Origin: a virus | Virus record (IMG/VR): IMGVR_UViG_3300049847_000494 | Coordinates: 62,001 to 126,000 of that record | Length of the DNA: 64,000 nt | Reading direction: 5' to 3' (one strand) | Position numbers and translations under genes: made by a program | The notes under the pieces: model-generated | Told to the model about the DNA's origin: nothing | Databases searched by the model: none | Seen by the model: the letters and a program-made list of their open reading frames with translations, nothing else | Part shown: one piece after another, positions 1 to 64,000 of the stretch | Numbering within the stretch: the first letter of the stretch is position 1 | Layout of the letters: each line of letters starts with the position of its first letter

Positions 1-7
1 TTTTATT

Positions 8-751
8 TTAAGCCCAAAGAGAACGCCATTTATCATATGCAGTATGATCTGCTGGATCCGTGCCAGGCAAAGCTGAAGTTTCGATGTAGTTGACCTGCTC
101 ACAGTACTCAAAATTGAGATAACCTTGAGTTATCGTACCTTTACCTCTACCATGCTGCTGATGTGAGCAAGCAATCCTACCGTTAGAGCTGGTAGCATTA
201 CAGTTAGGGAAACTACATCGTGTTAAGCCTACAAATGCACCCATGGAGTAACCAACAGGTTTAGATGTATTCAATATATCAGAAACAAGTTTTGCATCCT
301 TCGTACGATCCCAGGCAGCTAAAACTACAATCTTATAAGAACCATCTGCTAGTTTCTGTAGTTGTGAATCAAGATGCACCCCACGAGCTTTCTTAATATC
401 TTTGTTGTCATGATCCCGATGGGTGGGCTTGCCTATAAAAGTCTGATAAGCTATTCTACCAATTTCAGGATTGAACTTAGTTACAGCACTAAAAGAGAAA
501 GCATCCAAGTTTCGATTAGGAACATCTACAGTAACTATAGGGATCTCATTAATAACATAATCTTTAATATCAGGTGATATATTATAATCTTCAGAAGCTA
601 TTGGCAACCAACTAATATCAATATGACCCGTATTATTAAATATATGATTAGAAGCGAGCTTGAGCTTACCAGATTTAGGATCTAGAAACTGCTCACATTT
701 GTAACCTTCAAAATGGCGTATAGCAGATGTAGCTTCCCCAAGTTTAATCAT
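8..751 (-). CDS. Prohead (capsid maturation) serine protease, putative
   Basis: This is a 247-aa protein at the left edge of the virion block, directly downstream of the portal gene. The sequence shows GKPTHRDHDN at residues 108-117, with candidate catalytic His111 or His114, and GYSMGA around Ser169. That His-then-Ser order and spacing match phage prohead proteases of the herpesvirus-assemblin/T4 gp21 type, which cut scaffold and capsid N-termini during head maturation. A small Cys/His cluster follows (C179, C184, C195, H197) and could bind zinc, as in several large-phage proteases. Gene order portal-protease supports the call. The role is inferred from motif and position; the third catalytic residue was not identified. 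Confidence 0.65.
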   Translation of the reverse strand: MIKLGEATSAIRHFEGYKCEQFLDPKSGKLKLASNHIFNNTGHIDISWLPIASEDYNISPDIKDYVINEIPIVTVDVPNRNLDAFSFSAVTKFNPEIGRIAYQTFIGKPTHRDHDNKDIKKARGVHLDSQLQKLADGSYKIVVLAAWDRTKDAKLVSDILNTSKPVGYSMGAFVGLTRCSFPNCNATSSNGRIACSHQQHGRGKGTITQGYLNFEYCEQVNYIETSALPGTDPADHTAYDKWRSLWA

Positions 752-798
752 AGTTAGTATACCACCTATCTAAAATAGATAATAATTTAAAATTATAG

Positions 799-3132
799 CT
801 AACTAATATCTTCAAATATTTTTTTGTTGCTCGTAAACCCTGTAAGAAGGGTATTAGGTGTTTTTTCTTGAAAAGATTTACTACTTTTAATTATATTACC
901 TAAAGTTTCCCCAGTCTTTTCGGGTGGTTTGCCCATAACTTCAGGTTTAGCTAGTGTATAAGCATACACATAATAAAGCTCGTTTTTAAGAGCTGTCTTG
1001 TCTTTTACAGTAGCAAGAAGCTTATCAGTTACTTCTTCAGCTAAATCGTTACGTAAATAAATACCATGTAAAATACCGGCACGAGCTAATATATACTGAA
1101 GAATTTGGTCTCTATTAGAGTTACCTGTGCTAACTAATTGTTCTACTGCTACCTTCGATAAAACTTGTCTATCAGTACCTTCTAGCAAACCAATAAGTTT
1201 ACGTGCCGCAACTTCAGCTTGTTCCAACGTTACACCTAAAAAGGGTGTAGTACCTACCCAATGAGGTAAGGATTTAAGCTCTCTGATGGATTCGCTATCC
1301 CCAACAAAAGCACCTTTGAATACAGGAGTTTGTTTAGGTGTACGATCCCAACGATGACCAATACCAGCACCGACAGTAGGTAGGGAAATATTAGGTGGTG
1401 CCTCTGGTGTTACCTCACTTGGTTCCGTGGGCAAACCAGTAGGTTCAGGAGGTGTTGTTTCAGTACCTGTATCAAGACCTGATAGATCCGATGTACCTAA
1501 ACCCGTACCAGTATCTAGGTCCATACCTAAACCAGCGCTACCTCCACCTAAACCTCCACCCAAACCACCAATATCACTAGCAGGACCGGTACTAGAACCA
1601 CCACCAGCTAAAGTCTCAGGAGCTTGCTCTTGAATCTTTTTAGCATGTGCTGATAACACTTTACGGAGGTCTAAATCATCATCAAACTGATTTATCTCAG
1701 AATCAATATTAATACCACCAGCAGCTGCCCAAGAACGCATAGTAACAGGTATACCCTTACCCTGCATAAACTCTAAAATAGCTAAGTAGTCACGGTCAGC
1801 GCTAGGGCGTAGTGACTTTTCCCACTTAAAATCAGGAAGTATATAATCTTCTAAGGTAGAAGATCTACTGACCCTAATACGATGAGATAACTCTGCTTCT
1901 GTACGCTTGACAAAACCATGTTTTTGTGCTAATGGTTTTAAAATACGATCGATAAGTAAATAATGGGTAAAGAAATTTCTGTGTGCTCGTATTTTCTCAA
2001 GAAAAACAGACATTAACTGTTCTAAGCTATTATAGCTAGCTTCACCACGAAGAAAAGCCTCGGATACACCTAGAGAATTCAGCTTACCACTTTGAAGAAA
2101 AGCCCACTCATCACTAATTTTCACTACATCTGATAGTGTACCACCTCCTATAGTAGAAGCAGTAACACCAGTACGAGTCACCACGATAGCCCCAACAGGA
2201 TCCTCATCGCCTTGCATAAAAAGGTTAGCATAACCTTCAAGCTCTTGAGGATCTGGCTCCCAATCTTCACTACCAACACTTATATGACGAATCTGGGATA
2301 GACGACGCTTAGCAGCCGCTATAGTACCGTTAACTAAGCTTTTTTCATAAGCTACAAAAGTAAGAATACGAGTATAAGCAGAAGCTCCTATTGTATCATA
2401 AGGAGAAGTTTTACGTGGTAAATAAAAACTCTGCTCTGCAGGTAAGGGTATCTCTTTACCACTTCTAATAGCGTCAACAAGATCCCATACTTCTGATAAT
2501 GAAGCCGCATCACGAGGATCCTCGCTTGTAGCCCATTTCTTAAGCTGAGGAGTAGGTATAATATCTAATTTAGGAGGATAACCTGGCACAGGAATAGGTG
2601 TTACGCGGATCCAATCAGGATCATGTACAATTAACTTGGTATAATAACCTTTGGAATCATCCATATGTAGATGACCTATTACTTTACCAAGTACAATAAA
2701 TTCAGCGCTCATATCAGGAAGCTGTGATGTGATACTTAGTGCCTCCAAACAATCAGCATATAATTTAAGAACACTTTTGTCTTGTATACCTGTGAGGGTA
2801 AAATCAGACCAAGGCATATCCTTATAAAGCTCAACAGCTGGACCAGCAACAGGATCTTGTAAGTAGATACGGCGCCATATTCTGTGTAACCGACGAGGGT
2901 CCACAGGCATGAACTGCTCAATTATAGTACCTTCAGAAAGATCATCATATACAGGATTGTATAATGTCTTATTACTTGAACCCTGACCAGGCAATCTACC
3001 AGATGAAGAGGAGGAGAAAGGATTATTACCAAAACCACCGGAACTAGAGGTAGACCCACTACCAAAAGGTGCTGCGGTTTTAGTTCTAAGTGAAGCTACA
3101 CGCATGCGATCAGGGTTAAATTTAATTGACAC
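799..3132 (-). CDS. Portal protein, putative
   Basis: This 777-aa protein has a Ser/Gly/Asn-rich N-terminal stretch (about residues 20-55). A body follows with the portal-like segment DPVAGPAVELYKDMPW near residue 92. Later come a linker of Gly/Thr/Pro (about 500-590) and a mostly helical C-terminus. Portals form the 12-fold ring at the capsid vertex through which TerL pumps DNA. Length and position next to the protease fit a large-phage portal with a C-terminal extension. The start is GTG at 3132, preceded by a G-rich Shine-Dalgarno; the nearby ATG leads to an immediate stop. The extra C-terminal domain has no recognised function. Confidence 0.65.
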   Translation of the reverse strand: MSIKFNPDRMRVASLRTKTAAPFGSGSTSSSGGFGNNPFSSSSSGRLPGQGSSNKTLYNPVYDDLSEGTIIEQFMPVDPRRLHRIWRRIYLQDPVAGPAVELYKDMPWSDFTLTGIQDKSVLKLYADCLEALSITSQLPDMSAEFIVLGKVIGHLHMDDSKGYYTKLIVHDPDWIRVTPIPVPGYPPKLDIIPTPQLKKWATSEDPRDAASLSEVWDLVDAIRSGKEIPLPAEQSFYLPRKTSPYDTIGASAYTRILTFVAYEKSLVNGTIAAAKRRLSQIRHISVGSEDWEPDPQELEGYANLFMQGDEDPVGAIVVTRTGVTASTIGGGTLSDVVKISDEWAFLQSGKLNSLGVSEAFLRGEASYNSLEQLMSVFLEKIRAHRNFFTHYLLIDRILKPLAQKHGFVKRTEAELSHRIRVSRSSTLEDYILPDFKWEKSLRPSADRDYLAILEFMQGKGIPVTMRSWAAAGGINIDSEINQFDDDLDLRKVLSAHAKKIQEQAPETLAGGGSSTGPASDIGGLGGGLGGGSAGLGMDLDTGTGLGTSDLSGLDTGTETTPPEPTGLPTEPSEVTPEAPPNISLPTVGAGIGHRWDRTPKQTPVFKGAFVGDSESIRELKSLPHWVGTTPFLGVTLEQAEVAARKLIGLLEGTDRQVLSKVAVEQLVSTGNSNRDQILQYILARAGILHGIYLRNDLAEEVTDKLLATVKDKTALKNELYYVYAYTLAKPEVMGKPPEKTGETLGNIIKSSKSFQEKTPNTLLTGFTSNKKIFEDIS

Positions 3133-3186
3133 AGTCCCCCATTTTAGCCTAAGTTAGTAACAACCTATTTACAAGAATAATAGGGT

Positions 3187-3516
3187 TTATCGTAAAGGAA
3201 CTGTAACATGACAAGCAGAACAGTACATAGCGTCAGTAGATGTACCTAACTTTACGTTACACATCATTGATGAACAACGAGGGCATATATTATCAGCTTT
3301 TGAAAATGAAGCTGTTTTTACGGATCCTAACTTAGGATCTAAATCGGATAATATCAGACCGAGAGCTAGATTATAATCATCACTAGAAACTGTTTCCTTA
3401 ATATCTGCCATAGCAAGCTTGAATTTAAGCTCACGACGCTTTAAATCGGTTATAGTATAACCGTATAAACTAGCTGTAGTATCAATAAATTCGTTTACGG
3501 TTCTAGAATCAGACAT
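3187..3516 (-). CDS. Small zinc-ribbon protein, unknown function
   Basis: This is a 109-aa protein. The C-terminus carries two CxxC pairs, C78-x2-C81 and C99-x2-C102, a typical zinc-ribbon layout. The first 75 residues are predicted helical with no recognised motif. It lies 54 bp upstream of the portal start, in the same minus-strand block, so a head or tail assembly role is possible. I do not recognise the family. Confidence 0.6.
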   Translation of the reverse strand: MSDSRTVNEFIDTTASLYGYTITDLKRRELKFKLAMADIKETVSSDDYNLALGLILSDLDPKLGSVKTASFSKADNICPRCSSMMCNVKLGTSTDAMYCSACHVTVPLR

Positions 3517-3544
3517 AATACCACCTTGAATTTAGTTGTTTAGT

Positions 3545-3745
3545 CTAGCTACCAGCAAGAAATAACAAACCCGAAGCTATTTTTGATAAATTAGAAGATT
3601 TCGTTCTTTTACTTCTTTCAAATAGCTTTAAAGCTCGATTATATTGATCTATCTTTAAATAGGGGCTAAATATAATATCAGAATATTTACGTAATATATG
3701 CTGCCAACTTTCTTGATCATCAAGATTTAGGTCTTTATTGTCCAT
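3545..3745 (-). CDS. Hypothetical protein, 66 aa
   Basis: This short protein is charged in its first 50 residues and ends in a hydrophobic stretch (IASGLLFLAGS). The same kind of short SGLLxLAGS-like segment opens the 448-aa protein at 45666. It is packed 1 bp after the stop of its upstream neighbour (3746-4135), consistent with an operon of small head/neck genes. No family is recognised. Confidence 0.5.
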   Translation of the reverse strand: MDNKDLNLDDQESWQHILRKYSDIIFSPYLKIDQYNRALKLFERSKRTKSSNLSKIASGLLFLAGS

Positions 3746-4135
3746 TTATAGACCTTCTTTAACACGTTTCTTACTTCTATAATCAGTACCTTCAGGTGCA
3801 TTTTCAACAAGAGGTATGTGATCTTCATGTGTTACTATTAGAGGTACTGTTTTAGTAAACACTCTATTATCCATTAAAGTAATATCAACTTTAAAGTTAA
3901 TATTACTTATGCGTGGCGGGTGGGAAAATATAAATTTAAAATCACCCTCCGAGTTACCCATACGCTTATCAAATTTTATTTTCTTGGTAATAGGGTTACC
4001 TAAAAAAGTAAGATAAGCTTCACCAGAACGAACCTCTTCTGGATGATATACCTCAGTTACCTCATCTATAATATAAGCTGCAGCTACTACAGTATCCCCG
4101 TCTGTAATATACTCAGCTACGATATCCAATATCAT
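3746..4135 (-). CDS. Hypothetical protein, 129 aa, probably beta-rich
   Basis: The sequence alternates hydrophobic and polar residues with many Thr, Val and Ile, which suggests beta sandwiches. It includes a YxTDGDTVVAAAYIIDEV segment near the N-terminus. It is tightly packed with both neighbours (1 bp gaps). Size and position between portal and large virion candidates suggest a head-completion or tail protein, but no family is recognised. Confidence 0.5.
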   Translation of the reverse strand: MILDIVAEYITDGDTVVAAAYIIDEVTEVYHPEEVRSGEAYLTFLGNPITKKIKFDKRMGNSEGDFKFIFSHPPRISNINFKVDITLMDNRVFTKTVPLIVTHEDHIPLVENAPEGTDYRSKKRVKEGL

Positions 4136-4136
4136 A

Positions 4137-4550
4137 TTAAACTACAATAGAGGGGTAGGGTGGACTTACTCGCAAGGATTCCTCGTATAAGCCCTCAATC
4201 CAAAAGTGTAGTATTTCGGTAACTAAACCATTATTAGTAACTTGGATAGTATGTAGATCCAGGTTACCATCCATAGCGGAAGTATCTAAGGGTACTACTA
4301 ACCTAGAACCTGGATTTAGATTAACGTTAGTTGTAGTTATTATAAAGTTAGCTGAAAGTAAAGGGTCATCACTTGGACCAACCTTAAAAGCTGTCTTTAC
4401 TTTTATATTCATAATAGATACAGAAGCTGTATTAAGGAAGTATAACTTAGGGAATAGTACAGTAACAGGTAATAAAGGCTCTAAGGCTAGATCCTTAACC
4501 TGTAAGGTTGTTAACCGCATAGGAAAATGTTGTTTTATAGGAAGTAACAC
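4137..4550 (-). CDS. Hypothetical protein, 137 aa, beta-rich
   Basis: This is a small Val/Thr/Asn-rich protein with an immunoglobulin-like strand pattern in the centre (NIKVKTAFKVGPSDD, then NLNPGSRLVVPLD). The start is GTG at 4550, preceded by GAGG six bases upstream. The internal ATG at 4520 has no Shine-Dalgarno and was not chosen. It sits between the 947-aa protein and the 129-aa protein with short gaps. It is likely structural by context only. Confidence 0.5.
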   Translation of the reverse strand: MLLPIKQHFPMRLTTLQVKDLALEPLLPVTVLFPKLYFLNTASVSIMNIKVKTAFKVGPSDDPLLSANFIITTTNVNLNPGSRLVVPLDTSAMDGNLDLHTIQVTNNGLVTEILHFWIEGLYEESLRVSPPYPSIVV

Positions 4551-4586
4551 TTTAGCCTCGCGGATTAGTAACTATTGTTGCTAAGT

Positions 4587-7430
4587 TTAGCCATTAGATG
4601 TGCCCTCGGGTACTTTTATGTCTTTTTTAGGTAAAGTATGCTTTACAGGTAGACTTTTGTCTTTTTCCGTATTTGTCTTTATCGTGCTAGCTAATAAAGA
4701 AGATAAGTCTTCAAGCTCAGAAAAATCTTTAGCATAAACTGAAAGCATTGATGCAAATTCATTTAAACCGGAGCTAGGCTTAACTTTTGAAACAGATTCA
4801 TCCAAACCAGGTTGTAAGATAGAATCCAACTGAGAAGCTACTTTTTGTAGTAATTTGGATATACTAAAAGCTGCTGTTTGCAAATCTGATATAGATTCTT
4901 TTATCTCTGAGTTTGCCGATAAACTCGACATAAGGGATGTAAATTCATCTAAGTTATCTTTTAGTACACTAAGTGGATTGACAATTTCAGTAGTTTCTTG
5001 ACCTGTATAACTTACACCTACTGATTTTGTTGTATCACCTGCTAACTTAGAGCTAAGCTTAAAAACTAACTTACGTGGTTCAATTTCAGAGTCAGACTCC
5101 ATATCAGGCTCTGAGTCAGAGCAACCACAATCTTCTTGTTGTTGTACTTCAGAAAATTCAGAAACTGGAGGCTCAACTTTAAACAAATTAATCATTTGTG
5201 ATAAAGCTTCAGGTGAAATCTTGATAATAAAGCTGGAATCAGATTGCTGCGTGATTTCTGAGGGTAAATAAGTAACAGGAGATGTTACCGTTTGCCCATT
5301 CTCGATACTTACTAAACCATCATCTGAAACTTGTGCTACTTGACCTGATTCTGTCATCAGACAAGCACCTTTAGGATGCTTTACACTATAATAACCGTCA
5401 GAATAAACCAAATCATCTTGAGGTACCACAATATAGTTATATTTTACCCTAAGGTTTGAAGCTAAAGTAATATACTTTTCAGGATTTTTTACCTGTGCAG
5501 CAATATCATATAGTTTATCAGATAAGCCTAGCTTAGGTGATTCCTCTTCATATGAAAGAGAGTCAACAAGTTTCATTTTTGATAGCAGGGTACTCGCATA
5601 AACATCATAACTCCAAGGTGATAATGTCCTGTCAAGACTTTCAACTACTTGGAGAACCTGGACGGGGTACCCGAAATCTACTTTTAGATCATTAAGAATA
5701 CGGTCTTTATCAGCTTCTAGCTTAAAAGGTATATCCCAGGTATTAGGTCCAAACTTCTCTGCGTTCAGTTTCCGTAGATGATCAACAAAAGCAATATCCA
5801 TATTTGCGTTACCTGTGAAGGTAAGTCTTAATACTGCTGCTGTCCGCACGGTTGCTACTTTAGCCATAGGATTTCCTTTATCTAGATCTTCAAGAAGAGA
5901 CTTATCAGCAGATATTACCATATTAGAAGTAACCATAAGAGGTTCACCAGCTATATAGTATATACTATATACATAAGATCCAACCCTTTTACTGCTTGGA
6001 TATTTATCCAGAAAAATACGAATACGATCATCAGAAATTGTAGCATAATAAAGTACATTATCAGCTACTTCTGCTTTCTTGAAAAGAAGTAAAACATTGT
6101 TATCTTCCTTAGCTATAGAAGTCAGCTGGTCTATAAGCTCAGGGTCTGTTATTTCTTGTATATTACTAAAATAGGCACCAGTCTTATACGTTCCAGCATC
6201 AGCACACAAAACAGAACTTCCACGTACACCATTAAACGAAGGACACTTTTTACCCTCTGTACGTAACTTACAATAAGCAAATTTATCAGTCACTAGAGTT
6301 AGTTTTGAAGGTAACGATATATTAGGGCACATATCCCTACAAACATACCAATTACCACTAGTTGAGCTATATGCGGGTACCTGCCCACTAGCAAGCTCTT
6401 CTTCAATAGCATCATGAGCTAACACAGTAATATCTTCTGCCATACGATGATATGAGTTTTTGCGTAAAAGCTGACTTATTGTCAGTAGCTTATACGTAAC
6501 AGATTTATCAGTGTAATCAATAGATTCAATTATTTGGTCCAGCTGACTAGATCCTGCTTCATAGAAATCTAACCAATCTTGGATTAATACATCTTTATAC
6601 TTATTCCAAGTATCCGTAATATCAGACCAAAAGGGACTAAGCTCTTGTATAAAAGCTGTAATTGGACGATGCGTAGCAGTAGTTAGTTTAATCACCAAAA
6701 TAGAACATATATTTCTAAGTATTTGAGAAATAGATTCTATATCATCACGAACTTGATATAACTCAAGACTAATATCTTCAGGTTTATCAGCCTTACGTAT
6801 TTTATAAGAAATTACATCAAGTAGAACATCAACTTTTTCAATAAGTTTCAAATACTTATCTAATAATTCAGGTTCATGGATTTGTCTAAAAAACCACTGG
6901 CATTCATCTAATAAATCCCTAAAATCAACAATAGAAGGTATTGTTGAATGAAGCAAAGGAGTAAAACAACTATCCTCTAATCTAGACCATACAGTAGAAT
7001 TTAGTAATAGGCTCTCACGAATAGATGTCTGTTCTGATGATACTCGTAGACCAGCCATAATAAGACCAATAGCCTTGGAAGGCTTATGCCTGGTAAATCT
7101 AACAGCCTTAGAGGGTCTTGTAATCTTAGTATTTTTAGTATTTTTAGTATTTTGATCTATTTTAGCTTTAGTACGTCTAAGCTTTAATAGCTTATGATCT
7201 CTATCAGTTCTAATCTTCATAGTATGAACACCAGAAGATTCACTCTCCTGTGTACGCTCCGCACGATAATGAAGCTTATACTTACGTAGAAATGACTTAA
7301 AAGCTTTCAAACGAGATTTATCAGTCAGACCGTAATGTAATATTCCGTCATCTGATAAACCCTGAAAATCTAATCCATGTTGTACAGCAAGCTGCTTGAT
7401 TATAGCCTTGCCTCTCATATTTATGGGCAA
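4587..7430 (-). CDS. Large unknown protein, 947 aa, possible virion component
   Basis: I do not recognise this protein. The N-terminus (1-120) is strongly basic. The middle (about 130-330) is helical. Around residues 360-415 there is a Cys cluster (CRDMC, then spaced single Cys and a KCPSF element) followed by a compact mixed domain. The C-terminal third is acidic ([18 protein letters not shown]) and then coiled-coil-like up to a Lys-rich end. I chose TTG at 7430 because AGGGG lies seven bases upstream; the ATG at 7418 has no good Shine-Dalgarno. That ribosome-binding site lies within the tail of an AP2 relic, whose stop overlaps the start. Context suggests a large internal or neck protein. 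Confidence 0.5.
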
Positions 7431-7546
7431 ATTACTTCCCCTTTGTTAGGAAAGTTGAGGCGAGCAAACTCACCAAAATAATGAATAGCTGCTTGATCAT
7501 AGGCTAAAGCGGTTTCTTCCTCTGTTTTAAACAGACCAAGATGGTT
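7421..7546 (-). pseudogene. Relic of an AP2/HNH homing endonuclease C-terminus
   Basis: Minus-strand frame from 7546 to the TAA at 7421-7423 reads 41 codons. It contains [16 protein letters not shown], then [16 protein letters not shown]. This is the C-terminal signature of the AP2 DNA-binding domain carried by phage HNH homing endonucleases (pattern GxFxTxEEAAxAYDxAAxxxxGxFAxLNFP). An in-frame TAA lies at 7547-7549, and no HNH or AP2 beta-strand part remains before the neighbouring gene (7559-7888). It is therefore a truncated remnant. Its last bases now supply the Shine-Dalgarno of the 947-aa gene. Confidence 0.75.
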
Positions 7547-7558
7547 TTATTTTTCATT

Positions 7559-7888
7559 TTACCTTCGTGTTCTATTGATAAGATCAGCTAAATCTTGAAG
7601 CTGTTTTCGCTTATCTTCAGTAGTAACAACAGGCTGACTAATGATTGTTTGTACTTCTTCTTTTACAGCAATTTCTTTCCCTTTAGCCTTACCAATTTCT
7701 AAAGCTGCTGCAACTCGCACAGCCGAGAGCTGTTTCTGTAGATTGACTGCAGGTGTATTAGACGGTATAATAGGATCTACAGTTTTCCTAGTCACTAACT
7801 TGTAAAAAAAGTAGAGTACTATAGGTAAAATAGCTAATAAATATAGATATTTCTCTTTTAGCCATTTTTTAAATAAAATATATTGCAT
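7559..7888 (-). CDS. Small membrane-anchored protein, 109 aa
   Basis: A single transmembrane segment lies near residues 13-30 (LYLLAILPIVLYFFYKLV) with basic residues on both sides. A soluble, helical, charged C-terminal tail ends in NRTRR. The topology resembles small phage membrane proteins such as spanin or holin-associated factors, but there is no lipobox and no family match. It is followed directly by the AP2 relic. Function unknown. Confidence 0.5.
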   Translation of the reverse strand: MQYILFKKWLKEKYLYLLAILPIVLYFFYKLVTRKTVDPIIPSNTPAVNLQKQLSAVRVAAALEIGKAKGKEIAVKEEVQTIISQPVVTTEDKRKQLQDLADLINRTRR

Positions 7889-7911
7889 AAAGTTAAATAA
7901 TATTTTACTTG

Positions 7912-8436
7912 CTAAATTTTAAGATTAGGTGGTACCCTTGTGTTTTGAACTAGACCTTGAGTATATAGGTACTCAGTAGATTCTTCTAAATTATCCGGTG
8001 CCCAGAAGGAAGATACACCAGCCTGTAAGTCCTCTAATGTTACCTTGTTTTTGACAAACATATTTGCCATCTCAGCAACAATCTTAGGATCTTTAATAGC
8101 AAGCTCTTCCATACGCTTAATAAAGTTCATTAAATACTGCTTAGGTAGTGCACGCTGGAGAAATTCATACCAAGAGTCTTCGAGATCTATTATATCCCAA
8201 AGCTTATCCTTAGGAGCATATTGAATAATAGCTTTTTGCTGGTCAAGTGGTAATACAGGAGGCTTAGCCACAGGTGTATTCAGTTTCTTATCCACAAGGT
8301 CTGTGACTGTAGGCTTAGTATATTCCATAGAGTTTAAAGTTTGAGCACCTTCTAAGCTTTTTTGTACTAAGCTCTTTAAAGCATCTATTTCTTCTTGTGT
8401 AAACAAAGAAGATAACTTCATCTCTTTTTTAGTCAT
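7912..8436 (-). CDS. Hypothetical protein, 174 aa
   Basis: This is a mostly helical protein with an N-terminal amphipathic segment (LSSLFTQEEIDALKSLVQKS) and a central Pro-rich linker. The C-terminal part carries DLEDSWYEFLQRALPKQY. The spacing of 11 bp from the upstream gene suggests co-transcription within the virion operon. No family is recognised. Confidence 0.5.
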   Translation of the reverse strand: MTKKEMKLSSLFTQEEIDALKSLVQKSLEGAQTLNSMEYTKPTVTDLVDKKLNTPVAKPPVLPLDQQKAIIQYAPKDKLWDIIDLEDSWYEFLQRALPKQYLMNFIKRMEELAIKDPKIVAEMANMFVKNKVTLEDLQAGVSSFWAPDNLEESTEYLYTQGLVQNTRVPPNLKI

Positions 8437-8447
8437 AAAGGTTCACC

Positions 8448-9386
8448 TTAACGAATTTTATGCAATTTCGTTGTTTTAGTAAAAGGAAAAGAAAATTTCT
8501 GTGTACCCTTGAAAGATAAGGTAAGCTCTTTTAACATGAAGCTTATTGGCTTAATGATAGGAATAGGTGTAGCTGCTTCTGCGTAGCTTACGGTTATGTG
8601 TGGTACGTAGTTAGGAAATGATTCTAAATCAAGACTATCCGGATATTGTGTAGTTATTGCTGTAATTAAGTCTTCACGTAGAGTTTCTAACTCAGTGGAG
8701 TTAACCCTGGCAAAATAAGGATCTACATCCTTATCTGTAGAAAATTGCGACCCGCCAGTAATATTTACCTGAAAAACTGTGTGCTTAGCACATTCTGACC
8801 TTATAATACCTTTTATACCTTCAAGAACGTCGTCATCCTTAAGGTCAGGGAGGAATAACAACGTAACATGAGGAGAGTCCCCTCTGTAGACATCATCTTC
8901 TAACATACGAAAAACTATATTTTCAAATATATTTTTAGGTATCTGCGCTTCGATAATAGAAGATGTATGCTTTTTAGCTAAAATTGGCGATTTAGTTATA
9001 GTCGATTGTATATTTGAAAAATTTAAAAAGAAGTTGTGATAGAAAATTTCAGTAAAATAAACATCTGTTGTCGATATAACAGTTGTATCATTTAATACGC
9101 CAAAAAATTCTTCTCTACCAATCTGAACACGAAGCTTTTTATTGATAGAGTAGCGTAAAAAGGAATACAGCTCTTTAGCTGCATCGACTGACATATCAGA
9201 CCAAAGTAACTCTATTTTAATAGAGTCATCAAATGTAGATCCTGTTGCTGAAGACCGGATAAACGTGATAGAATAGTGTCTTTCATTTAAAGAAATTTGA
9301 AGATCAGATCCTGTATACTTTGATAAAGCTTTGGTAGCATCCATAGGGTCTGTGATATCAGAAGACCCTAACACTATCTTTAGCAT
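8448..9386 (-). CDS. 2H phosphoesterase-like domain fused to a beta-rich N-terminal domain
   Basis: The C-terminal half has two HxT motifs, PHVTLLF (H173-T175) and PHITVSY (H263-T265), about 90 residues apart. That is the defining signature of the 2H superfamily (LigT, 2'-5' RNA ligase, cyclic phosphodiesterases), whose two His-x-Thr/Ser motifs form the active site. Residues 1-150 form a separate beta-rich region (IELLWSDMSVDAAKELYSFL, REEFFGVLND) of unknown role, perhaps virion-attached because all neighbours look structural. Known 2H enzymes act on cyclic phosphates, 2'-5' linkages, tRNA products or nucleotide signals, so an anti-defence role is an attractive inference. Both motif histidines are intact, so it is probably active. 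Confidence 0.6.
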   Translation of the reverse strand: MLKIVLGSSDITDPMDATKALSKYTGSDLQISLNERHYSITFIRSSATGSTFDDSIKIELLWSDMSVDAAKELYSFLRYSINKKLRVQIGREEFFGVLNDTTVISTTDVYFTEIFYHNFFLNFSNIQSTITKSPILAKKHTSSIIEAQIPKNIFENIVFRMLEDDVYRGDSPHVTLLFLPDLKDDDVLEGIKGIIRSECAKHTVFQVNITGGSQFSTDKDVDPYFARVNSTELETLREDLITAITTQYPDSLDLESFPNYVPHITVSYAEAATPIPIIKPISFMLKELTLSFKGTQKFSFPFTKTTKLHKIR

Positions 9387-9389
9387 AAA

Positions 9390-9671
9390 TTAAACCTCTA
9401 TTGTATATTTACCGGAGGAAGGATCTTTCTGGAGCCAAACAGCGGTCTCTTCCAGTTTAGTCTCCCAGTAAGGCGTCAACACAATCTCAAATATTTTATT
9501 ATTACGAGGATCCGTAGTTATTTTATTGATTTTACCTAGTAACTTGCTAACTTTTTCAGGACCATACTCAGCAAGCATTTCATTAACTTTAGCAAAATAC
9601 GTATCAGTATAATCTGCTTTGATTAGATTACGCAGTTTAGAAGCAATATATACAAGTTTAGTATTAGTCAT
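9390..9671 (-). CDS. Hypothetical protein, 93 aa
   Basis: This small mixed alpha/beta protein has a basic N-terminal half and a TVWL-type hydrophobic C-terminal strand. Its start overlaps the end of the preceding gene (9664-10005) by 8 bp, so it is probably translationally coupled. No recognised family. Confidence 0.5.
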   Translation of the reverse strand: MTNTKLVYIASKLRNLIKADYTDTYFAKVNEMLAEYGPEKVSKLLGKINKITTDPRNNKIFEIVLTPYWETKLEETAVWLQKDPSSGKYTIEV

Positions 9672-10005
9672 GACTAACCTTATTCAAATCCCTTAATAAC
9701 TTTTTAATGTTCTTATCCCACTCAGGGCTACTCAACATAGACTCAATAGTTTCCCGGAGCTTACGTTCATAACCAGGATGTGTAACAGCAATAGGACTGT
9801 ATTCAGGATAAGCTGGTCGATTTGAAGGTCCCCATGGATGAGGACCAGCATAACCTACCAACATATAGTACAAGGTACGAACAAGCTCTGATTTAAACTT
9901 AGCCTTAAATTTTTCTGTGTCTATATCATTATATTTAGACTTAGAAGCTTTTTTATGAAGCCCTGCCCATAACTCTGCATCAGTAGGTTTTTGATTTGAA
10001 TCCAT
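9664..10005 (-). CDS. Hypothetical protein, 113 aa
   Basis: The protein is charged with a Trp/Pro/Tyr-rich centre (GYAGPHPWGPSNRPAYPEYS). Its start overlaps the upstream stop by one base (start at 10005). It belongs to the small-gene run downstream of the major capsid gene. No family is recognised. Confidence 0.5.
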   Translation of the reverse strand: MDSNQKPTDAELWAGLHKKASKSKYNDIDTEKFKAKFKSELVRTLYYMLVGYAGPHPWGPSNRPAYPEYSPIAVTHPGYERKLRETIESMLSSPEWDKNIKKLLRDLNKVSHD

Positions 10006-10574
10006 TATTTTGAATTAATTAAATATTTCTTACAAACTTCAGGGACTTCAGCTGCAGCGATTCTCTTCTTACGATCAACTGTGCTCTTAGCAAGCTTCTG
10101 ACCACCAAGGTATTTTTGAAGCATCTTAACAAGAAACTTAGTTACATTAGAAGCATCTTTAACTGATGCAGCACCAGAAGCTGCTAAATAATCACTAATT
10201 TGCTTTAGTGGCTTAGAAATCTCAAAAGGAACCATACCACGACCATTAACAAAGTCAGCAAAATCCTTAATAACAGCAGGTGATACTTGTGGCTTTGGCT
10301 CAGTTACCAAAACAGGTGGTTTTTGGTTTTGCATCTTAGGTCGTTCCTTTTTTGCAGGAATATTACCTAAGTCATCAATCTCTTGTTGCTGCTTAAGAAA
10401 TTCTTCAGGACTAAGCTTTTCAGGCTTTTCAGTAGGCTTTTCCGCGGGGGCATCTTTAGAGGTGAAGAACTTACGCCACAAACTTTTTTCTTGATCAGCC
10501 GTTACAAGATCTTGTCCTACCTTGTTAAGTACATGGGCTACAGTTAGTAAACGCTTCTGAGTATCTTTTTTCAT
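10005..10574 (-). CDS. Hypothetical protein, 189 aa, Lys/Pro-rich
   Basis: A basic helix at the N-terminus is followed by a long Lys/Pro/Glu-rich disordered linker (residues about 40-95). A helical domain (VIKDFADFVNGRGMVPFEIS) and a basic tail follow. A low-complexity charged protein next to the capsid gene could be a scaffold or core protein. This is inference from position and composition only. Confidence 0.5.
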   Translation of the reverse strand: MKKDTQKRLLTVAHVLNKVGQDLVTADQEKSLWRKFFTSKDAPAEKPTEKPEKLSPEEFLKQQQEIDDLGNIPAKKERPKMQNQKPPVLVTEPKPQVSPAVIKDFADFVNGRGMVPFEISKPLKQISDYLAASGAASVKDASNVTKFLVKMLQKYLGGQKLAKSTVDRKKRIAAAEVPEVCKKYLINSK

Positions 10575-10644
10575 TGAAATTTTCCCAATCTATAAGCTAT
10601 AAGTAGCTTATAATTAAAGCAAACAGATGTTATAGTAACAAATA

Positions 10645-10690
10645 ACTATTGTGTTAAATAGCAAAAAACTATTGTATTAAAAAGCAAAAA
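10645..10690. repeat. Two 23-bp direct repeats beside the capsid-gene terminator
   Basis: Two adjacent 23-bp units (10645-10667 and 10668-10690) differ at two positions. Each begins ACTATTGT and ends AGCAAAAA. On the minus strand they supply repeated U-tracts just beyond the capsid-gene terminator, so they may back up termination. They lie in the non-coding gap 10575-10740. Confidence 0.6.
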
Positions 10691-10718
10691 ACCTTGCCCG
10701 TTGCCAGACAAGGTTTCT
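10686..10718 (-). terminator. Rho-independent terminator of the major capsid gene
   Basis: On the minus strand AAACCTTG (10716-10709) pairs with CAAGGTTT (10696-10689) around a 12-nt loop, followed by a T-rich run. It starts about 25 bp after the capsid stop codon (10741). It would end or attenuate the highly expressed capsid transcript before the smaller downstream genes. Confidence 0.8.
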
Positions 10719-10740
10719 TTTACAACTTCGTTACTAAAAG

Positions 10741-11874
10741 TTAGACGCGAGTACCGCGGCTTACTGCACGACTGTTACCAAGAACCTGAGCTTGGATGCT
10801 CTGTAGGAACCAACCACGTGAAGGTTCGCCAAATGCATAACGGTCGATAGCACGGCTATCAAGCGCCTTGATCTGGCAAAGAGTACCTAGTGTCACAGGT
10901 GCGCCTGTGATGAATACTTCACCAGGATTAAGAACCTGGAGAGTGTGGTAACGGTAACCATCAGTGATGATTTCCATACCAAGGATCGAACCAAGACGAC
11001 CCTCAAGCACTAGCTCATGCTTCGAAACCTGGTCAAACCAAGCAACGAATTCACTGTGCGAAATGATATCGTTCCAGATATCAAATGCGATGGTAAGAGT
11101 TGCAGCAGGAATACCCCAACGGTCAACTGCAGTCCTCATTGTAGTAAGAACTGAAGGTGTGAATGAAGGGAATAGGGTAAGGTCGTTATACGAAGTAGCC
11201 GCCTGTACCATCAGTGCACGAGTGATAAGGTCTTCCTTACGCATAACTGCTTCAAGACCATCCTGGAACTTCTCATCCAGTAGGTCTGTAGAAGCCTGTG
11301 CAATTTCCTTATCTTCAATAAGGATGTTGCAGTTGACATAGTAGTTAGGAGGATAGATGTAGGTCTGACGAATCCTCTGAGGTTGAACAGCTGCATCTGA
11401 AGTAACTTGATAAGCTACTACGTCCTTCTTACGGACTTTGACGCGAGCATCTCGACCAGGAGCAACATCCTGTACAGCAAAAAGCTTACGAGCAAAACCT
11501 TGACGACCAAGGGTTTCCCAGATCTCATCACTGAATACTTCACCTAAACGCTGAAGCTTGTTACCTGATACGTCATTGAAAGCTTCCACAAGATGAGCAT
11601 GACGCTCTGCAGCAGCTTCCTTAGTAATACCATTAGAAACTACAGTCTCAGTGCTAGCCTGCTTGACAAGATGACCAATAGCCTGTAGTAATTCTTTTGT
11701 GCTTGAAGCGTTAATCTCGCCATTAGCACCAAAAGCAGCTTGGTTACTAAGACGAGTAACCCCACCAACACGAACACCACCACGAAGACCATCTTGAGAT
11801 ACAGCAGGAACATCACGTGCACCAGCCATCACTCGGACAGGCTTGTTTGCACCAGGGGCATACGGATTATGCAT
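10741..11874 (-). CDS. Major capsid protein, putative (HK97-fold)
   Basis: This 377-aa protein is isolated by a long leader (151 bp) and a strong terminator, as expected for the most abundant virion protein. Features typical of HK97-like capsid proteins include a flexible Gly/Val-rich N-arm (about 1-50) and a helical region with QTYIYPPNYYVNCNILIED (strand and spine-like). A C-terminal P-domain-like sequence includes GSILGMEIITDGYRYHTL and GEVFITGAPVTLGTLCQIK. Codon use here looks richer in C-ending codons than in the neighbours, which suits high expression (impression, not computed). The nearby protease suggests an N-terminal cleavage. No search could be run to confirm the family. Confidence 0.7.
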   Translation of the reverse strand: MHNPYAPGANKPVRVMAGARDVPAVSQDGLRGGVRVGGVTRLSNQAAFGANGEINASSTKELLQAIGHLVKQASTETVVSNGITKEAAAERHAHLVEAFNDVSGNKLQRLGEVFSDEIWETLGRQGFARKLFAVQDVAPGRDARVKVRKKDVVAYQVTSDAAVQPQRIRQTYIYPPNYYVNCNILIEDKEIAQASTDLLDEKFQDGLEAVMRKEDLITRALMVQAATSYNDLTLFPSFTPSVLTTMRTAVDRWGIPAATLTIAFDIWNDIISHSEFVAWFDQVSKHELVLEGRLGSILGMEIITDGYRYHTLQVLNPGEVFITGAPVTLGTLCQIKALDSRAIDRYAFGEPSRGWFLQSIQAQVLGNSRAVSRGTRV

Positions 11875-11944
11875 TTAAAATTCTCCTAGAAAAAATGAAA
11901 TTTGTTGTTTATGAACCATGTAAGTCAATTAGTACATTTCTAAT

Positions 11945-11979
11945 GTGGTTGCTGGGATATCCAGCAGCGTACTAACCAC
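11945..11979 (-). promoter_or_regulatory. Bulged hairpin in the leader of the capsid gene
   Basis: GTGGTT (11945-11950) pairs with AACCAC (11974-11979). Stacked on it, GCTGG (11951-11955) pairs with CCAGC (11961-11965) across the loop GATAT, leaving an 8-nt bulge. There is no T-tract on either strand, so it is not a simple terminator. It lies 71-105 nt upstream of the capsid start, where it could stabilise or process the mRNA. Confidence 0.6.
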
Positions 11980-12025
11980 TCTTATATTTTGGGAGGATAT
12001 AACTACCTTAACTTAGGAGATGATA

Positions 12026-12286
12026 CTAAACAAACCTAAGAACTGTAGACCGTACATACCCAGTAGCAAACTCTGTATCAGGGTCTATTGCCAATACAGG
12101 GGAGGTAGAGTTAAGAGGTACAACGATAGGTTTAGCCCGTGAAGACGTAATCCTTAATACGTTATCTACAACCTTCTTAGACTCAAAAGTTGTGTCTAAG
12201 TAGGAGACAGTAACACTAATATCAATAGTGTTATCATCTTGTATTGTATTAGTCAGCCCAGTAACACTACCAGATTTAGTAGTCAT
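12026..12286 (-). CDS. Hypothetical protein, 86 aa, beta-rich
   Basis: This is a Thr/Asp/Val-rich small protein with alternating hydrophobic residues (DNTIDISVTVSYLDTTFES). It lies between the reductase island and the capsid gene. It might be a decoration or head-fibre protein by position; there is no recognised motif. Confidence 0.5.
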   Translation of the reverse strand: MTTKSGSVTGLTNTIQDDNTIDISVTVSYLDTTFESKKVVDNVLRITSSRAKPIVVPLNSTSPVLAIDPDTEFATGYVRSTVLRFV

Positions 12287-12309
12287 GAAAATATATAACT
12301 ATTAAAACA

Positions 12310-12492
12310 TTAGTCGTCACCAAGCAAAAACCGAAGACTGTGTAGCTTTGAGGCTAATATTGTACCCTGATAATCTCCGCGATCTAAACATGCATAGATC
12401 TCTTTGACGGTTAAACCTTTACTCTCAGCAAGTTTTAGTTGATGTTCGCGTATAGTTGACTCAGTAACTTCAATTTCTTCTATGGTGTCCAT
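12310..12492 (-). CDS. Hypothetical protein, 60 aa
   Basis: This is a small acidic helical protein with a possible helix-turn-helix-like centre (LAESKGLTVKEIYACLDRGD). It starts 4 bp after the reductase stop codon, so it is probably co-transcribed with it. No family is recognised. Confidence 0.5.
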   Translation of the reverse strand: MDTIEEIEVTESTIREHQLKLAESKGLTVKEIYACLDRGDYQGTILASKLHSLRFLLGDD

Positions 12493-12496
12493 AATA

Positions 12497-15400
12497 TTAA
12501 CTACACTTAGAATAAGAGCAATCTAAACAACTAGCGCAGCCTTCCTTATAGACTAACCGTTCACTAGCACATTCAGGACATTTCTTAGTACCAGGCTTTG
12601 TACCATCCTTAATATAATTCTTAAGGACACGAGAAACAGCTTTAGAAAAACTAAATAGTTCATCTTCCTTATCAGAACCTTTAGTTAGTTGCTCCACGAT
12701 ATATTGAATAGGTACACCATGACGTAATGATAAAGAAATAGTTCTGGTAAATGAAGCATTAGTTTTATTTTCGAATACACTGGTTATATCTTTTATTACT
12801 GTTTCATTATCAGTTGTCTCAAAATCATAATGAAGATCATATCTTGAGATATTACTACCTGTAACAGAATGTTTAACAACCTTCCCCTGCTTAACCCTAC
12901 GAGGTATTTGGATAAATTTAGATAATCCACCAAAAACTTCATATGGTTTATTTTCAAATAAACCTACAATGAAAGTCCATTTTTCACCATTTACTGTAGC
13001 ATGAACTATATCACACAGTAGCTCATTACCCCGTTTAGGTGAGTGATTTTCAGTAAATATACTACTTACAATCTTATTGCCATCAATCTTAGCAGCTTCA
13101 ATAACAGCTGTCATAGTACCAGCACGATAAGTCGTTATACCCTTAATTCCATTTTCATAAGCATAAAGATATACTTTTTGAAAATCCTCATAAGCGTAAT
13201 CATTAGGTATATTTACTGTCTTGCTAATAGACATATTAGTAAAATGAGCACATACCGTTAAAACACTTAAATGGTCCTCTATAGAGAGTTCCTCTGAGGA
13301 GGTAAAAGCACCTGCTGCTTTCATATCAGCAAATTTATCCCCATAATAGGACTTAGCGAATTTCATACCATAATCTTCTACCAAAGTAGAAACTACTAAG
13401 CCTCGATTCTTATCTATCTCATAATTTTTACCTTCAAAAGTACCAGCTAAAACCTGTTCATCACCACGTTTAGTAAATTTAAACACAGCAGTTTCAAACC
13501 ACTCACCTTTACCTACCTCAGGATAAATTAGTCCTTTAACAAGTAACTCACGACAACGATTTTCGGGTACAATAGACCACCTGTAATAACCATCCGCATT
13601 AAATACAGGCTCAATACCGCCAGACACATTGCGAGCATAAATACCAGTATTACCAGTAGGAGCATTCATAGATTGATGACTGTTACGCATACAACCAATA
13701 AGTTGAACCTCCTCTTTAACACTAATATCAATACTACTCCACCAAGCAGAAGAAAAATACTTATCAGCATCAAATAAAGGAAAAGAACCCTTCTCAGCAC
13801 CTAATCTTGCACTAGCTAATAACTCCGTCTCGCTCTTTAACCTAAATATAGATTCAACTAATGTTAGGGAAGCAGGTGAACCATACTTAATACCTAGCAT
13901 AAGATGAAGAGATCCTAAGCCCATTACACCCAAACCAATACGACGCTTAGCGACGATTGATCGATCATATTCTGGCAAAGGGGTAGGTGATATATCGTTA
14001 ATATTATCAAGAAAACGAATAGCAGTAGCTACAGAAGTACGGAAAGACCCAAAATCAAAAGTAAGTGAACCAGGTGAAACCTCCTTAACAAAGGTAACAA
14101 GGTTCAGAGAGCCTAATAGGCATACACCAGTAGCCATGGCTATCTCCCCACATTGCATTACATGTATGCCTATGTAGGCAGGAGGTTTATCATCCTTGGT
14201 TTTTATATCTGTAACTATAGATACTGTATGATTATCATCTACTGTTAAATTATATACAGTATGTTCACCTTCAAGCTCAACTACTGAAACTACTTTATGA
14301 TTGTAGTTTCTTCCTGCCTCGGTAACTTCAACATAGGATTGAAAACCATAATCTGAGCCGCGTAATCTAAATGATACTTTCTGAGCTTTACAGGCGTTTT
14401 CCCATTCTACTAAATCAGGATCTCTTTTTAGGTTAAAAGCAAGTTGTGACCATATTCTTGCTTGTTTTTGTTTACTATCTAAAACTTGTTTTTTCAAGGA
14501 GTTTCGTGTACCGCATACATCAGAACAATAGGAAAGCTCCCTCCTTACATAAGGTTTCTTGCATTCAACTTGACAACCTTCACAAATTTTTATTACGAAC
14601 ACTTCACCATCAATAATTTGAGCATTATACCCTTGCTCTAAAGCTAACTTAAGTGTTTTTTGAATTTTAACACTGACGGTGCTCATACCTAGCTCGATAG
14701 CACATATTTTAGCTAGAGCTGTAGAACTTTTACCTAAAACAGTATGATGCATTTTTGAGAATGTAATAGGAAGTTTATTTTCTTTGGCAAAAGCTTCCCA
14801 TTCGTTATTAGAAAAAGGGCGACCCAGTTTTTTACAAAGCTCTAAAGCTCTAGCCTTGATCTGTTCTGATGCATTACCGTAAAAATGCCCATTCTTTTCA
14901 CCAGCACAATCTTCATTAGCATGAAGCTGTTGATGTTCTTTAAAGGTCATAACTTCTAAGTTGTTAACAGCATTATTTAGACCGTTATAATCCTTATGAT
15001 GTACAACGACCCCACCTTTAAGCCACCCACTAACTTCTTCTAAGTTCTCCTTTGAACCCCAAATTTCAGGATGATAAAACTTACCAAGTAAGCGATGCTC
15101 ATAAAATTGAGCATTTCTAGGATTTCTAGTATCACAGGCAATCCTATAGTAATACTGAGAGTCTTTGGATGGTTTCTCTGGTGTTTTACTAAACCTTGGT
15201 AAGCTATCACCAGGTTGTAGATCTTTAGCTAATACTGTAGTACCGTCCCTTAGTAGACACTTATGGTCGGGTGTTACATCAAAATGGCTATCATCATCTA
15301 AAGTTACTCTTACCAGCTTTTTCCCATAGCCTGTTATTCTTGGGTGTCGGGCTGTTTTAATCTCTACCATACCTGTTTCCTTATTCAAGGAATATACAGG

Positions 15401-16426
15401 TACGTCTACTTCTTCATCAGCTAATTGTTTAATAGGTACAGCATTTCTACCATCAGCTACTGCTATTAGCGTATCACCAGAGAAGCATGGGTTAGTTGTC
15501 TTAATCTTATCGCACCAGTGAAGTGGATTTAGTCTATTAGCTAGACCTAAGAATAGTATACCTGGTTCATTTCTATTATAGGTAGATTTAGTGATGAGCT
15601 CCCAGAGCTCTGAGGCTTTAACTGTTTCATAGACAAAAACAGGATAACCTTTAGCTTCCCAATCACTAATATCACCAAACCACTCTTCTTTATACTGTGG
15701 TATGCTTGTATCTGGATACTTTAGGTCCCATGTACTATCAGCGTATAAAGCTTCCATAAAAGCATCAGTAACACCTACTGATACATTAAACTTAGTTAGC
15801 CTACCTGGAGTTTGTTTAGCTACTATGAAATCCTTAATATCCGGGTGCCAGATTTCAAGGATAAGCATTTGTGCGCCCTTACGGATCTTATTCTTTTCAT
15901 TGGCTTGCTTTTTACCAAGAACTTTGGTACTACCTTGGGTAATAATTTCAGAGGACTTATCCCATAGTTCCATGAACTTGAGTACACCTGGAGTACGTGC
16001 TCCTACACCATAGATGTAGGAGCCTGCTGGTCGTATGAACGAAGCATTGATACCATACCCACCCTCTGATTTGAGGGTTTTAGCTTGAGCTTTTAAAAGA
16101 TTATAGATCCCTTCAATAGAATCAGGATCTTTCATTCCGATATCTTCAGGATTATGGACAAAGCAATTATATTGTGTTGTACCTTCTCTGCCTGGTACGC
16201 CTAGATTAGCTAGGATACGCCCACCGGGAATAAACCTATCATTATACAATATAGATTTAAAATCAGCTGCAATCTTAGCTCGTATTTCAGGCTTCTCAAC
16301 TGATGCACAAGCTTCAGCTGCTCGATCCCAAGTATCTTTTCGGGAAGTTTCTGTGGGTGCTTTGTAATTATCTGACCAGACCTGGTTTGAAATTTCGTCA
16401 TATTCATAGTTATCGAATGTATCCAC
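12497..16426 (-). CDS. nrdJ: Class II (AdoCbl-dependent) ribonucleotide reductase with intein
   Basis: The enzyme reduces ribonucleotides to deoxyribonucleotides for phage DNA synthesis. The precursor is 1309 aa; removal of a 445-aa intein (residues 314-758) leaves 864 aa. Extein motifs include FIPGGRIL, NCFVHNP (redox Cys88), the radical-site motif NP-CGE rebuilt across the intein (Cys759 becomes the thiyl-radical Cys), NAPTGNTG and MGLGSLHLM. A C-terminal four-Cys cluster CPEC...CASCLDC is typical of NrdJ-type enzymes. No NrdB partner is needed in class II, which agrees with its absence here. The gene leads a nuclease-primase island inside the virion block. Confidence 0.9.
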   Translation of the reverse strand: MDTFDNYEYDEISNQVWSDNYKAPTETSRKDTWDRAAEACASVEKPEIRAKIAADFKSILYNDRFIPGGRILANLGVPGREGTTQYNCFVHNPEDIGMKDPDSIEGIYNLLKAQAKTLKSEGGYGINASFIRPAGSYIYGVGARTPGVLKFMELWDKSSEIITQGSTKVLGKKQANEKNKIRKGAQMLILEIWHPDIKDFIVAKQTPGRLTKFNVSVGVTDAFMEALYADSTWDLKYPDTSIPQYKEEWFGDISDWEAKGYPVFVYETVKASELWELITKSTYNRNEPGILFLGLANRLNPLHWCDKIKTTNPCFSGDTLIAVADGRNAVPIKQLADEEVDVPVYSLNKETGMVEIKTARHPRITGYGKKLVRVTLDDDSHFDVTPDHKCLLRDGTTVLAKDLQPGDSLPRFSKTPEKPSKDSQYYYRIACDTRNPRNAQFYEHRLLGKFYHPEIWGSKENLEEVSGWLKGGVVVHHKDYNGLNNAVNNLEVMTFKEHQQLHANEDCAGEKNGHFYGNASEQIKARALELCKKLGRPFSNNEWEAFAKENKLPITFSKMHHTVLGKSSTALAKICAIELGMSTVSVKIQKTLKLALEQGYNAQIIDGEVFVIKICEGCQVECKKPYVRRELSYCSDVCGTRNSLKKQVLDSKQKQARIWSQLAFNLKRDPDLVEWENACKAQKVSFRLRGSDYGFQSYVEVTEAGRNYNHKVVSVVELEGEHTVYNLTVDDNHTVSIVTDIKTKDDKPPAYIGIHVMQCGEIAMATGVCLLGSLNLVTFVKEVSPGSLTFDFGSFRTSVATAIRFLDNINDISPTPLPEYDRSIVAKRRIGLGVMGLGSLHLMLGIKYGSPASLTLVESIFRLKSETELLASARLGAEKGSFPLFDADKYFSSAWWSSIDISVKEEVQLIGCMRNSHQSMNAPTGNTGIYARNVSGGIEPVFNADGYYRWSIVPENRCRELLVKGLIYPEVGKGEWFETAVFKFTKRGDEQVLAGTFEGKNYEIDKNRGLVVSTLVEDYGMKFAKSYYGDKFADMKAAGAFTSSEELSIEDHLSVLTVCAHFTNMSISKTVNIPNDYAYEDFQKVYLYAYENGIKGITTYRAGTMTAVIEAAKIDGNKIVSSIFTENHSPKRGNELLCDIVHATVNGEKWTFIVGLFENKPYEVFGGLSKFIQIPRRVKQGKVVKHSVTGSNISRYDLHYDFETTDNETVIKDITSVFENKTNASFTRTISLSLRHGVPIQYIVEQLTKGSDKEDELFSFSKAVSRVLKNYIKDGTKPGTKKCPECASERLVYKEGCASCLDCSYSKCS
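14153..15487 (-). mobile_element. Intein in NrdJ with HNH homing endonuclease, atypical C-terminus
   Basis: The intein spans residues 314-758 (445 aa). Block A is CFSGDTLIAVADG (Cys1 = 314). Block B is FDVTPDHKCLL with the TxxH motif. Block F is VYNLTVDDNH. An HNH domain lies near residues 470-495 (VVVHHKDYNGLNNAVNNLEV, then HQQLH), and CEGC...CSDVC pairs suggest a zinc finger. The C-terminal tip reads GIHVMQ before Cys+1, so the usual penultimate His and terminal Asn are Met and Gln. Gln-ending inteins are known, but missing both is unusual. Insertion is exactly before the catalytic Cys of the reductase, a known RIR1-type insertion site. Confidence 0.9.
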
Positions 16427-16460
16427 AAAATCTCCTTAAATTTAAGACTATTTACATGTT

Positions 16461-17243
16461 TTAAGGCTGGACATCAGTTAATTTAAGCTTTTCTGCTAAA
16501 TCAGGTCTGAAGCAGATAGCTGAATATATACAGTATTTGGCATTATCATCTGAGGGGCTCTGACAAATACCAGAAGGTAATACTTTTAGTTTTACACATT
16601 CTTTACCATAATTAAAAGCAGCGACTTGGTTATCCAGTGATGTTTTAATCACGGGTACAACGAATATTTTCCTTAGATGTGGATTCTCTCTTGAGATATA
16701 TAACATAACAATTTTATTTAAAGACCAGTCATACATCCTATTAAGTGCTGTAGCATATACTGAGGCTTGTAATGTCCATTCGTACCAAATAGGCTCTTTC
16801 ATCTCTTGAATAGCTTTTGTACTTTTAGTTTTTATTTCTAATACTGAATTATGGTTTAAAAGAACCCCATCAACAAAACCACCTATACCATTCATTACTT
16901 TATCTATACGGTATTCCACATAATCAGGGTATTTTGTGCAAACAAGGCAGCGCTTAGCATGTTGATTATTTCTTGTAATACCACAACATTTCCAGTTACC
17001 GAATAGCAAACCAGCTTTACCAAGTTGTTTTTGTGTGATAGCGTGAATAGTATGACCTAAAGAAGTATAAAATTCACCAGAATAATCCCAATAGTAACCA
17101 GCTTTTATATCATCTGTTGCATGTGTATAAATTGACAATTTTCTAGGACAGAAGGGCAAAGAAGATGGGCTGAATCTATGTTCGTAAATATTTAGGTCTT
17201 TTACCTGGAATGCTTCTGCTACTTCTTGGTCTATAGTTTTCAT
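16461..17243 (-). CDS. PD-(D/E)XK nuclease, Cas4/RecB-like
   Basis: This is a 260-aa protein. The nuclease core is visible: His64 in LGHTIH, Asp125 in GGFVDGVL, and E136-x-K138 in LEIKTK, followed by a Gln helix (WTLQASVYATAL). A single Cys in SLPFCPRKL (C32) plus C227, C238 and C244 near the C-terminus has the one-plus-three layout of AddB/Cas4-type iron-sulphur nucleases. A second cluster, C86, C87, C99 and C102, may bind zinc. Family members are RecB-like exonucleases that process DNA ends. Its start overlaps the primase stop by one base, so the two are likely co-expressed in replication or recombination. Confidence 0.75.
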   Translation of the reverse strand: MKTIDQEVAEAFQVKDLNIYEHRFSPSSLPFCPRKLSIYTHATDDIKAGYYWDYSGEFYTSLGHTIHAITQKQLGKAGLLFGNWKCCGITRNNQHAKRCLVCTKYPDYVEYRIDKVMNGIGGFVDGVLLNHNSVLEIKTKSTKAIQEMKEPIWYEWTLQASVYATALNRMYDWSLNKIVMLYISRENPHLRKIFVVPVIKTSLDNQVAAFNYGKECVKLKVLPSGICQSPSDDNAKYCIYSAICFRPDLAEKLKLTDVQP

Positions 17244-18199
17244 TAGATACCTACATAGTTTTTAAACCAAGAAAGTTGGTCTGGTTTTAGGGCACCTGGG
17301 TCCTGCCCTTCAGGTAATACTACATTTTCAACATAATCAAAAACGCCTTCTAATGAATTTATTATAGATGGAGCAGCCATTTTACCTGCTGCATCACCAT
17401 CCATACAAACATAGACTCGTTTAATTGAAGAGTTAGCTAGATATGCTAGCTTACTTTTAGACCAGTTATTTGTACCTAATATACAAAGAGCTGGAATACC
17501 TGCATTAATTAGGGCGAGAGCATCTATCTGACCTTCAACTAAAACAACGGTGTGTGGACTGTCTTTAATAACGTAATCATACGGGTATAGTATCTTTTTA
17601 GCTTCAGCCCAGGGTGCATTATAGTACTTAGTGATGGTTTTATTATCTAACCTTCTACCTGTGTATCCTACTAAGCGTTTATTTTGATAAAAAGGTAATA
17701 ATAAACGGGGCGTACTATATGTAATAGTACACCCCTGCTTTTCTACTTCTACTGTATGATTCCAGTACTTAGCACCAAGGCTCGTCAGGAAATCTAACGA
17801 TAGCCCTCTGTAACTAGCTTCACTCCAAGGGCTTATATTGGTAGGTAAGGCGCCTGGTTTTTCTAAATCTTTTATTGGCTTAAATTCTTCAACTATTTCT
17901 TTATAAAGCTGAGCTGAGAAATTGGTTGTTGAAGCTTGTAAAGAGTAACAACCTTGGGTTGTACTCTTTAATGTTTGTAATCCAGCTAGCTTAGCAAACT
18001 TATCCCAGGATCCTGACCAATCACAAACCCAACAGTGTACGCGTTTACCATCTTTAGAAATTTCTAACTTGAGCTTGTTTCTGGTTTCAAGTGAAGGGCA
18101 GCTTGGGTTGATACAAGCCGTAGCGAAATCTTTTCGCTTTTCAATAAAGTATCTACCAGAGCTACGTAGCTCTTGTTGGATTATCTGGTAAGGCAGCAT
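17243..18199 (-). CDS. DnaG-type primase (zinc finger plus TOPRIM)
   Basis: This 318-aa protein makes RNA primers for DNA synthesis. The N-terminal zinc-binding domain has C29-x4-C34 and C56-x2-C59. The TOPRIM domain has VVLVEGQIDALAL (Glu222) and VYVCMDGDAAG (Asp267, Asp269), the metal-binding residues. There is no C-terminal replicative helicase domain, so it is shorter than DnaG or T7 gp4. The gene overlaps the upstream neighbourhood tightly and couples to the Cas4-like nuclease by one base. Confidence 0.85.
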   Translation of the reverse strand: MLPYQIIQQELRSSGRYFIEKRKDFATACINPSCPSLETRNKLKLEISKDGKRVHCWVCDWSGSWDKFAKLAGLQTLKSTTQGCYSLQASTTNFSAQLYKEIVEEFKPIKDLEKPGALPTNISPWSEASYRGLSLDFLTSLGAKYWNHTVEVEKQGCTITYSTPRLLLPFYQNKRLVGYTGRRLDNKTITKYYNAPWAEAKKILYPYDYVIKDSPHTVVLVEGQIDALALINAGIPALCILGTNNWSKSKLAYLANSSIKRVYVCMDGDAAGKMAAPSIINSLEGVFDYVENVVLPEGQDPGALKPDQLSWFKNYVGI

Positions 18200-18219
18200 G
18201 ACAACTACCTTTACATGAT

Positions 18220-18537
18220 TCAGTCGTGGTTCAATATACTTTTAGTTTGCTTAACCCAACTAAGCAAAGATTGCTTTAATTGTTCTCCTTCTAACTGTGG
18301 TATTAAATTCTCTATAAAAGGTGAAATAGCTTCCAACAGAGAAATATGTACATGAGGTGTAACCAACAGTTGAATCAGTGCCAAATTTTTATCAGGTGAT
18401 GATAATATATCTTGATCAAGAGCTATTTTAGCGAGTTCTGTTATAGAACCGGCTACACCTTCTGTGAAGTAGGTGATAACCTTATCACTATTTTCTTGTG
18501 TTATAGTATATTTAATTAGATTTTCTGAAATTAGCAT
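18220..18537 (-). CDS. Hypothetical protein, 105 aa
   Basis: This is an all-helical small protein with many Leu and Ile residues (LTPHVHISLL-type segment mid-protein). It is positioned between the first tail gene and the primase, separated by 3 bp from the former. It could be a chaperone or adaptor. No motif is recognised. Confidence 0.5.
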   Translation of the reverse strand: MLISENLIKYTITQENSDKVITYFTEGVAGSITELAKIALDQDILSSPDKNLALIQLLVTPHVHISLLEAISPFIENLIPQLEGEQLKQSLLSWVKQTKSILNHD

Positions 18538-18540
18538 TGT

Positions 18541-19671
18541 TTATTTAAACTCATCATTATATACTTTTTTGACATATTTTGGATTAGCAAATTCTTGACT
18601 AACCGATTGTGATATTGTAGAACCTACTGATTCTTTTTGAGAACTCGGTGGTAATACGAAATCAATAAATTTATTTTTAGTTTGTTTTTCTGTTGTTGTA
18701 GCTGCCAGAGCATCAGCCTCTGCTTTATCTGCTGCAGCTTGTTCCTGAGCTTCGAATTTTGATTTTTCAAATTGTGCTTTATACAAAGCTTCTTGTTTGT
18801 TTGCTAATTCATCTGTTAGAGATTGTACTTTAGGTGCTGTTACCCTGGTTGTCCAACTACTGATAAGGTCTTCACTACTTGAAAACTTAGGATCTGTAGA
18901 ACTTACACGAAAAGTAGCGTTCCATTCAATAGAAGCTGGTTTAGCTGCTGATTCATTAACTGATATGGTTACACCAGGTTCAAAAAACCCTTTCAAAACT
19001 ATATTAGGATATAACAAAGTTTGATATGTTATAATTACGTGATTAGGTTTACCATTGGATAGTATTTTTTGCTCATCTAATATAGAGAAAAAATCATAAT
19101 AATCAACTAAACCAGGTGGTAACGTTGGTATAGTTTTATTAGCATCAGAAATAGGAATAAGATTACCAGTTTGGAAAGTAAATTCTATAGAGGGGTTGTC
19201 AAAAAAAGTATCTCTGGAGTCGTCACGCCAGTAATGTGATATGTGCCCGCTACGAGACTGTTGAATAGTACCACGTTGGTTAAATTTCCATGTAATACTC
19301 TTAGGACCAGCCCAAAATAACAAAGGAAGTAACTGCCGAGATTTAGTAGTTACTTTATTACCAGCTAGAGCAGCACTAGTTAATGAGGCATCTAACCTAG
19401 AATCTATGTTTGTTTTCTTCTCTTTATCGGTTATATCTGTTCTACTTTGATCAAATTTAGTTTGTCTATATACAGTCGTTATAATCATGGGAGCATAAAC
19501 GTTAGTAGACCTACCGTTTTTGCTAACTGCATTAATCTTATCATTTTGTGTAGCAATATCATCTCTAAGCCTAGAGATATCACCCGTAAGCTTAACAACA
19601 TCATTAGTAAGATCTACTTGTCGTAGCCCTGAGTTTATAGCAGCAGATAATACGGTAGCGGGGTCTGCCAT
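18541..19671 (-). CDS. Virion protein candidate, 376 aa (tail or baseplate)
   Basis: An N-terminal coiled coil (residues about 20-50) precedes a beta-rich core with IEFTFQTGNLIP and HISHYWRDDSRDTFFD. The C-terminal third is Ala/Glu/Lys-rich and helical. The beta core resembles tail/baseplate structural proteins of large phages in composition, but I cannot name the family. It lies at the start of the fibre gene block. A 12-bp perfect hairpin sits just upstream of its ribosome-binding site. Confidence 0.5.
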   Translation of the reverse strand: MADPATVLSAAINSGLRQVDLTNDVVKLTGDISRLRDDIATQNDKINAVSKNGRSTNVYAPMIITTVYRQTKFDQSRTDITDKEKKTNIDSRLDASLTSAALAGNKVTTKSRQLLPLLFWAGPKSITWKFNQRGTIQQSRSGHISHYWRDDSRDTFFDNPSIEFTFQTGNLIPISDANKTIPTLPPGLVDYYDFFSILDEQKILSNGKPNHVIITYQTLLYPNIVLKGFFEPGVTISVNESAAKPASIEWNATFRVSSTDPKFSSSEDLISSWTTRVTAPKVQSLTDELANKQEALYKAQFEKSKFEAQEQAAADKAEADALAATTTEKQTKNKFIDFVLPPSSQKESVGSTISQSVSQEFANPKYVKKVYNDEFK

Positions 19672-19683
19672 GATACCTCTAAT

Positions 19684-19712
19684 ACCAACTTCTAGGTATT
19701 CTAGAAGTTGGT
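19684..19712 (-). promoter_or_regulatory. Perfect 12-bp hairpin before a virion gene
   Basis: ACCAACTTCTAG (19684-19695) pairs perfectly with CTAGAAGTTGGT (19701-19712) across a 5-nt loop. On the minus transcript it ends 12 nt before the start codon at 19671, directly upstream of the AGAGG ribosome-binding site, and follows the stop at 19727. There is no T-run after it, so an RNA-processing, stability or translation-control role is more likely than termination. Confidence 0.7.
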
Positions 19713-19726
19713 GCTAAAAAGTTATA

Positions 19727-20431
19727 TTATTCAGAATCTTCGTAGAATTCAGAATTCTGCTGCCCTCTACGGGTAGCAAACTCTTTCTTAGCGTAGGTCT
19801 CAACTAGACCAGTGGTGTTAGCCACAAGATAAGCGAGATCTGCATCCGTTAGGTCAATAGTTTCTAAATCACTACGAACTTCACGAGCTTTCTTTTCTCG
19901 ACTATTTAAAGCTTCAACAAGAACCTTGACACGAGCTTGTACATCACCGTCATCATCAGACTTTAGAATCTTAACATCATCAAAATCTTCTGAATCTTCA
20001 GGTAAATTGCTTGGCTTATCCCCAGCTACAATTGCTGATCCCTGCTTATGATATAATAGCTCATCATCCTTATTTCCTAGCTCACGCAACTGAGCTATTT
20101 CAGGATTATTGTACTCTTGTCGAGAAAATGCTCGGTGCACATCCTCTGCTGCATGAGGATTATTTTCATAGTATACTTGAGCTTCTGTAGTAGAAACAAG
20201 CTGAATGACCTTTTTGTTTATAAGGTCACGTAAAGCTGTACTATGACGTAGTGTTTCGGGTGTTACGCGATCAGAAATACAAACAGGATGATTGATAGGA
20301 GGCAAAATCAGTTTGACAACTTGACCTGACCTATCTGTCATAGCTAATACAATTTGTCCACGTGGCTTATGGATATTCTTGACCCAAACAGGCTTATTCT
20401 CATCAAGAATTTGATCGATATGCTTAATCAT
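19727..20431 (-). CDS. Hypothetical protein, 234 aa
   Basis: The protein has an N-terminal domain with NIHKPRGQIVLAMTDRSG and a second segment PINHPVCISDRVTPETLRHS. A central acidic linker (EDSEDFDDVKILKSDDDGD) and a helical C-terminus follow. I chose the ATG at 20431 because AAGGAG lies just upstream; a longer reading to 20470 overlaps the small upstream ORF. Resembles large-phage virion-associated proteins in layout, but no family is assigned. Confidence 0.55.
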   Translation of the reverse strand: MIKHIDQILDENKPVWVKNIHKPRGQIVLAMTDRSGQVVKLILPPINHPVCISDRVTPETLRHSTALRDLINKKVIQLVSTTEAQVYYENNPHAAEDVHRAFSRQEYNNPEIAQLRELGNKDDELLYHKQGSAIVAGDKPSNLPEDSEDFDDVKILKSDDDGDVQARVKVLVEALNSREKKAREVRSDLETIDLTDADLAYLVANTTGLVETYAKKEFATRRGQQNSEFYEDSE

Positions 20432-20552
20432 TATTAGACTCCTTAATTTCTTTTTTAAGATCTGCATCATCAGATTCTTCTAGATCCTTCTTTTTAGGAA
20501 GGCTAGATTCTTCTAACTTATCAGAAGGTACGACTACACCATATTTAATCAT
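20424..20552 (-). CDS. Small acidic ORF, 42 aa
   Basis: This ORF starts at ATG 20552 with MIKYGVVVPSDKLEESS and ends with a Lys/Asp/Glu-rich tail, sharing codon character with its neighbour. Its last 8 bases overlap the start of the 234-aa gene, suggesting coupled translation. Shine-Dalgarno is weak. The N-terminal MIKYGVVVPSDK looks like a genuine strand rather than noise. Function unknown. Confidence 0.45.
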   Translation of the reverse strand: MIKYGVVVPSDKLEESSLPKKKDLEESDDADLKKEIKESNND

Positions 20553-20631
20553 TTTATCTACCAACTAACTTTTACATGTTTTATGTAGCTAAAGACTTAG
20601 CTAATAACTAAATAAGGAGTATTCCCTGAAA

Positions 20632-21123
20632 TTAGGAAGTTTTAGCTTTTAAAAATCGATACAAAGAAATAGGTGTAACCGCTGAAGGATCTAAGGTGTC
20701 TGCTTTGGGATAGTTAATAAATTGTAATAAACGAACTAAAGCTTCTGAGCAAAACATAGCTTTAGTATTAAAGGGATTACGCCATTTAAGTTTAAACAGA
20801 TGACCAAACAATACAACTAAAACACCAACTACACCCAAATAATCGTAACGCCGTCCAAGCCATGATATTGCTTTACGCAAAGCTACAGCCTCAATTTGAG
20901 GTAGAGGGACAATATAAACAATTTCATGCTTTTTTGCAAAAGCTTCTAGTGAGATCAGGTGAAAACCAGCAGGTACAGCTTCTAAGATCATATCTGTATC
21001 TAAAAAAGAATTCTTTATAATAAAGAAAGTATGACTGACATTACTCCGAGTAAAAAACCGTATTAGTTTGGAACCAATACTACGACTTTTAGAAAAGCCG
21101 ATACTTACAGCTGTAGTGGTCAT
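20632..21123 (-). CDS. Permuted NlpC/P60 (YiiX-like) papain-fold protein
   Basis: This is a 163-aa protein in the chosen reading. The catalytic order His first (VSHTFF, His31) and Cys later (MFCSEAL, Cys125) is the hallmark of circularly permuted NlpC/P60 proteins of the YiiX/YebB group. Conserved flanks include LEAVPAGFHL, RRYDYLGV and DPSAVTPISLYRFL. Such proteins act as thiol hydrolases or acyltransferases on lipids or cell-wall peptides. ATG at 21123 was chosen because GGAGG lies upstream and the start overlaps the previous stop as TAATG; the ORF opens four codons earlier. Next to a membrane protein, a role in lysis or the envelope is possible. Confidence 0.65.
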   Translation of the reverse strand: MTTTAVSIGFSKSRSIGSKLIRFFTRSNVSHTFFIIKNSFLDTDMILEAVPAGFHLISLEAFAKKHEIVYIVPLPQIEAVALRKAISWLGRRYDYLGVVGVLVVLFGHLFKLKWRNPFNTKAMFCSEALVRLLQFINYPKADTLDPSAVTPISLYRFLKAKTS

Positions 21124-21428
21124 TAGTTCCTCCAATGATCAAGTGCATACCAAATGAACAGTAATCCAACAACACACGTTAAAGGATCGCTAATCCAAGC
21201 ATTAAGCCAGGATTCTGGGGTAAGCCAAACATCAGGTTTACGTGGTTCCATGATACGCTCAAAAACTTCCCATACAAAAGCTACACCTAAGCAGGCACCC
21301 ATAGAAATCCAACGATTCCAATGGAAAGACCAAGAAATAGAGCCCATGTAAATCCAAAAACTAACATGAACTATCGTCCAGACATCTAAAAAAGTTCTAC
21401 CTGTTTTTATTGGATATAACCACTCCAT
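21123..21428 (-). CDS. Small membrane protein, VanZ-like motif, 101 aa
   Basis: The protein has about three hydrophobic segments (VWTIVHVSFWIYMGSISWS, WISMGACLGVAFVWEVFE, LTCVVGLLFIWYALDHW). A motif WEVFERIMEP...ESWLNAWISDPL resembles VanZ/DUF-type membrane proteins. The ATG at 21428 has GGAGG three bases upstream and leaves the preceding gene almost free of overlap. It is coupled to the YiiX-like gene by TAATG. The pair may act at the host membrane. Exact family is uncertain. Confidence 0.55.
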   Translation of the reverse strand: MEWLYPIKTGRTFLDVWTIVHVSFWIYMGSISWSFHWNRWISMGACLGVAFVWEVFERIMEPRKPDVWLTPESWLNAWISDPLTCVVGLLFIWYALDHWRN

Positions 21429-21450
21429 ATTACCTCCAAAGCTACTAAAC

Positions 21451-22629
21451 TTAAGACTCTGGTTCTGACTTACAATAAAAAGCTGCTGTAGCCATCCAAC
21501 CACCAAAAACACAATCGTGTTCTAAGAACACTCGGATCTCCATACCCTTGGATGAAAATAAAGAAATACTTGTAAGATAATCCCAATCAAATACTGTAAC
21601 AGCTTGTTGTTGAGACCTCCAATTACTAGGAGATCCCATAGCAGGATAAGCTACGTAAGACCTAAAAGCATCATTTTGAAAATCACTAAGAGCTTTATAA
21701 GCTACACGTTGTAGTCGAATTTTATAACCAATACCATAAGGTATGCCATAGGCTGTCATTTGAGCTGACGTAAGGAAAAAATCGGCAATACCCCATACTT
21801 CAAAAATAACAGAGTCATTAACTTCTACATCTAGAGAAAATTGACATTCAGCTATTTCAAGACAAAGTTTTTTACCTGTAGCTGGTGCTATTGTAAAGCG
21901 ACTAGCTGTACCATTAGCTAATGCCAAGTTAACCCAGTGGTATGTAACATTAACTTGATCTGTCGCAGTTAACGCAGAAAGAAATGTTATTTCACCAGTA
22001 TCATAATTTACTGTAAAATCTCCACCAGTACCAAAATGAGGATCTTGTTCGACTTTGTTTACAGCAGATCCGCCTTGCGGTGTTACAGTAACATGAACGC
22101 GATAATCATGTCCTTGCGCATCTACTAAGTTATCTTCCCCTGTAATTCTACCATGATAAGTATCTATGAGGGGACTATGAGCTAATTTATAAATCGTATG
22201 TGATCCTAAATCTGTCGCTACCTCATTTGAAACATATGTAGATTTGGGATACCAGGTAGTAGGATCAGTGTAATCACAAGAAAAAAAGTTTATACGATCC
22301 CCACTTGTCTTTTCATTAGCAATACGTAGTTTTCCATCATCGGTTAACTTATGAAGAGGCTCATTAAACTTTGATTTATAATAGGTTTCAAAATCTGCCT
22401 TATCCGTATTATTTTGTGATTGACTATATTCATTTTCCAAGGTATAAGGTATAACATCTTTCCAGATCGTACAAAGATGGACTTCTGTTGCATCGTAAAA
22501 CCAAACAGTATATACTATACCATCATCATCGTACTGCGGAATAGCTTTCCGTGATATAAGAGCAGATTTCCAAGCTACCCATCGATAAAACCGTTGTGTT
22601 AAATTAGATCCAAATATAACATTTGGCAT
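21451..22629 (-). CDS. Virion protein candidate, 392 aa
   Basis: The sequence contains DFTVNYDTGEITFLSAL and VNVTYHWVNLAL, a strand pattern found in phage fibre and adsorption-apparatus proteins (Tyr-Asp-Thr-Gly-Glu-Ile repeat-like). It is beta-rich throughout with few charged helices. It follows the large fibre gene by 11 bp and is probably part of the same tail-tip structure. Function is inferred from composition and position. Confidence 0.5.
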   Translation of the reverse strand: MPNVIFGSNLTQRFYRWVAWKSALISRKAIPQYDDDGIVYTVWFYDATEVHLCTIWKDVIPYTLENEYSQSQNNTDKADFETYYKSKFNEPLHKLTDDGKLRIANEKTSGDRINFFSCDYTDPTTWYPKSTYVSNEVATDLGSHTIYKLAHSPLIDTYHGRITGEDNLVDAQGHDYRVHVTVTPQGGSAVNKVEQDPHFGTGGDFTVNYDTGEITFLSALTATDQVNVTYHWVNLALANGTASRFTIAPATGKKLCLEIAECQFSLDVEVNDSVIFEVWGIADFFLTSAQMTAYGIPYGIGYKIRLQRVAYKALSDFQNDAFRSYVAYPAMGSPSNWRSQQQAVTVFDWDYLTSISLFSSKGMEIRVFLEHDCVFGGWMATAAFYCKSEPES

Positions 22630-22640
22630 ATATCTATCCT

Positions 22641-25600
22641 TTATGCATCATAACTATCAAAAGATCCTGTATAAGTAATGCTAGTTGCACTAGATGTAGT
22701 TACATACATTACTATACGTGCTGGACCCGTTACTTGAACTACCGATCCGTAGTTCCGAGGTAGCGAGTTTACAGCACCAGATATTCGGATAAAGTCCGAT
22801 ATTTGTACTTCACCAGAATTAGCTACTATATTTTTTCTCTTTAGTACAGCAACACTCGTTCCACCTGAAACCGTAGAATTGTTACCGTGAAACACGCTAG
22901 TTACGTTACCTGTTTTACCTGATTGTATATAATGATGAGCCCAAAATGTTCTATTATCGGTAGCGGCTATGGTCCCTACCAAAGTTCCACCACCTGCTGC
23001 CCCTGTGAATAGGGATATAATGCCAGCATTAGCACCCCCTGTGCCCCATGTTAATCCTTCTATTTTATCTATGAAACATTTAGTAGTAGTCACTAAGTTC
23101 ACAGGTGTTGTACCATTTAAAGTTACATCTTCTGTACCAACTGTGGCACCTGTGGAATCCATCCAAGTTATGCGTAAACTACGCATACCAGTACCAGCAG
23201 CAGCATCAGCCGCGTTATTTGATGAAACGGACCCAGTAAAGTTTGTAGTTTGTTCTGTATATGCTGTACGTCGAATAGCAGCAGTAGTAACCGAGCTAAG
23301 AGCCACATCACCCATAGATAAGAGAGGCGTTGAATTAAGTGGAGAAGTAGTTGTGGGGATCGCAGGTTGATTTGGTGATAGAACAACAACTAAAGCACGA
23401 TCACCTACAACAGGCGCTGTAGAAGCAGCTTTAACAGCAACAGGACCAGTTGTACCGTCTGATATTTGATAAAATATAGCTCTACTTACAGCATCACCTG
23501 TAGGCATAGCATTAGTACCGTCCGTTACACGGACGGGCCAATTTCCAGAAAGAGCTGCAGCAGTGCCTTGGTTAGCTGTTACTGTACCATCAACAGTAAG
23601 TGACCCGCCATTATCAGTAACCGGTATAGCTGTTTGGTTACTAGCAATAACAACAGGAGATGAAGCTGCCATGGTAGCTTGACCTGCAGCTAATGTCTTG
23701 GTATTAATTGCAGTTAAGGTTGTTTCGGTAGCAGCTCCAGTAGGTAAGGGTAAGGAAGCTGCACTTACTGGTTGAGTTACACTTGAGCCATCAACTCGTA
23801 AATTACCAGTAGTAGTTAGCGATAAAAAGTTTAGTTGCCCTGTAGTATATGAAGGGGCTGCTGTCGTTACAGATCCTCCTATAGACGTTGCTTGAGCTGG
23901 TGGTGCAGAACCTGTTGCACTAACGCTAGGGTTGCTAGCAACAATTGGGTTATTAGGGCTAATAGCTACTACTAAAGCAGGGTCAGCAGCAACAGCAGCT
24001 GTACTTGCTGCTTTTACAGCTACTAAGGTAGTACCATCTGTAATACGAGTTCGCTGATTATTACCAGTTAGGGTTGCATCAAGGGCTAAACCATTAGTAG
24101 TACCAATGTTAGCTGTTACTGTACCAGTTATAGGTTGAGTAGTAGTACCTGTAGGATCAATTCTTAGTGGATCTGTTGATGTACCTGCTTCGACAGTACC
24201 ACCAGAAGCAGATTTTCTTATTATAGCTCCAAGTACATACTGAGTACCAGCACCCGTATCACCGTCAAATACTCGAATACTTCGTAAGTTAGTACCATCA
24301 GATCCACCAATCTGGGTCGAGGATCCTGGTATTGCTACGTTGTTAGTACTTACTGACGGGTTAGTTGCGGTTAAGCTACTATTAGGGCTAATAGCTACTA
24401 CAAGCGCTGGGTCGGTAGCTACGGGGGCAGTAGAAGCAGCTTTAACAGCAGCTGTATTCGTACCATCGTTTAACTTTGTTGTTTGGTTACCTATAATTGT
24501 TTGATTTGCAGAAGTTGCAGCACCTGTAGGTAAAGGTAAAGAAGCTGCTGACACTGGTTGTGTTGTTGTCCCTGTAGGATCAATTCTTAATGGATCAGCA
24601 GATGTACCCGCTTCTACAGTACCGCCTGAAGCTGACTTCCTTAATATTGCACCAAGTACATACTGTGTACCAGCACCCGTATCTCCATCAAATACTCGAA
24701 TACTTTGAAGGTTGGTACCATCAGATCCCCCTATTTGTGTAGAGGATCCAGGTATAGCAGAGTTATTAGTGCTTACAGAAGGGTTAGTTGCTGTTATACT
24801 GCTATTAGGGCTAATAGCTACTACAAGAGCAGGATCGGCTGCTACAGCTGCGGTGCTTGCGGCTTTAACAGCAGCCGTATTGGTACCATCAGTTACCCTG
24901 GTAGTTTGGGTACCACCCGTTAGAGTAGCGTTAAGAGCCAAACCATTAGTTGTCCCAATATTAGCAGTGACGGTAAATGAGCTTTGATCTGAAGCTATTA
25001 CTACTGGGGTACTGTTAGCCATGGTCTTTTGACCAAGAGTATTAATTCTACTTGTAAAGGTAGAATCTGCTAATCTGGAAGCTAAAGTTGTCTCAGTAGC
25101 TGCACCTGTAGGTAAGGGTAGAGAAGCTGCACTTATTGGTTGTGTAGTAGTTCCTGTAGGATCAATTCTTAGTGGATCAGCTGATGTACCAGCTTCGACT
25201 GTACCACCAGAAGCTGACTTCCTTAGTATTGCACCAAGTACATATTGGGTACCAGCCCCTGTATCCCCATCAAATACTCGGATACTTTGTAGGTTCGTAC
25301 CATCAGATCCACCCATTTGGGTAGATGATCCAGGTATTGTAGAGTTATTAGTACTTACTGAGGGATTGGTTGCTGTTACTGTACCAGATATAGGAACGGT
25401 TTGACCACCAGAGACTCCTTGAATGCTGACTACACCACCAGATGGTGTACCTGCTGTACCTAACCCTACGATTGTAGCATTTAGGTTTGAAGCTGTTGCT
25501 TGAGTTACCGCATTTGTCCAAGTACCAGATTGAGTAACAGCTACCGTATTATTAGGGCTTATAGCTACTACAAGAGCAGGATCAGTAGCTACAGCTGCTG

Positions 25601-28103
25601 TTGAAGCTGCTTTAACTGCAGCATTATTAGTACCATCAGTTATTTTAGATCTTTGAGTTCCACCCGTTAAAGTAGCATCTAAGGCTAACCCATTAGTGGT
25701 ACCAATGTTAGCTGTAACAGTACCTGAAATTGGCTGTGTAACACCAGACCCATCTACTTTCAAGGCTACCATACTGGCTATACCTTGAATAGTAATAACG
25801 TCAGTAGATGCTGTTCCTGCCGTACCTAATGCAGGTTGTTTTGCTGATGTAGAAGCACCTGCAGGTAGAGGTAAGGAAGAAGCCGATATAGCTATTGTAC
25901 TCTGATCTGAAGCTATTACTATGGGAGTACTATTAGCCATGGTCTTTTGACCAAGGGTATTAATCCTTCCAGTAAATGTAGAATCAGCTAACCTGGAAGC
26001 TAAGGTTGTCTCTGTAGCCGCACCTGTAGGTAAAGGTAAGGATGAAGCTGTTATAGCTACTGAGTTATTAGGGCTTATAGATACTACAAGAGCAGGATCA
26101 GTAGCTGCCGCTGCTGTTGAAGCTGCTTTAACTGCAGCGTTGTTAGTACCATCCGTTATTTTACTACGCTGCGTACCACCTGTTAAAGTTGCATCTAAAG
26201 CTAGACCATTAGTTGTACCAATATTAGCTGTTACTATACCAGTTACAGGTTGAGTAGTAGTACCTGTAGGATCAATTCTTAGCGGATCTGCCGATGTACC
26301 AGCTTCTACTGTACCACCAGAAGCTGACTTTCTTAGTATCGCTCCTAATACATACTGGGTACCAGCCCCAGTATCACCATCAAATACTCGGATACTTTGA
26401 AGGTTAGTACCATCAGATCCACCGATTTGTGTGGATGAGCCTGGTATAGCAGAGTTATTGCTGCCTACTGATGGGTTAGTTGCAGTTACAGTACCCGTTA
26501 CCGTAATAGCAGACTGATCGCTAGAGATAACTACGGGGGTACTATTAGCCATGGTCTTTTGACCAAGGGTATTAATCCTTCCAGTAAATGTAGAATCAGC
26601 TAACCTGGAAGCTAAGGTTGTCTCTGTAGCCGCACCTGTAGGTAAAGGTAAGGATGAAGCTGTTATAGCTACTGAGTTATTTGGACTAATAGCTACTACA
26701 AGAGCAGAGTCACCTGCTACAGCAGCGGTAGAAGCTGCTTTAACAACGGCTGTATTTGTCCCATCTGTAATCTTTTCAAAAATAGCCCTACCAACTGTAT
26801 CACCAGTCGGCATGGTATTAGTACCGTCCGTTACACGAACAGTCCAATAACCTGATAAAGCTGCGGCTGTCCCTTGAGCAGCAGTTACAACATCTGAACT
26901 TGTAAGGGCACGTATAGCAGTAGGATCTTTAGCTACACCACCGTGATATATTTGAATATCAAGAGCTTGATGGTCAGCTCCTTCAGCAGTACTGGTTACA
27001 TCAGCTGCTGTTGTTGCACCTTTAGCTCCACCACGGACTATAGATTTTTGTGTACCTCCTGTTAAAGTAACATCAAGAGCTAAGCCGTTAGTTGTACCAA
27101 TATTAGCTGTAACTGTACCATCTACTGTTAAACTACCGCCATTATCGGTAACCGGGATAGCTGTTTGGTTGCTTGCTATAACTACAGGATAAGATGCTGC
27201 CATGGTGGCTTGACCAGCAGCTAATGTCTTGGTATTAATTGCAGATAGTGTGGTCTCTGTAGCTGCACCTGTAGGTAGAGGTAAGCTTGAAGCTGATATA
27301 GCTACTGTATTATTAGGTGATATAGCTACAACTAACGCCTGATCTCCTGCTACAGCTGCTGTTGATGTTGCTTTAACAGTAACGGTATTAGTACCATCAG
27401 TGATTCTGGAAGTTTGAGTACCTCCAGTTAAGGTAGCATTAAGAGCTAAACCATTAGTTGTACCGATATTAGCAGTAATAGTACCGTCTACAGTTAAGCT
27501 ACCACCCCCATCACTTACAGGTTGAATAGTAGTACCTGTTGGATCTATTCTGAGTGGATCAGCTGATGTACCAGCTTCTACGGTACCACCAGAAGCTGAC
27601 TTCCTTAATATAGCCCCCAGTACATACTGAGTACCCGCACCGGTATCACCATCAAATACCCGAATACTTTGTAGATTGGTACCATCAGATCCACCGATTT
27701 GTGTAGAAGACCCTGGTATAGTAGAATTATTAGTACCTATTGATGGACTTGTCGTATTTACGCTACTATTTGGACTAATAGTGACTACAAGAGCAGTGTC
27801 CCCAGCTACAGGTGCAGTACTGGCAGCTTTGACAGTAATTGTATTAGTACCATCCGTAATTCTGGTAGTTTGCGTACCACCAGTCAATGTAGCATTAAGA
27901 GCTAAACCATTAGTTGTACCAATATTAGCTGTAAGTGTACCATCAATAGTGATTGAACCACCACCATCACTTATAGGAACAAGTGATTGATCAGTAGCTA
28001 TGACAACAGGAAGAGAAGCTGTTGCTGTGCTTTGCCCCAAGGGGATGGGATTACCATCAGCATCAGATATAGTAACAGGTTGGAATGTGGTTCCTATTGA
28101 CAT
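22641..28103 (-). CDS. Giant repetitive tail-fibre-like protein, 1820 aa
   Basis: Most of the protein is imperfect repeats built from a few modules: TVTANIGTTNGLALDATLTG, ITDGTNTAAVKAASTA, DPALVVAISPNN, SLPLPTGAATETTL and SADPLRIDPTGTTTQP. They recur in mosaic order, implying a long fibrous trimer. The C-terminal 230 residues differ (QTTNFTGSVSSNNAADAAAG, then ISLFTGAAGGGTLVG) and resemble a globular tip. It is by far the longest gene and sits among other fibre genes. Two exact 143-bp segments show recent internal recombination. Receptor-binding or tail-fibre shaft function is inference. Confidence 0.65.
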   Translation of the reverse strand: MSIGTTFQPVTISDADGNPIPLGQSTATASLPVVIATDQSLVPISDGGGSITIDGTLTANIGTTNGLALNATLTGGTQTTRITDGTNTITVKAASTAPVAGDTALVVTISPNSSVNTTSPSIGTNNSTIPGSSTQIGGSDGTNLQSIRVFDGDTGAGTQYVLGAILRKSASGGTVEAGTSADPLRIDPTGTTIQPVSDGGGSLTVDGTITANIGTTNGLALNATLTGGTQTSRITDGTNTVTVKATSTAAVAGDQALVVAISPNNTVAISASSLPLPTGAATETTLSAINTKTLAAGQATMAASYPVVIASNQTAIPVTDNGGSLTVDGTVTANIGTTNGLALDVTLTGGTQKSIVRGGAKGATTAADVTSTAEGADHQALDIQIYHGGVAKDPTAIRALTSSDVVTAAQGTAAALSGYWTVRVTDGTNTMPTGDTVGRAIFEKITDGTNTAVVKAASTAAVAGDSALVVAISPNNSVAITASSLPLPTGAATETTLASRLADSTFTGRINTLGQKTMANSTPVVISSDQSAITVTGTVTATNPSVGSNNSAIPGSSTQIGGSDGTNLQSIRVFDGDTGAGTQYVLGAILRKSASGGTVEAGTSADPLRIDPTGTTTQPVTGIVTANIGTTNGLALDATLTGGTQRSKITDGTNNAAVKAASTAAAATDPALVVSISPNNSVAITASSLPLPTGAATETTLASRLADSTFTGRINTLGQKTMANSTPIVIASDQSTIAISASSLPLPAGASTSAKQPALGTAGTASTDVITIQGIASMVALKVDGSGVTQPISGTVTANIGTTNGLALDATLTGGTQRSKITDGTNNAAVKAASTAAVATDPALVVAISPNNTVAVTQSGTWTNAVTQATASNLNATIVGLGTAGTPSGGVVSIQGVSGGQTVPISGTVTATNPSVSTNNSTIPGSSTQMGGSDGTNLQSIRVFDGDTGAGTQYVLGAILRKSASGGTVEAGTSADPLRIDPTGTTTQPISAASLPLPTGAATETTLASRLADSTFTSRINTLGQKTMANSTPVVIASDQSSFTVTANIGTTNGLALNATLTGGTQTTRVTDGTNTAAVKAASTAAVAADPALVVAISPNSSITATNPSVSTNNSAIPGSSTQIGGSDGTNLQSIRVFDGDTGAGTQYVLGAILRKSASGGTVEAGTSADPLRIDPTGTTTQPVSAASLPLPTGAATSANQTIIGNQTTKLNDGTNTAAVKAASTAPVATDPALVVAISPNSSLTATNPSVSTNNVAIPGSSTQIGGSDGTNLRSIRVFDGDTGAGTQYVLGAIIRKSASGGTVEAGTSTDPLRIDPTGTTTQPITGTVTANIGTTNGLALDATLTGNNQRTRITDGTTLVAVKAASTAAVAADPALVVAISPNNPIVASNPSVSATGSAPPAQATSIGGSVTTAAPSYTTGQLNFLSLTTTGNLRVDGSSVTQPVSAASLPLPTGAATETTLTAINTKTLAAGQATMAASSPVVIASNQTAIPVTDNGGSLTVDGTVTANQGTAAALSGNWPVRVTDGTNAMPTGDAVSRAIFYQISDGTTGPVAVKAASTAPVVGDRALVVVLSPNQPAIPTTTSPLNSTPLLSMGDVALSSVTTAAIRRTAYTEQTTNFTGSVSSNNAADAAAGTGMRSLRITWMDSTGATVGTEDVTLNGTTPVNLVTTTKCFIDKIEGLTWGTGGANAGIISLFTGAAGGGTLVGTIAATDNRTFWAHHYIQSGKTGNVTSVFHGNNSTVSGGTSVAVLKRKNIVANSGEVQISDFIRISGAVNSLPRNYGSVVQVTGPARIVMYVTTSSATSITYTGSFDSYDA
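25927..26069. repeat. 143-bp exact direct repeat, copy 1
   Basis: These 143 bases are identical to 26539-26681, with a 612-bp period (204 codons, in frame). They lie inside the giant fibre gene and encode the LPLPTGAATETTL-NTLGQKTMANSTP module. The rest of the period differs at many positions, so identity is likely maintained by conversion or a recent duplication. Confidence 0.9.
26539..26681. repeat. 143-bp exact direct repeat, copy 2
   Basis: Second copy, identical base for base to 25927-26069. Unequal exchange between the copies would remove or add 204 codons without a frameshift, changing fibre length. Confidence 0.9.
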
Positions 28104-28432
28104 TAGCTAAACTCAACACCGAAAATATTAAAAGAAACAGTAGCTGTATCAGAATACACATTTAAAACATCAGTAGCTGCTAAAGTGATCCCTAAGGTAA
28201 AAGCTGACATACTGGTTTTAAGTATAGGTACATCATATAGTATGTACTGTTTTTGAGACAAAGCAGCGCCTGCTACAGCAATAGATATACGACATTTTAT
28301 TGTCGCATTTGTTGGATTACACACAGTAATAGTAGATATAGTAGTTGAAGTACTAGCAGGTACAGTATAAATTGCGGTTAGCGTAGCGGCTGCTGGAGCA
28401 GACTGCGCTAAAACTTTGAAAACTTCAGCCAC
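28103..28432 (-). CDS. Small beta-rich virion protein, 109 aa
   Basis: The sequence pattern (LTAIYTVPASTSTTISTITVCN, then QKQYILYDVPILKTSMSAFT) matches a common small phage tail-associated jelly-roll-like protein of unknown exact role. It is adjacent to the giant fibre gene, overlapping its start by one base (ATG/TAA junction at 28103). Likely a fibre accessory or decoration protein. Confidence 0.55.
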   Translation of the reverse strand: MAEVFKVLAQSAPAAATLTAIYTVPASTSTTISTITVCNPTNATIKCRISIAVAGAALSQKQYILYDVPILKTSMSAFTLGITLAATDVLNVYSDTATVSFNIFGVEFS

Positions 28433-28891
28433 CTAAGACCCCATTAGTAAAAAATGTCGACGATAAGCTCTATCACCCAACTTAGAATCAATATCTTTTA
28501 AAAGAGCTTGAACAGTTAAACCAGTAACCTGTGTGAATGTAGTTGAATCTACACCAACTCTTAGTGCCCCAGCTTTATTTTTAAAGCCAGCACTACCACC
28601 TGTTGATGTAGCTATAGGAGTAGAAACGGTAAAAGTCTGATCTGTAACTATAGAGGCTACTGTATATGTACCATCTGCGCCGCCTGTAGTACCTGAAATA
28701 ACTACTATGTCACCAACTTCAATAGGATCATCACCATAAATTATACTAAAAGACCCGTTTACTGTTACCAGGTTTGTACCTGTTGTAGTAGAGACTAATG
28801 TAATACCAGTACGATAAAAAGCTGATCCTGTAGAAGCTAACTCAATAGCATCTACAAGGTCTATGTCTTTTATATCATCTTTAGTAATCAT
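28433..28891 (-). CDS. Virion protein candidate, 152 aa
   Basis: A compact strand-rich centre, EVGDIVVISGTTGGADGTYT, is flanked by short helices; it resembles small Ig-like or SH3-like modules used in fibres. A similar segment occurs near the N-terminus of the 730-aa protein (ITIVGATTGANDGSFLIS), suggesting related domains. It is adjacent to a coiled-coil gene. Function by context only. Confidence 0.5.
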   Translation of the reverse strand: MITKDDIKDIDLVDAIELASTGSAFYRTGITLVSTTTGTNLVTVNGSFSIIYGDDPIEVGDIVVISGTTGGADGTYTVASIVTDQTFTVSTPIATSTGGSAGFKNKAGALRVGVDSTTFTQVTGLTVQALLKDIDSKLGDRAYRRHFLLMGS

Positions 28892-28896
28892 TCTAT

Positions 28897-29388
28897 CTAT
28901 TTCTTTTTACTAGATTTAATGAAATTAACACCTGGAGGTAACTTTATATTAGCCTCTGCTTTAGTTGATTCTAAGATTTCAGGAGTAATCACTGTATCAA
29001 CAGCTAAAACTTTTTGTAATTGAGATTTCGTAAAAGATTCTTCAAAATTCTGCTGTGTTGCAGCAAAAGCTTCACGTTCTTCCTTCTCAGCAAGCATACG
29101 TGCTTCTTCAACTAACCTATTATTTTCTTGATTTACAAAAGCTGCTACTATATTAACAAGAAGGTCACCCATATCGTTGCAAGCCTTGACACGACCACGT
29201 TCTTCACCTAACATACTAGTCAAGCGCTCTATTTCAGATAGAGATTTTTGTTTATTACTTTCAATACCATTCAATATTTGAATAAGTTGTTGTTGGAATA
29301 ATTCAGGATTAACTAACCCAAGCCGGGTAGATTCAGTAAGCTGATTCCGTAACTCTATGAGACGCTCTTTATAACTTTTATCTGCCAT
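28897..29388 (-). CDS. Coiled-coil protein, 163 aa
   Basis: The protein is almost entirely helical with heptad-like Leu/Ile spacing (LSEIERLTSMLGEERGRVKA). It ends in a short basic tail. It probably oligomerises. Position between fibre genes suggests a tail assembly chaperone or fibre connector. No family is recognised. Confidence 0.5.
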   Translation of the reverse strand: MADKSYKERLIELRNQLTESTRLGLVNPELFQQQLIQILNGIESNKQKSLSEIERLTSMLGEERGRVKACNDMGDLLVNIVAAFVNQENNRLVEEARMLAEKEEREAFAATQQNFEESFTKSQLQKVLAVDTVITPEILESTKAEANIKLPPGVNFIKSSKKK

Positions 29389-29415
29389 AACATAAGCCTT
29401 TTTAAAATGTAGAAA

Positions 29416-29646
29416 CTATTTTTTAGCTATCTGATTCGCAACAATCAAACAATGCTCACAATAAATCCCATGATGTTTTACATCTAACAAGGAGCCACTG
29501 ACTTTTATAAATCTCATTTTTTGATAAACGTCACCTACCCTTATAACAGAAGCCGCAGTATGTCCTGATTTACACCAAAGATTATTTGGATAAGCTAAAT
29601 CACCAGGATTTATTACAACTTGTGTAAGGGTAGGTTTATAATGCAT
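29416..29646 (-). CDS. Hypothetical protein, 76 aa, with CxxC pair
   Basis: This small protein has NPGDLAYPNNLWCKSGHTAA near the middle and ends with YCEHCLIVANQI. The lone Cys plus CxxC might bind a metal. It starts one base inside the end of the 730-aa gene (ATG at 29646), suggesting coupling. Function unknown. Confidence 0.45.
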   Translation of the reverse strand: MHYKPTLTQVVINPGDLAYPNNLWCKSGHTAASVIRVGDVYQKMRFIKVSGSLLDVKHHGIYCEHCLIVANQIAKK

Positions 29647-31838
29647 TACTGAACAATAAAGTAGTTGATGTGATATTTACTATCAATTTTCTGATAAGGT
29701 GTAAAGCTTGTTGTACTCGTTTCCGCGTAGTTATTATCACCTGTAATAGGTCCTGGATCCCAGAGTAAGCCTCTAACATATAGATAGAGGTTGGCACCGT
29801 TATTCGTACCATCAAGTGTATAAGTATTACCACCAGGTAATGTTCTAGCGACACCAGCGCTATTTTGAGATGTTAGACGTTCAATAACTCGCGTAATATT
29901 TGAAGCTGAAATAGCACTGGATAGTGCTTGCAGGCTTGCCGTTATTGATTGACCATCTGTAAGTATGGATCCTGTGTAATCTCTATTACCAATCTGTGTA
30001 TTAAGAGCGTTGAAAGCTTCGGTGACTGAAGGGGTGGAATCTAAAGTAGAGAAAACATAAAAATTGGTTTTATTAGTTAATCCTGTTAGTGAGGTATCAC
30101 CTGCAGAAGTTCCTAATATAGAGCTGAATGTATAGAGACCTTGTGAAAGACCTGCGTCACCAATTAGGTTATTTACTAAAGTAACTCGACCTGCCGTTTC
30201 CGACATAAGGTCCATACGTTCGCGATAACCATAGTAAAGATCTACTAAGAGTGGCTGTCCTTGTTCCCAAGTATAAGCTATAGATGTAGATAGAGCCGCA
30301 CCTGGTGCTACCTTACGGAAGGCAACAACAACGCTATTAGGTTCTGTCGCACCTGTTGAAATAGTTCGACCATAAATGCGATAACCTGCATGGGTAGTAC
30401 CACCTGACATACCTGTAACTGTAAAATTAGCGTTAGCAACTGTTTCTGTAATAGAAATATTACCAAAAGTGCCAGGTACGTTATTAGTTAGATTAATAAC
30501 AGTAGTACCACCAGACATACCAGTTACGATAAATCCAGCATTAGCTACAGTCTCCGTAATAGTGACGTTACCTGCATAACCAGCAAGGTCATTGACCAAA
30601 CTAACTAAAGCAGCACCGCCGTTAGAAGCTGTAATATTAAGAGTAGGTGCTCCGTTTACAGCAGTTATGATACTATCACGAATGGTATTAGCAGAATCAC
30701 CACCAGTAAATGTCACCGCTCGGAGTGTAGCTGTTTGAACTACGGAAGAGTTGCTATCGAACTCAAAAGTAACAGCAGGATTTACACCATCATTAAGGAC
30801 AAAAGTCTCACCATCAACAATGCCAGCGCCTGATATAGTAGTTATACTACCTGTTGCAGCTACATCCAGACCATTTACAGCTCTAATATTAATAGTAGGT
30901 GAATTAGTTATAGCTGCAATAATAGAAGTACGAATGGTATTAGCAGAATCACCACCCGTAAAGGTCACAGCTCGGAGCGTAGCTGTTTGAACTACGGAAG
31001 AGTTGCTATCGAACTCAAAAGTAACAGCAGGATTTACACCATCATTAAGGACAAAAGTCTCACCATCAATAAACTGTGAGCCTTTTATTATAGAAAGTGT
31101 ACCCGTAGCCTTACCTGACACTAACATTGAGGAGTTAGTATTAGTAGTATCAATAATGTCTACATAAGTAGAATCATGATTTCCTGCATCGTAACCATCA
31201 AATACAGGAACACCTGTAGTATCTACAGCGTCGGAATGAGGCAAATTACCTGTATCTGTAACTAGTTGAGATGTGGTCCCATTAACTAGAACCTGACCAC
31301 GATAAAGTCTTGTATTAACAATAGCTTTAGCGTCTAATGTTTTACCAGCTATATTGCTTAGGTTAGCATCTACGTTAGTACCAACCGCTGTTGGGCGCTG
31401 ATAAGTTGGGATAGCTGTAACGTGTGAGGCTGTCCCTTTAATAAGTTTACGATCTGTACGGGCAAAGTTAATATCATCTTCAAGACTATAAGGATCCCTT
31501 ACTGTATACGTACCAGTGAAAGCTTCAGCTACACCAGCAGCATTTTGATAAGTAATAACAGTACTGCTTGTAAACGCTGATATAAGGAAGGAGCCATCAT
31601 TAGCTCCAGTAGTAGCTCCTACAATAGTAATATAACGACCAACATCCTGTGCTGTGAATGTGGCACCTGCATCTGTTAGCGTCATATCAGGTGCAGTACC
31701 ACCAATAGTATCACCGGTACCAGAGGCAGTTGTTGTACCAAAATTAGAACTTTCGTCTATTAAAGTTCTAGTGTTACTTACATTTATACTTCCCTTTATA
31801 TCAAGCTGTTGATCAAGGGCATTAGGTCTTACTGGCAT
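29646..31838 (-). CDS. Repetitive virion protein, 730 aa, probable fibre or tail surface
   Basis: The protein is beta-rich and Thr/Ser/Gly-rich. Two consecutive modules (about 84 residues each) share GETFVLNDGVNPAVTFEFDS and VQTATLRAVTFTGGDSANT. The second half contains two ITETVAN-VTGMSGGTT units. A non-repeated C-terminal region has SLTGLTNKTNFYVFSTLDST and VIERLTSQNSAGVART. The module resembles repeated domains of phage surface fibres. A 91-bp exact repeat underlies the first pair. Likely a tail fibre or whisker. Confidence 0.55.
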   Translation of the reverse strand: MPVRPNALDQQLDIKGSINVSNTRTLIDESSNFGTTTASGTGDTIGGTAPDMTLTDAGATFTAQDVGRYITIVGATTGANDGSFLISAFTSSTVITYQNAAGVAEAFTGTYTVRDPYSLEDDINFARTDRKLIKGTASHVTAIPTYQRPTAVGTNVDANLSNIAGKTLDAKAIVNTRLYRGQVLVNGTTSQLVTDTGNLPHSDAVDTTGVPVFDGYDAGNHDSTYVDIIDTTNTNSSMLVSGKATGTLSIIKGSQFIDGETFVLNDGVNPAVTFEFDSNSSVVQTATLRAVTFTGGDSANTIRTSIIAAITNSPTINIRAVNGLDVAATGSITTISGAGIVDGETFVLNDGVNPAVTFEFDSNSSVVQTATLRAVTFTGGDSANTIRDSIITAVNGAPTLNITASNGGAALVSLVNDLAGYAGNVTITETVANAGFIVTGMSGGTTVINLTNNVPGTFGNISITETVANANFTVTGMSGGTTHAGYRIYGRTISTGATEPNSVVVAFRKVAPGAALSTSIAYTWEQGQPLLVDLYYGYRERMDLMSETAGRVTLVNNLIGDAGLSQGLYTFSSILGTSAGDTSLTGLTNKTNFYVFSTLDSTPSVTEAFNALNTQIGNRDYTGSILTDGQSITASLQALSSAISASNITRVIERLTSQNSAGVARTLPGGNTYTLDGTNNGANLYLYVRGLLWDPGPITGDNNYAETSTTSFTPYQKIDSKYHINYFIVQ
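30727..31069. repeat. 91-bp exact repeat pair inside the 730-aa gene
   Basis: The 91-bp segment 30727-30817 is identical to 30979-31069, with a period of 252 bp (84 codons). Identity extends with a few mismatches to about 30681. The repeat encodes the GETFVLNDGVNP module. Conversion or recent duplication is implied. Confidence 0.85.
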
Positions 31839-31867
31839 AACTTTCCTTTATGGAAATTATTTTTGTA

Positions 31868-33070
31868 TTAAGCCGGAAGGTAATCAGCTTCTAAGTTTGA
31901 ATAAGAATTAGGTGAGAAGGACAATAAATACACTGAATCATAACCAGTACCTGACCCACCACTTTCAAAAGGGATATACTCGCCACCAGTAACCCCTCCT
32001 GTAAAAGACTGACGTAACTTTCTTCCATTATGATGGACCACAATAGTTTCACCTAATAAACTATCATGTATAAAATTATCAGTAGTAAAAAATAATCTAT
32101 TTATACTATTCTTTATACCAGAAAGCTGTATACCGTATTTTCGAGTTATACCTGTACACAGAGTAACTGTGATAGAACCTAATAAAGCTGATTGACTTCG
32201 GGATATAACCGAGTTACTATCCCGAATAGCATCTATATCACCTGATCCAGCTACTGTATTTGTAGATAGTTTAGAACATTTAGTAGCCGCTATTTCCGCT
32301 ATTTCACCTGCATCTACACGCAACAAATAACCAGTAGATGATGCAGGATTTACTAAAGAGCCCTCTAAAACTAAATCTACTTGACCTGTTGACCCAGATA
32401 CTTTACGGATTAAATCACCCGTAGATAACATGGTAATTTTACTGTTTATAAACTGAACAAAGCTATCTAAAGCACCGGAAACAGTAATTAAAGGGGATGC
32501 ATTATCAAATAATAAGTTAAGATTTATAAATCTTAAGGAATTATTAGCTAATGTAACTCCATTTTCTATTTTTACGGTTGGTTGGCTATTACCTAAACCT
32601 TCTAATATAACACCACTAAAGTCATAAGATCCAGGCGGTATAGAAACAATACCACCTGGAGCTAATGAATCATCAATGATTACAATTCCACCACCATTAG
32701 CAACTAACTGTGGGTATAAAGTTGCCCATGTCGAGAATACAATATTATTAGGGTAAGTAACTAAAGATCCTGGTCTTAGTATAAAAAAACCAGCTGTAGC
32801 TGACCCTGTAGACCCTACTGCATCTGATATGAGACGCTTAATGTCAGCAAGAGTTACATATTCAGCGTCATCATCTTCAATCTCTAATGTATTGAAGACG
32901 TTAAATTCGATTAGACCTTGCTCTTGAAGACTTACTAAAGATGTTCTTAAATTCTCTACTTGCTCAACTTTTACGAAAACAGTCCTAATACCCTCCATAG
33001 GTACTAAACCTAAAACACCATCAAATACAATCCAATCTTTAGTTAGATTTTTTACTCTTAACCAAGGCAT
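31868..33070 (-). CDS. Virion protein with shared N-terminal domain and beta-helix-like body
   Basis: Residues 1-60 form a domain also seen in the next two upstream genes (MPWLRVKNLTKDWIVFDG ... LQEQGLIEFNVF). Residues about 130-250 are spaced like a right-handed beta-helix (YDFSGVILEGLGNSQPTVKI, ANNSLRFINLNLLFDNASPL), typical of tailspikes and polysaccharide-binding fibres. The C-terminus is small and globular. Adjacent paralogous N-termini suggest all three dock on the same part of the virion. Confidence 0.6.
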   Translation of the reverse strand: MPWLRVKNLTKDWIVFDGVLGLVPMEGIRTVFVKVEQVENLRTSLVSLQEQGLIEFNVFNTLEIEDDDAEYVTLADIKRLISDAVGSTGSATAGFFILRPGSLVTYPNNIVFSTWATLYPQLVANGGGIVIIDDSLAPGGIVSIPPGSYDFSGVILEGLGNSQPTVKIENGVTLANNSLRFINLNLLFDNASPLITVSGALDSFVQFINSKITMLSTGDLIRKVSGSTGQVDLVLEGSLVNPASSTGYLLRVDAGEIAEIAATKCSKLSTNTVAGSGDIDAIRDSNSVISRSQSALLGSITVTLCTGITRKYGIQLSGIKNSINRLFFTTDNFIHDSLLGETIVVHHNGRKLRQSFTGGVTGGEYIPFESGGSGTGYDSVYLLSFSPNSYSNLEADYLPA

Positions 33071-33106
33071 TTAAATTGCTTCCAACCTAGCTGGTTAAGT
33101 TTAAAG

Positions 33107-33874
33107 TTACATACTTATTAAAGTGAGCGACCTATAGGTCCCTCTAATAACACCTTCAGAAACTTTCCAATACAATGACAGCTTATCCCCTGCTACTAGT
33201 TCAGTAGATAAAGAAGAATATATGGAAGTTAAAGAGTCATTTATTCGTAACCAGCTCCGTTCTGAATTTTGGTAAATTTTATCGTTAGAATCAGATCCTA
33301 ATCTACCTACTGCGACGTTACCCTTAGATGCAACAGGGCTATAAACACCAATTTCAGCTAAAATCAACCACATACCTGATGAGGGTATAGTAACTTCAGT
33401 ACCATTAATAGGTTCGTAGCTATTCCGAGACATAGAAACAGCATTAGAAGAATCTACACGGAGAATAGTTGCGTTAGGTTTAGTTGCAGCTAAATTAGCA
33501 CTTAGCTTTAAAACTAAAGATTCTAAAACTTCTATTTTAACTTGTAGTGAGGCTTCTAACCCTAATAAACGTGAATCAATTTCTGAAGACGCCGTATCTA
33601 ACTCTGTACGTAAAAGAATAATATCTTCTTTTGACGTATTTGGTAACTCAGGTATTGTTATAGAAGAAATTTCAGTTTTAGAAGAAGGCTTATCATCTTG
33701 ATCTGTATGATACGATATAAGACCTTTAGCCTTCATTAAATCTAGATGGTATTTCAGAGATTCAAAGGTGACCGTTGTAATCTCTAAAACTTGTTTTGCA
33801 TAAGGACCCAAATTAGGAATCCCACCGATGAGAGGGAACTCCCCAGCAGTATTATTAATCAATACTATTCTCAT
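33107..33874 (-). CDS. Virion fibre candidate with coiled coil and TNF/C1q-like tip
   Basis: The N-terminal ~57 residues match the neighbouring genes' domain (VLINNTAGEFPLIGGIPNLG ... MKAKGLISYHT). Residues about 75-140 are a coiled coil. The C-terminal part (VTIPSSGMWLILAEIGVYSP and SSLSTELVAGDKLSLYWKV) has the strand order of TNF/C1q-like jelly-roll heads common in phage fibre tips. It is 255 aa long. Trimerisation is likely. Confidence 0.6.
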   Translation of the reverse strand: MRIVLINNTAGEFPLIGGIPNLGPYAKQVLEITTVTFESLKYHLDLMKAKGLISYHTDQDDKPSSKTEISSITIPELPNTSKEDIILLRTELDTASSEIDSRLLGLEASLQVKIEVLESLVLKLSANLAATKPNATILRVDSSNAVSMSRNSYEPINGTEVTIPSSGMWLILAEIGVYSPVASKGNVAVGRLGSDSNDKIYQNSERSWLRINDSLTSIYSSLSTELVAGDKLSLYWKVSEGVIRGTYRSLTLISM

Positions 33875-33909
33875 TACAGCTCCCTCTTAAAATCTTTTAC
33901 AAGTAAATT

Positions 33910-34320
33910 TTAGCGTCGAGACCTCTTTTTAGGCGTGGAAGTTACAGCATCTAAGGATGCTTCTGTAGAGCTTAGGTCCGAATCAACTACTGGATCAGAT
34001 TCAACTACCGGCTCAACTACCGGCTCAACTACCGGCTCAACTACCGGCTCAACTACCGGCTCAACTACCGGCTCAACTACCGGCTCAACTACCGGCTCAA
34101 CTACCGGCTCAACGGCGACTGATGAAACTTCTGCGATCGTAGAGAGTATGGATACAGATATAAAGCCAGCAGCTTCTAACTTAGATAAATCATTAGATAC
34201 AGCAAGAAAACTTTTATCACTAATAGTTTCTGTTTTTGCTTTACCTGCTCCGATAGAACCAAAAGGGTTAGGTAACGTAAAATTACCACGTGAAAGATTT
34301 ACCACAGTAACTAAAGGCAT
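33910..34320 (-). CDS. Virion-associated protein with PVVE repeat tail, 136 aa
   Basis: The N-terminal domain (residues 1-60) is shared with the two following genes (VTVVNLSRGNFTLPNPFG ... LEAAGFISVSIL). The rest is a nine-unit VEPV tandem repeat and an acidic Ser-rich tail ending in PKKRSRR. The repeat would form a stiff Pro-rich stalk. It looks like an anchor plus stalk with no tip. Length is probably variable between isolates because the repeat is DNA-level exact. Confidence 0.6.
   Translation of the reverse strand: MPLVTVVNLSRGNFTLPNPFGSIGAGKAKTETISDKSFLAVSNDLSKLEAAGFISVSILSTIAEVSSVAVEPVVEPVVEPVVEPVVEPVVEPVVEPVVEPVVEPVVESDPVVDSDLSSTEASLDAVTSTPKKRSRR
34008..34115. repeat. 9 x 12-bp perfect tandem repeat
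   Basis: Nine copies of a 12-bp unit (CCGGCTCAACTA on plus; four codons VEPV on minus) occur at exact 12-bp steps, with first CCGG at 34008 and last at 34104. Repeat slippage changes length by four residues without a frameshift. A degenerate unit precedes it near 33990. Confidence 0.95.
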
Positions 34321-34338
34321 GTTATAGTCTCCTAATTT

Positions 34339-35478
34339 TTAGATTAAACCTATACGAGAAAGTAATGGAAGTATCTGTGAGGATCCGCCTAAGCCTCTAG
34401 AAACAGGTACTACAAGACTTGTCAAACCATAATCATAAGGACGTGTAGCTAAATGACCTACGTTACCTCTACGTAACCAACTTTTCTTAGTTTTAGGTAA
34501 TTCTGTTTTAATATAATCACCTAACTTAGCTATAGCATCATTATAAGTAGCTGTACGATCTACATTTAATGATATAGTCTGACCTGTGAAATCAAACTTA
34601 AGTTCACCTTCAGAAATAAATTGAGCCTGTAATGCCCACCAAGCTGAGGCTGCTATAAGAAATGTATCAAAGCCACCAATAGCAGGAATACTACCAAAAG
34701 CCCAACTTGTAAGCGGTGTGACACTATTTATAATATCTAAACCTCGAAGGAAATACTCATACATATCAGAGTCGCTATAAGCTTGAACATGGCCTTCTTT
34801 TTTCTGAGCTTTATCAATTAGCATACGTAAGGAAGGTTGAAAAAACCAAAAATGGTTTTCAGGTACTCTGATTTGTTGTACAAAGCTTTGAGCTGGTGAA
34901 ATGGGTGTTTCTCGGATTTTCCATGTAGCTATGTATTTTCCAACACCAAGTTCTGAAGTGTCAGCATAATAAGTATTATAACCATCCATAATTATTTTGG
35001 TGGGTATATAAGTCTCTGTTACACCAGAGATATCCATTAAAGATACTGATATCTCAGAAGGTTCTGAGGATAACTTCAGAAATAAGCGCTCAGAAGTATT
35101 ATTTTGAGTTAAATTTGTATAAGCTCTCTCTTCTGATGAAGCCACGACATTATCTATAATAGAAAAAGTAGAAGTTTTATCTACTTGTCTTCCACCAGGT
35201 GTCAGAAAAAACCAATTTATTTTCCAAGCTGTATTACTAGAGGACAACTCAGCATCAGCAGGAACAAACCAATTATATCGATAACGACCTTGACCTAATG
35301 AAGTAGCAACACCTTGCTGTATAATCTCCTCAGAAGGAGAAACAATTGAAACAGCCGGGTAAGAGGAATCAATAGGGATTAGGGGATCACCAGAATCATC
35401 TAAAAATAACTGTTCAAAAACAGTATTAACGCCCCTAACCGCTTTTTGCGGAAAATTTCCCATAACATTAAATAACAC
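34339..35478 (-). CDS. Virion protein candidate, 379 aa
   Basis: An immunoglobulin-like N-terminal half has strand patterns such as YRYNWFVPADAELSS and GGRQVDKTSTFSII, followed by a second similar unit (YIATWKIRETPISPAQSFVQ). The C-terminal half is helical and Trp/Phe-rich (ASAWWALQAQFISEGELKFD). It is the first gene of the minus block, next to the divergent strand switch. Probable tail or neck structural protein; no family is recognised. Confidence 0.5.
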   Translation of the reverse strand: MLFNVMGNFPQKAVRGVNTVFEQLFLDDSGDPLIPIDSSYPAVSIVSPSEEIIQQGVATSLGQGRYRYNWFVPADAELSSSNTAWKINWFFLTPGGRQVDKTSTFSIIDNVVASSEERAYTNLTQNNTSERLFLKLSSEPSEISVSLMDISGVTETYIPTKIIMDGYNTYYADTSELGVGKYIATWKIRETPISPAQSFVQQIRVPENHFWFFQPSLRMLIDKAQKKEGHVQAYSDSDMYEYFLRGLDIINSVTPLTSWAFGSIPAIGGFDTFLIAASAWWALQAQFISEGELKFDFTGQTISLNVDRTATYNDAIAKLGDYIKTELPKTKKSWLRRGNVGHLATRPYDYGLTSLVVPVSRGLGGSSQILPLLSRIGLI

Positions 35479-35518
35479 AATTAAAAAATCACACCATTAA
35501 TACTTATTTAATAACAGG

Positions 35519-36646
35519 ATGCCTATCAAAGGATATAGACCCCCAGATCAAGATAGGGTAACAGCTAATACGTCAGTATTAGAAGATACTGCTATGAGGC
35601 AGGCAAAGGAAGATTTACTACCTATAATTGCCCAAAAGTCTAGAAACGCACTTAACGTAGCCCCTATCTATATAGAATATTTTCAAAGATTAAAATCAGG
35701 TAGACGTTGCTCTTGTTTTGGGGTTGAAACTGATCCTACAGGACTTTGTTTTGTATGCTTCGGAACAGGTGTTGTTGGCGGCTATACTAAAAGAGGAACA
35801 AAAACAGAAGTATTTGATGTTACTTATCCTAATACAGTAGCAGCAAACATACATGCTGATTATAGTAATGCGACAAGACCTGTATACTGGTCATTGGAAC
35901 CTACGTCTGTATATGGTACAATTGAATATAGCATACCTATTAATACAAATATAGGTTTAGTAGATGTTTTAGATATAAAAGATTATCAACCTATAGGTAC
36001 GGAAATCCAATACTATATAAGGTCTAATGAGGAAGCTACTTTCGTAAAACTTACAAGAGCTTCAGCAGAAAGTAGACTTACATCTAGCTTCTTACATTTA
36101 TTTATCGTAATGAAGCGAAAATCGCCAACATCTCCTTTGCCAAAACTACAAAATATAAGATTTTCTTATAAGCTGATCGCTGTAACTACGCTACGTGCTG
36201 ATATACCTCGAATAGGTGAAAGTCTAGCATTAGAAGACTTTGGTATAACACAAACTTTTAGTAATCTTACATTCTTTTTAGATAATACCCTTAAAAACTG
36301 TACAAATGAAGATTTTATAATAAATTTACAAGATAATACAAGATGGAAAATTGTTGAAGTAAAAAATAATAACCCATTGAATATAACATTATCATGGGAT
36401 TTAAACTGTCGCTTGCTTCAAGATTATGAAGCAAGATATAAAGTACCTGAAGGTATTTTAGACTGGAACCCTGGGGATACAAGGTCTATAAAGTCTATAC
36501 AAACAGATAAAGATAGTACGGAGTTTAGGAAATTGAACCCAGGTCACACCAAATTACCAGGGCACCGTGGTGATGCTGTTGCTATTGATCAAACACCTGT
36601 GGAACCTGGCGTATCAAACGTAAGCAGACCTATCAGGGAAGTGTAG
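35519..36646 (+). CDS. Virion protein candidate, 375 aa, with DnaJ-like Cys motif
   Basis: Residues about 63-85 contain CSCFG, then LCFVCFGTG: a CxC plus CxxCxGTG zinc knuckle of the DnaJ/RING-like kind, here in a phage structural context. The rest is beta-rich (TIEYSIPINTNIGLVDVLDI, IQYYIRSNEEATFVKL), with a Pro-rich C-terminus (LNPGHTKLPGHRGDAVAI). It is the first plus-strand gene after the divergent switch. Position and size suggest a head-tail connector or tail protein. Confidence 0.55.
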   Translation: MPIKGYRPPDQDRVTANTSVLEDTAMRQAKEDLLPIIAQKSRNALNVAPIYIEYFQRLKSGRRCSCFGVETDPTGLCFVCFGTGVVGGYTKRGTKTEVFDVTYPNTVAANIHADYSNATRPVYWSLEPTSVYGTIEYSIPINTNIGLVDVLDIKDYQPIGTEIQYYIRSNEEATFVKLTRASAESRLTSSFLHLFIVMKRKSPTSPLPKLQNIRFSYKLIAVTTLRADIPRIGESLALEDFGITQTFSNLTFFLDNTLKNCTNEDFIINLQDNTRWKIVEVKNNNPLNITLSWDLNCRLLQDYEARYKVPEGILDWNPGDTRSIKSIQTDKDSTEFRKLNPGHTKLPGHRGDAVAIDQTPVEPGVSNVSRPIREV

Positions 36647-36647
36647 A

Positions 36648-37181
36648 GTGATAGAAACAGCAACAACTCCAGAGAGTTTTTTCTATGAAGTGTTGCAAGA
36701 TATTTTAAAGTTTAAAAGAATTAATATAGACCCCACAATAGAATACTATTTAGTAAATATTTTAAATCAAGTTACATCTTCTATATTAGACGTTACTCTT
36801 GTAGAGCTTCAAACAGAAGCTTCTAAGCTAAAGAAGGTTGAAGCTTTCCGTGAATTAGGGGACACAGCTTTAGTTAAATCAAGTATATTCAGAGAATATA
36901 ATAAAGTGGATATATCCTATCTTGAGCATATAGGCAGTCAAGCCTATACAACAGCAAGTATTCTTGCCTATCGACAAAGCAACGCCGCATTATTTTTTGA
37001 TTTAGGTAATAAATTTGCGGCATATTCAGAAATCCTAAATAAAGTAACAGAAGAAATTACAATAAAAAGTAATGACCCTCTTGTACTCTATGAGAAATAT
37101 TTAAAAACAAAATCAGAAGTTATACTAAGAAAACTCAATAGTCTTGGAATGATTATAAATATCATTGAGAGTGAGGCTTAA
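36648..37181 (+). CDS. Hypothetical protein, 177 aa, mostly helical
   Basis: This helical, acidic protein begins at GTG 36648, two bases after the upstream stop, with GGGAAG as Shine-Dalgarno. It contains repeated Ala/Leu/Glu helices (LVELQTEASKLKKVEAFREL). Its neighbours look virion-related. It may be a tail completion or assembly protein. Confidence 0.5.
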   Translation: MIETATTPESFFYEVLQDILKFKRINIDPTIEYYLVNILNQVTSSILDVTLVELQTEASKLKKVEAFRELGDTALVKSSIFREYNKVDISYLEHIGSQAYTTASILAYRQSNAALFFDLGNKFAAYSEILNKVTEEITIKSNDPLVLYEKYLKTKSEVILRKLNSLGMIINIIESEA

Positions 37182-37523
37182 ATGGCACTAATAAGAATTA
37201 AACTAAATCCTGCAGTAGATCGTTCAGCTTCTATAGTGTTGGGTGATCAAGGCAGGGTAACAAACATAAGCCACACAATACCTATTGACAAATATCCGGA
37301 ATCGAGTCAATATCTAGGATATTGGAAGAATGCACGTTCTTCTGATGGTATCTTGGTCATTACGCACTGGTATCAGTCTTTTGAAGAAGACTCATTTAAA
37401 CGATGGAACTTTGCTATTTTAGCACAAATAGCTGATTTGATCGATAAAAGTAAAGTTATTGTAGAGTTAGCAGGGACACCACAAACCTCAACATACGTTA
37501 GAACAGCTCATATTGTTACGTAA
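37182..37523 (+). CDS. Hypothetical protein, 113 aa
   Basis: The protein is beta-rich with a hydrophobic end (VIVELAGTPQTSTYVRTAHI). It starts at the base after the upstream stop. The core WKNARSSDGILVITHWYQSF suggests a compact fold. Likely structural by context. No family is recognised. Confidence 0.5.
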   Translation: MALIRIKLNPAVDRSASIVLGDQGRVTNISHTIPIDKYPESSQYLGYWKNARSSDGILVITHWYQSFEEDSFKRWNFAILAQIADLIDKSKVIVELAGTPQTSTYVRTAHIVT

Positions 37524-37552
37524 TAAGTAAACCCTACCATAAGGAGGATCTC

Positions 37553-37750
37553 ATGACATATATTGTTATCGATATTTGGGGTGAATCTGAGGATGTAAAG
37601 CAGGTAGGGTCTAATTGTGATAAATGTGGTTGTAGTGAAGAAAACTTAAAAAAACTAGGTTCTAGTGATTTATGTAACAACTGCTTTGTTAAAGCAGTTG
37701 ACTACATAATACCAAATATAACACCCCAATTAGAGATTGTTAAAGACTAA
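37553..37750 (+). CDS. Small zinc-ribbon protein, 65 aa
   Basis: Two CxxC-type pairs, CDKCGC and LCNNC, form a zinc ribbon in a 65-aa protein. AAGGAGG sits six bases before the start. The first 15 residues form a strand. It lies between small virion-type genes and the RuvC-like gene. It could be a transcription or nucleic-acid-binding factor. Confidence 0.55.
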   Translation: MTYIVIDIWGESEDVKQVGSNCDKCGCSEENLKKLGSSDLCNNCFVKAVDYIIPNITPQLEIVKD

Positions 37751-37773
37751 AGTCGAAATAGTTATTTGGTATT

Positions 37774-38298
37774 GTGGGTGCCATAAAAAAAGCGAAAACC
37801 AAGAAAAAAGCTGAAACATTACCTATAAAAAAGTTTAAACGTGTATTAGGTTTAGATCCAGGTGTAGTTAATTTTGGGGCTACATTACTTATTGATGGTA
37901 AACCTAATAAAACTTTCTGGGTAAAGGCACAACAAAACATATATGATGATGGTGTATTCATTAATAATATAATTGATATTATAAGAGAAACTAAGCCAGA
38001 TTTGATTATAGCTGAGCGATATCAATTTAGAGGTTTACAATCTGTTTATGTAGAAGTGGTAAGCCAGATGCTTGGTAGATTATCCATCATAACACGAATT
38101 TTATTTAATAAAGAGTTAGTTCAAATAACAGCTGCTCAATGGAAAAACTTCTATAAAGTTAAAAAGCTAAAAAATGGTGTATGGAGTTTATTTCCTAATT
38201 GTAGGATTTTCGAAGAAATTCATCAAGTTGATGCTGCTGCTATCGGTAAATATGGCTGGGAAACCCTAGATTCCCGTATTCCAATAAGATTCAAATAG
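37774..38298 (+). CDS. RuvC-like Holliday junction resolvase
   Basis: This is a 174-aa protein with the RuvC-family core: VLGLDPGVVNFG (Asp28), LIIAERYQFRG (Glu81) and IHQVDAAAIGKYG (His150 and Asp153, in the order of RuvC's third and fourth acidic sites). The family cuts four-way junctions, which phages need to resolve packaging substrates made by recombination. The start is GTG 37774; the N-terminus is Lys-rich (KKAKTKKKAETLPIKK). The combination with RecA and SbcCD in this window supports a recombination role. Close to the poxvirus/mitochondrial-type RuvC branch by appearance only. Confidence 0.8.
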   Translation: MGAIKKAKTKKKAETLPIKKFKRVLGLDPGVVNFGATLLIDGKPNKTFWVKAQQNIYDDGVFINNIIDIIRETKPDLIIAERYQFRGLQSVYVEVVSQMLGRLSIITRILFNKELVQITAAQWKNFYKVKKLKNGVWSLFPNCRIFEEIHQVDAAAIGKYGWETLDSRIPIRFK

Positions 38299-38316
38299 AA
38301 AGATATTGCAACTAAC

Positions 38317-38601
38317 ATGACTGATTTTGATGGATTATATCCAGCATGGACATGTACGACCCAAGAAGCTAAAACTATTGGTGATCGTTTAGGTGTAGAC
38401 TGGAAACGGTTTCCTTTAGAAGAGCTTCGAAGAGGTATTGAAGTTGAATTTGAGCATAACTCCGATATTGTAGGAGCTGCTCGTATTGCATTAGAACATT
38501 TAATGGAGTCAAGCACCTACTATACAGATTTAGATAAGATGGAGAAGCAAGAAAAAATATCAAGTCACCGTAAATTGCTTTTAGATTTTCTAAAAAGGTA
38601 A
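38317..38601 (+). CDS. DUF5661-like protein, 94 aa
   Basis: The sequence has IGDRLGVDWKRFPLEELRRG followed by IEVEFEHNSDI and ALEHLMESSTYYTDLDKMEK. This is the arrangement I associate with DUF5661: a Gly-x-Glu-x-E-H segment followed by a HLxEXXXYY element. Those proteins are small, common in phages and of unknown function. It is 94 aa. The gene is the last clear ORF of the plus block before the structured leader. Confidence 0.55.
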   Translation: MTDFDGLYPAWTCTTQEAKTIGDRLGVDWKRFPLEELRRGIEVEFEHNSDIVGAARIALEHLMESSTYYTDLDKMEKQEKISSHRKLLLDFLKR

Positions 38602-38614
38602 CTTACAAATCTCT

Positions 38615-38760
38615 GTAGTGGTTTCAAGCTTAAACAGCTATAACCTGACGGGTTTTACCACTACTTAACTGGTACCTAAAAAGTACCCACAACCCGAAGA
38701 GCCTGGCTACCAGGCATTAGTCTGGTTAAAAAGGCTTAGATACTAAATCTGGGAGGTAAT
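38615..38760 (+). ncRNA. Structured RNA candidate with alternative pairing
   Basis: Non-coding region after the DUF5661-like gene. The 8-bp stem GTAGTGGT (38615-38622)/ACCACTAC (38657-38664) encloses two small stems, giving a three-way junction. A hairpin GGTAC (38671-38675)/GTACC (38683-38687) follows. GCCTGG (38701)/CCAGGC (ending 38715) forms a strong stem. The same CCAG could instead pair with CTGG (38721-38725), and AGCCT with AGGCT, so alternative folds are possible. A GGGAGG ribosome-binding site and tiny ORF follow. A riboswitch, attenuator or trans-acting RNA are all possible. Confidence 0.4.
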
Positions 38761-38766
38761 GTAGTT

Positions 38767-38853
38767 ATGAAATCAAAAACAAATTACAACTTTAAAATAC
38801 TTAGCTGTATTGGCTATATACAGCGTTTTACCCAACCAAATTTTAGTATTTAG
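38767..38853 (+). CDS. Tiny ORF, 28 aa, after structured leader
   Basis: The ORF begins MKSKTNYNFKILSCIGYIQR and ends NFSI. GGGAGG lies about ten bases upstream. It is too short for any assignment and could be a leader peptide for the structured RNA or a real small protein. A terminator follows. Confidence 0.35.
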   Translation: MKSKTNYNFKILSCIGYIQRFTQPNFSI

Positions 38854-38874
38854 AACATAACAAAGTTAGTTACT

Positions 38875-38898
38875 AACCCACCTAGCAGGTGGGTTTTC
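38875..38898 (+). terminator. Rho-independent terminator at convergent junction
   Basis: AACCCACCT (38875-38883) pairs with AGGTGGGTT (38887-38895) across the AGC loop, followed by TTTTC on the plus strand. The minus strand has no U-tract, so it mainly ends plus-strand transcripts that face the convergent gene at 38882-39661, whose stop codon lies inside the stem. Confidence 0.8.
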
Positions 38899-39661
38899 TA
38901 ATTAAGTCCTGTAGCCAATCTAAATCTTCTGTTGATATATCTAAGGCTTGTTGCAAATTTTGCAGATTAGCATACTTAGAAGTAGTCCAGGTAAGCAGCT
39001 CTTTGATATCAACACCGGAAAAAGCTTCTAACTTAGCTATATGCTTAGGCTTAATTTTTTCACAAGACTCACTACAGTAATGAAAAGTAACATCTTCATT
39101 AGAATTAACAGGCTTCTCACAGGTATAACAAACAGGAGCTTGGATTACTAGGAATTGAGGATCTAACCCAAAATCAGTGGAAGCCTCTGTAGTTAGCTTA
39201 CGCATTTTAGTTAGTACTATATTGAGTTTTTCCATGATAGTTTTAGTAGAGAAACCTAGTACAAGGCTTAAATCTAAAACGTCTAATGATTCTAGCTTAT
39301 TGTGCTGCATATAAACTAAAGCACAGTTTTTAACGCCAGGATAAGTAGTATGAAAAGCACATTCAGGAAGGTTACAGTCAGTTACGATAGTGTTGTTAAT
39401 AACAGGACAGCGTACAGCTGTTGTTTTAGTTACACTAGGAGGTAGTATACCTAAAGATTCTGTGATGTTTAAAGCTAAGTATCCGTTTTTATTCATAATA
39501 GTATTCATGGAAGAGATAAGAGTACATTTATCACAAGTTTTTAAATTAGGTAAACCGGCTGATTGTATCAGCCCATCAACTTTATCACAAGTCTCAGAGC
39601 GGATCAAGCCATGCTTGCATGCGCTATTAAAGACTTTTAATTTTTTCACCATATGTAACAT
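38882..39661 (-). CDS. Cys-rich protein with helix-turn-helix, candidate regulator
   Basis: The protein has 13 Cys in four groups (HGLIRSETCDKV, TCDKCT, CNLPECAFH plus NCALVY, and CYTCEKP...YCSESCEK), plausibly several zinc sites. Between them, DLSLVLGFSTKTIMEKLNIV looks like a helix-turn-helix or sigma-4-like element, followed by LTKMRK. It is the only minus-strand gene in the plus-strand half, transcribed alone and divergently from 39734. This suggests a regulatory protein for late or middle transcription. No named family is assigned. Confidence 0.5.
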   Translation of the reverse strand: MLHMVKKLKVFNSACKHGLIRSETCDKVDGLIQSAGLPNLKTCDKCTLISSMNTIMNKNGYLALNITESLGILPPSVTKTTAVRCPVINNTIVTDCNLPECAFHTTYPGVKNCALVYMQHNKLESLDVLDLSLVLGFSTKTIMEKLNIVLTKMRKLTTEASTDFGLDPQFLVIQAPVCYTCEKPVNSNEDVTFHYCSESCEKIKPKHIAKLEAFSGVDIKELLTWTTSKYANLQNLQQALDISTEDLDWLQDLIRKPTC

Positions 39662-39733
39662 TTACAGGTATTTTTGTAAATGGTTATATATTTAAGCCAG
39701 TGGTACTAATTTAATGGTAATAGGAGAATCATA

Positions 39734-40555
39734 ATGCTCAGCAAGGCTGATAAAATCTTGGACAGACTAGCAGCCACAACTGCTGCTGCAGGCTTACCAA
39801 AACGTAGTGATATGTATGTTGCAGACGTACAAGCTATCGATAATGCAAAGTGTAAAGTACTTGTCGGTTATAAAGCTGACAATGCAGATGCACCTACGTT
39901 GGCACAACTAGAAGATTTCTTCGATCATACTTTCGGTAATAAGATTGTAGCACAAACAAGCTCTGCTCAAGTTCATGCAGATAACAGTTCAATAAGCGTT
40001 GTAGCTACACTAAATGTACCTACAAGAGCTTATGCCGATATCAATGATCTAATCCGTGTTTCATCTAATACTTTTATGGATGAAAAGACACAAAATCTAT
40101 GGCAGGTAGTAGATACAGGGACGATGAAATATCTTTCAAGGCAATCTAAGGAAGATATTGCAGAAATCGTACAAGCTCGCAAGGCTAAAAATGTGGTAAG
40201 AGCTGCCAGTTTTGATAAAATCAAAACAGCAGCGCCTATGGCATTAGCCGGTGACCAGGTTAAGTTTATGTCAGCACAGAACGTAATTCTAATGGGCGAA
40301 GTAACCAGTATTAGTGATGTTAAAGCAGTCATCAAGGCTAATGGAGCATCCCACTCGGTTGATCGTCATGCTATTCTACAAATTGTAGAACGTAGTGGTA
40401 GTAATCTAAAGTCACAGAAAATGAATCTAAATGATTACTTTACTAAAGCTTTTGGTGACGCTGGTTTTGCTAAAGAGCTTACCAAAGAGACAACCCAGGA
40501 AGACGGGCTGGGTACTACCGTACCAACCTCATTTGACAAACCAAAAAAGCGCTAA
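39734..40555 (+). CDS. Hypothetical protein, 273 aa
   Basis: The first residues (MLSKADKILDRLAATTAAAG) are helical and Ala-rich. The body has SSISVVATLNVPTRAYADIN and LWQVVDTGTMKYLSRQSKED. It looks like a soluble alpha/beta protein. It has its own promoter region (divergent gap) and a strong terminator, so it is probably well expressed. Codon usage looks less AT-biased than the neighbours (impression only). Function unknown. Confidence 0.55.
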   Translation: MLSKADKILDRLAATTAAAGLPKRSDMYVADVQAIDNAKCKVLVGYKADNADAPTLAQLEDFFDHTFGNKIVAQTSSAQVHADNSSISVVATLNVPTRAYADINDLIRVSSNTFMDEKTQNLWQVVDTGTMKYLSRQSKEDIAEIVQARKAKNVVRAASFDKIKTAAPMALAGDQVKFMSAQNVILMGEVTSISDVKAVIKANGASHSVDRHAILQIVERSGSNLKSQKMNLNDYFTKAFGDAGFAKELTKETTQEDGLGTTVPTSFDKPKKR

Positions 40556-40578
40556 ACTAACTAAATAAACCGTAAAGG

Positions 40579-40611
40579 AAAAGCCTGTGCCTTAATGGCT
40601 CAGGCTTTTTT
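40579..40611 (+). terminator. Strong terminator abutting the next start codon
   Basis: AAGCCTG (40581-40587) pairs with CAGGCTT (40601-40607), and inner GCC pairs with GGC around TTAAT, followed by a T-run to 40611. The start of the next ORF (40618) is just a few bases beyond the T-run, without a Shine-Dalgarno. Read-through, an attenuator or leaderless translation may therefore control that gene. Confidence 0.85.
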
Positions 40612-40617
40612 AGTAAA

Positions 40618-40902
40618 ATGAATAAAATAAATAAAATTGCTAACAATTTAAATAAACTAGCGGCAACTGATATATCTACATCAGAGCTTCGTGAGGCTAT
40701 GAAAGCGCCTTTACAAGAATTAGCTACACAAAAAGCTGATATAGAGAACGTGGAAACTCTTACAACAGACGAAGTAAAAACAATAGAAAACATAATAGAT
40801 ATAGGTAAAGCTTTGGTAGATATTTCTAATAAAACAAATTCTATCAACTTAAAGCTTAAACCTATATTAGTCATAGTAGGACAAGCCTTGCAAGGATTGT
40901 AA
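40618..40902 (+). CDS. Hypothetical protein, 94 aa, helical
   Basis: The N-terminus is Lys/Asn-rich (MNKINKIANNLNKLA) and the body is an acidic helical repeat. It has no Shine-Dalgarno and sits directly beyond a terminator. Function unknown. The helical acidic body might be an assembly chaperone. Confidence 0.45.
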   Translation: MNKINKIANNLNKLAATDISTSELREAMKAPLQELATQKADIENVETLTTDEVKTIENIIDIGKALVDISNKTNSINLKLKPILVIVGQALQGL

Positions 40903-40925
40903 ATATAAATGTAAAGGAAGTTTAA

Positions 40926-41534
40926 ATGCTTGAAAGCTGTCGTGTATGTCAGTTAGATTTATTTGTAGTTAGTAAAATCAGATCAAAATACCTTGAAGGT
41001 GCCGACTTAGAAGACATATCTACATTATTTGATCTAAGTTTAGATGATATTCGAGAACATTGTCACAACTGCATTAAAAGACCAAAAAGTACTCAAGCTA
41101 GGTACAAGGATATCATTGAAAAGCTTGAAGATGATATTGAGTTAGTTCGTGCTAATATGAGTGTTAAAGGTGACGACGGTGAAAGTGAAAATACTATACC
41201 AGCCCTAGTTCAAGGTTATGCTCGTCTGATTTCCGAGTATAAAGATTCTATTGTAAAGCTAGAAGCTCTTACTAAACCTGAAGACCAGGTTAAGGATACT
41301 ATTATACAGGTTATCAATCCACTTATTAAGGATGTTCTAAGGAACATAACCGAAGAAACAAGTAAATTAAAAGGTGAAATGAGAGTATCTGGTATACAGG
41401 AAGATATTATCCTAAAGCTTTTAGAGGATTTTTTCAAACGTATTGCACTAAAGCTGAAAAAATCATCAGATGATTCTGTTTCAAACTTAAAAGTATACTT
41501 TGGGGCGGATAGCTACATTAGCGAAAAGGAATAG
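40926..41534 (+). CDS. Candidate small terminase subunit, 202 aa
   Basis: The protein lies two genes upstream of the large terminase. Residues 1-50 contain a Cys-rich start (ESCRVCQLD) and a helix-turn-helix-like stretch (GADLEDISTLFDLSLDDIRE) followed by CHNC; a zinc-assisted DNA-binding domain is plausible. The rest is a coiled coil (about 65-190). Small terminases bind packaging sites with an N-terminal HTH and oligomerise with a coiled coil. The identification is by order and architecture only. Confidence 0.45.
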   Translation: MLESCRVCQLDLFVVSKIRSKYLEGADLEDISTLFDLSLDDIREHCHNCIKRPKSTQARYKDIIEKLEDDIELVRANMSVKGDDGESENTIPALVQGYARLISEYKDSIVKLEALTKPEDQVKDTIIQVINPLIKDVLRNITEETSKLKGEMRVSGIQEDIILKLLEDFFKRIALKLKKSSDDSVSNLKVYFGADSYISEKE

Positions 41535-41537
41535 AGT

Positions 41538-42629
41538 ATGAAACTCCTAAATTTTGATAATCCTACTGGAATTAGAACGGAATCTACGCAAGAGAATGGT
41601 TATGAATATGAAACAAATAACCCTGAAGATGTTGTAACGGGTAATAATCTTAACATATTGCCGAGTGCTCTTTCTATAAAAGAGGATTCAGTCATTGATC
41701 GGGCTCTGCCTTGGGCTCAAACTCCTTACAATTTAGAACCTGGTCATGGTTTATCTGTTGTGGATATGCTAAGAAGAGTAGCTGAAAGTATAAAACTAAG
41801 GGTAGCTGCAAGTAATGAGGATAATCTAAACTGGAAGCAAGCTTTAACTATTATCAAAAATACGTTCAAAGAAAATAAGTTAAAACTTGTTGAGTTTAAA
41901 GATAGGAATAAGCCAGAAGCTATACCTTACTATACACAGAAAACAGCAGAAGGGATATTTTTCTGGATTCACCATAGAGAACAAGCTGAAGCTTCTCTTA
42001 ATGAAGCTGTTAAGCGTTTACAAGCTAATGGTATGACAGCTACAAGAAAAGAAAGCGGTATTTTATTACAACCATCAGCACCATTAACAGAAGTTTTTAC
42101 AACAGATGCCGTAGCTACTTATACCAAAGGTACTATAGTACAAAGTGATCCTAACGATGAGTGGAGTAAGCTTGATGTTAAAGGTACGATAGTAAGCTAT
42201 AGCTATGACCCTATTTGTAAAAAGCTGTCAATTTACTGTAGTAAAGGTCCAATTGAAGTAGGTACTTCTTTCCAGGTAACTAATGCAAATTCAAAGCAAA
42301 TAGCCAAAATTATAAAGTATCAAGTGGAAATTTATAAAAAGCTATTTAATCCAGAAACTTATGGGCTGGTAAGTACTACTAAGCCACTAAAGTTAAAAAA
42401 GCATATTATTACGTACTGTGATAATGGTATATCTTTTATAGTAACACCAGAAGGTCATGTTTTTGCCATGACGGAAAAGGGTGAAAGCCGACTTTGTAAA
42501 GAAGAAGGTAAGATCAGCTTAAACCCTGAATTATCATTTAGACGAGTTACACCTAGTACCAAATATGTGTACGGTGAAATGTGGAATAAGTTTGGTCATT
42601 TACTAAATAAGCGTGGATTACTAAAATAG
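41538..42629 (+). CDS. Hypothetical protein, 363 aa
   Basis: The protein lies between the terminase small-subunit candidate and TerL. Early residues are disordered (TESTQENGYEYETNNPEDV). Then there is a helical region, and a beta-rich C-terminal half (IVSYSYDPICKKLSIYCSKG, NGISFIVTPEGHVFAMTEKG). The packing-gene neighbourhood suggests a packaging or head-assembly role. No family is recognised. Confidence 0.5.
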   Translation: MKLLNFDNPTGIRTESTQENGYEYETNNPEDVVTGNNLNILPSALSIKEDSVIDRALPWAQTPYNLEPGHGLSVVDMLRRVAESIKLRVAASNEDNLNWKQALTIIKNTFKENKLKLVEFKDRNKPEAIPYYTQKTAEGIFFWIHHREQAEASLNEAVKRLQANGMTATRKESGILLQPSAPLTEVFTTDAVATYTKGTIVQSDPNDEWSKLDVKGTIVSYSYDPICKKLSIYCSKGPIEVGTSFQVTNANSKQIAKIIKYQVEIYKKLFNPETYGLVSTTKPLKLKKHIITYCDNGISFIVTPEGHVFAMTEKGESRLCKEEGKISLNPELSFRRVTPSTKYVYGEMWNKFGHLLNKRGLLK

Positions 42630-42661
42630 TATAATTAATTAAAAAGATTTAAATAGGTATT

Positions 42662-45655
42662 ATGGTAAAACGAAGAGACATATCGAACAGCCATTTATTA
42701 GATATTGATGCTTTAGTAAATACTGTCATCAATAGCGGCTTATCACCTGATGTTTTTGAAGTAGAAGTTGACTTACCAAGAGCAAAGAATGTTGTCGATT
42801 TTGCTCTAGGACCATCATTTTTAAATATTGAGAGGCTATTTGCTAAACAATTAGAACAAGCAGTAAAGTTGTTTGCCGAATATTGTCCTGAATGCTCGAA
42901 TGTACCTTATCTAAACGAGGTACCTACCGAAGACAGCGTGTCACAATTTTTAGGTAATGTACAGCTGTTAGAATTCAGTATATGTCCTAAGTGCCAAAAG
43001 AACAAGAAAGAGCTGTTTAAAACTTACCCTAACGAGCTTGTAAGCTGTTTAGGTCAAAGGTCAGGTAAAACAGCGCTAGCTGGTGGGGTTATTTTTCCTT
43101 ATATTTTACACAGATTCCTAAAGATAACTAACCCTACAAGGTATTTAGGTCTTATGCCTAATACCATGTTACAAATGACAATGGTAGCTGTTACAGCTAC
43201 GCAAGCTTATGAAACTTTATGGCTAGCTACATCAGGAACAATAAAATCAGCCCCTTGGTTCAAGGAATACCACAAAGCTCTTAGAGAAGAAGAAAAGATA
43301 AAAGGACTAACACCAGGATCACTTATCTCCGTTTTAGATACTTTTATCTGGTATGGCAATAAAAAAATATCAGTAACATATCAAGCTGCAGATGGCAAAG
43401 CATTAAGAGGAAGAACTAGAATAGCTGCAGGTATTGACGAGTTAGCACACTTTAATAGCTCAAAATCAGTGGTACGAGCTAACCCAGAAGAGACTTATAC
43501 AGCTCTTGATAATAGCCTAAGGACAGTACGAAACTCTACAGATGCCTTATGGGCTAAAGGAGATTATGATGTTCCCACGGCTTACATGTTAAATATAAGC
43601 TCACCAAGATCGCAATACGACAAGATGATGCGGCTATTAAAGCAAGCAGAAACCGATATCCGAAAAGTTGCATTCCATTATGCCAGTTGGGAAGCATCCC
43701 CTGTGATGCCGCGAGAAAGCTTAAAAAGCGTCGAGTTTAGTACACCTATAATATTTTGGAGAGATTTCGGGGCACAGCCGCCTTTGGCTGATAGCCCTTT
43801 CATGAACAACAAGAATTCAATTTATAATATAAAAAGTAATAAAAATCCAGTATTTACAACAAAACCTATTTATGTTAAAGATAAAGCTGGAAATGGCAAG
43901 TTCATAGCTGCAGAATTAACAAGTTGCGATATTGACAAGCAAACAGCGCGTATAGTAACATGTGATGCTGGTGAGTCAGGTAACTGTTTTGCTATTTCAC
44001 TACATCATATTGAAACTAATGACAATGAAACTCAAATAATTTTAGATGGTACCGTTTCAGTAGCACCTGAAAAAATACCCGAGTTAGATTCAACTGTTAC
44101 AGTACATTTCCCTACTATGTTTGAAATAATATTGCAGCTAAGCAAAAACTTTAATGTTGAATATGTAGTATATGATAGATGGCAATGTGTTGTTGGTGAT
44201 ACTCTGGTGTATACTTCTGATGGTATCAAGAAAATAAAAAACTTACATGAAGACCAGTATGGTGTTTTTAACTTAGATACTACAATAGCAGATTTAGAGG
44301 GTATCAATAAAACTACAAAATGGGGTAAGCTTAAAAGTAGGGATCTGATTGAGATTACTACTAAAAACGACTATTCTATAACAGGTACAGCTGACCACAA
44401 ACTATGGACTATAGATGAAGATGCTAATCTTATATGGTGTAAAATAGGAGATCTGAAAACTACTGATTATTTAGCGTTAAAATCCCCAAATCTATGGGCA
44501 GAACAACCATGCAAGCAGCAGTATTCTGAATCAGGTTACGTGACAGCCAAAACAGCAGAAATAATGGCGTACTTAAGTGATCTTGATACGTCCCCAAGTA
44601 AAGAAATACCAAAAGAGATATTAGAATCACCTAAAAGTCTAGTAGTAATTTACCTGAAAACCCTCCTAGGGTTAAGAGAAAACACAGTAATATCTTACTA
44701 TTCGGATCGATCTTTGATTTTCCTAAAACAGTTACAAGCTATACTCCTAAACTTAGGAGTTTTTACAAATAAAATAAGTAAGGCTAAATCAGGATTGTAT
44801 CGTTTAACTATAGCCAATCAGCATACTCTCTATAAGGAGTTAGATATAAAGTCGAGTATACTTGATTTAGAACAAAAGTTAAATATTGTAAAAAATACAG
44901 AAATCCTACCTATTGGTAAAGTAATACAGAGTTGGGTACAAAGACATAGTATTAAACTACCCAAAAAGATATACACTAAAAAATGTATATCTAAAAAAGT
45001 CTATCTGGAAAAGATAGAAAGTTTGGTCCTAAACACAGAGCCTGAGTTAGCGGCTAAAATTGCTAAAATGCTACCTTTTTACTGGACACCTATTAAGTCT
45101 ATACAAGAAGCCGGTGTAGCGGATGTATATGACATCACAGTACCTAAGACCAGTAGTTTTATAGCTAATGGTATTGTAAGCCATAATAGCACAGGGGAAA
45201 TCCAGCGTTTACGTGATTTGAAGATCAATGCTGAGCGTTATAGCCCAAAACTGGCAGATTTTATTGAATTGCGTGGTTTAGTAGAGAGTGAAAGCTATAA
45301 AACCCCAAAATGGGAATATGAAAATCTTGAGGATTTAGATATATCCAACCCAAAAAAACTTGCAGCAGCTCCTTATACGCATCTTGCACTACAGATGGCA
45401 ACCGTACAGGAAAACGGTAAAAAAGTTCTCAAGCCTGAAGAAGGTGATGATGACATTTTTCGAACGGTTGTATTAGCTACAAGGTATTTACTCCTACACA
45501 AGAGTATGTTTCTAAAAGCTGGTAAAGGTAACGTTATAAAACCTAAAGGTTATTATGGTGTCGTTATAGGTAAAAGCTCAGGATCATCAGCTAGTTTTGG
45601 CGGTGGCTCTAAAGCAAACTCTTTTGTAGGTGTTGTTAAACGAAAAACGGAATAG
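42662..45655 (+). CDS. Terminase large subunit with intein
   Basis: TerL packages phage DNA using an N-terminal ATPase and C-terminal RNase H-like nuclease. The precursor is 997 aa; removal of a 334-aa intein leaves 663 aa. ATPase motifs are CLGQRSGKTALA (Walker A, near residue 135) and IAAGIDELAHF (Walker B). Nuclease motifs include VTCDAGESGNC (first Asp) and VVYDRWQ, where the intein splits the second acidic motif (Asp-Arg-Trp-Gln then Ser+1). An N-terminal CxxC...CxxC cluster is extra. The Walker A begins with GQRSGKT, a variation seen in large-phage terminases. The TerL call is strong on motif order. Confidence 0.85.
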   Translation: MVKRRDISNSHLLDIDALVNTVINSGLSPDVFEVEVDLPRAKNVVDFALGPSFLNIERLFAKQLEQAVKLFAEYCPECSNVPYLNEVPTEDSVSQFLGNVQLLEFSICPKCQKNKKELFKTYPNELVSCLGQRSGKTALAGGVIFPYILHRFLKITNPTRYLGLMPNTMLQMTMVAVTATQAYETLWLATSGTIKSAPWFKEYHKALREEEKIKGLTPGSLISVLDTFIWYGNKKISVTYQAADGKALRGRTRIAAGIDELAHFNSSKSVVRANPEETYTALDNSLRTVRNSTDALWAKGDYDVPTAYMLNISSPRSQYDKMMRLLKQAETDIRKVAFHYASWEASPVMPRESLKSVEFSTPIIFWRDFGAQPPLADSPFMNNKNSIYNIKSNKNPVFTTKPIYVKDKAGNGKFIAAELTSCDIDKQTARIVTCDAGESGNCFAISLHHIETNDNETQIILDGTVSVAPEKIPELDSTVTVHFPTMFEIILQLSKNFNVEYVVYDRWQCVVGDTLVYTSDGIKKIKNLHEDQYGVFNLDTTIADLEGINKTTKWGKLKSRDLIEITTKNDYSITGTADHKLWTIDEDANLIWCKIGDLKTTDYLALKSPNLWAEQPCKQQYSESGYVTAKTAEIMAYLSDLDTSPSKEIPKEILESPKSLVVIYLKTLLGLRENTVISYYSDRSLIFLKQLQAILLNLGVFTNKISKAKSGLYRLTIANQHTLYKELDIKSSILDLEQKLNIVKNTEILPIGKVIQSWVQRHSIKLPKKIYTKKCISKKVYLEKIESLVLNTEPELAAKIAKMLPFYWTPIKSIQEAGVADVYDITVPKTSSFIANGIVSHNSTGEIQRLRDLKINAERYSPKLADFIELRGLVESESYKTPKWEYENLEDLDISNPKKLAAAPYTHLALQMATVQENGKKVLKPEEGDDDIFRTVVLATRYLLLHKSMFLKAGKGNVIKPKGYYGVVIGKSSGSSASFGGGSKANSFVGVVKRKTE
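44186..45187 (+). mobile_element. Intein in TerL with degenerate LAGLIDADG domain
   Basis: The intein spans residues 509-842 (334 aa). Block A is CVVGDTLVYTSDG (Cys1). Block B has TGTADHKLW (TxxH). Block F is VYDITVPKTSSF, with the C-terminal tip ANGIVSHN and Ser+1, so splicing residues are complete. The endonuclease-like middle (about residues 629-710) keeps the fold signature (LIFLKQLQAILLNLGVFTNK), but the two catalytic motifs read IMAYLSDLD and YLKTLLGLREN instead of LLGYLIGDG/FLRGLFDADG, losing the acidic residues. It should splice but not home. Confidence 0.88.
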
Positions 45656-45665
45656 GAAGTAAAGT

Positions 45666-47012
45666 ATGTTAAGTCTACTAAAGATGGCTTCTGGTTTATT
45701 GGTTCTTGCAGGTCAGCTGGATGACCTTAAGAAAAAGTATCCACAATTCAATTTAGATGGGATGTCTCACCTAAAGCCTAAGTACTATGGTTGGGCTATT
45801 AAACAACTATTAGCCGGTTCGACCATGGAACAGATAGTACCTGCTCTGGAGACTTTTGATAAAAACCAAGTTAGACTAAAAGAGAAAGATATTAATAAAT
45901 ATCAGGATCTAGAAGCTTTAATAGCTACTATCCAAGAAATTGGTAAATCAAAAACTGAGCAAAAGAAAACAGTAAAATCTACTGGGGCTAAGACGCTATT
46001 CGAGAATGATGCTTATATTCTACTAAGAATAGAATCAAAACAAGCTTGTATTCAGTATGGTACTGATACTAAGTGGTGTATTACTTGGAAAGATGAAGAT
46101 TATTTTAATAAATATTCTTTACAAGGTGTTAAATTTTACTTTTGGATTAATAAAAAGTTAAAAGCTAGGGATCCTTTACAGAAGGTAGCTATAACTATTC
46201 TACCGGAAGATGCCTATACAGAACAAGCTTATGAGGATTTGTCTGATGGTAGGAAGCTACAAGTCTGGGATTCCACTGATACAGCTATCAAAGCTAGCTC
46301 TGTACCTGGTTTAGACCTTATCCTACATAAGCTATTAGAAGATAGCAATTCAGCTAAAAGCCAGAGAGACCTAATAGAAAACATAGGTGAAAACCCAGAA
46401 AAATATATCAGTCATAAAAACAGTAAAATTAGACTCAAGGCTGCCGAACTTGCTGACCCTAAATATCTTGTAGGTCTAATACATGATCCAGAAGAACAAA
46501 TAAGAATAATAGTATCAAAGCGTATAGCACCTGAGTATCTCAAGCAAATGATTGATGATGATAGTTATCATGTAGCTAACAACGTAGTAAACAGGTTACC
46601 TTATAAGTATTTACCACTTACTAAGGTAAGTGGTATGGATGGTTTTACAAAAAATAAAGTTCTAAAACAAATTATAGAAGGTTACGATCTTGGTTTGTTA
46701 GCTGAAACGACGGAATATCCTATAGGAGTTGATGATCACGTGCTATTTAGCATATTTAGAGGTATTGACCAAGACCTCCTACCAAATTTTAGGCATCATA
46801 AAGATAGTCGGATTAGGTCTCTAGTTATAAATAAAATAGACCATAAATATTTACCAGAATTTGTTAATGATCCGTCAGAAGACATACGAATAAATGCAGT
46901 AGTGCACGCAAATCCTGAGGATCTACCCTTGTTTTTCGAGAATAAATCAGAAGTAGTTAAGCAGATTGCACAAGCCAGATATAAACAGTTTAAAAACAAG
47001 AAAAATAACTAA
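45666..47012 (+). CDS. Protein with WCI-type domain and HEAT-like repeats, 448 aa
   Basis: Residues about 110-200 hold ACIQYGTDTKWCITWKDEDY, then NKYSLQGVKFYFWINKK, a motif combination (SKxACxxYGxxTxWCI) I recall from phage proteins of unknown function. Residues 230-440 are HEAT/Armadillo-like helical repeats (SHKNSKIRLKAAELADPKYL and similar). HEAT arrays bind proteins or nucleic acids. The N-terminal 30 residues are hydrophobic (MLSLLKMASGLLVLAGQL) and may be a signal or membrane anchor. This lies downstream of TerL. Function unknown; host-protein binding is an inference. Confidence 0.55.
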   Translation: MLSLLKMASGLLVLAGQLDDLKKKYPQFNLDGMSHLKPKYYGWAIKQLLAGSTMEQIVPALETFDKNQVRLKEKDINKYQDLEALIATIQEIGKSKTEQKKTVKSTGAKTLFENDAYILLRIESKQACIQYGTDTKWCITWKDEDYFNKYSLQGVKFYFWINKKLKARDPLQKVAITILPEDAYTEQAYEDLSDGRKLQVWDSTDTAIKASSVPGLDLILHKLLEDSNSAKSQRDLIENIGENPEKYISHKNSKIRLKAAELADPKYLVGLIHDPEEQIRIIVSKRIAPEYLKQMIDDDSYHVANNVVNRLPYKYLPLTKVSGMDGFTKNKVLKQIIEGYDLGLLAETTEYPIGVDDHVLFSIFRGIDQDLLPNFRHHKDSRIRSLVINKIDHKYLPEFVNDPSEDIRINAVVHANPEDLPLFFENKSEVVKQIAQARYKQFKNKKNN

Positions 47013-47021
47013 GGGAGTCTT

Positions 47022-47822
47022 ATGGGTTTCAAGGCAGTCAAAGGTAAAAGCATAGTAAATAATACAGGTCGTATTATAATGATAGGTGACCTGCATGGCT
47101 GTCTTGAAGAATGTCTTGATCTTCTAGCTAAGCTAGCCGTAGCATCTAAAGATACAGTTATATTCCTTGGAGATTTAGTTGACCGAGGACCATACAATGG
47201 TGGTTGTGTTGATCTTGCTATGAAGCATGAGTGTATTCTTGGTAATCATGAACAAAAGCATATTAACTATTATCTAAAAGAACAAAAAGGTGAAAAGTTA
47301 GGGGTATTACCACCTACTCATGCATTCACTCGGTCGCAGCTTAATATAGATCACTATAAATATTTTGAAAATCTACCACACTTTATTCGTCTACCACAAT
47401 ATAATAGTGTTGTAGTTCACGGCGGGGTATTTCCAGGTAAAGCTATTGAGGATCAGAATGCGGAACTATTGATTCGCATGCAGTTTATCAATCCAGCTAA
47501 CCCTAAAAAGACGTACTGGGCAATGAAGCGTCCTGTTCAATCAATAGAAAATGGATTAGACGTGATTTACGATGATTCTTTTAAATTCTGGACAGAACTT
47601 TGGGATGGACCTGAAAGGATTATTTTTGGTCATTCTGTACTAAATAAACCATTAATCACTGAAAAAGCTGTTGGTATTGACGGTGGTTGTGCATTTGGTG
47701 ATACCTTGTATGCCTTTGTACTACCCGATAATATCGTTGTTAGTGTACCCAGTAAACAACCAAATACACATAATCCTAATATAAAACTACATCTTTTTCA
47801 TGAGGATGTTGGTACTTATTAA
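47022..47822 (+). CDS. Metallophosphoesterase, PPP-type phosphatase
   Basis: Signature motifs are MIGDLHG, FLGDLVDRGPYNGG and LGNHEQKH, followed by VVVHGGVFPG and IFGHSVLN. These bind the dimetal centre of PPP Ser/Thr phosphatases and ApaH-like enzymes (as in phage lambda PP). It is 266 aa. The product might dephosphorylate host proteins or hydrolyse nucleotide alarmones or RNA caps. ATG follows GGGAGT. The C-terminal domain is short. Active-site residues are intact. Confidence 0.85.
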   Translation: MGFKAVKGKSIVNNTGRIIMIGDLHGCLEECLDLLAKLAVASKDTVIFLGDLVDRGPYNGGCVDLAMKHECILGNHEQKHINYYLKEQKGEKLGVLPPTHAFTRSQLNIDHYKYFENLPHFIRLPQYNSVVVHGGVFPGKAIEDQNAELLIRMQFINPANPKKTYWAMKRPVQSIENGLDVIYDDSFKFWTELWDGPERIIFGHSVLNKPLITEKAVGIDGGCAFGDTLYAFVLPDNIVVSVPSKQPNTHNPNIKLHLFHEDVGTY

Positions 47823-47824
47823 AC

Positions 47825-47853
47825 TTGACATTCCTAATAAAGTAGGTTAGTAT
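47825..47853 (+). promoter_or_regulatory. Sigma70-like promoter candidate
   Basis: TTGACA (47825-47830), 17-bp spacer and TAGTAT (47848-47853) fit the host housekeeping consensus. It lies after the phosphatase stop and could drive the TIGR02757-sigma cluster. Overlap of the -10 with the tiny ORF start at 47852 makes the two predictions partly exclusive. Confidence 0.4.
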
Positions 47854-47944
47854 GAAAGAAGAGCTTTTCATAGCTATGGCTATTCTTTGTTGGATTTTGG
47901 CATGTTCAATACTAATAGATACTTGTATTAAATTAGTAATCTAG
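47852..47944 (+). CDS. Tiny membrane peptide ORF, 30 aa
   Basis: The translation MKEELFIAMAILCWILACSI and a short LIDTCIKLVI tail form one hydrophobic helix. It fits exactly between the phosphatase and TIGR02757 genes (7 bp from the next start). Shine-Dalgarno is weak (GTAGG). It may be a real small membrane peptide, though the promoter candidate overlaps it. Confidence 0.35.
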   Translation: MKEELFIAMAILCWILACSILIDTCIKLVI

Positions 47945-47951
47945 GGTAAAA

Positions 47952-48743
47952 ATGAAGTTAGATAAATCTAAAATATCAGATCTTAAATATAAGCTAGATT
48001 CTAACTTGTATAAAGCTGACTTTATTAAGCATGCAAAAGAAAAAGACCCTATTAGTTTAGTTTATCCTTATACTAACAATTTAGATAAAGAAGTAGTTGC
48101 TTTTATTGTATCTACACTATCTTATGGTAGGCAAGAAATTTTTAGACCTGTATTACGTACTATCCTAAATAATATAGGAGATAAGCCAGCAAAATTTATT
48201 GCTAATGGTGATGAAGATGACTTTAAAAATGCTCTTGCCGATTTCACTCAGTATAGATTTAATACTAAAGATGATTTGGTATCGCTATTTAAAGCTTTAA
48301 AAACTGTATACAGTGTAGGCTCTACCTTAGAAGAAGTGTTCTTGCAAGGTTTTGATGGTAATGTGAAACCTGCACTTAGTCACTTAGTGGAAAAGTTACT
48401 AAATACCCAACCTAAAACGAAGGGTTTTAGTTACCTATTACCTTCTCCAGATGCAGGTAGTTGTTGCAAGAGACTTAACATGTTCCTACGGTGGATGGTT
48501 CGTATTGATCTAATCGATATTGGTTTATGGAGCTCAAATATACCAAGAGAATGTCTTATAGTACCTCTTGATATACATATAGCTAAAGTAAGCCGTGAGC
48601 TTGGTCTTACAACCAGGATTAGTAATACATGGAGCACAGCTGAAGATATCACAGAAAGCTTACGATGTTTGGATCCTAAAGATCCTATCAAGTACGATTT
48701 TGCTTTATGCACGTCAAGTATATTGAAAAACAAGTATGAATAA
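47952..48743 (+). CDS. TIGR02757/DUF2400 family protein
   Basis: Residues show the family pattern: VVAFIVSTLSYGRQEIF, later SCCKRLNMFLRWMVRIDLID, IGLWSSNIPRECLIVPLDIH, and DPKDPIKYDFALC near the C-terminus. The Lys-Arg-Leu-Asn-Met-Phe-Leu-Arg-Trp-Met-Val-Arg stretch and PLDxH element are characteristic. Members are usually bacterial, about 250-280 aa and thought to be HhH-GPD DNA-glycosylase relatives of unknown role. It overlaps the next gene by 8 bp. A DNA-repair or base-modification role is possible. Confidence 0.8.
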   Translation: MKLDKSKISDLKYKLDSNLYKADFIKHAKEKDPISLVYPYTNNLDKEVVAFIVSTLSYGRQEIFRPVLRTILNNIGDKPAKFIANGDEDDFKNALADFTQYRFNTKDDLVSLFKALKTVYSVGSTLEEVFLQGFDGNVKPALSHLVEKLLNTQPKTKGFSYLLPSPDAGSCCKRLNMFLRWMVRIDLIDIGLWSSNIPRECLIVPLDIHIAKVSRELGLTTRISNTWSTAEDITESLRCLDPKDPIKYDFALCTSSILKNKYE

Positions 48744-48960
48744 ATCTGAACAACTTATAAAGCAAGTACAAGACATAACCAAATTAGACAGAATAGATGT
48801 ATTACTGTTATTAGCTACTACAGTTTCTGACGGATTACTTAGTACACCTTCAAGTGTGCTTGAAGGTAAGTTCCGATTACAAACAAATAGACTCGTTTTT
48901 AGAAAGCTTCGGAGTGTTCTAAATACTCTGGAAAAGTTAAATTTCCTAAGGTTTGACTGA
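48736..48960 (+). CDS. Hypothetical protein, 74 aa
   Basis: This helical small protein (LIKQVQDITKLDRIDVLLLL) overlaps the TIGR02757 stop by 8 bp and is coupled to the next gene by a TGATG overlap. It may be a helix-turn-helix or partner protein. No named family. Confidence 0.5.
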   Translation: MNKSEQLIKQVQDITKLDRIDVLLLLATTVSDGLLSTPSSVLEGKFRLQTNRLVFRKLRSVLNTLEKLNFLRFD

Positions 48961-49421
48961 TGATAACACTAGAAAAACTGTTACTAACCGCTAAGAGCAG
49001 CCGAGTTACTAACAGTATGCCTTATACTGTTAGTAATCTGGTCAAGCGGTCAGGATCTGAAAATGAAGGGAGCTATACCTTATTTATAGCAAATATGGTT
49101 GGTGATGGAAGTCAACCTTCCTTATGTAGTATAAAATTTTTTGGATCTATCAGTGTACAAACTAAAGTAAAAGTAGATTGTAAATGTAATGATTTCAAGT
49201 ATAATTCAAAAGATAAACCTATATTAGAAGCTAAAGCTGAAGCTGCTCGGGTAGCTAAACCACTGGAATCAATAAGTAATACAGAAGATCCTTTACCTTT
49301 TATGTGTAAGCATTTAGCCGCATTAGCTAAATCATGTATAGATGCAGAGACTTTAAAACAAAAACAGGTTTCAGATAAAAAACCTGTAAATATAAGTAGT
49401 AAACTAAAGAACAAAAGGTAA
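48960..49421 (+). CDS. SWIM zinc-finger-like protein, 153 aa
   Basis: C74-x-C76 (VDCKCNDFKY) and C116-x-H118 (FMCKHLAAL) give the CxC...CxH order of SWIM zinc fingers. SWIM domains bind DNA or proteins in bacterial, plant and viral proteins; phages carry short SWIM proteins of unknown role. It overlaps the previous gene by one base. The C-terminus is Lys-rich and probably disordered. Confidence 0.6.
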   Translation: MITLEKLLLTAKSSRVTNSMPYTVSNLVKRSGSENEGSYTLFIANMVGDGSQPSLCSIKFFGSISVQTKVKVDCKCNDFKYNSKDKPILEAKAEAARVAKPLESISNTEDPLPFMCKHLAALAKSCIDAETLKQKQVSDKKPVNISSKLKNKR

Positions 49422-49426
49422 TTTAC

Positions 49427-50755
49427 TTGTCTTACTTTGATGAACTTGCAAAAGCTAATGCAGAAGAAACTCTTAAGCAAGAGGAGTTATTACCTCTCTT
49501 CTCAAGAGCTAATAAGAACTTAAAAGAATGTGTAAAAATTCTTGTTCAGGAAAACCAAGTAATCCAAAATAGAATCGTGAGTTTAGGTGCAGAAATAGCA
49601 TCTAATATTGATAGAAATAAAGCTATCTTTACGAGAAGTTTAAGATATGAGGAGGATAATCTAGTTGATATTATCCCTAACAAACTTGAACAGCAGCAAT
49701 ATATGCTATGTCAATGCCTGGATTTACAAAAAGCCATGGCTACTAATGACGTATCTAAACAGATCGAAATAATAGAAAATATACCTATTTCTAGGATGAT
49801 TTTCGAGGATGTTATCGTAACATGGCTCAATACAGTTAAAGAGTATACAAAACAAGTAGATTATAATGTTATGTCAGCCTCAAAAGATAACATAGATAAC
49901 TACTTGAAAAGTTCTTTAAAAGTACATAACTTAGAAAAATCATTAGGATTAAATCCTGTAACTAGTTACAGTACTATACGATTTGTTAATAGCCGTATGG
50001 AAGCTATAAGGTCTATATATAACAGGATAGCTAAAGCTTATGCTAGATCTGTGCTTAAAATGGCAAGAGGTCTTGCTGTATATCATGACTATGTGTTAGA
50101 TAGTTATCAAAACGGTAACTTTGGATTGATGAGAGCTATAAGCTCATATGACCATATAAGTAATGCACGCTTCCCTGGGTATGCAGCTTGGTGGATAAAG
50201 CAAAAAATGCTCTTTTGTATGAAGGAAGAAGCTAACGTAATAAAGATTTCAAGTAATACCTGGCAACATTATGCTAAACTTGAATCTTTCAGAAATAAAA
50301 TAGAAGGCAAAAAAGGATCTATAACAATAGAAGATATAGCTAAAGCAGCTAATTATACAGTAGAAAAAGCTGAAAGCATATATAATAGTATTAAAGCTAG
50401 TCAAGTCAAATCCTTAGAATACAATTTAAGCTCAGAAGGATTTAATTTACTTACGGTAGCTTCTGGCACAGATGATCCTGTCCTTGTAGAGGATGCTTCT
50501 ACAGCAGCAGAAGAGATATTAGCAATTGAAGAACAAACTACTCATGAAGAACAAGATAGTAAAAGAGTGGAAATTCTACTTAAAAATTTACCAAAAGACT
50601 TAAAAAAGATCGTTTGTCTTAAATTTGGTCTTTTGGATAAACTTTCTCAAGAAATCGACCCTGATAGGGTTGCTTTCGAAAGGATGAGACAACAAGTTGC
50701 TGCTCTAAGGGAGCGAGCAATTAATAACAAAGAAGGTGAAGCAGTACAAGCCTAA
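49427..50755 (+). CDS. Sigma-70-type RNA polymerase sigma factor
   Basis: This 442-aa protein has an unusually long N-terminus. Region 2 is clear: LDSYQNGNFGLMRAISSYDH, then RFPGYAAWWIKQKMLFCMKE (matches the ...GNLGLMRAVEKFD...KFSTYAxWWIRQAI... signature). A region 3-like element (GSITIEDIAKAANYTVEKAE) follows. Region 4 is only weakly visible (LPKDLKKIVCLKFGLL). Start is TTG at 49427 after AAGG. It should redirect host RNA polymerase to phage promoters. Weak region 4 suggests promoters lacking a -35 (inference). Confidence 0.85.
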   Translation: MSYFDELAKANAEETLKQEELLPLFSRANKNLKECVKILVQENQVIQNRIVSLGAEIASNIDRNKAIFTRSLRYEEDNLVDIIPNKLEQQQYMLCQCLDLQKAMATNDVSKQIEIIENIPISRMIFEDVIVTWLNTVKEYTKQVDYNVMSASKDNIDNYLKSSLKVHNLEKSLGLNPVTSYSTIRFVNSRMEAIRSIYNRIAKAYARSVLKMARGLAVYHDYVLDSYQNGNFGLMRAISSYDHISNARFPGYAAWWIKQKMLFCMKEEANVIKISSNTWQHYAKLESFRNKIEGKKGSITIEDIAKAANYTVEKAESIYNSIKASQVKSLEYNLSSEGFNLLTVASGTDDPVLVEDASTAAEEILAIEEQTTHEEQDSKRVEILLKNLPKDLKKIVCLKFGLLDKLSQEIDPDRVAFERMRQQVAALRERAINNKEGEAVQA

Positions 50756-50820
50756 AACATGTAAAACCAGCAAATCGGCATTTTGCCAAAGTAAGCTACA
50801 AACAATAAAGGAATATAAAA

Positions 50821-51756
50821 ATGAAAACATTAGATCAAATCAAACCAAAAAATAGTGATGTCAAGTGGCGCAATAATATCCTATCACCAGAAATGCCTAA
50901 GGATAACAGTTGGTACTCCTTCCGAGTAGTTGGTGGTGTATTATCTTATGCTCAGCACTGGGTAAAATCAATCAATCAAAAGACAGGTAAGGAAATTGTA
51001 TTTCCTGTAGATTGTCTTGCATGGGATGATGATAGTGAAGATATTAACCGATCCAAGATTGGTGATTGTCCTGGTTGTCAAACCGACATTAAGCCACGCG
51101 GCAAGTATCTATTCAATGTAATCGATCGTGGTGTACAGAAGACAGGTAGCTCTTCTTATATCAGAGCTTTCGATCTACCACCTACAGCAATGAACAAGAT
51201 TCTAGAGCTTAGCACTCTAAATATGGTTAATGGTCAACCAAAGAGTGTTGCTGATGTCCTTTATGGTTGTGACCTTTATATCCAATGGTCTACCAAAGAA
51301 GGTCGCACTGGCAAGGGTGATTGGGTCATCCAAAAGGGTGAACGTACACCACTTACTGACGAAGAGAAGCGTGCAGAGCTTTACGACTTTACAGAAATCT
51401 ATGTACCGGGTGATGCTACTAATGCACGACAAAGCTTAATACGAGCAGGTTACTTTAAGGAAGATACGGGCAGTGCACAGCAGAGGCAAGTCATGATGCC
51501 ACCCTCAGGTGCTCAGATGCCACCCACACATAATCCACCAGCAGTCATTAGTCAAACAAATGAAACTTATGTAAACCCTCCTGTAGAGGAGCAAACTATT
51601 TCAGTTATGCCTAAGTCATTAGGAAAGCCACCACAAAGCCTAGGTGTAGTGGAGAAACCTAGTTGTTTTGGTGCTTTCAAAGGTGACCTAGATTGTCCTA
51701 AGTGCCCACACCGACCAGCTTGTTTAGTCCTTACACAGGAACGACAAGACGGTTAA
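50821..51756 (+). CDS. Candidate single-stranded DNA-binding protein, 311 aa
   Basis: The core (WYSFRVVGGVLSYAQHWVKS, VDCLAWDDDSEDINRSKIGD, then CPGCQTDIKPRGKYLFNVID) resembles OB-fold phage ssDNA-binding proteins with a zinc subsite (CPGC). Codons look less AT-biased, suggesting high expression (impression only). The C-terminal half has a Pro/Gln-rich linker and a last CPKCPHRPACL zinc motif. The genes around it (sigma, topoisomerase-like, recA) support a replication role. Without an acidic tail this is a tentative call. Confidence 0.5.
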   Translation: MKTLDQIKPKNSDVKWRNNILSPEMPKDNSWYSFRVVGGVLSYAQHWVKSINQKTGKEIVFPVDCLAWDDDSEDINRSKIGDCPGCQTDIKPRGKYLFNVIDRGVQKTGSSSYIRAFDLPPTAMNKILELSTLNMVNGQPKSVADVLYGCDLYIQWSTKEGRTGKGDWVIQKGERTPLTDEEKRAELYDFTEIYVPGDATNARQSLIRAGYFKEDTGSAQQRQVMMPPSGAQMPPTHNPPAVISQTNETYVNPPVEEQTISVMPKSLGKPPQSLGVVEKPSCFGAFKGDLDCPKCPHRPACLVLTQERQDG

Positions 51757-51769
51757 AAGGAAATAATAG

Positions 51770-52120
51770 ATGTTAAAATCTACCTGTCAGCAAGCTTTAG
51801 ATATAATAGCTGACACTGATAAGGTCATGATTTTAATAGAACAATATGGTGACCCTCTTAGTAAGAGGGCTCGCCATGTTTTGCATTCTAATAAAATTAG
51901 ATTTGAAAAACTAGGTTATAAATTACTTACAGTAGCTTTTGAAGCTGAATTAGCGAAACACGAAGAGTTATCTTGCGTTCGTTTACCACAAATAAGAATA
52001 TTCCGCAAGCATAAACTATACTCCAAGTATGTTGGTGTACCTTCGGATATCGACATAAATAATATATTTAAAGAGGCTATGTGTTACACAGCACAAGTAC
52101 CAAAAAAAGAAAAAACTTAG
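51770..52120 (+). CDS. Hypothetical protein, 116 aa
   Basis: The protein has KVMILIEQYGDPLSKRARHV and a cluster of basic residues (IRIFRKHKLYSKYVG). Its end overlaps the topoisomerase-like start by 40 bp. A thioredoxin-like fold is possible (LLTVAFEAELAKHEELSCVR) but not supported by an active site. Function unknown. Confidence 0.5.
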   Translation: MLKSTCQQALDIIADTDKVMILIEQYGDPLSKRARHVLHSNKIRFEKLGYKLLTVAFEAELAKHEELSCVRLPQIRIFRKHKLYSKYVGVPSDIDINNIFKEAMCYTAQVPKKEKT

Positions 52121-53922
52121 TAGTTGTAGAATCTACAGTCAAAGCAGAAACACTAAAAAGTGTACTAAGTACAGATTCGAAAATAGACTGGCGTTTTTAC
52201 GTATTTGAAGATGAATTAACTATTGGAAAGAAACTAGTAGAAGGGTCCTATGTTGTAACATCAACAATGGACGATACTAGCTATAATTTTAAAATAGAAA
52301 TTAGTGGTGTAGAAAATATATGGATAGCTACAAATCCAGATGCAGAGGGTGAAGCTATTGCTTCGATTATAAACAAAAAAGCATTACGATATTCTGAAGC
52401 TCGTGTAAGAAGAGTTCAACTTAAAGAACTAACTGAAGAACATATAAGATTAGCCTTTACCACAGCTGAGCTCGTAGATGCTAATTTGGCGGATAGTTGG
52501 TGGACACGTAATCATATCTATCAATGGCAAGCTACTAAATTAGCTATGGGTATAGGTAATATATTAGCTTGTTCTAAAGTACAAAGGGATCATTTATATA
52601 CAAACCCTGTGGGATTATTACTACTCTCTCTTATAGAGAAAAAAGAGAAAGAGATCCAAAATTTTACAGTAAATACAACTTATAAAGTCGTATTACCTAT
52701 ATGTAAAAATACAGCTTTAGCATGTTCTTTAGGGTTTACATTACAAGAAGATGCACAAAAGCATCTAGAGAAATTACGTGATGCTATCGATGAAAAAAAG
52801 ATTGAAGCTAATTATAGTGAAGAAAAGTATCCGTTCAAAATACCTGCACCTTATACAACCCATACAGCATTAAATAATTTATGTAAAGAATATAAGTTAA
52901 CACCTAATAAGATCTTAAAGTACATGAAAGATCTTTACGAATTAGGCTATATAACATTCTATAAGACAAACCGAAAATCTCTAAATCGTAAATTTGCAGA
53001 ATACTTATGGAAAAATGCCAGAGCGCAAGGTTTACTTGTATTAGATAAACCAAAAAACTATTCTGAGTATAATAAAAATGGAGAGTTCATTAGACCTACT
53101 TCCTATTCAGAAGATCTGCCCATAACACTAAAAACACAAGCTATATACAGTAATATATTCAGTAGGGTAAAAAATACACAGCTAAAACCAGCAAGTTTAA
53201 TAAAGCAAAAAGTTGTCTATACCTTGGATAATGGTCAAGAAATTTTAGCAGAAGCTTTTGGTATAGCTTTAGAGAAAGCTGGAGTACACGACTTAGCAGA
53301 GACTCAACAACAGATCAATGAAGGTTTTATCAAAAGATTTGGTGAACCTTATATCACAAATGAAAATACAATACCACCACAAAGGTGGAATAAAGCTACA
53401 CTTTATAGCTGGATGACCACATATAATATAACCCATATCAATCTATATGAAAATATACTAAATAATATTATTGATAATAACTACGTTAGTTTAGATGAAG
53501 ATAGTAATTTCCATCTAACAGAAAAAGGCGATATTATCATTACAACTCTTCGAGATTTAGGTACAGAGGTTGAAGATTATTTATTCTTTAGCCAATTAGA
53601 AGAAGACCTACAAGATTTAGCTGAAGGTAATAAAACTGTAATAGATATAGAAAACGATTATGGTGAAACTGGTTATGAGGTATTGCGTAATATAGGATCA
53701 GAAGCTAGTAATTTAAGATTTATACCTAAAACTTGTTTAAAATGCAAAAAAGTAAAATGTACTACACAAGTACTTACTCAAAGTATTGGTAAATATTGTA
53801 TGAAATGTCATACACATTATAAACTTGTAATGGATCCAACAGGTGAAATTATACTCGTAGAAATGTCCCTAGATCCTAAGGATCTTGAGAACCTAAACCA
53901 AGAAGATGAAGACGAACCTTAA
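52081..53922 (+). CDS. Degenerate type IA topoisomerase-like protein
   Basis: The TOPRIM start LVVVESTVKAETLKSVL (Glu17) and IATNPDAEGEAIA align with TopA (LVIVESPxKAKTIxxxL; TDLDREGEAIA). The first Asp of the DxDxEG metal triad is Asn85 and the Arg is Ala88. In TopA GYITYMRTDS the Tyr attacks DNA; here GYITFYKTNR has Phe293, with Tyr294 one place later, and Lys295 and Asn297 in place of Arg and Asp. SAGRVQS reads ACSKVQR. A C-terminal CLKC...CMKC zinc pair remains. Start is GTG at 52081. The fold is probably kept but classic chemistry is doubtful. Confidence 0.8.
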   Translation: MLHSTSTKKRKNLVVVESTVKAETLKSVLSTDSKIDWRFYVFEDELTIGKKLVEGSYVVTSTMDDTSYNFKIEISGVENIWIATNPDAEGEAIASIINKKALRYSEARVRRVQLKELTEEHIRLAFTTAELVDANLADSWWTRNHIYQWQATKLAMGIGNILACSKVQRDHLYTNPVGLLLLSLIEKKEKEIQNFTVNTTYKVVLPICKNTALACSLGFTLQEDAQKHLEKLRDAIDEKKIEANYSEEKYPFKIPAPYTTHTALNNLCKEYKLTPNKILKYMKDLYELGYITFYKTNRKSLNRKFAEYLWKNARAQGLLVLDKPKNYSEYNKNGEFIRPTSYSEDLPITLKTQAIYSNIFSRVKNTQLKPASLIKQKVVYTLDNGQEILAEAFGIALEKAGVHDLAETQQQINEGFIKRFGEPYITNENTIPPQRWNKATLYSWMTTYNITHINLYENILNNIIDNNYVSLDEDSNFHLTEKGDIIITTLRDLGTEVEDYLFFSQLEEDLQDLAEGNKTVIDIENDYGETGYEVLRNIGSEASNLRFIPKTCLKCKKVKCTTQVLTQSIGKYCMKCHTHYKLVMDPTGEIILVEMSLDPKDLENLNQEDEDEP

Positions 53923-53928
53923 TATCCT

Positions 53929-53964
53929 CCCCGCCCTACAGCTACACTGAAAGGACGGGGTTTT
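53929..53964 (+). terminator. Terminator-like hairpin between the topoisomerase-like gene and recA
   Basis: CCCCG (53929-53933) pairs with CGGGG (53956-53960), with CCT (53935-53937) against AGG and an inner CAG/CTG stem, then TTTT. It is a good rho-independent shape. It also resembles IS605/TnpB element ends (CCTCCCCGCCCT), so the terminator may derive from a mobile-element end. Confidence 0.7.
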
Positions 53965-53980
53965 ACGCTAAAGAAGATAA
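53953..53980. repeat. Intergenic repeat E1, upstream of recA
   Basis: Core GGACGGGG followed by TTTTACGCTAAAGAAGATAA. It is repeated exactly at 62249-62276 (E3) and nearly at 55259-55284 (E2, two bases shorter). Each copy ends just before a gene start: recA (53993), the HAD-like gene (55291) and the helicase (62305). Confidence 0.9.
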
Positions 53981-53992
53981 AAGGAAGAATCC

Positions 53993-55231
53993 ATGGCTAA
54001 AAAAGAAAAAGAAAAAACCAGTAACTTTATTGCAATCAATCCAGTTGAGCTAGCTGCTGCTGCTGCAGAAATAGGCAAAAGTCTAGACAATCCACCAGTT
54101 AACTTAGATAGAGGTAAGTACGTAACAGGAACTATTAGCTTTGGCTCCTTGTGCTTAGATTTACTTACAGGCGGCGGTGTACCTCCAGGTAAAATAGTAG
54201 ATATGTTTGGTCCTGAAGGTGCAGGTAAGAGCACCTTTTCTTACCATTGTATTGGTAATGCTATGAGGGAAAGTTACCCAGGTGCGGGTGATGCTATACC
54301 TACCTTTGTGTTTGACCATGAAGCTGGTGCTGATGGTAAGTACTTAGGTGCTGTAGGTGTTAAAATTAGGTTAGCTAATGGAGATAAGAATCCTCTATTT
54401 AACTATCATCAACCTACTACAGGTGAATCTACTTACAGGTTTTTAAATAGATTATTGGATAAGCTACCTGATTATGTTGCTATGGATGAAGGACGACCAA
54501 GAGCTACTGTATTATTCGTTATAGACTCATTAGCAGCCATGTTACCAGAAGATATCCATGCAGCAGACGACAAGAACCCTATGGGTGTTAGTGCAAAGCT
54601 ACATGGTGAGGGTATGCAAATGATCAAAGCTAAGCTTGGGCGGAAGAACTGTACTCTTATTTGTACTAATCAAATTAGAGAAAAACCAAATTCAATGTAC
54701 GGTAACCCAGAATATGAACCTGGCGGGCAGGCTGTTAAGTTTTATCCTGACCTAAAAATTAGGATTCAAGGCGTAGGTAAACCATGGACCGAACGTAATC
54801 GTCAAATGCGCTATATCAGCGTAAGGACGATTAAAAATAAGCAGTTTGTGCCCTTTTTAGAGTTAAAAGAAACGATTGCTATTGCCCATGGTCATGGCGT
54901 CGAACGTGGTTATGATAGTTTAGGGTTTCTAACCATGACAAATCAGGTTACTGTTGCTCATGGTGGTAACTATAGGCTAAAGTTGCCAGGTACACCTTGG
55001 CATGAACAAAACTTCAAAAAAGAAGGTTTGATGGAGTTAGGGCATAAAAATGTATTTAGATCTTATTTAAGGTCTCAAATTGATTCCGGTGAAGCCTTTG
55101 ACCTTTATTTTGCTTCCCAAAACTGGGAGACTATGTACAAGGCTGATGAAGAAGACGCTGGAACGGGTTATGCCAACAAAGATCTAGATATCCCAGAAGA
55201 TATAAATGAAACTACTGCCACCTTAGATTAA
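53993..55231 (+). CDS. recA: RecA/UvsX-like recombinase
   Basis: Walker A GPEGAGKST (residues 73-81), Walker B VLFVIDSLAAM, and loop-2 region TNQIREKPNSMYGNPEYEPG followed by GQAVKFYPDLKIRI define a RecA-fold recombinase. N-terminal residues 1-40 are Lys-rich. The C-terminus (ENTLPGTPWH-type region and an acidic tail) differs from bacterial RecA, suggesting a phage lineage. It catalyses strand exchange for recombination-dependent replication with SbcCD, SSB-like and RuvC-like proteins in this window. Preceded by a terminator-like hairpin and AAGGAAG. Confidence 0.85.
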   Translation: MAKKEKEKTSNFIAINPVELAAAAAEIGKSLDNPPVNLDRGKYVTGTISFGSLCLDLLTGGGVPPGKIVDMFGPEGAGKSTFSYHCIGNAMRESYPGAGDAIPTFVFDHEAGADGKYLGAVGVKIRLANGDKNPLFNYHQPTTGESTYRFLNRLLDKLPDYVAMDEGRPRATVLFVIDSLAAMLPEDIHAADDKNPMGVSAKLHGEGMQMIKAKLGRKNCTLICTNQIREKPNSMYGNPEYEPGGQAVKFYPDLKIRIQGVGKPWTERNRQMRYISVRTIKNKQFVPFLELKETIAIAHGHGVERGYDSLGFLTMTNQVTVAHGGNYRLKLPGTPWHEQNFKKEGLMELGHKNVFRSYLRSQIDSGEAFDLYFASQNWETMYKADEEDAGTGYANKDLDIPEDINETTATLD

Positions 55232-55258
55232 TGTTGACCATCATTAAGCGTAGCTGTA

Positions 55259-55284
55259 GGACGGTTTTAAGCTAAAGAGGATAA
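55259..55284. repeat. Intergenic repeat E2, upstream of the HAD-like gene
   Basis: GGACGG plus TTTTAAGCTAAAGAGGATAA matches E1 and E3 with one two-base deletion and two substitutions. Upstream, TAGCTGTA resembles the TAGCTGCAGG-like part of the other copies (as the inverse of the stem). It lies just before the ATG at 55291. Confidence 0.85.
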
Positions 55285-55290
55285 TTAGTC

Positions 55291-55806
55291 ATGTCTCTTA
55301 TTATTGTAGATTTTGAAGGAACTATATCAGATGATAGGGAGCGATTACATTATCTACAAGTTGACATGACTAAATACTACAATAATATATTATATGACCC
55401 TATAAATACTGTTTGTAAAGAATTATTGTTAGATATAACAGAGTTAGAGAAAGAAAACGATCCGCTATTCGTGTATGTAACCACATATCCGAGATATTAT
55501 CAAGTTGATGATAAAAGACAAATAGATATCGGTATTAAAATACGAAACTGGTTAGATAAGAACAAACTTACTATTACAAATATAGTAGCTAAACCACGGA
55601 AAGTCGATCATTCTAACTATGTTGAAGACAAACTAAGGAGAATTTCTAAAATAGTAATGGAACATATTGAAGAAAGACAAATCTACTATTTAGAAAATGA
55701 CTTGAATGTAGCTATTAGAGCTAAAGCTAAGTTCCCTACGGCACATATTTATCACGTAGATTATGATGATTTTAATTTACTTAAAATTGATAATATAAAG
55801 AAATAA
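55291..55806 (+). CDS. HAD-like phosphatase candidate, 171 aa
   Basis: Motif I IIVDFEGTISDDRERL (Asp7, with the second acidic position Glu9 instead of Asp), motif II YVTTYPR, and motif IV-like YYLENDLNVAIRAKAKFP fit HAD-family enzymes acting on phosphates (including 5'/3' polynucleotide phosphatase domains). The substitution D-to-E at the general acid might lower activity. It lies downstream of recA with the E2 repeat before it. Substrate unknown. Confidence 0.55.
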   Translation: MSLIIVDFEGTISDDRERLHYLQVDMTKYYNNILYDPINTVCKELLLDITELEKENDPLFVYVTTYPRYYQVDDKRQIDIGIKIRNWLDKNKLTITNIVAKPRKVDHSNYVEDKLRRISKIVMEHIEERQIYYLENDLNVAIRAKAKFPTAHIYHVDYDDFNLLKIDNIKK

Positions 55807-55811
55807 CTATT

Positions 55812-56357
55812 ATGACAAAAACAAGTCAAATACTGGATATGTCAGGCAAGCCTATCAAATATGGCAATTACGATCCTAATATAATTAGTGTGGATGATAG
55901 CCCTAAGTTTGAAATGCGCCAACCTTCTGATTACCCAGAAGTACCAAATGAAGTTAAAAAATCAGAAATACAATATATACTACCTATGGCTAACTTTATA
56001 GCTCAATCATTAGGTATTAGTATAATTGAAGAAAAATCTTATGAAAAAGTATTAGAGCAGCTTAAACAAAGAAGCTTGTTTGTAATTATGAATTTAGCAG
56101 GTGTTAAAATAAACCAAGGTGTAGCTGAATGGTTTGGTTTAATACTGATGTGTAAGAAACATGCTGTGACTATGGTTAAGTTTAAACTACAATTAAGTAC
56201 AGGTAAAATAGGCATATCTCAATGCCGTATATGGCAAACAGCACTTCAAAAATACATAATACTTGGTGATAGTACAGGCAAAAAACTATTAAATAGAGAA
56301 GAAACAGCAAGTCAGATCCTCAATTATTTGAAAATTGAGGGTATTTGTAATGTGTAA
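55812..56357 (+). CDS. Hypothetical protein, 181 aa
   Basis: The N-terminus is polar and disordered; the middle contains ILPMANFIAQSLGISIIEEK and VAEWFGLILMCKKHAVTMVK, mostly helical. A fold resembling small DNA-binding or dimerisation proteins is possible but there is no clear motif. It precedes SbcD by 14 bp, so it is likely co-transcribed with it. Confidence 0.5.
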   Translation: MTKTSQILDMSGKPIKYGNYDPNIISVDDSPKFEMRQPSDYPEVPNEVKKSEIQYILPMANFIAQSLGISIIEEKSYEKVLEQLKQRSLFVIMNLAGVKINQGVAEWFGLILMCKKHAVTMVKFKLQLSTGKIGISQCRIWQTALQKYIILGDSTGKKLLNREETASQILNYLKIEGICNV

Positions 56358-56371
56358 AAAGAAAGCAAAAA

Positions 56372-57412
56372 ATGCGCTTTGTTCATAGTAGTGATTGGCA
56401 CATTGGATCAAGTAAGTTTTTACCAGACTACTTAGATCGACAAAGTAAAGTTATAGATGCTATCTTTACAAAAGCTAAAGATCTAGGTATTAATACAGTA
56501 TGTATTGCTGGTGATGTGTTTGAAACTGAAAACCCGTTACCAGAAGAGCGTGATTTAATACAGAAAAAAATCGTTGCTTATGACCAAGCAGGATTTAATA
56601 TACTGGTTATACCAGGTAACCATGATATGTCCAACATGTCAGGTTACACTGCAATACACTATTTAGCTTTATTACATACTCAAGACAAATTTATCAATTC
56701 TACAGTAACTGAAAAAACATGTTATCGGCTTATTGATGATACTGTATTTATATTATTATGCCATACACCAAGGCAATTTAAACGTGATATAATTAATGCA
56801 GTAAATGAATTACGTGAAGCTTCTATTAAAGTATCCTATAAAAACATTGTCATTATAGCACATGAAACTATTAAAGGTTCTATTAGTGATACTAACTGGC
56901 GCATGAAGTCAGGGGCAGAAGTCCCTACATTAGATTATGGCGAAGTACTGGATGATGTACCCGTAACCTACTGTGCTTTAGGTGACTTACATATTAAGCA
57001 GCAAGTAGCACCTAAAACTTTCTACTGTGGTGCACCACTACAAATAAAGTTCGGCGATCAACACCCAAAAGGTATCCTTATAGTTGATACAGATGATCCC
57101 AATAACCCTGTATTTGAACCTATTGAATCTACTGCTCTTGTTCGTGTAACAAGTCTGGAAGATATACCTGAAAACTGTCATGTTAAACTTGTAACGGATA
57201 AAATCAATTCATTAGGTTTAGATCTACCAGATAACGTAATGAAGTTAGAGTACAGGAAAAATGAAAAAGATGACAGCATTTTAGATATAAACCAAGATCT
57301 AAATATCATTTTATTAGAGGAAGTAACTAAAAAGTTTGAGGGTGAAGATCTGTCTATTGCTAAAAGAGAAATTGACGAATTACTTAGTCTACTACCACAA
57401 GCTGAAATATGA
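56372..57412 (+). CDS. sbcD: SbcD/Mre11-type nuclease subunit
   Basis: The phosphoesterase motifs are intact: SDWHIGSS (motif I), AGDVFETEN (II), IPGNHDMSN (III), IIAHETIKG (IV) and ALGDLHIKQ (V). It corresponds to SbcD or T4 gp47, a dsDNA end-processing nuclease that pairs with SbcC. It is 346 aa with a C-terminal partner-binding part. The last 4 bp overlap SbcC (ATGA), so stoichiometric expression is expected. It degrades or resects DNA ends for recombination. Confidence 0.9.
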   Translation: MRFVHSSDWHIGSSKFLPDYLDRQSKVIDAIFTKAKDLGINTVCIAGDVFETENPLPEERDLIQKKIVAYDQAGFNILVIPGNHDMSNMSGYTAIHYLALLHTQDKFINSTVTEKTCYRLIDDTVFILLCHTPRQFKRDIINAVNELREASIKVSYKNIVIIAHETIKGSISDTNWRMKSGAEVPTLDYGEVLDDVPVTYCALGDLHIKQQVAPKTFYCGAPLQIKFGDQHPKGILIVDTDDPNNPVFEPIESTALVRVTSLEDIPENCHVKLVTDKINSLGLDLPDNVMKLEYRKNEKDDSILDINQDLNIILLEEVTKKFEGEDLSIAKREIDELLSLLPQAEI

Positions 57413-59712
57413 GCAAGATAATCTATAAAAATTTCTCAGTACTAAATGGTGGCTGTATAAGCCAAGCTACGATGCCGTTAGAAAACCAAGGTTTAGTACT
57501 TATACAGGGCGTCAATAAGGACGAAGGAGGGTCTAATGGCTCAGGTAAAAGCACCTTATTTGACCTATTAGCTAATACGTGTACAGGTAGAACAGGTAAG
57601 ATGTCAGGTAGTAAATACCTAAAAAAGAACGATCTACTGAATATAAAAAACCCTAAGAACTTCCATACACAGCTGGTTTTTCAAAAAGGTAGTTCAGAAT
57701 ACATCATAAATAATTACCGTGCTCATGATGAGCATAAGACAGGTATTGAGATAATAGTAGATGGTATAGATGAAACACCTACTATTGGTATCGATAAAGT
57801 ACAAGCTAAAGTAAGTACAATATTAGGATTAACACCTGATGAGTTTTACGGTCAAATATACTTAAGCCAGCAATATACCCATGCCTTAGTACATGGTACA
57901 CCAAGTGAAAAGAGCAAGTACCTCTCATTATATTTTGGTCTGGATTCAATCAACTTACTAACTACTTTGACAAAGAAAAGAGTTGAAAGTATAGTAATAC
58001 CAAATGAACGAGAACTTATTGACTTAAAGGATAGCGTACAACAACAGCTAGATTCTATTAGTGATGAAGCTTCAATGCTGTCAAAGCTACAAATAATAGA
58101 TAAAGACCGAAAAGAATCTCAAGCACGGGTACTTGAACTACGGTTCATTATTGAAAACCAAAATAAAGCTAAAATAGTAGAGGAACAAAGTAAAGAGTGG
58201 GAAAGCAAGTTAGCTAAAATGAACCTGACTTTTACTGTCCCAGAGCTGAAAAAGCAGGAAGCTATTGTAGCAGGAATAGTAGAAATATACACAACTGACC
58301 TACGTCGGATGATAGAACTTGAAAAAGTTGAGCTTGAATTAAGTAACTTAGGTGTAGCTGCAGATACCTCTTATCAAGAGGTACGTAAGGAAATTGAAAT
58401 ACAAGAAGCCGCTATACAAGCTAAAAGTGAAGAGCTTGTTAAACTAGAAAGAAGAAAAGTCCTTGAAAATGAATTCAACAGTTTACCTAAGTCTGATAAA
58501 GACTGGAAGACATTAAGTTTAGAGTTAAGTCAAAAAGAAAAAGAAATTAAAGTTTACCAAAAAAATTTAAATACGCTAAAAGTAGAAATAGACAAGCTTT
58601 CCTTTAAAGGCAAGGAATGCCCTACGTGCCTACGACCTATCGCTGAAGAGGAACATCAAAACCTACTTAGTAGTAGGGAACATAAGCATACAAACTTACA
58701 ACCGATAGTAGATGAATTACTAAAGGATATTGAAGATGTAAAGCTTCTAACTAATGCCAAAGAAAAGCAGCTTTTAATTGAAGCCGATTTAACTGATTTA
58801 CCAGAAGGCGATCCGAACAGGACTAAATTAGAAATACAATCTACAAAAACCACTAAGCAAAAGCTACAGCTTCTAGCTGATAGCCTCGTGAGAAGTTCCA
58901 GTTTACAAGATAGAGCCTTGCGTTTAAGGCAAGAAGATGCTAACTTAGGTAAAACACAGGAAGAGCTAAGAGATAGCCTGAATAACCTGAATAATAAACT
59001 TACTGTTATAAAAACAGCTAAGGAGTGGTTACTAAGTAATGGTCAGGTAAAGTTTGATATGGTAGCTTTGGGGTTAGCAACCGAGGAGATACAGCTTAGA
59101 GAAGAGCAACTATCAAACTTAATCGAGGAAAGTTTAAGATTAAATAAGTCTCTTACAATAAGAAATCAGTTAAACAAGCAACTTGCTGATGTTAACGCTA
59201 TTCTTTCTAGAAATAGCATTGAGAAGAATAGAAAGCGAATATTGGAGGTTATCAATGTAACCGTAGCTGATATCAGGAAACAAAAGTTAAAACAAGCAAC
59301 TGAAGCTCTATCATCAATATTACCATATTATATCAAACAGTTGTTCCCTCAAGGGGATGTTCGTGTTTCTACACCTGATAATGGATCAGATTTTGATCTA
59401 TTTTTAGATAAAGGCAATCAACAGATTTCCTTATATGCAGCCAGTGGTGGTCAGGCGAAGCGCGTAGTATTAGCTATATTCTTTGCTTTCTCTCAGATAG
59501 GATCTAAAGGTAGTAATATACTTTTAGGTGATGAGATATTCAAGGATTTAGACCCACGAGGGAGAGAAGCTACTTATGATATAATAAGGGACCTTAAAAT
59601 CCCTAGTATATTCATAACCTCTCATGATAATGATTTAGATCAAAAGAACAGATACGATCAGGTATGGCGTGTAGTAATGGAAAACGATACTTCTGTTCTT
59701 GAAATAGATTAG
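57409..59712 (+). CDS. sbcC: SbcC/Rad50-type ATPase subunit
   Basis: Walker A SNGSGKST lies at residues 42-49. Two long coiled coils flank a zinc hook CPTC at 404-407. The ABC signature ASGGQAKR includes Ser679, and the Walker B region is ILLGDEIFKDLD followed by SHDNDLD. This is the standard Rad50/SbcC/T4 gp46 order. It is 767 aa, short because of compact coiled coils. It hydrolyses ATP to open and regulate the SbcD nuclease on DNA ends. Start ATG overlaps SbcD. Confidence 0.9.
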   Translation: MSKIIYKNFSVLNGGCISQATMPLENQGLVLIQGVNKDEGGSNGSGKSTLFDLLANTCTGRTGKMSGSKYLKKNDLLNIKNPKNFHTQLVFQKGSSEYIINNYRAHDEHKTGIEIIVDGIDETPTIGIDKVQAKVSTILGLTPDEFYGQIYLSQQYTHALVHGTPSEKSKYLSLYFGLDSINLLTTLTKKRVESIVIPNERELIDLKDSVQQQLDSISDEASMLSKLQIIDKDRKESQARVLELRFIIENQNKAKIVEEQSKEWESKLAKMNLTFTVPELKKQEAIVAGIVEIYTTDLRRMIELEKVELELSNLGVAADTSYQEVRKEIEIQEAAIQAKSEELVKLERRKVLENEFNSLPKSDKDWKTLSLELSQKEKEIKVYQKNLNTLKVEIDKLSFKGKECPTCLRPIAEEEHQNLLSSREHKHTNLQPIVDELLKDIEDVKLLTNAKEKQLLIEADLTDLPEGDPNRTKLEIQSTKTTKQKLQLLADSLVRSSSLQDRALRLRQEDANLGKTQEELRDSLNNLNNKLTVIKTAKEWLLSNGQVKFDMVALGLATEEIQLREEQLSNLIEESLRLNKSLTIRNQLNKQLADVNAILSRNSIEKNRKRILEVINVTVADIRKQKLKQATEALSSILPYYIKQLFPQGDVRVSTPDNGSDFDLFLDKGNQQISLYAASGGQAKRVVLAIFFAFSQIGSKGSNILLGDEIFKDLDPRGREATYDIIRDLKIPSIFITSHDNDLDQKNRYDQVWRVVMENDTSVLEID

Positions 59713-59739
59713 GTTAACCAACAAATAAGAAAGTAGTTT

Positions 59740-60585
59740 ATGTCGAAACTAATAGGATTAGCCTTTACTTCTCCTGGAGTAGCCTTTATAGCTATAGACA
59801 GGTCAAAATATAAGGTTTACTACCATGAACAATCAAATCTAACTGATTTTAGGCTCTTTCTAGATAAGAAAGATAATAGAGAACCTGTAGTTTTTCTAAA
59901 TAATGTGAGAGACCTAATTGAATTAGAGAAAATAGCAGATAATAGTGTTAAAAACTATGTCCTATTTGAGGATCCTAAAGTTTTATCTAATATAGAAGGT
60001 GCTATTTTACCTGATTTTAAGCAAGACGTTGTTTTAGATTGGGTCAAAATACAAATTACTCAAGATGACTTCAATAAATTATTAGAAGATAGCGTGTATA
60101 ATAATAGCTTTAATGTTACAGATAAAGCTATTATATCAAGTAACTTGAATACTTCACCGATTACCTTTTTAGAGCTTGTACAAGCTGTAAAAGGCTTCTA
60201 TATTGAACAAAACAAAGATAGCACAGATTTCATAAATCTTGCTTGCAAGTACGTTACAAAACTGATAAGTAAGAAATCATGGGTTTCCTTAGCAAGGAAA
60301 CCCGCTTTAGCCGCAGGTATTCCTATAAAGGCTATAGCGGAGATAGAAAAAAGTATTGAAACAAGTAAGTTAGCGGATGAGATTTGGCGTGCTTTTTATG
60401 AGTATAGTATTACAGGTACACTTATAAAAGATTTAGTCAAAAAATATGTAGTTACAGAAGATGATATACATTTCATAATAACTGCGTTACAAGCGGAACC
60501 TAGCGGAAACTTAGAATTTACAGCAACCCCAGGTTCTTCAAAAAGAAAAAAGACAAAAGCCAGTATAAAACAGGAGAAAACATGA
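59740..60585 (+). CDS. Hypothetical protein, 281 aa
   Basis: This all-soluble protein has an N-terminal alpha/beta half (LIGLAFTSPGVAFIAIDRSK, VKNYVLFEDPKV) and a helical C-terminal half with a basic end (KRKKTKASIKQ). It may be replication-associated by position (after SbcC). Its end overlaps the next gene by 4 bp. Confidence 0.5.
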   Translation: MSKLIGLAFTSPGVAFIAIDRSKYKVYYHEQSNLTDFRLFLDKKDNREPVVFLNNVRDLIELEKIADNSVKNYVLFEDPKVLSNIEGAILPDFKQDVVLDWVKIQITQDDFNKLLEDSVYNNSFNVTDKAIISSNLNTSPITFLELVQAVKGFYIEQNKDSTDFINLACKYVTKLISKKSWVSLARKPALAAGIPIKAIAEIEKSIETSKLADEIWRAFYEYSITGTLIKDLVKKYVVTEDDIHFIITALQAEPSGNLEFTATPGSSKRKKTKASIKQEKT

Positions 60586-60785
60586 GTAGTTGTTGTAGAG
60601 GTAAAGATGTAGACCCTAACATAGCTTTTTTTGATGCTATTGACAAAGCAACATACGCTATAAATAACAGGTCTGCCTTAGCATTTGTAGAAGACGTTAC
60701 AAGTAATGTAAGATGGAATAAACTATCAAATCTAATGAAAGCACTCAAAAATATCGAGCTACTTACAGAGAAAGAATTTAATTGA
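60582..60785 (+). CDS. Hypothetical protein, 67 aa
   Basis: It begins MSSCCRGKDVDPNIAFFDAI and is helical afterwards. The first residues carry a double Cys. It overlaps its upstream neighbour (ATGA) and the KH gene follows within two bases. Unknown function. Confidence 0.45.
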   Translation: MSSCCRGKDVDPNIAFFDAIDKATYAINNRSALAFVEDVTSNVRWNKLSNLMKALKNIELLTEKEFN

Positions 60786-60786
60786 A

Positions 60787-61101
60787 ATGCAGAATAACTT
60801 TATTGAAGCTACTCAAAACAAGACACCTGAATATCTAAAGTTTAGAAAAGAACTTTTTGAAACAACCATCTTAGATATGGTTGAACATATTTGTGAAGAG
60901 CTAATTAATCATGATAAGTTGGTAGTAGCATATAACGTAGATGATAAAAAAGCTTCAATCACGATAAAAGTCCCTAAGAAAAACATACGCGATATAGTAG
61001 GAAAAAGAAGCGAAACACTTATAGCTATTAAAAAATTAGCTTTCAGTGTAGCTAACAAGCACGATTTTTATCTCACTATCCGACTAGAAGAACTTTGTTG
61101 A
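60787..61101 (+). CDS. KH-domain RNA-binding-like protein, 104 aa
   Basis: Residues 56-104 (ASITIKVPKKNIRDIVGKRS, then ETLIAIKKLAFSVANKHDF) match a type II KH fold. The GxxG loop reads GKRS at 72-75, with the last Gly as Ser, so RNA binding may be altered. KhpA-like KH proteins are small bacterial RNA-binding regulators; the helical N-terminal half (1-45) is extra. Its TGA stop is directly followed by the TnpB element. Similar KH proteins in phages are rare in my recollection. Confidence 0.55.
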   Translation: MQNNFIEATQNKTPEYLKFRKELFETTILDMVEHICEELINHDKLVVAYNVDDKKASITIKVPKKNIRDIVGKRSETLIAIKKLAFSVANKHDFYLTIRLEELC

Positions 61102-61240
61102 CATCCTCCCCGTCCTTTAGGGTGGGGATTCCTAGATCACTTTAGATCTAGCGTTTGATGCCCCAAACGGAGAATGTTTATTGCAGCATTAGTATCCCGA
61201 TCATGGTGCCGGTTACAAATACTACAAACCCACTCTCTTA
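61098..61240 (-). ncRNA. Candidate omega/reRNA scaffold at the 3' end of tnpB
   Basis: In IS605-type elements the guide RNA overlaps the 3' end of tnpB and extends through the right end. Here the minus strand from inside tnpB down to 61102 contains the C-rich hairpin and an AGATC-GATCT stem near 61130-61150. The guide would read flanking phage sequence beyond 61100. Boundaries are estimated from family knowledge only. Confidence 0.35.
61102..61134. repeat. Right-end palindrome of the TnpB element
   Basis: Plus CCCCGTCC and GGGTGGGG pair with two G-U pairs over the TTTA loop, flanked by CATCCT and ATTCC. This is a typical IS605/IS1341-type right end. The adjacent TTGAC (61098-61102) fits a known class of target motif at that end. 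On the tnpB-sense strand it forms the last hairpin of a possible guide RNA. Confidence 0.75.
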
Positions 61241-62171
61241 TCCCCAAACCTTCTAGCCCTCTCGGACCACCTATTGTTAAACAATAGGAACAGGTTTGAG
61301 TTGTGAGGTGTTCACTTACCTCTTTATAAGTTCCTGAATGCCTAATGGCTTTATATTTCAAGAACGTCTTAATCATACCCCAGCCCGAATCATTAACAGA
61401 CTTAGCCATCTTAGTTTTAATTAGCTTCTTACTACTTACATCACCTACAAATATATCTCGGTAGTTTTTAGTTATTTCAGTAGTAAGCTTATGACAAGCA
61501 TCTAACCTGGAGTTCCTGATTTTAGCATGGATAGCTTTAACAGCTTTCCTCTTTTTATCTTTTTGAGCAAGAGCTAGTTTTCTTTGATGTTTTTGATAGA
61601 ATTTTCCGTTATTATACTTTTTACCCTGGGATGTTGTAGCTAATGTCTTTAAACCTAAATCAATACCTACACTGGTACCTTCAGGAGCGGGTTTTAGAGG
61701 GTCTACCTCACATACAAAGTTAACATACCACCTACCTCTTGCATCTCTACCAAAAGATCCAGTTTTAATTTTACCTGGTAACTTCCGGCTATTCCAGTAC
61801 TTAATTGTTTTACCACAATACTTTAAGGTAGCATCACTTATTACCTTAATAGCTGCACCTTTAAATGGTAACCAAGGTAAAGACTTTTTACCACGGTATC
61901 TTAGCTTAATCTTCTTAGCTTTGTTTCTTTTGTTAGCATAGTCTTCACAAACAGCTTGTATTGAGGTAGAAGCTATTTTAAGCTCTTTAGAAGTACCTGC
62001 TGTAAGATTATTTAAGTCGAAGCCAGATAACCATTTACCATCTCTTTTAATAGCATTAAAAGCAGTATTATTACAATAGTTCCATACATAATTAACAGCA
62101 CCTGAAGCTTGTTCTAACCAAGCCACACCTGACGAATCCTTAATCCGATAATGAAAAGTTTGTAGTATCAT
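61137..62171 (-). CDS. tnpB: TnpB RNA-guided nuclease-like protein, RuvC-II variant
   Basis: This 344-aa protein shows the TnpB order: N-terminal region with VNYVWNYCNNTAF, RuvC-I SVGIDLGLKTLAT (Asp171), RuvC-II region DIFVGDVSSKKL, zinc finger CSYC...CSIC (C294, C297, C316, C319), and RuvC-III HHDRDTNAAINIL (324-333). The usual RuvC-II Glu (in IVIEDLN-type motifs) is Gly243 here, followed by Asp244; a possible substitute is Glu284 or Glu287 (KEVSEH). TnpB lineages with VGDVSS-like motifs and relocated acidic residues exist in my recollection. It would cut DNA next to a target motif and help element retention. Confidence 0.85.
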   Translation of the reverse strand: MILQTFHYRIKDSSGVAWLEQASGAVNYVWNYCNNTAFNAIKRDGKWLSGFDLNNLTAGTSKELKIASTSIQAVCEDYANKRNKAKKIKLRYRGKKSLPWLPFKGAAIKVISDATLKYCGKTIKYWNSRKLPGKIKTGSFGRDARGRWYVNFVCEVDPLKPAPEGTSVGIDLGLKTLATTSQGKKYNNGKFYQKHQRKLALAQKDKKRKAVKAIHAKIRNSRLDACHKLTTEITKNYRDIFVGDVSSKKLIKTKMAKSVNDSGWGMIKTFLKYKAIRHSGTYKEVSEHLTTQTCSYCLTIGGPRGLEGLGIREWVCSICNRHHDRDTNAAINILRLGHQTLDLK

Positions 62172-62248
62172 GTTAAACCTAATTTACAAGAAAAGATGTA
62201 AAATGAAGAAAGAAAAGCTTGCATCCACGCCCTGCAGCTACGCTGGAA

Positions 62249-62276
62249 GGACGGGGTTTTACGCTAAAGAAGATAA
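62249..62276. repeat. Intergenic repeat E3, upstream of the helicase and at the TnpB left end
   Basis: Identical over 28 bp to E1 (GGACGGGG then TTTTACGCTAAAGAAGATAA). The preceding stem GCAGC-TAC-GCTGG also resembles the E1 stem. It belongs either to the TnpB left end or to a phage leader family. Confidence 0.9.
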
Positions 62277-62304
62277 ATGAGTAGCTAAAGAAAGGTCAGG
62301 TTGC

Positions 62305-64000
62305 TTGTCAGAACCTAATAAAAAGTTAAGACTTGCTTACCTGAGCGATGTACTTTACGTACCAGCTGAACATGTAACAAGAGAGCATATAGATGCTTTT
62401 ACTTACAAGTTCGAAAAGCCTGTATATGAAAGACCAGACAATGTAGTACGTAAGTGTTTAAATTGTAAATATTGGCGAGTACCTTGGAAGGATTATAATG
62501 GCACCGATGTTCTCTGCCATTTAAAAGGCTACACAGAATCAGACTACTGCAAAAAGTTTGATCCTAAGCCAATTAAGCGGATAGAAGAGATTGAAATAGT
62601 AACTTATGCAAAACCTAATCAGGACTATTATACTTTTGGTAGGGGTGACCTAGGGAAAATAGAGAACGTATTTAATAACTTTCAAATAGTAGATCAGAGG
62701 TCGTCAAAACCATTAGATATTGACCTACAACTTAAAGCTGGTAGGACACTATACCCAGAGCAAGTTAAAATAATCCAAGACTGGTTAGAGCATGGTTATG
62801 GGATTATTAAGGCGCCGACCGGCATGGGCAAGTGCCTAATATCATTGACTTATTTGAATACCAATAAAGGATTACTCCAAATCGGGAAGCTTGTTGATTC
62901 TTTATTGGGGAATGATTACAGGACTTATGATGGATACCAATTTAAGTCAATTTCTGATTTAGGTTTGAAGGCTACAGCTTCTGGTTACTCTGGTGATATT
63001 GTTGCTGCTTGCCGTAAGCGTTCTACTACACTTAAAATAACCACCCAGTGGGGTTACAATATTGAGGTAACACCAGAGCATCCATTATTAGCTATGAGGG
63101 ATGGTAAGCCTCTTTGGATAGAGGCTTCTAAGCTTACCACAGAGGATACTATAGCTATTCGAGGTTTAGAGTTTAGGTTAGATCAGGAGCCTTTTGAAGG
63201 TGACCTAGCCTCTTTCCGGGATAAAGGGTTAACTGTACCTGATAGTTTGACTCCACAGCTATCGAGGCTGCTAGGGGCTTTAATAGCAGATGGTGGTATC
63301 AGTAACTCAAGTCTAAACTATACAAAAACTGATAAAGTTAACGTCCAGGATGTAAGAGAAGCTTTGAATAACTTAGGGCTTATATTACAGTTATCTCTAA
63401 ATAGGACTGTAAGTTACGTTATCAAATCCGCTGGAGCCCTTCATTTAATCAAGCATTTTAGGGATTTTCTAGAATTTATAGGTGTTACTCTAGCTACCTC
63501 TCGCTATAAAAAGGTACCAGCAGTTATCTTTACTGCAAGTAAAGATAATATAAGAAACTTCCTTCAGGGTTATTTTTCAGGAGATGGTTTAGTTGATCCA
63601 AGGAAAGGGACGGTGGAATGTTGTAGTGCTAGTTTAACTCTTATACAAGAGCTACAGATGCTGCTGTTGGGCTTTGGTATACCTTCTATATGTCATCTTA
63701 AACCAGTTAAGCTTAAAGGTTGGGAAGAATCAAGAGACTATTGGGTCTTAGTTATATCTAGAGTATTTACTAAAATATTCAGGGACAATATTGGATTCCT
63801 ACCAGGATCTGATAGAGATATCTTATTAATTAAGACTATTGAAGCATTTGAAGGTAAAAACCCTAATGGTAATGAGTTTTGTTTACCTGTAGCTAAGCTT
63901 ATTAGAGAAGCTTATAATGAGTTTATAAAAGAAAAACTACCTAAAACGTACAAACGAAGTTTAAACTTTAAATACATATGGGAAAAGGACTCAAGGGTAG
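62305..64000 (+). CDS. Superfamily II helicase (UvsW-like) with intein, partial
   Basis: The gene runs off the right edge. Start is TTG 62305 after AAAGG; an in-frame TGA lies at 62278. The N-extein (176 aa) has a zinc-like CLNC...YCKKF cluster and then YPEQVKIIQDWLEHGYGIIK followed by APTGMGK, a Walker A with the Q-motif-like upstream part of SF2 helicases (UvsW/DNA repair type). The P-loop is broken after Lys by an intein at Cys177; after splicing GK would be joined to the next extein residue, probably Thr or Ser. Such helicases remodel R-loops and forks in phage recombination. The rest is unseen. Confidence 0.8.
   Translation, partial: MSEPNKKLRLAYLSDVLYVPAEHVTREHIDAFTYKFEKPVYERPDNVVRKCLNCKYWRVPWKDYNGTDVLCHLKGYTESDYCKKFDPKPIKRIEEIEIVTYAKPNQDYYTFGRGDLGKIENVFNNFQIVDQRSSKPLDIDLQLKAGRTLYPEQVKIIQDWLEHGYGIIKAPTGMGKCLISLTYLNTNKGLLQIGKLVDSLLGNDYRTYDGYQFKSISDLGLKATASGYSGDIVAACRKRSTTLKITTQWGYNIEVTPEHPLLAMRDGKPLWIEASKLTTEDTIAIRGLEFRLDQEPFEGDLASFRDKGLTVPDSLTPQLSRLLGALIADGGISNSSLNYTKTDKVNVQDVREALNNLGLILQLSLNRTVSYVIKSAGALHLIKHFRDFLEFIGVTLATSRYKKVPAVIFTASKDNIRNFLQGYFSGDGLVDPRKGTVECCSASLTLIQELQMLLLGFGIPSICHLKPVKLKGWEESRDYWVLVISRVFTKIFRDNIGFLPGSDRDILLIKTIEAFEGKNPNGNEFCLPVAKLIREAYNEFIKEKLPKTYKRSLNFKYIWEKDSRV
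62833..64000 (+). mobile_element. Intein in helicase P-loop, LAGLIDADG endonuclease, partial
   Basis: The intein starts at Cys177 (CLISLTYLNTNKGLLQIGKL). Block B is IEVTPEHPLLAM. Both LAGLIDADG motifs are intact: LLGALIADGG near 63270-63295 and FLQGYFSGDG near 63555-63590, so homing may be active. At least 389 residues are in the window; its C-terminal splice junction lies beyond the right edge. P-loop insertion is a common intein location. Confidence 0.88.

Follow-up and report, generated by a model that had tools for sequence, protein, structure and literature searches.

Probable non-catalytic topoisomerase I relatives beside the recombination genes of large, uncultured phages

Type IA topoisomerases, whose active site has been described as strictly conserved, are found throughout cellular life. 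Gly194, Arg195, Gln197, Arg168, Asp172, Arg321, and Arg507 (positions of E. coli TopA) are named as strictly conserved in type IA enzymes, and functions have been described for Glu9, the acidic triad, and His365 (PMC7587558). Laboratory mutants exist at two of the catalytic positions: D111N in the covalent complex of E. coli TopA (PDB 3px7) and Y851F in T. maritima reverse gyrase (PDB 7fsf). Large phages also carry type IA enzymes, such as the TopA of Microcystis phage MaAM05 and the topoisomerase III-like proteins of Dolichospermum phage Dfl-JY45 and Yersinia phage GN1. One part of a jumbo phage survey describes a two-subunit phage topoisomerase related to topoisomerase IV and a topoisomerase I of the tyrosine-recombinase type (PMC7824862). 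In the open-access full-text literature that we searched, we found no description of a natural type IA pseudo-topoisomerase in phages, nor of a natural viral family that has the type IA fold without its chemistry.

The window analysed here is a 64,000-nucleotide stretch (positions 62,001 to 126,000) of the IMG/VR virus record IMGVR_UViG_3300049847_000494. This record, of 132,976 bases, comes from an uncultured phage and may be a fragment. The window contains an intact TopA-like ORF of 613 aa on the plus strand (52081..53922), with a GTG start and a 40-nt overlap with the upstream gene. The ORF matched the Topoisom_bac profile PF01131 over residues 176 to 520 (110 bits, E=1.9e-31, cut-off 35.1) and the Toprim profile PF01751 over residues 13 to 116 (27.3 bits, cut-off 23.1), and phmmer aligned the protein with E. 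coli TopA at E=3.8e-15. Against the TopA equivalog model TIGR01051 it scored 91.6 bits, far below the curated cut-off of 456.4. An AlphaFold2 model of moderate confidence (pLDDT 75.5, pTM 0.67) had TopA structures as its best PDB matches, with a target-normalised TM-score of 0.76 and a Foldseek probability of 1.00 for 3px7. Residues 295 to 299 of the model have a pLDDT below 50. This loop is unreliable, and therefore the side-chain geometry at residues 293 and 294 is not readable from the model. Sequence and predicted fold both place the window protein among the type IA topoisomerases; the profiles, phmmer, and the AlphaFold2/Foldseek match to TopA bear out what a sequence-only reading of the gene had claimed.

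In its sequence, the protein is a type IA core (Toprim and Topoisom_bac domains) followed by one C-terminal zinc-ribbon-like segment, in which C552/C555 and C573/C576 form a CxxC...CxxC pattern (53734..53808, plus strand). It resembles bacterial TopA (E. coli, PDB 1mw8/3px7; TIGR01051) in predicted fold, domain order, and C-terminal CxxC pairs. However, its C-terminal region, with a single Cys-pair segment, is much shorter than that of bacterial TopA, and nine of 13 reference catalytic and strand-binding residues are changed, the nucleophile included. The positions of D111N and Y851F are both naturally changed in the window protein; unlike it, each of those mutants carries a single engineered change in an otherwise intact enzyme.

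The 13 reference positions are catalytic in type IA enzymes or strictly conserved among them, as described in PMC7587558. We assigned them by phmmer pairwise alignment and by MAFFT L-INS-i alignment with E. coli TopA and the relatives described below, and the two methods agreed. In the L-INS-i alignment, Glu17 corresponds to Glu9 of E. coli TopA, Asn85 to Asp111, Asp87 to Asp113, Ala88 to Arg114, Glu89 to Glu115, Phe293 to Tyr319, Tyr294 to Met320, and Lys295 to Arg321. Glu17 (52129..52131, plus strand, as are all residues given here) is present in all seven members of the family. The Toprim motif, DxDRE in ordinary TopA, reads Asn85-Pro-Asp87-Ala88-Glu89 (52333..52347). The acidic triad together with the Toprim Glu is therefore incomplete, with Asn85 as the first Asp and Glu17, Asp87, and Glu89 present; Lys21 is also retained. 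Residues 173 to 179, YTNPVGL (52597..52617), replace SAGRVQS, so that the G-strand contacts Gly194, Arg195, and Gln197 are lost (to Asn, Pro, and Gly). The tyrosine of the GYITY motif is absent, and Phe293 (TTC), Tyr294, and Lys295 stand at positions 319, 320, and 321 (52957..52965). Gly334 occupies the His365 position (53080..53082), a histidine that is lost in all seven members. The changed sites also include Arg321 to Lys, Arg507 to Asn, and Asp172 to Tyr. The codons of Asn85, Phe293, and Tyr294 are AAT, TTC, and TAT; Phe293 is one base off a Tyr codon and Asn85 one base off an Asp codon. Nowhere else in the window protein did the alignments reveal a normal Tyr motif or DxDxE. All residue calls made from the sequence alone (Phe293, Asn85, Ala88, and the altered SAGRVQS, with Glu17, Asp87, and Glu89 kept) were correct in both alignments, and the altered equivalents of His365, Arg507, Asp172, and Arg321 extend that list.

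The TopA-like gene lies in a cassette on the plus strand. The cassette starts with a DUF2400 protein (47952-48743, 234 bits), with similar ORFs in the same place in two relatives (L002 and L003). A sigma-70 region 2-like protein (49427..50755), an SSB-like protein (50821..51756, phrog_15004), and a small protein with weak thioredoxin-like similarity (51770..52120) follow. The last of these is directly upstream of the TopA-like gene, and a similar-sized gene is found there in the relatives that we read. RecA (53993..55231) is directly downstream, likewise in the relatives, and 56372..59712 holds genes for gp47-like and gp46-like recombination nucleases, whose names come from resemblance in sequence and from synteny. 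The conserved order is sigma-like, SSB-like, thioredoxin-like, TopA-like, RecA, and gp47/46. We found neither a type IIA nor a second type IA topoisomerase in the 132,976 bases of the record, possibly a fragment. The terminase and RecA of this phage have only distant similarity to those of isolated phages. Elsewhere in the window, on the minus strand, are an intein-interrupted ribonucleotide reductase large subunit (12497-16426, PF02867), with an HNH endonuclease domain in the intein and a TSCPD-like domain at the C terminus, and a 344-aa protein of the TnpB/OrfB_IS605 type (61137-62171, PF07282 and PF01385). Rfam gave no match at the gathering threshold in 48000-63000, the region around the TnpB gene.

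A direct search of viral contigs with the window TopA-like protein found no relative. Relatives were reached by anchoring on alignments of RecA, the sigma-like protein, and the SSB-like protein in IMG/VR. The sigma-like and SSB-like anchors returned an identical set of eight contigs with the cassette, and the RecA anchor recovered six of the eight; a RecA-alignment search of genome contigs yielded no relative. Among isolated phages there was no clear family member, and the matches were low-identity TopA and topoisomerase III. The carriers are a group of large, uncultured phages. Six of the eight contigs (L002, L012, L003, L004, L015, and L044) have a TopA-like gene in the same slot. The seven TopA-like proteins are monophyletic (100/99) relative to E. 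coli TopA, phage MaAM05 TopA, and the phage topoisomerase III-like proteins, and they split into clade A (window, L002, and L012) and clade B (L015, L044, L003, and L004). The C-terminal cysteine pairs are also found in L002 and L012 and are not intact in clade B. In L015, L044, and L004, the zinc-ribbon-like segment can still be aligned and the cysteine pairs are gone. PHROG 13226, an unnamed group of related proteins of unknown function, was matched by six of the seven members (best E=1.1e-45; window E=4.9e-25). The MaAM05, Dfl-JY45, and GN1 enzymes are likewise type IA proteins of large phages; however, they stand elsewhere in the tree, keep 12 to 13 of the 13 reference sites, and have no annotated RecA beside the topoisomerase in the stretches that we read.

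The other two contigs, L042 (164 kb) and L016 (388 kb), lack a TopA-like gene over the whole record. Their slot (8614-8964 in L042, 4650-4970 in L016) holds homologous proteins of about 110 aa that are 35% identical. This small protein was sought in the seven records with a TopA-like gene and was not found there. It has weak DUF3467 similarity, below the cut-off, and we rejected it as a topoisomerase remnant (hhalign probability, 0.5%). L042 and L016 are not sisters in the RecA phylogeny, and the swap may have occurred more than once. However, RecA conflicts with other cassette genes, so the argument from its tree is weak. We also rejected an odd history of the window TopA-like gene alone: of the 10 cassette genes comparable among the window, L002, and L012, nine pair L002 with L012, and RecA is the sole exception. 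RecA of the window is 75% identical to that of L002 (6001-7266), and the L002 and L012 proteins are 68% identical to each other. Because the RecA pairing contradicts the nine other genes, it suggests recombination at RecA.

Loss of active-site residues extends across the family. E. coli TopA and MaAM05 TopA keep all 13 reference sites and the two phage topoisomerase III-like proteins keep 12, whereas the family members keep 7 (L012 and L015), 6 (L002, L003, and L044), 4 (window), or 2 (L004). Gly194, Gln197, Arg321, His365, and Arg507 are kept in none of the seven members, and ordinary phage topoisomerases IA keep all five. Because these losses occur in every member, they most simply predate the family. 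The Tyr319 position is Phe in the window protein and Asn in L004, and the other five members keep Tyr. The nucleophile motif reads ITFYKTNR in the window protein, ITYYKTNR in L012, and ITYFKTNR in L002. The Asp111 position is Asn in the window protein, Leu in L003, and Tyr in L004; Asp113 is Ser in L015, L044, and L004; and Glu115 is Leu in L004. Arg321 is replaced by Lys throughout clade A and by Tyr in L003 and L015. The L004 protein, which keeps neither Tyr319 nor Arg168 nor Arg321 and no residue of the acidic triad, is still an intact ORF of 570 aa. Of the unusual FY and NPDAEG patterns seen from the sequence, then, FY and Asn85 belong to the window protein only, Ala88 is clade-wide (L002 and L012), and the loss of SAGRVQS is family-wide.

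It had been proposed that Tyr294, directly after Phe293, substitutes as the nucleophile, in which case the window protein would be active with a shifted active site. The Tyr-Tyr of L012 would be a plausible intermediate, and Glu17, Lys21, Asp87, Glu89, and Lys295 are still in place. However, in the nearest relatives the normal Tyr is followed by Tyr (L012) or by Phe (L002). The aromatic residue at +1 is therefore a feature of the clade, independent of nucleophile loss. The +2 spacing of Lys295 from residue 293 is unchanged, and nine of the 13 reference sites are lost. Adjacent side chains on an extended strand point in opposite directions, which also counts against a takeover. Judged from these alignments, Tyr294 is probably not a relocated nucleophile, and we regard an active enzyme of this kind as very unlikely; the simplest history would be a single base change, TAC to TTC, that removed the ordinary Tyr. 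Each of the two unusual codons is one base from the usual one in a single uncultured metagenome contig, and Phe293, Asn85, or both might be an artefact of sequencing, assembly, or strain variation in a protein otherwise like L012. This would demand two independent errors in one active site in addition to Asp172 to Tyr, while the remaining losses are common to the relatives and the Tyr was lost independently in L004; we consider such an artefact highly improbable. Other substitutions recall enzymes that cannot let go. When an aromatic residue replaces Arg321 of E. coli TopA, or Asn replaces Asp111, the enzyme fails to rejoin the DNA and is held in the covalent complex (PMC7587558); our family has Tyr at the Arg321 position in L003 and L015 and Asn at Asp111 in the window protein. 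The members with Tyr319 could then be one-way enzymes, which make one cut in single-stranded DNA and remain bound to it covalently, and the window protein and L004 would be purely structural derivatives that had lost even the cutting. Those that combine Tyr319 with Tyr in place of Arg321 would mark DNA ends for the phage or break host DNA. However, the G-strand grip and His365 are lost, which makes cutting itself doubtful, and the window protein and L004 have no nucleophile, so that self-trapping is not a family-wide function. The chance that it explains the family is very small.

A slow decay of a topoisomerase I that is no longer needed, toward loss or replacement, has more in its favor. The TopA-like gene evolves fast: it is 31% identical between the window and L002, compared with 48 to 75% for the larger neighbours (sigma-like 59, gp47 59, RecA 75), and two small cassette neighbours are as divergent. 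Different catalytic residues are lost in each lineage, and two of the nine cassettes have the 110-aa protein in place of the gene. All clade B-side records of 164 kb or more, L042 and L016 included, encode a type IIA topoisomerase, which could have made TopA redundant there. However, no stop or frameshift interrupts any of the seven ORFs, which are full length at 15 to 57% identity, and neutral drift would have broken them long before this. In a simple neutral-drift simulation, 5 to 10% second-position change put stops in nearly every run, and the second-position divergence observed between members is 27 to 60%; the simulation gives no date for the loss of the Tyr. Synonymous sites are saturated between members, and dN/dS is therefore not measurable. 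L004 is far beyond the catalytic state, yet its AlphaFold2 model has fair confidence (pLDDT 79.9, pTM 0.73) and matches TopA 1mw9 with a TM-score of 0.70 to the target. Finally, clade A has conserved the region surrounding the former nucleophile. Residues 285 to 327 (52933..53061, plus strand), which include KTNR..NR.FAE.LW..ARAQ, are the most conserved block there, with 24 of 43 residues invariant, compared with 138 of 613 overall; the best conserved 25-residue segment, around the former nucleophile, was reached in 2 of 2,000 permutations. Together, the intact ORFs set against neutral drift, the L004 fold, and the conserved block argue, short of proof, for a retained function without need for strand cleavage. 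Slow decay is thus an unlikely account, and the view that the window gene reflects retention rather than random decay gained ground from the intact ORFs of seven divergent members and the predicted TopA fold of L004.

We favor, with a probability of about 60%, a family of non-catalytic topoisomerase I pseudoenzymes that are structural subunits of the phage recombination and replication machinery. The window protein is probably kept for a non-enzymatic job beside the recombination genes. Homology, predicted fold, residue changes, synteny, intact ORFs, and monophyly are observed; from them we infer the lack of catalysis, the structural role, and the partners. Enzyme fold and loss of catalytic residues occur together in the window protein and L004, the only two members that are clearly without a nucleophile in their sequence; five others keep the Tyr, and this, together with Lys for Arg321 in clade A, is evidence against the pseudoenzyme reading. 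Chen and Wang reportedly found in 1998 that E. coli TopA is little affected by R321K. L002 and L012 could therefore still be active, as they keep the Tyr and the acidic triad and have Lys for Arg321. The fast evolution and the two relatives without the gene also count against a pseudoenzyme and fit slow decay.

Under the pseudoenzyme reading, a phage lineage would have taken up a TopA. Before the seven members split, the protein would have lost the residues at the Gly194, Gln197, Arg321, His365, and Arg507 positions, which grip the cleaved strand and assist in its cutting and rejoining. Selection would thereafter have preserved the fold and not the chemistry, and further catalytic losses would have followed independently in each lineage, in the window protein those of the nucleophile (Phe293 for Tyr) and of the first Asp in Toprim (now Asn85). 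The resulting pseudo-topoisomerase would serve as a structural subunit with the adjacent SSB, RecA, and gp46/47, and its old strand channel may hold a partner protein or, with less certainty, single-stranded DNA. DNA binding in this channel by the window protein is possible. It is weakened by the loss of the residues equivalent to Arg195 and Arg507 and by the net acidic character of the protein (net charge -10; -15 in L004). The earlier option of a DNA-binding relative fares poorly for the same reason, with the phosphate-contacting residues mostly gone. A partner role with RecA, SSB, or the thioredoxin-like neighbour is at least as likely as DNA binding. If the exchange in the slot of L042 and L016 is functional, it would favor a role that a 110-aa protein can fill.

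Profile searches would label all seven members "DNA topoisomerase." If the 110-aa protein is a functional replacement, the job of this slot cannot be topoisomerase chemistry. At one syntenic place, the seven members grade from a nearly complete set of Tyr and DxDxE residues to none, and they amount to a natural mutant series. Such a series would make it possible to separate the roles of TopA that depend on its fold from those that depend on its chemistry.
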